From the IMG/VR virus record IMGVR_UViG_3300023257_001119, positions 1 to 20,412 of that record: a stretch of DNA of 20,412 bases; one strand, written 5' to 3'. The DNA is from a virus. Both the position numbers and the translations under genes were made by a program. Below, in pieces: positions 1-20,412 of the stretch. The notes under the pieces are model-generated. The model was given only the letters and a program-made list of their open reading frames with translations. It made no database searches and was not told the origin of the DNA. Every line of letters begins with the position of its first letter. Within the stretch, counting starts at the first letter, position 1.

Positions 1-1
1 T

Positions 2-136
2 GATGATAGTCTTCTACTATGGGGAGGGCTGTTAGTCTCCTACTGGAGGGGGCATACACCCCCCCCATCCGATTCGGTTTCTAATGATGTCTCACACCAG
101 GTGCGTAATATATTTTTTCATAGAGTGAGTAAATAA
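2..136 (+). CDS. Possible C-terminal end of an upstream gene, cut by the left edge
   Basis: The frame is open from base 2 to a TAA at 134-136, giving 44 residues, and ends one base before the TTG of the next gene, which fits a packed operon. The translation contains HTPPPSDSVSND and ends RNIFFHRVSK. I recognise no family. The stretch is richer in G and C than its neighbours and contains strong hairpin potential, so it may instead be a structured non-coding end of a transcript. It is reported only because nothing else explains these bases. Confidence 0.25.
   Translation, partial: DDSLLLWGGLLVSYWRGHTPPPSDSVSNDVSHQVRNIFFHRVSK
45..66 (+). other. G-run/C-run hairpin
   Basis: A G-rich arm (GGAGGGGG, 45-52), a CATACA loop and a run of eight C (59-66) can form a stem of at least 5 G-C pairs. 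A second short stem, CTCC-TACT-GGAG (37-48), overlaps it, so the two are mutually exclusive. No T tract follows, so it is not a canonical intrinsic terminator. The role is unknown, and a long C run is also a common place for sequencing error. Confidence 0.3.
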
Positions 137-137
137 C

Positions 138-458
138 TTGAACAAGTATAGATTTAGGGACAATGTATTTAGGGCTGATGTATTATTAGAGATAGTAGAT
201 ACGGAGAGTTATTTAGACATGGATGTGAGTGATTTAGACGGTGCGCATTTTAAGTTAGTAAACGGGGATCATGTAATTTGGTTACGTAGATTTGATTGGG
301 GGATACGTAGGTGGAGTTCGTTAGTACACGAGATAGTTCATTTGGCAGATGGTATAATGAGGAGTCGGGGTATAGGGAATGATACAGAGGTGAGGGCATA
401 TTACGTAGAGTATTGGACGGAGAGGATGTTTAAGAGATTACAGAAGGATTACGGTTGA
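138..458 (+). CDS. HExxH zinc metallopeptidase-like small phage protein
   Basis: This 106-residue protein has VHEIVHLADG, so HEIVH falls at residues 64-68, followed about 16 residues later by TEVRAYYVEYW with Glu84 as a candidate third zinc ligand. The spacing HExxH then (T/N)E-x-x-AY resembles small phage metallopeptidase-like proteins and, more distantly, the ImmA/SprT-type zincin core. No signal peptide or membrane segment is visible, so it would act in the cytoplasm; its substrate is unknown. The start is taken as TTG at 138, since a TGA lies upstream in frame at 126-128 and the first in-frame ATG would remove 27 residues. No strong Shine-Dalgarno site is visible. Hydrolytic activity is inferred from the motif only. 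Confidence 0.72.
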   Translation: MNKYRFRDNVFRADVLLEIVDTESYLDMDVSDLDGAHFKLVNGDHVIWLRRFDWGIRRWSSLVHEIVHLADGIMRSRGIGNDTEVRAYYVEYWTERMFKRLQKDYG

Positions 459-508
459 CAAGAGGGATAGGATATGTTAGGATTGGTTATATTTAAGAAG
501 AAATTGTT

Positions 509-805
509 ATGTTGAATTACAGTAATGTAGAGGAGGGGGATATAATAGTATCAGATGGATATTACAGAAAGGTAGTACAAGAACACAGGGGATATGTTGT
601 AGTAAGTGAGGGTGTGTCTATGGGGGAATTAGACGCGAATTTAAAAGGTCATTATTTACATATTGTGACTTGGGATTATTTAAACAATTATGGTTACAAG
701 ATATTAGAGAAAATTAAAGTCGAGGAAGTTAAGGAGTACAGCATGGATGAGATAGCAGAGGCATTAGAGATAGAGGTAGGGGATTTAAAGATAAAGAAAG
801 ATTAA
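509..805 (+). CDS. Small phage protein of unknown function with a C-terminal DEIAEALE-type motif
   Basis: This 98-residue acidic protein starts at ATG 509 behind an AAGAAG purine stretch. The first half looks beta-rich (GDIIVSDGYYRKVVQE, GYVVVSEG). The end, YSMDEIAEALEIEVGDLKIKKD in outline, matches a pattern I know from many short phage proteins (M-T-x-E-E-I-x-x-x-L-G-x-x-[IV]-K-I-x-K), whose function is unknown. Its stop is one base before the next gene's ATG at 807, so the two are probably translated together. No catalytic motif, signal peptide or transmembrane segment is seen. Confidence 0.72.
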   Translation: MLNYSNVEEGDIIVSDGYYRKVVQEHRGYVVVSEGVSMGELDANLKGHYLHIVTWDYLNNYGYKILEKIKVEEVKEYSMDEIAEALEIEVGDLKIKKD

Positions 806-806
806 T

Positions 807-1084
807 ATGTTCAAACTAAAGAAGGATCTAAAAGCAGGAGAGTTGATGGAGGTAGACTTGGGTAACGATCTGTGTGAAGAGGTAAAGGGGAGGAATTCTG
901 GGAGGAGAGGAAATACAAAGAGGGTTATGCGCCTAAGTACTATATTGCTACGAGACTTTCGGGATTTAGTACTGTTGAAACAATTGGTTCGCCACAAATA
1001 AATTGTTATTATTTCGGTTCAAGAGACACCGCCCAAGAAGCGATAGACAAATTCGGAGATAAGTTGAAGATGTTGATAAGATGA
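807..1084 (+). pseudogene. Small phage protein gene split by an apparent -1 frameshift
   Basis: From ATG 807 the zero frame gives MFKLKKDLKAGELMEVDLGN and DLCEEVKG, then turns arginine-rich and stops at 999-1001. The -1 frame is open from 878 to a TGA at 1082-1084 and reads convincingly: EEFWEERKYKEGYAPKYYIA and then YYFGSRDTAQEAIDKFGDKL. That ending resembles the F-x-[ST]-x-[ED]-x-A-x-x-[AF]-I-x-K tail of many small phage proteins. Joining the frames at 884-890 (AAAGGGG) gives one protein of about 92 residues. The -1 frame also ends in an ATGA overlap with the next small gene, which supports it as the real end. Causes could be a one-base indel in the homopolymer (mutation or sequencing error) or programmed -1 slippage at A AAG GGG. 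No function is assigned. Confidence 0.6.
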
Positions 1085-1212
1085 CACTAAGTATTGTATT
1101 GAAGTTGCCAAATGTTAATTTATATAATGAGATGTATCAATTGACTAGTTTCATTGAGGCTTTGGCGATTAAGTACGACGGATATTTTAAGATAAATCTA
1201 AACGATGATTAA
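1081..1212 (+). CDS. 43-residue hypothetical protein
   Basis: A short frame, MTLSIVLKLPNVNLYNEMYQ and on to KINLNDD, runs from ATG 1081 to TAA 1210-1212. Its ATGA (1081-1084) overlaps the stop of the frameshifted upstream gene, and its last 8 bases overlap the start of the dehydrogenase-like gene at 1205. This double coupling is the same junction style as elsewhere in the window and is the main evidence that it is real. Codon use (TTG, AAT, TAT, ATT) fits the neighbours. The sequence suggests a short strand followed by a helix (YNEMYQLTSFIEALAIKY). No family is recognised. Confidence 0.55.
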   Translation: MTLSIVLKLPNVNLYNEMYQLTSFIEALAIKYDGYFKINLNDD

Positions 1213-1975
1213 GGTATTAGGAGGGGGAGAGGTAGGTAGTAGTATTTACGATCTTATACTAGAGGCCGGGAAAGATGTATTCCTAGAGGACTTGGAGTAC
1301 GTGATGTACAAGGGCAAGAAGTACGGGGAACATAGTGTAATGACGGGGGATATTACAGGATTTGGACGCACAGACATCCTGCATGTTTGTATACCTTATA
1401 GTGATAAGTTTGTAGAGATCGTTCTTGACAGTATAAAAGAAGAAACGGAATTAGTAATAATTCATAGTACAGTTAAGTCTGGAACTACAGAGGAGATAAA
1501 CAGGAGAAAGTGTAGAAGCGTTTGTGTACACAGTCCTGTAAGAGGAATACATCCTAATTTGGTAGAGAGTTTAAAGACTTTTGATAAGTTTGTTGGGACA
1601 GATGACGTGGAGTTATTTGTAAAGGCAAAGAAACACTTAAACGAAATCGGTATTCCTGTTGCAAACGGGGGGGGAAGTAGAAATACAGAATTAGCAAAGA
1701 TAATGAGTACGACCTATTATGGTTGGAATATTATTTTTGAGAAAGAGATGAAGAAGTTGTGTGATAAAGAGGGGGTAGATTTTGATATGGCTTATACAGA
1801 CTGGAATAACTCTTACAATAGTGGCTACATAAGACTAGGGGGAATGGATCACGTAGTTAGACCTGTGTTAAGGGACACGGAGGGTAAAATAGGCGGCCAT
1901 TGCATAACGCCAAATTGTAAATTAATAGATACGTTTCTAACAAGAACTATATTAGCGAGAGATGAAACATTTTAA
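1205..1975 (+). CDS. Minimal UDP-glucose/GDP-mannose dehydrogenase-like protein
   Basis: The 256-residue product has an N-terminal Rossmann glycine motif, LGGGEVG (G6, G8, G11), then IIHSTVKSGTT (85-94) and CVHSPVRGIHPNL (107-119). The helical region NTELAKIMSTTYYGWNIIFE (from 160) corresponds to the dimerisation helix of UDP-sugar dehydrogenases. GKIGGHCI (228-235) matches the GGxC motif that carries the catalytic cysteine (here C233). The family normally exceeds 400 residues; here the protein stops just after the catalytic cysteine and lacks the C-terminal UDP-binding domain. Family members make UDP-uronic acids or aminouronic acids with NAD; whether this short form does so is unknown. It overlaps the preceding 43-codon gene by 8 bases and begins a sugar-modification cassette. 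The TAA at 1973 looks premature: the same frame continues to 2035. Confidence 0.78.
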   Translation: MIKVLGGGEVGSSIYDLILEAGKDVFLEDLEYVMYKGKKYGEHSVMTGDITGFGRTDILHVCIPYSDKFVEIVLDSIKEETELVIIHSTVKSGTTEEINRRKCRSVCVHSPVRGIHPNLVESLKTFDKFVGTDDVELFVKAKKHLNEIGIPVANGGGSRNTELAKIMSTTYYGWNIIFEKEMKKLCDKEGVDFDMAYTDWNNSYNSGYIRLGGMDHVVRPVLRDTEGKIGGHCITPNCKLIDTFLTRTILARDETF

Positions 1976-2035
1976 TGGCTGGAATATTTGGACGGCAAGC
2001 CTTATGGAACCGTTTATGTAGGAGAAAGAATATGA
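1976..2035 (+). other. In-frame tail of the dehydrogenase-like gene beyond its TAA
   Basis: After the TAA at 1973-1975 the same frame reads WLEYLDGKPYGTVYVGERI and stops at TGA 2033-2035. That TGA overlaps the ATG at 2032 of the glycosyltransferase in an ATGA junction, as at most other junctions here. The peptide looks like authentic protein, which suggests the original gene encoded 276 residues and acquired a nonsense change. CAA to TAA, a single C-to-T change, would do it. Alternatively the 256-residue form is the natural product. Confidence 0.5.
2020..2024 (+). promoter_or_regulatory. Shine-Dalgarno AGGAG deciding the GT4 start
   Basis: AGGAG ends 7 bases before ATG 2032 (MRTVAALQAW). The longer alternative start at ATG 1975 has no comparable site, and its extra 19 residues are an out-of-frame reading of the dehydrogenase tail. 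The start at 2032 is therefore preferred. Confidence 0.7.
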
Positions 2036-2868
2036 GAACAGTAGCAGCATTACAAGCATGGAACAATTTCAGTGCATATTATGCAGAACAACTAGGGAAC
2101 TATTTAGAAGATTATGATTTTACAATCACATATAATCAAAAGAGAGACTATTTAGATCAGTTTGATATCATCTGGTCATTCTTTCCTACTCGACATCCTA
2201 ATGGTCTGGAACATAAACTAGTAAAGACTTTCTGGGAACCCCATGAGATGGGGTATAAACTAGGTAAGGTCAACGTTGCATGTTCTAAGTATTCGCATAA
2301 CATGTTAATAAATAAGGATGAGAATGCAATTCTAGCTCCCCTAGGTTTTAATCCCGAACACTTTTACCCGTCCCGTATTACGGAAGGGAAACTAAAGGTT
2401 GGATGGTGTGGTTCTTACAAGAATCCTAGGAAGCAATTTGAAAAATTGAAGGAAGTGGTAGATGACATAGAGGGAGTGGAATTTGTCCCTAACTGTGTAA
2501 CCATGGACAAAGGCACAATACAGGGCAACTTCGAAATGAATGAGATGGTGGATTACTATAAGACTATAGAAGTTTATGTGTGTGCGTCAGCCTCTGAGGG
2601 ATTTGGACTTCCTATTATGGAATCGATGGCTTGTGGTAAGCCCGTAGTATCATTTCCTGTAGGCATAGTACCAGATATACATGAGAGAAATCCAAAGGCT
2701 ATCAGGATGGTAAGTATGAATGATTGGGATGGACTAGTAAAACAGATAGAACTTATCAGAGACGCAGATGTAGACTATGAAGAAACCTGTAAAATTGCCG
2801 AGGCTTCGGATTATTATAACCTTAAAAATATCGCCCCAATATGGAAGAAAGTATTTGACAGAATATGA
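2032..2868 (+). CDS. GT4-family glycosyltransferase
   Basis: From ATG 2032 the product has 278 residues, with a GT-B fold expected. The C-terminal half carries KVGWCGSYKNPRK (122-134), the position of the basic phosphate-binding site, and SASEGFGLPIMESMACGKPV (186-205), which contains the EX7E motif (E189, E197) typical of GT4 retaining enzymes. These transfer a sugar from a nucleotide sugar to a glycan, lipid or protein acceptor. It lies between the dehydrogenase-like gene (ATGA overlap at 2032) and the acyltransferase gene (ATGA overlap at 2865), so it probably acts in the same glycan pathway. It is shorter than bacterial GT4 enzymes (about 350-400 residues), as is common in phages. Donor and acceptor cannot be read from sequence. 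Confidence 0.85.
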   Translation: MRTVAALQAWNNFSAYYAEQLGNYLEDYDFTITYNQKRDYLDQFDIIWSFFPTRHPNGLEHKLVKTFWEPHEMGYKLGKVNVACSKYSHNMLINKDENAILAPLGFNPEHFYPSRITEGKLKVGWCGSYKNPRKQFEKLKEVVDDIEGVEFVPNCVTMDKGTIQGNFEMNEMVDYYKTIEVYVCASASEGFGLPIMESMACGKPVVSFPVGIVPDIHERNPKAIRMVSMNDWDGLVKQIELIRDADVDYEETCKIAEASDYYNLKNIAPIWKKVFDRI

Positions 2869-3254
2869 GACTATTTGAAGAGAGAAAAGGAAGTGCACCA
2901 ATAGTAGGAGAGGTTTTTTGTGAGTCTCATGTAGACCCCACATTCGCAGATTGTCAAGGACAAATAACCATAGGTGACTATGTATTCTGTGGACACGGAG
3001 TAAAGATTCTTACAGGTTATCACGATTACACGGAGACAGGATACCTTAGACAAAGGACTGTACGTAGCAAGCCAGTTACGCTAGAAGACGGTGTATGGGT
3101 AGCCAGTTACGCCATTATCCTTCCCGGAGTTACAATTGGGAAGAATGCAGTGATTGGAGCAGGAAGTGTAGTAACGAAGAATGTACCGGCAGGAGAGTTG
3201 TGGGCAGGCAACCCCGCAAAGTTTATTAAAAAGATAGAAAATGAAGAACTATAG
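2865..3254 (+). CDS. Hexapeptide-repeat (left-handed beta-helix) O-acyltransferase
   Basis: This 129-residue protein has the [LIV]-G-x4 hexapeptide pattern of the maltose/galactoside acetyltransferase group: ITIGDYVFCGHGVKI (34-48), VTLEDGVWVASYAIILPGVT (71-90), IGKNAVIGAGSVVTKNVPAG (91-110), then the family C-terminal signature WAGNPAKFIKKI (113-124). His53 in LTGYHDY lies where the catalytic histidine is expected. Such enzymes transfer acetyl from acetyl-CoA to a sugar hydroxyl or amine and work as trimers. It overlaps the GT4 gene by ATGA and the next methyltransferase by 14 bases, which places it in a glycan-decoration operon. The sugar acceptor is unknown. Confidence 0.88.
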   Translation: MRLFEERKGSAPIVGEVFCESHVDPTFADCQGQITIGDYVFCGHGVKILTGYHDYTETGYLRQRTVRSKPVTLEDGVWVASYAIILPGVTIGKNAVIGAGSVVTKNVPAGELWAGNPAKFIKKIENEEL

Positions 3255-4284
3255 AACAATAGATATTGATAAATGGCAGTTTGAGACCACAGGGGTTCAT
3301 ACAGGCATAATGAGGATCGATCTCTCTAAATGGGGATATGAGCCTAGGGGAGACTACGAACTATGCTTAAAGGTCTTTAGAGACGATTACAAGCCCTTAG
3401 AAGAGTTTATGTGGAAGCACACGAACCTAATGGATGCAACCATAATCCAGAACATCCTTCACGAAGAGGGATTTGCCCCTAGGGTTTATGACCTAGTAAA
3501 GGTGATGACACCTGTTGGGATTCATTGGGGACAGATAGTAGAGTATCTACCAGATTCCGAGAGAGGAGCCTTCTCGTCCAAGGAAAAGGGGGAAGAGATT
3601 AAAAGGGTAATGAAGAAGAATGGGATAGGAATTGTTTCCATAGACCCTAATCCGAAACACAAGTACGTAGATAAAATGGTGGATATGTCTCAACTTTATT
3701 TGGTTGACGACATTTATAAGAACGATTTGATAGAACGTTTTACAAAAGATGCTATTTGGGGTTCTAACCCAAAGCCCTATCAGGGGATTAAAGAGTTGGG
3801 TATCGAGGGGCAAAGGACTCTAGGACAGAGACTAATTGCTTACGATTTTGATTCGGTAGACTTTAGGGGTAAAACCGTAATAGACTTTGGTTGTTCAGGG
3901 GGGGAGTTAAGCAGAGAGGCTGTGGACAGGGGAGCCAAATATTGCGTTGGGATAGATCTTCCAAGGGTGGCTAATGTAACAAGAGAGATGAACAGACTCT
4001 TGGGTTATTTTAACATAGACGTAATAGGGGGAGACTTTAGTTGTAAGAAAGAAATTCCGGACGTAGGTCACTACGACATAGCGTTTTACATGAGTACTCA
4101 ACAGTTAGGTTTTCCAGAGTACTTAAAGGATAGGGTAGACATATTATATTTAGAAGGACATAGCGGAGACCACAGAGAGACCTATGAAGACAGACTTAAA
4201 AAGATGTTTAATAAAGTCGAGTTTCTAGGAGGGTCGAATGACCACTCGGTACGTCCAGTTTTTAGGGCAAGCAATGGGACGTAG
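3241..4284 (+). CDS. SAM-dependent methyltransferase with an N-terminal kinase-like domain
   Basis: The C-terminal half (about 186-347) is a class I methyltransferase: GQRTLGQRLIAYDFDSVDF leads into motif I, TVIDFGCSGGE (212-222), with the acidic ribose-binding residue in VGIDL (D239), a motif like GGDF (263-266), and the ending NDHSVRPVFRA seen in similar phage enzymes. The first 165 residues look like a degenerate protein-kinase fold: LCLKVFR (41-47) could be the lysine strand, MDATIIQNILHEEGFAPRVY (64-83) the N-lobe helix, and IGIVSIDPNPKHKYVDK (129-145) a remnant of the catalytic and metal-binding loops. The kinase relation is inference from pattern. The sugar-cassette context suggests methylation of a glycan or its carrier. 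Its stop overlaps the next methyltransferase. Confidence 0.8.
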   Translation: MKNYRTIDIDKWQFETTGVHTGIMRIDLSKWGYEPRGDYELCLKVFRDDYKPLEEFMWKHTNLMDATIIQNILHEEGFAPRVYDLVKVMTPVGIHWGQIVEYLPDSERGAFSSKEKGEEIKRVMKKNGIGIVSIDPNPKHKYVDKMVDMSQLYLVDDIYKNDLIERFTKDAIWGSNPKPYQGIKELGIEGQRTLGQRLIAYDFDSVDFRGKTVIDFGCSGGELSREAVDRGAKYCVGIDLPRVANVTREMNRLLGYFNIDVIGGDFSCKKEIPDVGHYDIAFYMSTQQLGFPEYLKDRVDILYLEGHSGDHRETYEDRLKKMFNKVEFLGGSNDHSVRPVFRASNGT

Positions 4285-4645
4285 AATAGCGGCATATTAT
4301 TTAGCAAGGGGTTTTATTGACGCTGGGGACAGGGTACTAGACATAGATTGTGGTTCCGGAGAAGGAGCGGTTATTATTGCCGACAGGGCTTTTCAGGTTC
4401 TAGGGGTTAGTAAAGACATAACGGATGCCATCAGATTTGAGATTAAGGGTTTTATAGAATTTGTAATGTCCGTCCCTAAAAAACAGATGGATGTTGCCAT
4501 TGCCTTTGGTGAATGGGAACCCGAAGACATTTTAAATATAACTAAACGTTTGATTACAAACAGAGAAATTAATTTTGATGGATGGGTAGAAGTCTGTAGA
4601 TTTAATCAAGAGACACCCATAATAATTTACGATAAAGAACAATGA
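4238..4645 (+). CDS. Short class I SAM-dependent methyltransferase
   Basis: The 135-residue product contains motif I, RVLDIDCGSGEGAVIIA (32-48), and a following GVSKD that replaces the usual [GV]-[VI]-[DE] strand, so the ribose-binding acid is unclear. It is much shorter than stand-alone methyltransferases (usually over 200 residues) and may be a reduced or inactive form, or a partner of the preceding methyltransferase. ATG 4238 has a strong AGGAGG five bases upstream but lies 47 bases inside the previous gene. ATG 4274 (MGRRIAAYYLARGF), with AGGG six bases upstream, is a good alternative. It ends in an ATGA overlap with the next gene. The target is unknown. Confidence 0.72.
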   Translation: MTTRYVQFLGQAMGRRIAAYYLARGFIDAGDRVLDIDCGSGEGAVIIADRAFQVLGVSKDITDAIRFEIKGFIEFVMSVPKKQMDVAIAFGEWEPEDILNITKRLITNREINFDGWVEVCRFNQETPIIIYDKEQ

Positions 4646-4926
4646 AAACAATTACTTCCTCTCAGATACAGAGGAAATTCTCTCAACTCTTCCCAATTCC
4701 AAACGAAGGTTACAAGATTACAAGAGATCATATTGTCGTGGCATATCTATTCCCGGCAGACCTTGCAATTAACGTATCTAGGGGCATTGAGATAGATGTA
4801 GACACAACGGAACGTGCTAGGGGACGATGTCAAGAATGTGGTGTCCAGAATGTACTGTTTCAAATAAGTAAAACAGATACTCCAAAATATTTATGTGAAC
4901 GATGTATTGATGCTAGAGAAACTTAA
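4642..4926 (+). CDS. Phd/YefM-like N-terminal domain joined to a zinc ribbon
   Basis: The 94-residue protein begins MKTITSSQIQRKFSQLF and continues YKITRDHIVVAYLFPAD (24-40). This follows the Phd/YefM antitoxin DNA-binding pattern, in which a [ST]-x-x-x-R-x-x-F-S helix is followed by a [YV]-x-[IV]-T-[RK]-x-x-x-x-[VA]-x-[LI]-x-[PV] strand pair. The C-terminal third holds two CxxC pairs, CQEC (63-66) and CERC (85-88), typical of a zinc ribbon. Antitoxins usually have a toxin-neutralising tail there, and no toxin gene is adjacent. It may be a phage transcriptional regulator or DNA-binding packaging accessory. The zinc site is clear; the Phd relation is moderate inference. It overlaps its upstream neighbour by ATGA. 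Confidence 0.65.
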   Translation: MKTITSSQIQRKFSQLFPIPNEGYKITRDHIVVAYLFPADLAINVSRGIEIDVDTTERARGRCQECGVQNVLFQISKTDTPKYLCERCIDARET

Positions 4927-5440
4927 AAAGAACCTTGAACAGATTGACACTAAAGACCTAAAGGAGTCTGAGGAGGCAATGTATGCAGAGGATGAGAAAG
5001 AAGGGACACGTGCTACCAAAGAACATCATGAGGAGAAGGAACGTGTTGATGGTATAGGAAAGAACATGATAGAAGAGTCCCTTGGAAAGAAACGGAAATA
5101 TACAAAATTAGAATACAAGAAGTACTTAGCACAGATTTTTATGTGCTGCTTACGAGATCTTGAATGGCCGTTGGGTTATCAGTGGAGGGTTCTGGTTACA
5201 CGAAAAGGGATAGCAGTGGCCTTTACGGATAACCACAAACTACTGTATTCCAAGGGTATAGCCGAAACAGGAGAGATAAAGATGGATGTAAATGCAATTA
5301 ATATGCTTGTTATGAAGACAGAGAATACAATAGAAAGAATAATCAAGGATGAACAGAGAACAACTAGAGGAAGCAATAATTCAGGAGGAGCTAACTTCAA
5401 AGGAGTTGGAGGCCAAGAAATACCTCAAAAGCCTATATGA
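4910..5440 (+). CDS. Unknown protein in the small-terminase position
   Basis: The product is about 176 residues from ATG 4910; GTG 4895 would add 5 more. Residues 1-60 are highly charged and probably coiled or disordered (LKKNLEQIDTKDLKESEEAM). A folded part follows: YKKYLAQIFMCCLRDLEW, YQWRVLVTRKGIAVAFTDNH, and a helix NMLVMKTENTIERIIKDEQ. Small terminase subunits usually precede the large one and often have a basic or helical DNA-binding region, so this is the positional candidate, but no helix-turn-helix is obvious. The last 28 or so residues (RTTRGSNNSGGANF and on) overlap the first 92 bases of the terminase gene in another frame and look like an overprinted tail rather than conserved protein. 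Confidence 0.55.
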   Translation: MLEKLKKNLEQIDTKDLKESEEAMYAEDEKEGTRATKEHHEEKERVDGIGKNMIEESLGKKRKYTKLEYKKYLAQIFMCCLRDLEWPLGYQWRVLVTRKGIAVAFTDNHKLLYSKGIAETGEIKMDVNAINMLVMKTENTIERIIKDEQRTTRGSNNSGGANFKGVGGQEIPQKPI

Positions 5441-6827
5441 TTTTAACTTTGAAGTTCTTGGATTAGAACCTGTTGGAAATTATAGTAAGACACTTAAAGA
5501 ATTAGCGAATTTTATAGAAAGAAGGAAGAATAAGTTTAAGCTTATCTTATTACCCCGTGGACACCTAAAGAGTACAATCGTAACTGTTGGGAGTACGGTA
5601 CAGGCTATTGCGGAAGACAAGAGTAGTCGAACCCTAATCTGTTCCGCCACCTATTCAATGGCCGTTTCATTTCTCAACCAGATCAAGAAGACCCTAGCCT
5701 ATAACGAAGATTTCAAGAAGTATTATGGGCATCTGTCAAGAGACGCTTCTAGGTGGAGCGAGAATCAGATTGATGTAAAAGATCCAGAGGATTCTTATAC
5801 CACCAAAGAACCAACAGTGACAGTTATGGGTATTGATGGCAACCTTGTTTCTCAGCATTATGATAGAATAATACTGGACGATGTTGTCAGTCGCTCGAAT
5901 ACAGGGACAAAGGATCAGATTGATAAGGTAAAACTAGCATACAAGGATATGCTTGATCTTTTAGAGCCAGGAGGAGAGCTTATAGTAATTGGGACAAGAT
6001 GGCATTATGATGATTTGTATGGTGCGATCCTTGGAGACAATGATAATCCAGATGAACATTTGGGGAACAATTTCTTAACCTTTACAAGACAGGCCGTAAC
6101 GAACGGTGACTTAGAGAAGGGTAAGATTTTATGGCCGGCAAAGTTTACGAGAGAGAAGTTGAACGATCTCTATATTGCAAAAGGCCCATATGAATTTTCT
6201 TGTCAATACCAGAATGAGCCGGTGGATGATGAGAACGCAACTTTCAAAAAGAGCTGGTTCAAATACTATGATACCGACATGCTTCGGGGCAGAAACCTAA
6301 GAACAGTTCTAGCAGTTGACCCCGCCATTTCACTAAAGAAAGAAGCCGACTATACAGCAATGGTGGTTCTTTCAAAGGACCAATTTGGATATGAATATAT
6401 AAGAGATATTGTGAGGGCAAAGTTCACACCAAAACAAATGATTGACAATATTTTTAAGCTCTATGAGAAGTGGCATCCCACTTCTATAGGGATTGAGATG
6501 GTTGCATTTCAGAAAGCTCTGCAATACTTTATACATGATGAGATGCAGAAAAGGCGGCTTAGGCTACCAATAGAAGAACTGCGTCCAGACAGGGGAGATT
6601 CAAAGGAAATAAGGATTAGAAGGCTACAACCAAAGTATGCTTCTGGTTCAATTTGGCATGATAGACTATTGCCGCACACGGCTCATTTAGAGGACGAGTT
6701 GGTAAGGTTTCCAAAGGCCCCACATGATGACATCATTGATGCTCTTGCATATGCAGACGGAATGTCCATAAGACCTTCTAAGAGAAAAAAAGACGAAGAT
6801 AATAAAAAATCCACATACCTATACTAA
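5349..6827 (+). CDS. terL: Terminase large subunit (packaging ATPase and nuclease)
   Basis: The 492-residue size is typical. The ATPase domain has a deviant Walker A, PRGHLKST (69-76), a Walker B strand DRIILDDVV (172-180, acids D177/D178), and a coupling motif VIGTRWH (213-219). The RNase H-like nuclease domain has the first metal-binding acid in LAVDPAIS (D324), the second in GIEMVAF (E383) and the third in HDDIIDALAYAD (D461/D464). The protein cuts concatemeric DNA and drives it through the portal into the prohead. ATG 5349 starts a good helix (LEEAIIQEELTSKELEAKKY) although it lies inside the upstream ORF. It joins the portal gene by TAATG, the usual terminase-portal order. The call is firm; the packaging type cannot be told. 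Confidence 0.95.
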   Translation: MNREQLEEAIIQEELTSKELEAKKYLKSLYDFNFEVLGLEPVGNYSKTLKELANFIERRKNKFKLILLPRGHLKSTIVTVGSTVQAIAEDKSSRTLICSATYSMAVSFLNQIKKTLAYNEDFKKYYGHLSRDASRWSENQIDVKDPEDSYTTKEPTVTVMGIDGNLVSQHYDRIILDDVVSRSNTGTKDQIDKVKLAYKDMLDLLEPGGELIVIGTRWHYDDLYGAILGDNDNPDEHLGNNFLTFTRQAVTNGDLEKGKILWPAKFTREKLNDLYIAKGPYEFSCQYQNEPVDDENATFKKSWFKYYDTDMLRGRNLRTVLAVDPAISLKKEADYTAMVVLSKDQFGYEYIRDIVRAKFTPKQMIDNIFKLYEKWHPTSIGIEMVAFQKALQYFIHDEMQKRRLRLPIEELRPDRGDSKEIRIRRLQPKYASGSIWHDRLLPHTAHLEDELVRFPKAPHDDIIDALAYADGMSIRPSKRKKDEDNKKSTYLY

Positions 6828-9010
6828 TGGCACTTACGAAACAGACGATTAAGGAAATAGCAAGTAGCTCTGGTTATACACCAAGTGATGCTCAAATGGA
6901 AAAGATACTTTGGGTTTCCCAGAGACTCGACCAGATGGACGGGGATTACCGTCAAGCCAAAGAAAAAGAGTGGAGAAGCGCAGATGACGCATACAAACCT
7001 CCTAGAAGTGAAAATACGGGATGGGAATCCAAGATTGTTCCTCCTCTAACAACTTCAATTATTGAGGCAGAAATATCACATATTATTGAGTACGACACCA
7101 CTCCGCTATTAGTTGGGAGAACACCAGGAGACGATAAATTCGCTGCTATAAAGCAGAAGATTTTAGAGTATACAAAGGATAAAGGCAAGTTTAAATATCA
7201 GCTTTTCCTAATTTTAAAAAGTATGCTTATCAGGGGAGATGGTATTGGATACGAGTTTGTATATAGAGATGCTAGGAAAGTTCAGGTTCCTAAGGGTCTT
7301 GATAAAAAGGGAAACATTGAATACGAGGAGGTAGATAAGGTTTTCTTTGAACTTCCTTATTTAAAATATGTTCCACTAGAGGATGTATACTTTGACGAAA
7401 CAGCACTGGCTTTACGAGGGCCTGATGGATGTAAGGACGCTATTTATGTAAAGTATTATCAACTAGAGGACTTTAAAAACACATTTAGGGGCAGCAAAGA
7501 TCCACTCGGAAACGCAAAGTTTGTTCGGGGTGGGGGAGAGATTGTAAAGAACTATACCTTTAAAAGGGGCGAGGAACAAGGGGAGTTAGTTGAGGTATTA
7601 GAATATTGGAATAGGGGAATTCCCTATGATGCAAAATGGGTTGTTGCAAATGGAGTCTTACTTGAGAATGGGCCTAATCCATACGACCATAAAGAACTGC
7701 CATTTATTAAAGTATGCGATGTTCCGGAATTAAACTCTTTCTACTCTACAGGAGAAGCAGAGCTTTTAAGAGATATTCAAAAAGAGATAACTACAATCCG
7801 TCGAATGAGACTTGATCGTCAACATTTGCAGATTGATAAAATGTTCCTGGTTGGCGATAGCGAGACAAGCATTGATGACGATGAGTTGACAGTAAGGCCA
7901 CATGGAATCTTCCATGTAGCAGATGTGAATAATGTTAAAGCCCTTGAATATTCGGACATTAAACCTTCCGCTTATCAAGAAGAAGATCGGTTAAAAGAAG
8001 ACGCCACCAAGGTTACAGGAATGGACGATAGGATGCAGTCCTCGTCATCTTCTTCTGCAAGAACCGCTACAGAGGCTGCAATTTTAAAGGAAGCAACCTT
8101 ACAAAGATTGCGCACAAAGTTATTCTTACTAGAAATCGACACTCTTGTGGATTTTACAAGACTAAGGGAATCCAATATGCGACAGTATATGAGGGAACCC
8201 AAACTAGTTAGAATCCTTGGGGAGAAAGGATCTCAGGTTTACAAGGACGCTGTTAATACAGCAAAGAAAGAAAGTCTTTTGGCAATGCAAGGGGAAGAGG
8301 CTTATAGAAAAGAATATAATACCATTCCAATTGAGGGAGAAAGATTCTATAAAGACAAAGAATCCGGGGATATACAATCAGAAAAGATTGAAGGAAGATC
8401 GTTCTTACAAATTCTTCCCGAATACTTAGATCCAGAAATGGATGTAAGATACCAGGCTGCACCAGATTTACCAGTTTCTAAGGCACTGGATGCACAGAGG
8501 TTTTCAGAAGTGTATCAAAGCCTTGTCAAGAATCAATCATATGATCCTGCAAAGTTAGGAGCAGAACTATTGAGGGTCAATGGTAAAGATGCAGACGAGT
8601 TCAAGGCACAGGGACAAGGAGAGAGTGTACCGTCAGAAGATGTTGCAGACATACAGAAACTTGTTGATCTTGCTTCTCAAGAGAATGAGGATATGATGAA
8701 CGGTACAGACGTACTCTCAACACCATATGCTACAAGTAAACACACAGAGATACATTACGCATTTATGGAAAGTCCTGATTTTGTAAACGAAAAGGATCTT
8801 ACAATAATGAGTATATTCACACAACATGTTCTGGGTGAAGCCAAGGCACAAAAACAAAGAGGTGAGGCAAGTATTGCAAACGCTCCTGTTGGAGCCGATG
8901 GGGGAGTAGCTCCACAAGGAGTAGACCCAACATTGAAGTCTCTACTTCCAGACCAAATTCAAGGCGGGGGAGAAGTTGAATCACTAGAACCACCAAGAAG
9001 AAATAGATGA
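6827..9010 (+). CDS. Portal protein (P22-like size)
   Basis: This 727-residue protein directly follows the large terminase gene through a TAATG overlap. Supporting stretches are EWRSADDAYKPPRSENTGWE near residue 50, VPPLTTSIIEAEISHIIEYD, a helix-rich core LLRDIQKEITTIRRMRLDR, HGIFHVADVNNVKALEYSD, and SSSSSSARTATEAAILKEAT near residues 405-424, where the A-R-T-A-T-E-A signature is common in portal proteins. The length is close to that of the P22 portal (725 residues). The C-terminal 120 residues are charged and glycine/glutamine-rich and may form a barrel or disordered tail. The dodecameric portal sits at one capsid vertex, binds the terminase and forms the DNA channel. It ends in an ATGA overlap with the next gene. 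Confidence 0.9.
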   Translation: MALTKQTIKEIASSSGYTPSDAQMEKILWVSQRLDQMDGDYRQAKEKEWRSADDAYKPPRSENTGWESKIVPPLTTSIIEAEISHIIEYDTTPLLVGRTPGDDKFAAIKQKILEYTKDKGKFKYQLFLILKSMLIRGDGIGYEFVYRDARKVQVPKGLDKKGNIEYEEVDKVFFELPYLKYVPLEDVYFDETALALRGPDGCKDAIYVKYYQLEDFKNTFRGSKDPLGNAKFVRGGGEIVKNYTFKRGEEQGELVEVLEYWNRGIPYDAKWVVANGVLLENGPNPYDHKELPFIKVCDVPELNSFYSTGEAELLRDIQKEITTIRRMRLDRQHLQIDKMFLVGDSETSIDDDELTVRPHGIFHVADVNNVKALEYSDIKPSAYQEEDRLKEDATKVTGMDDRMQSSSSSSARTATEAAILKEATLQRLRTKLFLLEIDTLVDFTRLRESNMRQYMREPKLVRILGEKGSQVYKDAVNTAKKESLLAMQGEEAYRKEYNTIPIEGERFYKDKESGDIQSEKIEGRSFLQILPEYLDPEMDVRYQAAPDLPVSKALDAQRFSEVYQSLVKNQSYDPAKLGAELLRVNGKDADEFKAQGQGESVPSEDVADIQKLVDLASQENEDMMNGTDVLSTPYATSKHTEIHYAFMESPDFVNEKDLTIMSIFTQHVLGEAKAQKQRGEASIANAPVGADGGVAPQGVDPTLKSLLPDQIQGGGEVESLEPPRRNR

Positions 9011-9312
9011 AGGATATAAAAAAGGACTTAACAAAATACGACAAAAAGGCTTTACAGCAATTTGTACGGCTTGCAGAAAGCCCTTTATGGGATCCTGTAC
9101 TAGAATGGATTGATGAATACATGAAGCATCAAGCCACAAACTCATTGAAGTTAGATAGTACAAGTCCAGACCTCTCGCCACTACACGCCCAATATAAGGG
9201 AAGGGTGCTTAGTGTTAAAAGATTGAGAGATCTTGTCCAGAACTCAGCAGACATAATAGACCAGTCTTCCAAGAAGGCTAAAGGCCAAGTAAAGGAGAAA
9301 AATCTTTACTAG
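9007..9312 (+). CDS. Small helical protein between portal and scaffold genes
   Basis: This 101-residue basic protein is coupled to the portal gene by an ATGA overlap. It is predicted helical: DLTKYDKKALQQFVRLAESP, LWDPVLEWIDEYMKHQATNS, then VKRLRDLVQNSADIIDQSSK and a lysine-rich end. I recognise no named family. Small proteins at this position in phage head operons are often unknown virion or morphogenesis factors, so a role in head assembly is inferred from position only. The 98 bases that follow it hold no further gene. Confidence 0.7.
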   Translation: MKDIKKDLTKYDKKALQQFVRLAESPLWDPVLEWIDEYMKHQATNSLKLDSTSPDLSPLHAQYKGRVLSVKRLRDLVQNSADIIDQSSKKAKGQVKEKNLY

Positions 9313-9410
9313 TTGCATTTCAGAAAACAAACCCCTATTTTTAAAAACGATAATATATTAGATCGGGATAACCAACAGGCCCCTAGGTAATATGATACAG
9401 GGATAATCTT

Positions 9411-10223
9411 ATGACCCCGAAGAAGGTAACAGAAATGTTAAACAAAGACGAACAGGAACAGAACGAACAGAACGAAGAAGAAGGTTCCAAAAGCACCCCC
9501 GATAATACTCAGAACGGACAAGGTGAAGAACAAGAGTTGATACTCGGCAAATTTAAAACTCAGGCAGACTTGGAGAAATCCTATACAGAGCTTGAAAAGA
9601 AACAGGGTGGATTTGCAGACGTAGAGAGAGAGCGAGACGAATATCGCAAATATGCCACCCAAGTCCAACCAGTAATCAACCAGATTGAAAACGACGAAGA
9701 CCTTGCAAATATTATAAGGGAGAAGATGGGACTAAAAGTTGAGAAAACTGAACTAAAAGAACAGCCTCAAGTAGAAGTTCAAGAAATCAAACAGAGATTG
9801 GATAGGGTTGAATCGAGAGATCGAGTGAACGTTGTACAAGACTTTGAAAAGAAATATGGAATTGACTCACTCGAAGAGGGTGCACGAAAGGAAATAAGAA
9901 GTAAGATCGAAGGAAGATTAAATAGATGGGGTAAATCCGCAAGAAGCGGAAACTCTAATGGATTGGCAGGACATCTAGAAGATGCATATGCTCTGGAAAA
10001 TAATAGTAAACAGATTGAACAGGCCCGAAATGAGGCTATTATTAAAACAAAGCAGAACGAATTAGGTATCTCAGCAGATGGGAACTCAGTAAAAATGGGT
10101 TCAACGACAGAGGTAACATTATCACCAGAAGAGCGAGAGACAGCCAGAAAGCAAGGAATTGCTGACAAAGACTATCTTGCAGCAAAAACAGAGATAATGA
10201 AAGAAAAGGGCTTGATAAAATAG
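9411..10223 (+). CDS. Scaffold-like head assembly protein
   Basis: The 270-residue protein is strongly charged and mostly helical. Residues 1-45 are acidic, glutamine/asparagine-rich and probably disordered. Then comes LILGKFKTQADLEKSYTELE (about 43-62), a pattern (G-K-[FY]-K-[ST]-x-x-[DE]-L-x-x-[AS]-Y-x-x-L-[EQ]) that I know from many phage scaffold or capsid assembly proteins, followed by coiled-coil-like segments to about residue 200. The C-terminus is basic (KTEIMKEKGLIK), where scaffold proteins often contact the coat. It lies between the portal and capsid genes, where scaffold genes are expected. AGGGA lies about 8 bases before ATG 9411. Scaffold would fill the prohead and be expelled or cleaved before packaging. 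Confidence 0.8.
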   Translation: MTPKKVTEMLNKDEQEQNEQNEEEGSKSTPDNTQNGQGEEQELILGKFKTQADLEKSYTELEKKQGGFADVERERDEYRKYATQVQPVINQIENDEDLANIIREKMGLKVEKTELKEQPQVEVQEIKQRLDRVESRDRVNVVQDFEKKYGIDSLEEGARKEIRSKIEGRLNRWGKSARSGNSNGLAGHLEDAYALENNSKQIEQARNEAIIKTKQNELGISADGNSVKMGSTTEVTLSPEERETARKQGIADKDYLAAKTEIMKEKGLIK

Positions 10224-10240
10224 ATTAGAAATATAAAGCT

Positions 10241-10789
10241 ATGGCAAGGTTTGAATTTAGAAAACATTTGCTCGGAGCAATAAACACAGTCACATTACCA
10301 TTTACAATCGCAAATTCAGTTACGGTTACTAAAGGTGGAGCAGTTTACATCGATGGCGATGGATATGCAATCCCTTGTACAGCAGGTTCGCTTGTTGCAG
10401 GTATCGTAATGGCAATTACAGATAAAAATGGTATTGACTTAGGAAACACAAGTGAGACATTGGACGGTACATATACCGCACAATCTGGCTCAACCAATGG
10501 AAGCTACTTATCAGCAGATGATAACGAAACTGTCCTAAAAATTACAGTTCACGTAGCATTAGACCCTTATGCAATGTATAAAAACGATGCAGATGGAAGT
10601 CTATCGCAAGGAGATGTATTGCAATTTGGTAACTTGATTAGTGCTTATCAGTTAGATGCCACGGATTTTGATTCCCCAACGGGTGGTCAATTTCAATGTA
10701 TGGCACTTGACCCTGATTCCGAGAGTGATGATTCAATGGGACTATTCCGCATTGCGGAGTCACAATTGTTCCCTTACGCACAACGATAA
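10241..10789 (+). CDS. Probable head decoration or capsid-associated protein
   Basis: This 182-residue beta-rich protein sits immediately before the major capsid gene. The first half (INTVTLPFTIANSVTVTKGG, AVYIDGDGYAIPCTAGSLVA, GIVMAITDKNG) resembles capsid decoration proteins of the lambda gpD/Shp type, which have short strands and many small residues. The second half is acidic, rich in aspartate and serine (LDPDSESDDSMG), and ends RIAESQLFPYAQR. Such proteins bind the mature capsid surface and stabilise it. The assignment rests on position and composition; a minor capsid or head-fibre protein is possible. No signal peptide is seen. The Shine-Dalgarno site is weak (AGAAAT region upstream). 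Confidence 0.6.
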   Translation: MARFEFRKHLLGAINTVTLPFTIANSVTVTKGGAVYIDGDGYAIPCTAGSLVAGIVMAITDKNGIDLGNTSETLDGTYTAQSGSTNGSYLSADDNETVLKITVHVALDPYAMYKNDADGSLSQGDVLQFGNLISAYQLDATDFDSPTGGQFQCMALDPDSESDDSMGLFRIAESQLFPYAQR

Positions 10790-10806
10790 ATTAGTAGAAA
10801 AGATTA

Positions 10807-11730
10807 ATGGCAAGGAGAAATGATTTTGGAGATTTATTAGAACCAGGATTTAGAAAGATTTTCGATGATAAATTCAGCGAAATTCCTTTACAATTCCCAA
10901 GTGTGTTCACAATAAATTCTTCAAGCAAGCAGGATGAGAAAGATTCTGCCGTATCTGGATTTGGATTGTTAACGGAAACTGCTGAGCAGGATCCAATAAC
11001 GTACGAAGATCCATTACAAATGTTCAATGTTTCTTATGTTCATAAGAAATATACGAAGGGCTTCAAGGTCTCGAGAGAGATGCAAGAAGATGACCAATAT
11101 ATGGTTATGAACAAGAAACCTGCAGCTCTTGGTAGAGCTTCAAGGAGAACTGCCGAATATTATGCGGCACAAAACTTCAATAATGCGTTCAATACCGACT
11201 ATACAGGCGGAGACTCGAAGCCTTTGGCTTCAACATCTCATCCACGTGCAGACGGGGGTACAGCTCAAAGTAATGCTAATGCATCAGGAATTGTTCTCAA
11301 TGAGACCAACCTAGAGACAGCGGCACTTGCAATGAGGGGACAAAAAGATGATAAAGGAATGAAGATTATGGCAAAAGCCAAAACAATCGTTGTTCCACCT
11401 GCTCTTGAAAAAGAAGCAAAAATTATTGTCGGATCAAACCTAAGATCGGGACAAACGTCAACAGGAAACGTTAATGATCTAAATGTCTATAAAGGACAAT
11501 ACGAGATCAAAGTTCTTGACTATTTATCAAGTGAAACCGCATGGTTCTTGATGGATGGGGCTCTTGATGAGTTGAATTGGTTCTGGAGAATAAAACCGGA
11601 ATTTAAGCAAGGTAATGCATTCGATAATGACGAAGCATTGTATAAGGTTCGAGAAAGATTTTCAAGCGGCTGGTCCGATTGGAGAGGTTTCTGGGGATCG
11701 AAAGGTGACGCTGGTTCTTATACCGACTAA
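10807..11730 (+). CDS. Major capsid protein (HK97 fold)
   Basis: The 307-residue product follows the scaffold-like and decoration-like genes. The N-terminal arm (FGDLLEPGFRKIFDDKF, ending LQFPSVFTINSSSKQDEKDS) is followed by VSYVHKKYTKGFKVSREMQE, a core strand-helix pattern, then RTAEYYAAQNFNNAFNTDYT with TSHPRADGGTAQSN, features I associate with phage major capsid proteins of the Mu gpT-like group. Later segments LNETNLETAALAMRGQKDDK and IVVPPALEKEAKIIVGSN match the HK97-fold P-domain helix and strand (the V-P-P-x-L-E pattern is typical). WFWRIKPEFKQGNAFDNDEA and RERFSSGWSDWRGFWG close the A-domain. No protease gene is seen, so maturation cleavage is unlikely in this window. A GC hairpin follows directly. 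Confidence 0.9.
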   Translation: MARRNDFGDLLEPGFRKIFDDKFSEIPLQFPSVFTINSSSKQDEKDSAVSGFGLLTETAEQDPITYEDPLQMFNVSYVHKKYTKGFKVSREMQEDDQYMVMNKKPAALGRASRRTAEYYAAQNFNNAFNTDYTGGDSKPLASTSHPRADGGTAQSNANASGIVLNETNLETAALAMRGQKDDKGMKIMAKAKTIVVPPALEKEAKIIVGSNLRSGQTSTGNVNDLNVYKGQYEIKVLDYLSSETAWFLMDGALDELNWFWRIKPEFKQGNAFDNDEALYKVRERFSSGWSDWRGFWGSKGDAGSYTD

Positions 11731-11741
11731 ACCTACAGTTT

Positions 11742-11772
11742 GGGCCGGGGCAACCCGGCTCTTAGCTTATTT
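11742..11772 (+). terminator. GC hairpin with GCAA tetraloop after the capsid gene
   Basis: GCCGGG (11744-11749), GCAA (11750-11753) and CCCGGC (11754-11759) form a 6-bp stem, extended by one G-U and one G-C pair, with a stable GNRA tetraloop. The downstream stretch TCTTAGCTTATTTT is only moderately T-rich. It may be a partial intrinsic terminator that lowers transcription after the highly expressed capsid gene, or a 3' structure that stabilises the capsid mRNA. Confidence 0.6.
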
Positions 11773-11785
11773 TAACTAGAGGATT

Positions 11786-12295
11786 ATGGCAAAGAAAGAA
11801 GTAAAGAAAAAAGAAGCGGTGGTAGAAGAGGAAAAGATTCCTGGTACTACTTCAACAAGTACACCAACAACAACTAGTACTTTAACGAGCAAAACTACAT
11901 TACCAAATAAAACAGAAGAGATAATTTCGGTAAACGTTACAACTAATGAGGAAGAGGTTGTAGAACATAAGATTCCAAAGGGGGTCTTTATTTTAAAAAA
12001 TCCCGCAAAAGGTAATATTGATATTGCTTACGAGGGGAAAATCTATAAACTAGGCTCAGGAGAAGAGAGACTGTTTAATGAAGAGGTTGGATCTTTCTTG
12101 AAGGAAAGATACCCATTCTTGAAAAGATCTGAATTAACAGCAAAGAATATGGATATAATTGCGGAGGCAGAATCCCAAGTATCTCCATTGACATTTAAGA
12201 AACAAAAGAAAAGGGGAACATTTGATCCCAACATATACGACAAGAAGCTAGGGCTTACGGGTAAAGGTGTTGAGGACGATAACTTAAAAGGATAA
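11786..12295 (+). CDS. Head-completion-like protein with a short Thr/Ser linker
   Basis: This 169-residue protein starts at ATG 11786 behind AGAGG. Residues 1-18 are lysine/glutamate-rich. A Thr/Ser linker of about 24 residues follows (TTSTSTPTTTSTLTSKTT). Residues 60-115 form a small domain, IPKGVFILKNPAKGNIDIAY then EGKIYKLGSGEERLFNEEVG and FLKERYPFLKRSE, which resembles short proteins often encoded after the major capsid gene (the K-x-Y-x-L-x-x-G-E-E-R-x-[VF]-x-x-x-V and RYPFL patterns). The basic C-terminal tail is probably disordered. It is the first of three neighbouring late proteins with Thr/Ser stretches. A role in head completion or connection is inferred from position. Confidence 0.65.
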   Translation: MAKKEVKKKEAVVEEEKIPGTTSTSTPTTTSTLTSKTTLPNKTEEIISVNVTTNEEEVVEHKIPKGVFILKNPAKGNIDIAYEGKIYKLGSGEERLFNEEVGSFLKERYPFLKRSELTAKNMDIIAEAESQVSPLTFKKQKKRGTFDPNIYDKKLGLTGKGVEDDNLKG

Positions 12296-12325
12296 GAGAA
12301 ATCCTCTAAACTCTAAAGCGATATT

Positions 12326-12739
12326 ATGATTCAACACATAGAAGACCAAAACGGACATGTTATGCCAGTTGATGGTTACACGGATCCAACAACAGGCAAG
12401 ACTTATGCCTATGCTCATCACATGACAACGACGAGTACAAGCACAAGTACAAGTACATCAACAAGTACATCAACAAGTACAACTACAACGTCCAGCAGTA
12501 CGACAACAAGTACAAGTACTTCAACAAGTACAACTACAAGTACGACAACTACATCGAGTAGTACAAGTACTTCAACAAGTACAAGTACTTCAACAAGTAC
12601 AACTACAAGTACGACAACTACATCGAGTAGTACAAGTACTTCAACAAGTACAACTACAAGTACTACTACAAGTACGTCAACAAGTACAAGTACATCAACA
12701 ACTACAACGAGTTCTAGCACCACAACTACACTTCTTTAG
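12326..12739 (+). CDS. Short protein made mainly of a Thr/Ser tract; possible N-terminal half of a split gene
   Basis: The 137-residue product has about 33 ordinary residues (MIQHIEDQNGHVMPVDGYTD, then PTTGKTYAYAHHM) followed by about 100 residues that are almost only threonine and serine, with recurring TTTTSSST blocks, and ends TTTTLL just before TAG. In the fibre-like gene at 18056 each Thr/Ser tract ends in TTTL or TTTTL and then leads into a folded domain; here the same boundary leads straight to a stop. This suggests that the downstream domain is missing or now lies beyond the inserted cassette. Such tracts could be flexible stalks or glycan acceptors. The N-terminal segment is not recognised; it may be a virion-anchoring peptide. 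Confidence 0.6.
   Translation: MIQHIEDQNGHVMPVDGYTDPTTGKTYAYAHHMTTTSTSTSTSTSTSTSTSTTTTSSSTTTSTSTSTSTTTSTTTTSSSTSTSTSTSTSTSTTTSTTTTSSSTSTSTSTTTSTTTSTSTSTSTSTTTTSSSTTTTLL
12425..12730 (+). repeat. Thr/Ser-coding repeat tract 1 (about 306 bp)
   Basis: The tract is built from ACAAGT, ACTTCA, ACAACT and similar six-base units coding Thr-Ser and Thr-Thr. All four Thr codons and several Ser codons are used. It keeps an open frame on the sense strand and also yields a long Val/Leu/Asp-rich shadow frame on the other strand. Confidence 0.9.
12511..12648 (+). repeat. Perfect 69-bp tandem duplication inside tract 1
   Basis: Bases 12511-12579 and 12580-12648 are identical, checked base by base. Identity at offset 69 extends a few bases further on both sides. 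The unit encodes 23 residues, so gain or loss keeps the frame. Perfect identity suggests a recent event. Confidence 0.92.
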
Positions 12740-12748
12740 TCAATCCTC

Positions 12749-12777
12749 TTGACATTAGTTTCGATGTGTGTTAGTAT
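12749..12777 (+). promoter_or_regulatory. Sigma70-like promoter
   Basis: A perfect TTGACA (12749-12754) is followed after 17 bases by TAGTAT (12772-12777), which matches TATAAT at 4 of 6 positions. It begins 10 bases after the stop of the Thr/Ser gene. Transcription would start near 12784 and meet the terminator at 12799-12830 almost at once, giving a leader of roughly 40-45 bases. Confidence 0.5.
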
Positions 12778-12798
12778 AAAACAACTCTAATAGTAAAT

Positions 12799-12830
12799 AA
12801 ACCTTACCTTCGGGTAGGGTTTTTATTTTT
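12799..12830 (+). terminator. Intrinsic terminator with TTCG tetraloop
   Basis: ACCTTACC (12801-12808) pairs with GGTAGGGT (12813-12820) over 8 bp with one G-U pair around a TTCG loop. Flanking AA/TT pairs extend the stem, and the tail is TTTTATTTTT. It is a textbook rho-independent terminator. It ends the late head transcript just before the glycosyltransferase genes and could also attenuate transcription from the promoter at 12749. Confidence 0.9.
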
Positions 12831-12840
12831 AATAAGTATC

Positions 12841-14199
12841 ATGAAAAAAGTTGCAATTTTAACCTCCTTTACATCAGCGGATTGTGCTTACAGTCTTAAC
12901 AATGTAGTGCAGGATCAGATAAAGATGTTGGTAGATAATGGTTATAAGCCCATAGTAATTGCTAGTGAGGGGTTTAAACCCATTGAGAACTATGCATTAC
13001 CAGAAGTCGAGATGAGGTTCGTCCCCTCGATTACAAGATCTAATAACGTAAGTGTGGATGAGAAGTTTGATGAGGACGTAAAGAAAACATACGAAGCTCT
13101 AAAAGAAGCCTTGAAGGGTATTGATGTTATATTCACACACGATTTAATTTACCAACCTGCGGAATTAAAAACCCATGTAGCGTGTAGAAGGATTGCTGCT
13201 GAATCACATCACCGATGGTTACACTGGATACATTCAGCAACCACTCCACATATCTTATTAGATAAATTAAATCTTTCCGGGGAGACAAAAGAGATCTATA
13301 CTCCATTCTTAAAGAATAAGTTCCCGAATAGTTTTCTTGTTTTTCCAAACGCATATTCAAGAAGAAGGATTGCGACCAATTTCGGATACGAACAAGACGA
13401 GGTGAAGACCGTTAACCACCCAACAGACATCTTCACATATATGGACATGCACCCAATGACACAGAAGTTAGCAGAGGGTAAAGATCTTTTATCTGCTGAT
13501 ATGATTTGTGTATATCCAATCAGACTTGATCGGGGAAAGAACGTAGAGGTTCCGATTGAAATATTAGCACAAGCCAAGAAAAAGGGGATGTCTGTTCGCA
13601 TGATTGTTGTGGACTTTCATTCAACAGGAGGAGATAAAATAACCTATAGGGAATCTTTGAAAAGATTAGGAGCCGATAAAGGCTTAAATGATAACGAATT
13701 GACATTTACAAGTGAGTTTGATGAATCGCTGAAAACACGATGTCCCCGAAAGATGGTTAGAGACCTTTTCCTTCTTTCTAACGTATTTATAATGTCTTCT
13801 AAAAGCGAATCATATTCATTAATTACGCAAGAGGCTGCAATGTGTGGGAACATCATTCTTATCAACAGAGACTTTCCCCCATTCATTGATGTGTTTGGGG
13901 ATGCGCCTTATCAGGGACAATTCTCCTCTAACATGGATGCTTTAACAGGGATGGATGGAGAGACGACAACAAAGTTTAATGACAAAGATGCTTACATGTC
14001 GGATATGGCAGGGAGGCTAATCTATGAAATCAAGAACAATCGAGTATTACGAATGAAGGATAGGACAAGAAAGTTTAGGTCTTTAGATTATATCTTCAAA
14101 CACCAATTACAGCCTTTGATAGACTTTCAACCAAGGGGAATTGCAAAAGAAGCAGAGGAAGTAAAAGAAAATATATATCAAGAAGCGGAATTACTATGA
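12841..14199 (+). CDS. GT4-family glycosyltransferase, first gene of the cassette
   Basis: This 452-residue enzyme has a GT-B layout. The N-terminal domain begins MKKVAILTSFTSADCAYSL with a VVQDQIKMLVDNGYKPIVIA helix-strand and IDVIFTHDL. The C-terminal domain has CVYPIRLDRGKN (about 222-233), the basic donor-phosphate site, and MSSKSESYSLITQEAAMCGN (about 318-337) with an EX7E motif. It is close to full length for GT4. It has no signal peptide or membrane anchor, so it is a cytoplasmic or peripheral enzyme. ATG 12841 lies 10 bases after the terminator tail with no strong Shine-Dalgarno site. The next gene overlaps it by ATGA. Donor and acceptor are unknown; the adjacent Thr/Ser virion proteins are plausible acceptors. 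Confidence 0.85.
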   Translation: MKKVAILTSFTSADCAYSLNNVVQDQIKMLVDNGYKPIVIASEGFKPIENYALPEVEMRFVPSITRSNNVSVDEKFDEDVKKTYEALKEALKGIDVIFTHDLIYQPAELKTHVACRRIAAESHHRWLHWIHSATTPHILLDKLNLSGETKEIYTPFLKNKFPNSFLVFPNAYSRRRIATNFGYEQDEVKTVNHPTDIFTYMDMHPMTQKLAEGKDLLSADMICVYPIRLDRGKNVEVPIEILAQAKKKGMSVRMIVVDFHSTGGDKITYRESLKRLGADKGLNDNELTFTSEFDESLKTRCPRKMVRDLFLLSNVFIMSSKSESYSLITQEAAMCGNIILINRDFPPFIDVFGDAPYQGQFSSNMDALTGMDGETTTKFNDKDAYMSDMAGRLIYEIKNNRVLRMKDRTRKFRSLDYIFKHQLQPLIDFQPRGIAKEAEEVKENIYQEAELL

Positions 14200-14966
14200 G
14201 GAATCGATCAACTACGTTCTCGATAATTACACCAGTACGTAATAGACAAGATACCATCAGGAGATGTATGGAGTCGGTCTTTGTACAAACGTATGCTAAG
14301 AAGAACTACGAACATATCATTGTGGACGATGCATCGAAGGACGACACCATAGAGCTCGTTAAAAGCGTAAGTTCTATGCAGTCATGTAGGGAACCTATTA
14401 AACTAATCGAACAACCAGAACACTTAGAGAGAGCCATTTGTCGAAATAACGGAATGTTGGAAGCAAAACATGATTGGATTTGTTGGCTAGATTCAGACGA
14501 TGCTTATACGCAAAGATATTTAGAAACGGTAGCACGAGCAATCAAAGAGAATCCAGAAATACTATGCTTTAACTTTGGGTCGATTGTTCACCACAATGAC
14601 AATCACCATAGTACACGACCCACGTTTTGCCCAAAGATTATAAAGGACGAGGGGAATGGGTTGGGTTGTCACGAGGAGTTTAAGAGCGGTAAGATTGGAA
14701 CTGGATCCTTTGTCTTTCACAAGTCTGTGTTAGATACTATAGGAATGCTTCCTGAGGTAAGTAGCCCATACGCATTGAAAGACGAAGCCATAAAGGAATT
14801 TGGGAAGAACTGGAATGAGAGTAAAGATATATTTGATTTGTATTTAGAGAAAGGTGTAACACTGGGTAATCCTTGGGGAGATGATTATTACATGTTTTAC
14901 AAGATTACAAGAAAGTTTATAAGTAAACCGTTGGGTATTAATTTGTATTACCATAATGTAAGATAG
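14196..14966 (+). CDS. GT2-family glycosyltransferase (GT-A fold)
   Basis: This 256-residue protein carries the GT2 signature from its start: TFSIITPVRNRQDTIRRCME (7-26), HIIVDDASKDDT (40-51) for nucleotide binding, ERAICRNNGMLEA (78-90), and WICWLDSDDAY (94-104) with the DSDD metal/UDP-sugar motif. The second half has an acceptor-side region (FKSGKIGTGSFVFHKS), an insert ALKDEAIKEFGKNWNESKDI and WGDDYYMFYKI, a likely catalytic aspartate region. No transmembrane helices are present, so it is a soluble inverting transferase. It is translationally coupled to the preceding GT4 gene by ATGA. Specificity is unknown. Confidence 0.88.
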   Translation: MRNRSTTFSIITPVRNRQDTIRRCMESVFVQTYAKKNYEHIIVDDASKDDTIELVKSVSSMQSCREPIKLIEQPEHLERAICRNNGMLEAKHDWICWLDSDDAYTQRYLETVARAIKENPEILCFNFGSIVHHNDNHHSTRPTFCPKIIKDEGNGLGCHEEFKSGKIGTGSFVFHKSVLDTIGMLPEVSSPYALKDEAIKEFGKNWNESKDIFDLYLEKGVTLGNPWGDDYYMFYKITRKFISKPLGINLYYHNVR

Positions 14967-14996
14967 AACATTTAAAGTTAATTTAAAATTAAAAAG

Positions 14997-15788
14997 ATGG
15001 AAGACAAAAAAGAACAAACTTGGCAAGAAAAAGAAAAAGAAGCTAGAGAAAAGATAGAGGCGGATCGAAAAATAGATATTGTCATTACGTCATACAATCG
15101 TAGACAGTTTACAGAGACATGTATACGAGAGATTTATAATAGAACAACAACACCACATAGGGTTATTGTTGTGGACAATGGTTCAACAGACGACAGTGTA
15201 TCATACCTACAGGCTTTAAAACACACAGGACACATAGACGTTCTAATCCTTCTGGATAGAAACCTAGGATTAGAAAGGGCAAAGAACATTGGGCTGTCAG
15301 TTGTGAATTCAACATGGTATGTAGATACAGATAACGATATTATTGTTGAGAGCCCTAGAGATGGTACAGATTGGTTAGCAAAGCTAGTGGACTTGATTGC
15401 AAGGAATACAGAGTTTGGGGGGATTGCATGTAGACCACAGGTAATGGTGGGAGAACCAGGTAATGCTTTTGATAAAGTTGATGAGGTAAGAGAAGGTAAC
15501 GCAGGAGCACACGCCCGTATAATGCACACAGACACGATAAGAGATGTTGGGGGATGGAATAACCACTTTACAAACAGAAGCGAGGAGAAGGAGATCAGGG
15601 GCCGTCTAGGCAAGGTTCAGTTGAAGACAGGATATGCAAAGAATATAAGATGCATTCATTTGTTTGGAGAGAACTGGGGATATAAAGGAGTGGAACATTT
15701 CCATAGAGATATATGGCCACCAGTACAAAGTTACGAATGGAACAATGTTAAAATTAATTGGGAGACCTGTAGAAAAGAAGATGAATGA
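14997..15788 (+). CDS. GT2-family glycosyltransferase with a charged N-terminal extension
   Basis: The 263-residue product starts with about 24 charged helical residues (EDKKEQTWQEKEKEAREKIE) and then the GT2 domain: IDIVITSYNRRQFTETCIRE (26-45), RVIVVDNGSTDDS (55-67), DRNLGLERAKNIGL (87-100), and TWYVDTDNDIIVE (106-118) with DTDND in the DxD position. GGIACRPQVM and VGGWNNHFTNRSEEKEIRGR follow in the acceptor domain, where E-x-E/ED pairs often provide the base. It is soluble. A 30-base AT-rich gap separates it from the previous gene. Its stop codon overlaps the ATG of the broken small gene at 15781. Substrate unknown. Confidence 0.88.
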   Translation: MEDKKEQTWQEKEKEAREKIEADRKIDIVITSYNRRQFTETCIREIYNRTTTPHRVIVVDNGSTDDSVSYLQALKHTGHIDVLILLDRNLGLERAKNIGLSVVNSTWYVDTDNDIIVESPRDGTDWLAKLVDLIARNTEFGGIACRPQVMVGEPGNAFDKVDEVREGNAGAHARIMHTDTIRDVGGWNNHFTNRSEEKEIRGRLGKVQLKTGYAKNIRCIHLFGENWGYKGVEHFHRDIWPPVQSYEWNNVKINWETCRKEDE

Positions 15789-15918
15789 AATAGTAGAAAA
15801 GGTTAAGCTGTTTATTGTATAGCTGCTTATTGGGCCGGGTTATGTATTATTTAAGTTATCAAAACTATTGTTCCCCTTGGAAACGGAAGAATGTTTAGAA
15901 ATCTTTTACGATCAATGA
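15781..15918 (+). pseudogene. Small membrane-protein-like gene interrupted by an in-frame TAG
   Basis: From ATG 15781, which overlaps the stop of the GT2 gene, the frame reads MNEIVEKVKLFIV, then TAG (15820-15822), then LLIGPGYVLFKLSKLLFP and LETEECLEIFYDQ, and stops at TGA 15916-15918. That stop overlaps ATG 15915 of the next GT4 gene as ATGA. Both junctions and the hydrophobic continuity across the TAG (FIV-LLIGPGYVLF) suggest one gene of about 45 codons encoding a short membrane peptide. TGG to TAG would be a single change. It may be a decayed gene, a strain variant or a sequencing error. The function is unknown; a small membrane partner of the glycosyltransferases is only a guess. Confidence 0.5.
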
Positions 15919-16886
15919 AGATATATATTGTAGACAGTAATGGTTTCAAGTTCTCGAATATTCTCGCTAGAGGATGGACAAAGATGGGACATGAAGTTAG
16001 AAGCTTTCACTGTCTTCATATGCCATTATACGATTGGGCAGACATTGTCTACTTTGACTTTGCAGACAACAATGTAAAATGGTTATCGAAATATGCTAAC
16101 GGGACTCAGTTGAAAGACAACATTCCATACGACCCAAAGAAAACACATGTGGTAAGATGTGTAGACATAGAGGCTTATGCAGGACATCCGGGGCCAGTAG
16201 ATTGGACTAAGTTTGATGCTTGTATTTTTATATCCGAACACATACAGAAGTATTGTCAAGATAAATTCCCTAGCTTAAAGGGTGTTAAACAACATCTAGT
16301 AAGGTGTGGAGTTGAGACAGACAAGTTTCATATTATAGATCGAGAACCAACTGATACTTTTGATATAGGATTTCTTGGAAGGCTATGGATAGGAAAGAAC
16401 TTTCCGGGAGTATTGGATGTTTTATATGAATGCAAGAAGCGTTGCGATAAGGTTAAGTTACATGTAAGAGCCGATGGTTATGACCCTGCATGGTGGGAAG
16501 CTTTCTGTAAGCACAGGATAAAAGCACTTGGATTAGAGGACAATATAGTTTATTATGATTATATAGAGGATCTCACAGATTGGTATAATAAACTAGACTA
16601 CGTTATAGTACCTTCTTTTAAGGAAGCCTTCTCTTATGCAGCAGGTGAAGCAGCCGCATGTGGAGTACAACCTTTGATATTAAATTCACCAGAGATGGAT
16701 AAGACATGGCCAGAGAGTTGGAGATATAACACACCCTCAGAAGCCGCAGCAATAATTATGGGAACAGACTATGATAGGAAAAGGGTTCGCCAGTTCATCT
16801 TGGACAATTACAGTGCAGAGAAACATATATTAGAAACAAGTAAAATATGCAAGATACCAACGAAAGATTTAAAAGAAAAACAATAA
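15915..16886 (+). CDS. GT4-family glycosyltransferase
   Basis: From ATG 15915 the protein has 323 residues and starts MKIYIVDSNGFKFSNILARG, a normal GT-B N-terminus. ATG 15891 would add 8 residues that are an out-of-frame reading of the preceding small gene, although a GGAAG lies before it. Key regions are WTKFDACIFISEHIQKY, VRCGVETDKFH, DIGFLGRLWIGKNFPGVLDV with the basic phosphate-binding site, and VPSFKEAFSYAAGEAAACGV containing the EX7E motif. The overall layout matches GT4 enzymes that use nucleotide-activated sugars. It overlaps the next GT2 gene by 40 bases, so the two are probably expressed as a unit. Acceptor unknown. Confidence 0.85.
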   Translation: MKIYIVDSNGFKFSNILARGWTKMGHEVRSFHCLHMPLYDWADIVYFDFADNNVKWLSKYANGTQLKDNIPYDPKKTHVVRCVDIEAYAGHPGPVDWTKFDACIFISEHIQKYCQDKFPSLKGVKQHLVRCGVETDKFHIIDREPTDTFDIGFLGRLWIGKNFPGVLDVLYECKKRCDKVKLHVRADGYDPAWWEAFCKHRIKALGLEDNIVYYDYIEDLTDWYNKLDYVIVPSFKEAFSYAAGEAAACGVQPLILNSPEMDKTWPESWRYNTPSEAAAIIMGTDYDRKRVRQFILDNYSAEKHILETSKICKIPTKDLKEKQ

Positions 16887-17809
16887 ACACCTTTGTCATT
16901 CCCGTCATTCGAGATATATTCATTGAGGACTGTCTGGAATCTTTATGGTCACATTGTGATATGGAGCAGCATAGAGTCATTCTAATTGACCAAACAAAGG
17001 ATGGAATATACGATAGAATCAGGGATAAAGTACATGCATATGTAAGACCACATAGAAACCTAGGATTTGCCGCCGCAATGAATATGGGTATTAGAATGGC
17101 AACAACCAAGTATGTGACGTGTGCAAATGACGATATAGTCTTTATTGACGAAAGATGGTGGGATGGTATCCTTGAAACCTTTGATAGACATCCAGACATG
17201 GGAGGAGTTAACCCATTTTCCATATGGGAGACTGGATGGGGTTATGGTGCAAAGCCAGATAATCCAGAACGCATAGCAGAGGTTCTAAAGATATTTGGAA
17301 AGCGGGGAAGAACCTTTCAAAGAGGGGGACAGGTATTCTTTTCTTATTTAGAAGATGAAAAGAATATTACTAAAGAGGATATTGACTTTATCAAAACCGT
17401 AAGACCTGGTATGATAGACGGAATTGCCACATGGTGTACGACATTTAAAAGAGAGTCGTTGGCACTGAAAGGGTTATTCGACGAACGATTTTATCCGGGT
17501 GGGGGAGAGGACTATGACATAGGGGGAAGGTTTTATGATAAAGACTATCCGTATGTAGACGCAGGAAGACTTAGGGTTTGTGCAACGTCTAATAGTTGGG
17601 TACACCATTTGTGGTCACAATCAAGATACATGGAAAAGAAGGACGCAATGGAGGGTTATCCAATTGAAGCGGAGCGAAGATGGAATAAGCTTGGGGACTG
17701 TTGGCCAGAAAAAGAAGACAAAGAAGATAGACACAAAAACCATTGTTTTAATGGTCATCCAACTCTTTCAAGAGGTAGGGTGGGTAATATTTATACAGTA
17801 GACTTATGA
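16847..17809 (+). CDS. GT2-family glycosyltransferase
   Basis: This 320-residue protein has a GT2 core: NTFVIPVIRDIFIEDCLESL (14-33), RVILIDQTKDG (43-53), PHRNLGFAAAMNMGIRMATT (68-87), and YVTCANDDIVFID (89-101), where NDD takes the DxD position. RPGMIDGIATWCTTFKRESL and FYPGGGEDYDIGGRFYD supply an acceptor-domain ED pair. The C-terminus is rich in His, Trp and Lys (NKLGDCWPEKEDKEDRHKNH). It most resembles rhamnosyl/galactofuranosyl-type GT2 enzymes in layout, without firm specificity. It overlaps the preceding GT4 gene by 40 bases and couples to the small helical gene at 17806 by ATGA. Confidence 0.85.
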   Translation: MQDTNERFKRKTINTFVIPVIRDIFIEDCLESLWSHCDMEQHRVILIDQTKDGIYDRIRDKVHAYVRPHRNLGFAAAMNMGIRMATTKYVTCANDDIVFIDERWWDGILETFDRHPDMGGVNPFSIWETGWGYGAKPDNPERIAEVLKIFGKRGRTFQRGGQVFFSYLEDEKNITKEDIDFIKTVRPGMIDGIATWCTTFKRESLALKGLFDERFYPGGGEDYDIGGRFYDKDYPYVDAGRLRVCATSNSWVHHLWSQSRYMEKKDAMEGYPIEAERRWNKLGDCWPEKEDKEDRHKNHCFNGHPTLSRGRVGNIYTVDL

Positions 17810-17994
17810 AAAAACAAATAGAGAATGCGATCGAGAATATTAATATCTTAAACAAGGCTTTAGGCGATATGGTTGCAACGAGAAAAAATCATGAAATAGT
17901 AACGATTGCAGTTATTCAAATCTTAAATACACTTAACGACTGTAAGGGAGAGTTCGATACGCATACTGCCCCAGAGACTGGCGTGGAGAAGTAA
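17806..17994 (+). CDS. Small helical protein at the end of the glycosyltransferase cassette
   Basis: This 62-residue protein starts at ATG 17806, overlapping the stop of the GT2 gene as ATGA. Residues 1-48 have a heptad-like pattern (IENAIENINILNKALGDMVA and HEIVTIAVIQILNTLND), consistent with a helical hairpin or coiled coil. The end is acidic (GEFDTHTAPETGVEK). No family is recognised. It lies last before the terminator at 18025 and may be a chaperone-like partner of the transferases, but this is only positional. Confidence 0.65.
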   Translation: MKKQIENAIENINILNKALGDMVATRKNHEIVTIAVIQILNTLNDCKGEFDTHTAPETGVEK

Positions 17995-18024
17995 CTGGAA
18001 TTTCAGAACATAAACAGATAATTT

Positions 18025-18054
18025 ATCCCTATATATAAACGTATAGGGATTTTT
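18025..18054 (+). terminator. Intrinsic terminator closing the cassette
   Basis: ATCCCTATA (18025-18033) and TATAGGGAT (18042-18050) form a perfect 9-bp stem with an 8-base loop and a T run (18050-18054). It ends transcription of the glycosyltransferase operon. Its 3' arm contains the AGGGA that serves as the only visible ribosome-binding site for the next gene. Confidence 0.88.
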
Positions 18055-18058
18055 ATTG
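18045..18058 (+). promoter_or_regulatory. AGGGA ribosome-binding site and TTG start hidden in the terminator
   Basis: AGGGA (18045-18049) lies 6 bases before TTG 18056, the first possible start after an in-frame TAG at 18044-18046. AGGGA is part of the terminator's 3' arm, so it would be base-paired in any transcript that reads through from upstream. No promoter is visible between the terminator and the gene. Confidence 0.45.
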
Positions 18059-19741
18059 ACGACAACAAGTACCACAACAACGTCGACAACTACGACCAGT
18101 TCAAGCACAACTACTACAAGTACTTCGACAACCACAACTAGTACGTCAACCACGACCACGTTACCATTACACTTTAATGAACGGGATGGGCAGTTCTATT
18201 CTTCTGGAATACTTTTGAGAGATTCGGACGATAAGATTGCATTTAGATTTACCCCTTGGCAAACAACACGGATAAGTGAGTTATATCTTTATTTGTCAAA
18301 AAGTGGAACTTCACCAACATTTAGGTTTGGGATACAATCCGATAATGCAGGAGAACCATCGGGATCTTTTCTAGCTAGTGCAACCGGTACAATCAGCTCT
18401 TCGGTGGGGGGTTGGAAGAAACTTGTCCTTAGCGAATATGCAGCATTAACAGCCGGCGCAACATACTGGATTGTAATGGAACATTCTAGTGGAACTATAG
18501 ACGGTTCAAACTATGGTGTTATGGGGATGGCTAATAGTAGCGACTCCACATGGGTTTTTAACGATATAGAGGGAGACCTTGCAGTATTTAGTTATAACGG
18601 CTCTACTTGGTCAGAAGAAAGCTCTCATACCCCCCTCTTCGGGACGGAAACATTGATTGGGCAACCCATAATTAGATTCGACCTCTATCCAACATACAGC
18701 ATAAATGACTCGCAGTATGTTAAGTATGCAGAGAAGGTTAAATTTGCAGAAAACAAAACAGTTGCAAGCATCAGGTTTAGCATACGAAAAGAAACGGAGG
18801 GTGTTGACGATGATCTATACTATGAGATAAGAGAAGAGGACGACACGCTTTTAAGAAGCGGAATTGTCGTAAAACACACAATGGCCATTTGGGGCAACAA
18901 TATGTGGGCAGAGGCTAACCTCAGCAGCCCGTTAACCCTGATAGCAGACACCTACTATAGGCTGATATTGTATTCTGAATCCTCGATTGGGAATGAATGG
19001 TATATCAATTATGCAGAGGTTTCAATAAGTGGGGAAGAGTCTCCACAACAGGAGAATGCGGGATATGGGGGACAGCATTGTTTTTTAGATAAATATGTGG
19101 ATAGCGCATGGGGAGGATTAGGGGGAGATGCCGTTGAGAAAGATTTATTGTTCGGTATTGAGGCAACGAGCACGAGCACAAGCACTTCAACAAGTACGAG
19201 TAGCTCAACAAGTACGACTACTTCGACAAGTACAAGCACCTCTACTTCAACTAGTACTTCTACCACAACTACTAGTAGTTCAACAAGTACTTCTACTTCG
19301 ACCACAACAACAAGTAGCTCTACCTCAACATCAACTAGTACGTCAACCAGTACGACCACTACATCGAGTAGTACCAGTACGACCACGAGTACTTCAACGA
19401 GTACAACAACAAGTACGTCAACAAGTACTTCTACCACAACAACACTTGCGTTTATATTACAGGAAACGGGAGATGTTATTTTACAAGAAACAGGAGATAA
19501 GTTGGCACTTGAACAATTGGGCACAACTACCTCTACAAGTACAACTACTACATCAAGTTCTACCAGCACAACAACGTCAACTAGCACAACCACAACATCT
19601 AGTTCAACCACAACAAGTAGTTCAACCAGTACATCAACATCAACAAGTACCTCTACTACCACACTCTCAATTGAGTTTGGTAGTTTAGGGATAGATATTA
19701 TACAGGACAAATTTACATATAACTTAGACACAAAAAACTAA
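18056..19741 (+). CDS. Fibre-like virion protein with two beta-sandwich domains and three Thr/Ser tracts
   Basis: The 561-residue product opens directly with a Thr/Ser tract (2-35). Domain 1 (about 36-210) has RISELYLYLSKSGTSPTFRF, SDNAGEPSGSFLASATGTIS, and GATYWIVMEHSSG, the pattern of a carbohydrate-binding-like beta-sandwich (x-G-x-P-S-G-x-x-L-A, then L-x-x-G-x-x-Y-W-I-V). Domain 2 (about 211-370) repeats it: KTVASIRFSIRKETEGVDDD and LTLIADTYYRLILYSESS. Tract 2 (371-463), a small repeat ILQETGDV-ILQETGDK, tract 3 (490-536) and a 25-residue tail follow. It is probably a tail fibre or surface adhesin. TTG 18056 is the only plausible start, which is odd: a gene beginning with a linker suggests a lost N-terminus. 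Confidence 0.72.
   Translation: MTTTSTTTTSTTTTSSSTTTTSTSTTTTSTSTTTTLPLHFNERDGQFYSSGILLRDSDDKIAFRFTPWQTTRISELYLYLSKSGTSPTFRFGIQSDNAGEPSGSFLASATGTISSSVGGWKKLVLSEYAALTAGATYWIVMEHSSGTIDGSNYGVMGMANSSDSTWVFNDIEGDLAVFSYNGSTWSEESSHTPLFGTETLIGQPIIRFDLYPTYSINDSQYVKYAEKVKFAENKTVASIRFSIRKETEGVDDDLYYEIREEDDTLLRSGIVVKHTMAIWGNNMWAEANLSSPLTLIADTYYRLILYSESSIGNEWYINYAEVSISGEESPQQENAGYGGQHCFLDKYVDSAWGGLGGDAVEKDLLFGIEATSTSTSTSTSTSSSTSTTTSTSTSTSTSTSTSTTTTSSSTSTSTSTTTTSSSTSTSTSTSTSTTTTSSSTSTTTSTSTSTTTSTSTSTSTTTTLAFILQETGDVILQETGDKLALEQLGTTTSTSTTTTSSSTSTTTSTSTTTTSSSTTTSSSTSTSTSTSTSTTTLSIEFGSLGIDIIQDKFTYNLDTKN
18059..18160 (+). repeat. Thr/Ser-coding tract 2a (N-terminal in the fibre-like gene)
   Basis: About 34 Thr/Ser codons in TTTTS and TTTTSSS blocks, ending TTTT before LPLHF. 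It is the mate of tract 1 across the glycosyltransferase cassette. Confidence 0.88.
19166..19444 (+). repeat. Thr/Ser-coding tract 2b (middle)
   Basis: About 93 Thr/Ser codons with TTTTSSST blocks, ending TTTT before LAFIL. It shares a 17-base block, ACTACATCGAGTAGTAC, with tract 1, which suggests exchange or common origin. Confidence 0.9.
19454..19501 (+). repeat. Two tandem 24-bp units coding ILQETGDx
   Basis: The frame reads ILQETGDV then ILQETGDK, followed by a third degenerate unit LALEQLG. The two DNA copies differ at several positions, so the repeat is older than the 69-bp duplication. It may form a small beta module between tracts 2b and 2c. Confidence 0.8.
19523..19663 (+). repeat. 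Thr/Ser-coding tract 2c (C-terminal)
   Basis: About 47 Thr/Ser codons with TTTTSSS blocks, ending TTT before LSIEFGSLGIDIIQ, the last 25 residues of the fibre-like protein. Confidence 0.88.
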
Positions 19742-20412
19742 TGGCAGATTTAAAAATTACAGAACTTACGGAATTAGAAGCACCGACAACAGACGATTTG
19801 GTTGCAATGGTAGATAGTCCCGCCAGTTCACCAATAACGAAAAAGGTAACGGTGGCTAATCTACTTGCCACATCGGTAGACGGTTGGATGGTTGCTGGTG
19901 AAAGTTGGACTTCTCCATCCTTTGCAGATACAAATGGAGAATCAACATTAACAGTGACTGTACCAACGGATGCGACTACAAAATATCAAGCAGGTATGAG
20001 GGTCAAATTCACACAGGATGCTACTGAAAGATTTGGAATTATAACAAAAGTTGCAGCGACAGAACTAACAATATTTATAGACACGGATTACACGCCAACG
20101 GGGAATGCAATAACTCTTCCTTTCTTTTCTATGATGAAAACTCCGTTTGGTTTTGATGGAAACCCTATAAAGTGGAGAGTTATAACAACAAGTACTGCTC
20201 TAAGTCAACAAGTTAATCCAACAGCTAATGTTTGGTATAATGTGGGCTCTCTTAGTATTACAGTTCCAATAGGTGCGTGGGAAGTCTATTATAAAGCGAA
20301 TATGCTTGCAGATAGTGATTCGGACGAGGTTGCGACTAAAGTAACATTGTCAACAGCTTCTAATAGTGAAAGTGATAAGGCTTGGACAACTCAATTTTAT
20401 GGAAAATCATTA
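19741..20412 (+). CDS. Tail or fibre protein, N-terminal part, cut by the right edge
   Basis: ATG 19741 overlaps the previous stop as TAATG, and 224 codons remain open to the edge. The N-terminus, MADLKITELTELEAPTTDDL then VAMVDSPASSPITKKVTVAN, matches a start common to many phage tail/fibre proteins (M-A-D-x-K-I-[ST]-[DE]-L followed by D-x-L-x-x-V-D and K-K-[IV]-T-V-x-N-L), taken as a virion-attachment segment. Next is a domain with GWMVAGESWTSPSFADTNGE, YQAGMRVKFTQDATERFGII and TDYTPTGNAITLPFFSMMKT, a small beta domain seen repeatedly in phage structural proteins. A further beta-rich part (NVWYNVGSLSITVPIGAWEV) begins after it. It probably continues into receptor-binding or fibre-tip domains outside the window. 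Confidence 0.8.
   Translation, partial: MADLKITELTELEAPTTDDLVAMVDSPASSPITKKVTVANLLATSVDGWMVAGESWTSPSFADTNGESTLTVTVPTDATTKYQAGMRVKFTQDATERFGIITKVAATELTIFIDTDYTPTGNAITLPFFSMMKTPFGFDGNPIKWRVITTSTALSQQVNPTANVWYNVGSLSITVPIGAWEVYYKANMLADSDSDEVATKVTLSTASNSESDKAWTTQFYGKSL

Follow-up and report, generated by a model that had tools for sequence, protein, structure and literature searches.

The stretch of viral DNA analysed here, 20,412 nucleotides of IMG/VR record IMGVR_UViG_3300023257_001119 and hereafter the window, probably encodes a cytoplasmic O-glycosylation system that acts on virion proteins bearing serine/threonine tracts, with one glycosyltransferase, which we call GTA, as the likely tract transferase; we give this reading a probability of about two in three. 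The co-occurrence of tracts and glycosyltransferases in many unrelated viruses suggests that the virions of these uncultured phages are sugar-coated. We infer from sequence comparisons that the tracts are glycosylated, which enzyme initiates the glycan and what purpose the coat serves. An earlier note on this DNA had proposed that the tracts are dedicated acceptors and that the neighbouring cassette builds their glycan, yielding a coat that might influence adsorption, diffusion or immune recognition; conservation and co-occurrence lend this proposal partial support, and the pattern within the capsid family has a single origin.

Gene content of the window

The portal and head genes mark the window as part of the genome of an SU10-like podovirus. 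A near-identical contig (G001) spans 43.7 kb, and one virion-type protein of that contig carries a short tract. The six glycosyltransferases, the two genes with long tracts and the short linker previously described are all present as open reading frames, and the arrangement is as follows.

1205..1975, + strand: UDP-glucose/GDP-mannose dehydrogenase-like protein (weak match under cut-off)
1975..2868, + strand: sixth glycosyltransferase, GT4 type (PF00534/PF13692), E-x7-E at residue 208
2865..3254, + strand: hexapeptide-repeat acyltransferase (above Pfam cut-off)
3241..4284, + strand: methyltransferase-like protein (weak match under cut-off)
4238..4645, + strand: methyltransferase-like protein (weak match under cut-off)
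5349: terminase large subunit (head-gene family match)
6827: SU10/P22-type portal (head-gene family match)
10807..11730, + strand: major capsid protein (Mu gpT / Phage_capsid_4 type), which anchors the conserved gene order
11786..12295, + strand: small protein, no family match, short Thr/Ser linker at about 11846-11908
12326..12739, + strand: tract protein 1, proposed O-glycan acceptor, with homologues at the same position in relatives
12841..14199, + strand: GTA, GT-B fold GT4-type glycosyltransferase (PF00534), E-x7-E (E323/E331), proposed tract transferase
14196..14966, + strand: GT2 glycosyltransferase (PF00535), DSD motif
14997..15788, + strand: GT2 glycosyltransferase (PF00535), DTD motif
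15891..16886, + strand: GT4 glycosyltransferase (PF13692/PF00534), E-x7-E at residue 245
16847..17809, + strand: GT2 glycosyltransferase (PF00535), NDD motif
18025..18050, + strand: terminator-like strong hairpin followed by a T-run (z = -4.2), immediately ahead of the TTG start codon of 18056..19741
18056..19741, + strand: tract protein 2, TTG start, Ser/Thr tracts around a DUF4082-like domain

Tract protein 1 has 137 residues, 77% of them Ser or Thr, with an N-terminus of 33 residues followed by about 104 C-terminal Ser/Thr residues (12425-12736). Tract protein 2 is larger (561 residues) and contains three tracts (18056-18168, 19157-19453 and 19514-19675), and its non-tract part has a weak match to DUF4082 (5.7e-6, slightly under the cut-off). 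At the N-terminus the tract proteins carry a module that matches virion structural families of PHROG and, weakly, Mtd_N, and by fold it resembles tailspike, tropism-determinant and trimerisation domains with marginal scores. The module is thus probably of virion type and trimeric, and we infer a virion location for the tract proteins. The neighbourhood had been described as one of head and fibre genes; the head genes are borne out by the terminase, portal and capsid matches, and the label of fibre gene for 18056 is a supposition.

All six glycosyltransferases exceed the curated Pfam cut-offs, their catalytic motifs are intact, and their genes lie on the same strand and in the same block as the head genes. 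In the 1205-4645 block, the glycosyltransferase and acyltransferase reported earlier hold up above cut-off, and the dehydrogenase-like and methyltransferase-like genes are the weak matches listed above. Homologues of the dehydrogenase gene lie immediately 3′ of GTA in most relatives. By its GT-B fold, its PF00534 match and its E-x7-E motif, which is invariant across 16 aligned relatives, GTA is a GT4 glycosyltransferase. The closest folds are MshA, BshA and HepE, at 11-16% identity. The GTA profile has no match among PDB sequences at E 0.01, and GTA has none among the named phages in 50,697 phage records, so that no characterised relative points to its acceptor. A GtfA/GtfB-type assignment of GTA was considered and rejected on this lack of a PDB sequence match and on the fold search, where the best 50 matches listed name other GT4s. 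GTDB holds seven loci with GTA in metagenome-assembled genomes, including two in which GTA-containing genes lie within cellular contigs (L354 and L355) and one that resembles a phage cassette (L353).

Selection on the serine/threonine tracts

Several features of the tracts bear on their role. First, in the interiors of the tracts of 101 homologous tract proteins, 99.1% of 5,230 residues are Ser or Thr, where random one-base codon changes would leave an expected 42%, and the tracts are therefore not due to chance. Second, these 5,230 residues contain no Pro, two Ala, two Gly and one Asn, and a plain linker would have no need of such purity or of the exclusion of proline. Third, the AGY and TCN families of serine codons are used nearly equally. 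Finally, the tracts of one close pair of relatives (L156 and L157) differ by 26 synonymous changes, five Ser-Thr exchanges and no other change. The hydroxyl residues of the tracts are under selection. Apparent Ser tracts in three further records (L278, L280 and L282) were discarded as artefacts, being the antisense of acidic scaffold genes.

Co-occurrence of tracts and glycosyltransferases

In relatives that share the capsid gene the order is major capsid protein, one to three small tract proteins, GTA, a sugar dehydrogenase and GT2s, where each small tract protein joins a short trimeric-fibre-like module to a Ser/Thr tract at its C-terminus. If capsid homologues are required to have 8 kb or more of downstream sequence, 30 have both tract and glycosyltransferases, 15 have neither and none is mixed (37, 23 and 1, respectively, with at least 5 kb). 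The presence of tracts agrees with that of glycosyltransferases across the capsid family, the co-occurrence that the earlier note put forward as a check. A phage that keeps the tracts and lacks all glycosyltransferases, named there as the case that would speak against the proposal, has one candidate (L175), with tracts and no glycosyltransferase in the available sequence, on a contig that stops 6 kb past the capsid gene. GTA does not adjoin the tracts in this record or in L181, and two other relatives (L163 and L173) have Ser-Pro tracts with GT2s and without GTA. We rejected the capsid-family counts as independent evidence because the tree gives a single origin of tract and glycosyltransferases, leaving the sign test one pair.

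GTA is also present in phages whose terminase and capsid genes differ from those of the window. Ser/Thr tracts occur in 13 of 15 such records of at least 50 kb, compared with none of nine random contigs of at least 50 kb and a genuine tract in none of 12 capsid relatives free of glycosyltransferases (Fisher p = 4e-5). The tract-bearing records outside the capsid family fall in about eight GTA branches, and no tract was seen in two of the long GTA records (L261 and L454). We also tried Ser/Thr tracts as a way to predict glycosyltransferases in general and abandoned the idea: GT2 is enriched among random viral contigs with tract-like DNA (8 of 50, versus 1 of 50 random contigs; p = 0.03), a sample in which some matches to the pattern do not correspond to tracts in frame, but it went undetected in the other 42, and a tract alone is therefore no sign of glycosylation.

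Proposed mechanism, alternatives and known systems

We propose that late in infection one late gene block would supply both small proteins, with a virion-type module and a Ser/Thr tract at the C-terminus, and soluble Leloir-type glycosyltransferases. Of these enzymes, GTA (GT-B/GT4) would be the one most likely to attach the first sugar to tract hydroxyls, the GT2s and other GT4s could extend or branch the glycan, and the products of the dehydrogenase, acyltransferase and methyltransferase genes may modify it, such that the tract arms would form a mucin-like sugar brush on the particle. A broader proposal, for and against which we see the odds as even, is that GTA marks a new and widespread class of phage O-glycosylation acting on dedicated mucin-like tracts of fibre and head-associated proteins, spread over at least eight GTA branches in phages whose capsids and terminases differ, with acceptor type and transferase changing together, as in L163 and L173. 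Few phage isolates are known to glycosylate their virions, and their acceptor regions are short; were the proposal correct, virion sugar coats would be predictable from metagenomes through the GTA marker family, the prediction would be testable by laboratory co-expression, and GTA would be a candidate family of polypeptide O-glycosyltransferases with a simple low-complexity acceptor.

It is unlikely, in our estimate, that the glycosyltransferases instead modify host surface glycans, for superinfection exclusion or receptor change, with the tracts as unrelated flexible linkers or stalks. Change of host serotype by such enzymes is known for temperate phages (PMC12619734), cassettes with sugar dehydrogenase/epimerase genes look like surface-glycan loci, and GT2 is undetected in many phages with Ser/Thr tracts. 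However, membrane segments are predicted in 3 of 273 cassette genes (37 records), none of them a glycosyltransferase, and with membrane proteins near absent the cassettes lack a flippase, a polymerase and carrier enzymes of the GtrA/GtrB kind; for this reason we disfavour an alternative that had been left standing. The cassette moreover is flanked by head genes and tail genes and lies on the late strand, GTA tracks the presence of tracts in unrelated phages, and the tract interiors shun Pro, Ala, Gly and Asn, which linkers tolerate. Glycosylation of hypermodified phage DNA, as in the restriction protection of T4-like phages, with the tracts as linkers, we regard as very unlikely. The enzymes are soluble, and there are known phage glycosyltransferases that modify DNA (Pyle et al. 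2024, as cited by PMC12619734), but these genes are grouped with tract and head genes away from replication genes, the link between GTA and tracts is left unexplained, and no base-modification gene was recognised in the other 22 kb of G001 (open reading frames read by eye and a partial Pfam/PHROGs scan of a possibly incomplete record).

Also unlikely is that the tracts act free of sugar, as extended hydrophilic stalks or as repeat DNA promoting recombination and exchange of fibre modules, and that the glycosyltransferases have a separate role. Tracts do connect domains of long tail proteins in other phages, the third tract of 18056 is rewritten in a contig otherwise nearly identical to the window (L006; 2 differences in 17,183 positions over 807-17990), and tract 1 is short by exactly one 69-bp unit in L005. 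Yet neither role needs selection for Ser/Thr at the protein level while synonymous sites drift freely and both serine codon families are used, and neither explains why GTA and tracts occur together.

Our search of the literature for phage glycosyltransferases associated with proteins that are threonine-rich, mucin-like or of low complexity turned up no relevant work, and the putative O-glycosylation system is best placed by comparison with four better known groups. The O-antigen conversion cassettes (gtrABC) of temperate phages likewise have phage-encoded glycosyltransferases but depend on membrane-bound GtrA/GtrB, and proteins of that type were not found here. MshA, BshA and HepE (CAZy GT4) share the GT-B fold and E-x7-E motif with GTA but, beyond the low identity given above, act on small molecules or polysaccharide. 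In the serine-rich repeat and SD-repeat adhesins of staphylococci and streptococci, GtfA/GtfB, GtfC/GtfD and SdgA/SdgB glycosylate sequentially in the cytoplasm (PMC5230774), and a low-complexity Ser/Thr-rich putative acceptor encoded beside glycosyltransferases is common to those loci and the window; the adhesins are exported bacterial cell-wall proteins, whereas the putative acceptors here are phage proteins whose synthesis and assembly would both be cytoplasmic, and no gene of an accessory Sec export system was recognised in the window. In mycobacteriophage virions, capsid and tail-tube subunits carry glycans at their C-termini, added by phage-encoded glycosyltransferases and proposed to act as a shield (Freeman et al. 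2023, via PMC12619734). The window similarly encodes its own glycosyltransferases, but its putative acceptors are separate, nearly pure Ser/Thr tract proteins beside a cassette of five or six of these enzymes.

Gene order in the window and its capsid relatives

The window is an entire IMG/VR record (20,412 bases), and all its genes lie on one strand. Small unknown genes precede the sugar-gene set, followed by the genes for the terminase large subunit, an SU10/P22-type portal, and scaffold-like and capsid proteins, and then by two genes with long Ser/Thr tracts that flank five glycosyltransferases (GTs):

1205-4645, same strand: sugar-gene set (dehydrogenase at 1205 and methyltransferases at 3241 and 4238, all weak matches)
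12326-12739, same strand: first tract gene (tract 1)
12841-14199, same strand: GTA, a GT4-type enzyme
18056-19741, same strand: second tract gene (three tracts)

The earlier note's description of six GTs beside mucin-like tract genes is borne out, all six GTs exceeding Pfam cut-offs. The second tract gene starts within a tract and has no upstream in-frame ATG; a strong terminator-like hairpin (18025-18056) lies immediately 5′ of its TTG start.

A search with the capsid protein identifies near-identical contigs (L005-L007) and relatives with about 50-67% identity. In nearly all relatives with sequence in this region, one to three tract proteins are encoded immediately 3′ of the capsid gene. These proteins share a module of 45-60 residues (consensus P-x-x-P-x-x-G-D-x-Y-x-D-T ... 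Y-D-G-T-x-W-x-G) and end in a C-terminal Ser/Thr tract of 15-164 residues (median 49). In 12326 the N-terminal part is short and no clear copy of the module is visible. In the relatives GTA comes next, then a dehydrogenase-like protein and GT2s. Records that extend 8 kb or more beyond GTA have between three and six GT genes, and the dehydrogenase is present in 27 of these 31 records; in the window it is set apart from GTA, at 1205.

Co-occurrence of tracts and glycosyltransferases

The strongest new evidence of this analysis is the co-occurrence of GTA and tracts in independent phage backgrounds. With GTA as the sole query, fifteen records of at least 50 kb carry GTA without the window's terminase, with weak matches only in G122 (capsid) and G160 (terminase). 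Ser/Thr-tract DNA is present in 13 of these fifteen, whose independence is incomplete (L450 is close to L456), and in none of nine random contigs of that size (p = 4e-5); two shorter random contigs gave one and three hits that look doubtful. The tract-positive records span about eight GTA-tree branches (FastTree; deep nodes weak), and all four read at the protein level have real tracts, the largest 1,093 aa with 61% Ser/Thr. Most contigs selected only because they contain tract-like DNA have no GT2.

L485 (2321-5602) and L487 (2389-5214), other-lineage phages carrying GTA, encode giant proteins (1,093 aa and 941 aa, respectively) in which Ser and Thr make up about 60% of the residues. In bacterial MAG contigs, GTA relatives (L354, 9698-11380; L355, 9320-11386) form the C-terminal part of longer proteins.

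Within the capsid family, GTs were scored in genome fragments with profiles built in this analysis (compared with Pfam for ten records). Among records that extend 8 kb or more beyond the capsid gene, acceptor tracts and GTs occur together in 30 (29 Ser/Thr, one Ser-Pro), are both missing in 15, and are mixed in none; a limit of at least 5 kb gives 37 and 23, with one exception, L175, where the contig ends. The relatives without GTs are L168, L204 and members of a lake clade, and GT2 is absent from their whole records. On the capsid tree, tracts change once and GTs two or more times, and the counts thus reflect co-retention rather than repeated co-gain. Two relatives, L163 and L173, are nested inside the Ser/Thr clade and bear Ser-Pro tracts and other GT2s, and GTA was not found in the available sequence of either. 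The Ser-Pro repeats replace the Ser/Thr tracts at 11559-12251 (L163) and 9352-9954 (L173).

Composition of the tracts

In 101 tract proteins, 5,182 of 5,230 interior residues are Ser or Thr, a 99% figure biased somewhat upward by detection thresholds that favor Ser/Thr-rich stretches. Proline is absent, and Ala, Gly and Asn are almost nil despite being common one-step neighbors of the codons used; the threshold does not explain the scarcity of proline and alanine. Serine is encoded by both AGY (1,162) and TCN (1,390) codons. Selection retains the hydroxyl residue while codons drift, which an O-glycan acceptor needs and a flexible linker does not.

Over 807-17990, just 2 of 17,183 positions distinguish the window from L006. 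The third tract of gene 18056 (19534-19636) is nevertheless rewritten between them with Ser/Thr conserved, and in L005 tract 1 is shorter by exactly one 69-bp unit (about 12585). The tracts are thus hypervariable between near-identical records, unless repeat mis-assembly is the source of the differences.

Proposed mechanism and known systems

GTA is predicted to be a GT-B protein (pLDDT 81), nearest in fold to GT4 enzymes, and E-x7-E is invariant in aligned relatives. GTA consistently neighbors the tracts and co-occurs with them, which makes it a candidate starter that would add the first sugar of the glycan. The alternative to virion glycosylation is modification of host surface glycans. Membrane segments are predicted in only 3 of 273 cassette genes (simple hydropathy rule), which suggests that glycosylation would be cytoplasmic, where phage particles assemble, rather than proceed via lipid-linked surface glycan machinery. 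The tract-protein module resembles virion structural PHROGs and, by fold with marginal scores, tailspike, tropism-determinant and trimerisation domains. In L360 (G001), a 43.7 kb contig near-identical to the window, a protein with a virion PHROG match (1884-3407) has a short tract inserted, TTTSTSSTTSSTTTLP.

Phage virion glycosylation as such is already known: one report places glycans on the C-termini of mycobacteriophage capsid and tail-tube proteins (PMC12619734). Neighboring acceptor and GT genes are already known for bacterial adhesins (PMC5230774), and here the proposed acceptor likewise adjoins GT genes. The open-access papers searched describe no dedicated mucin-like acceptor combined with a GT cassette across several phage lineages, and this predicted combination would be the new element.
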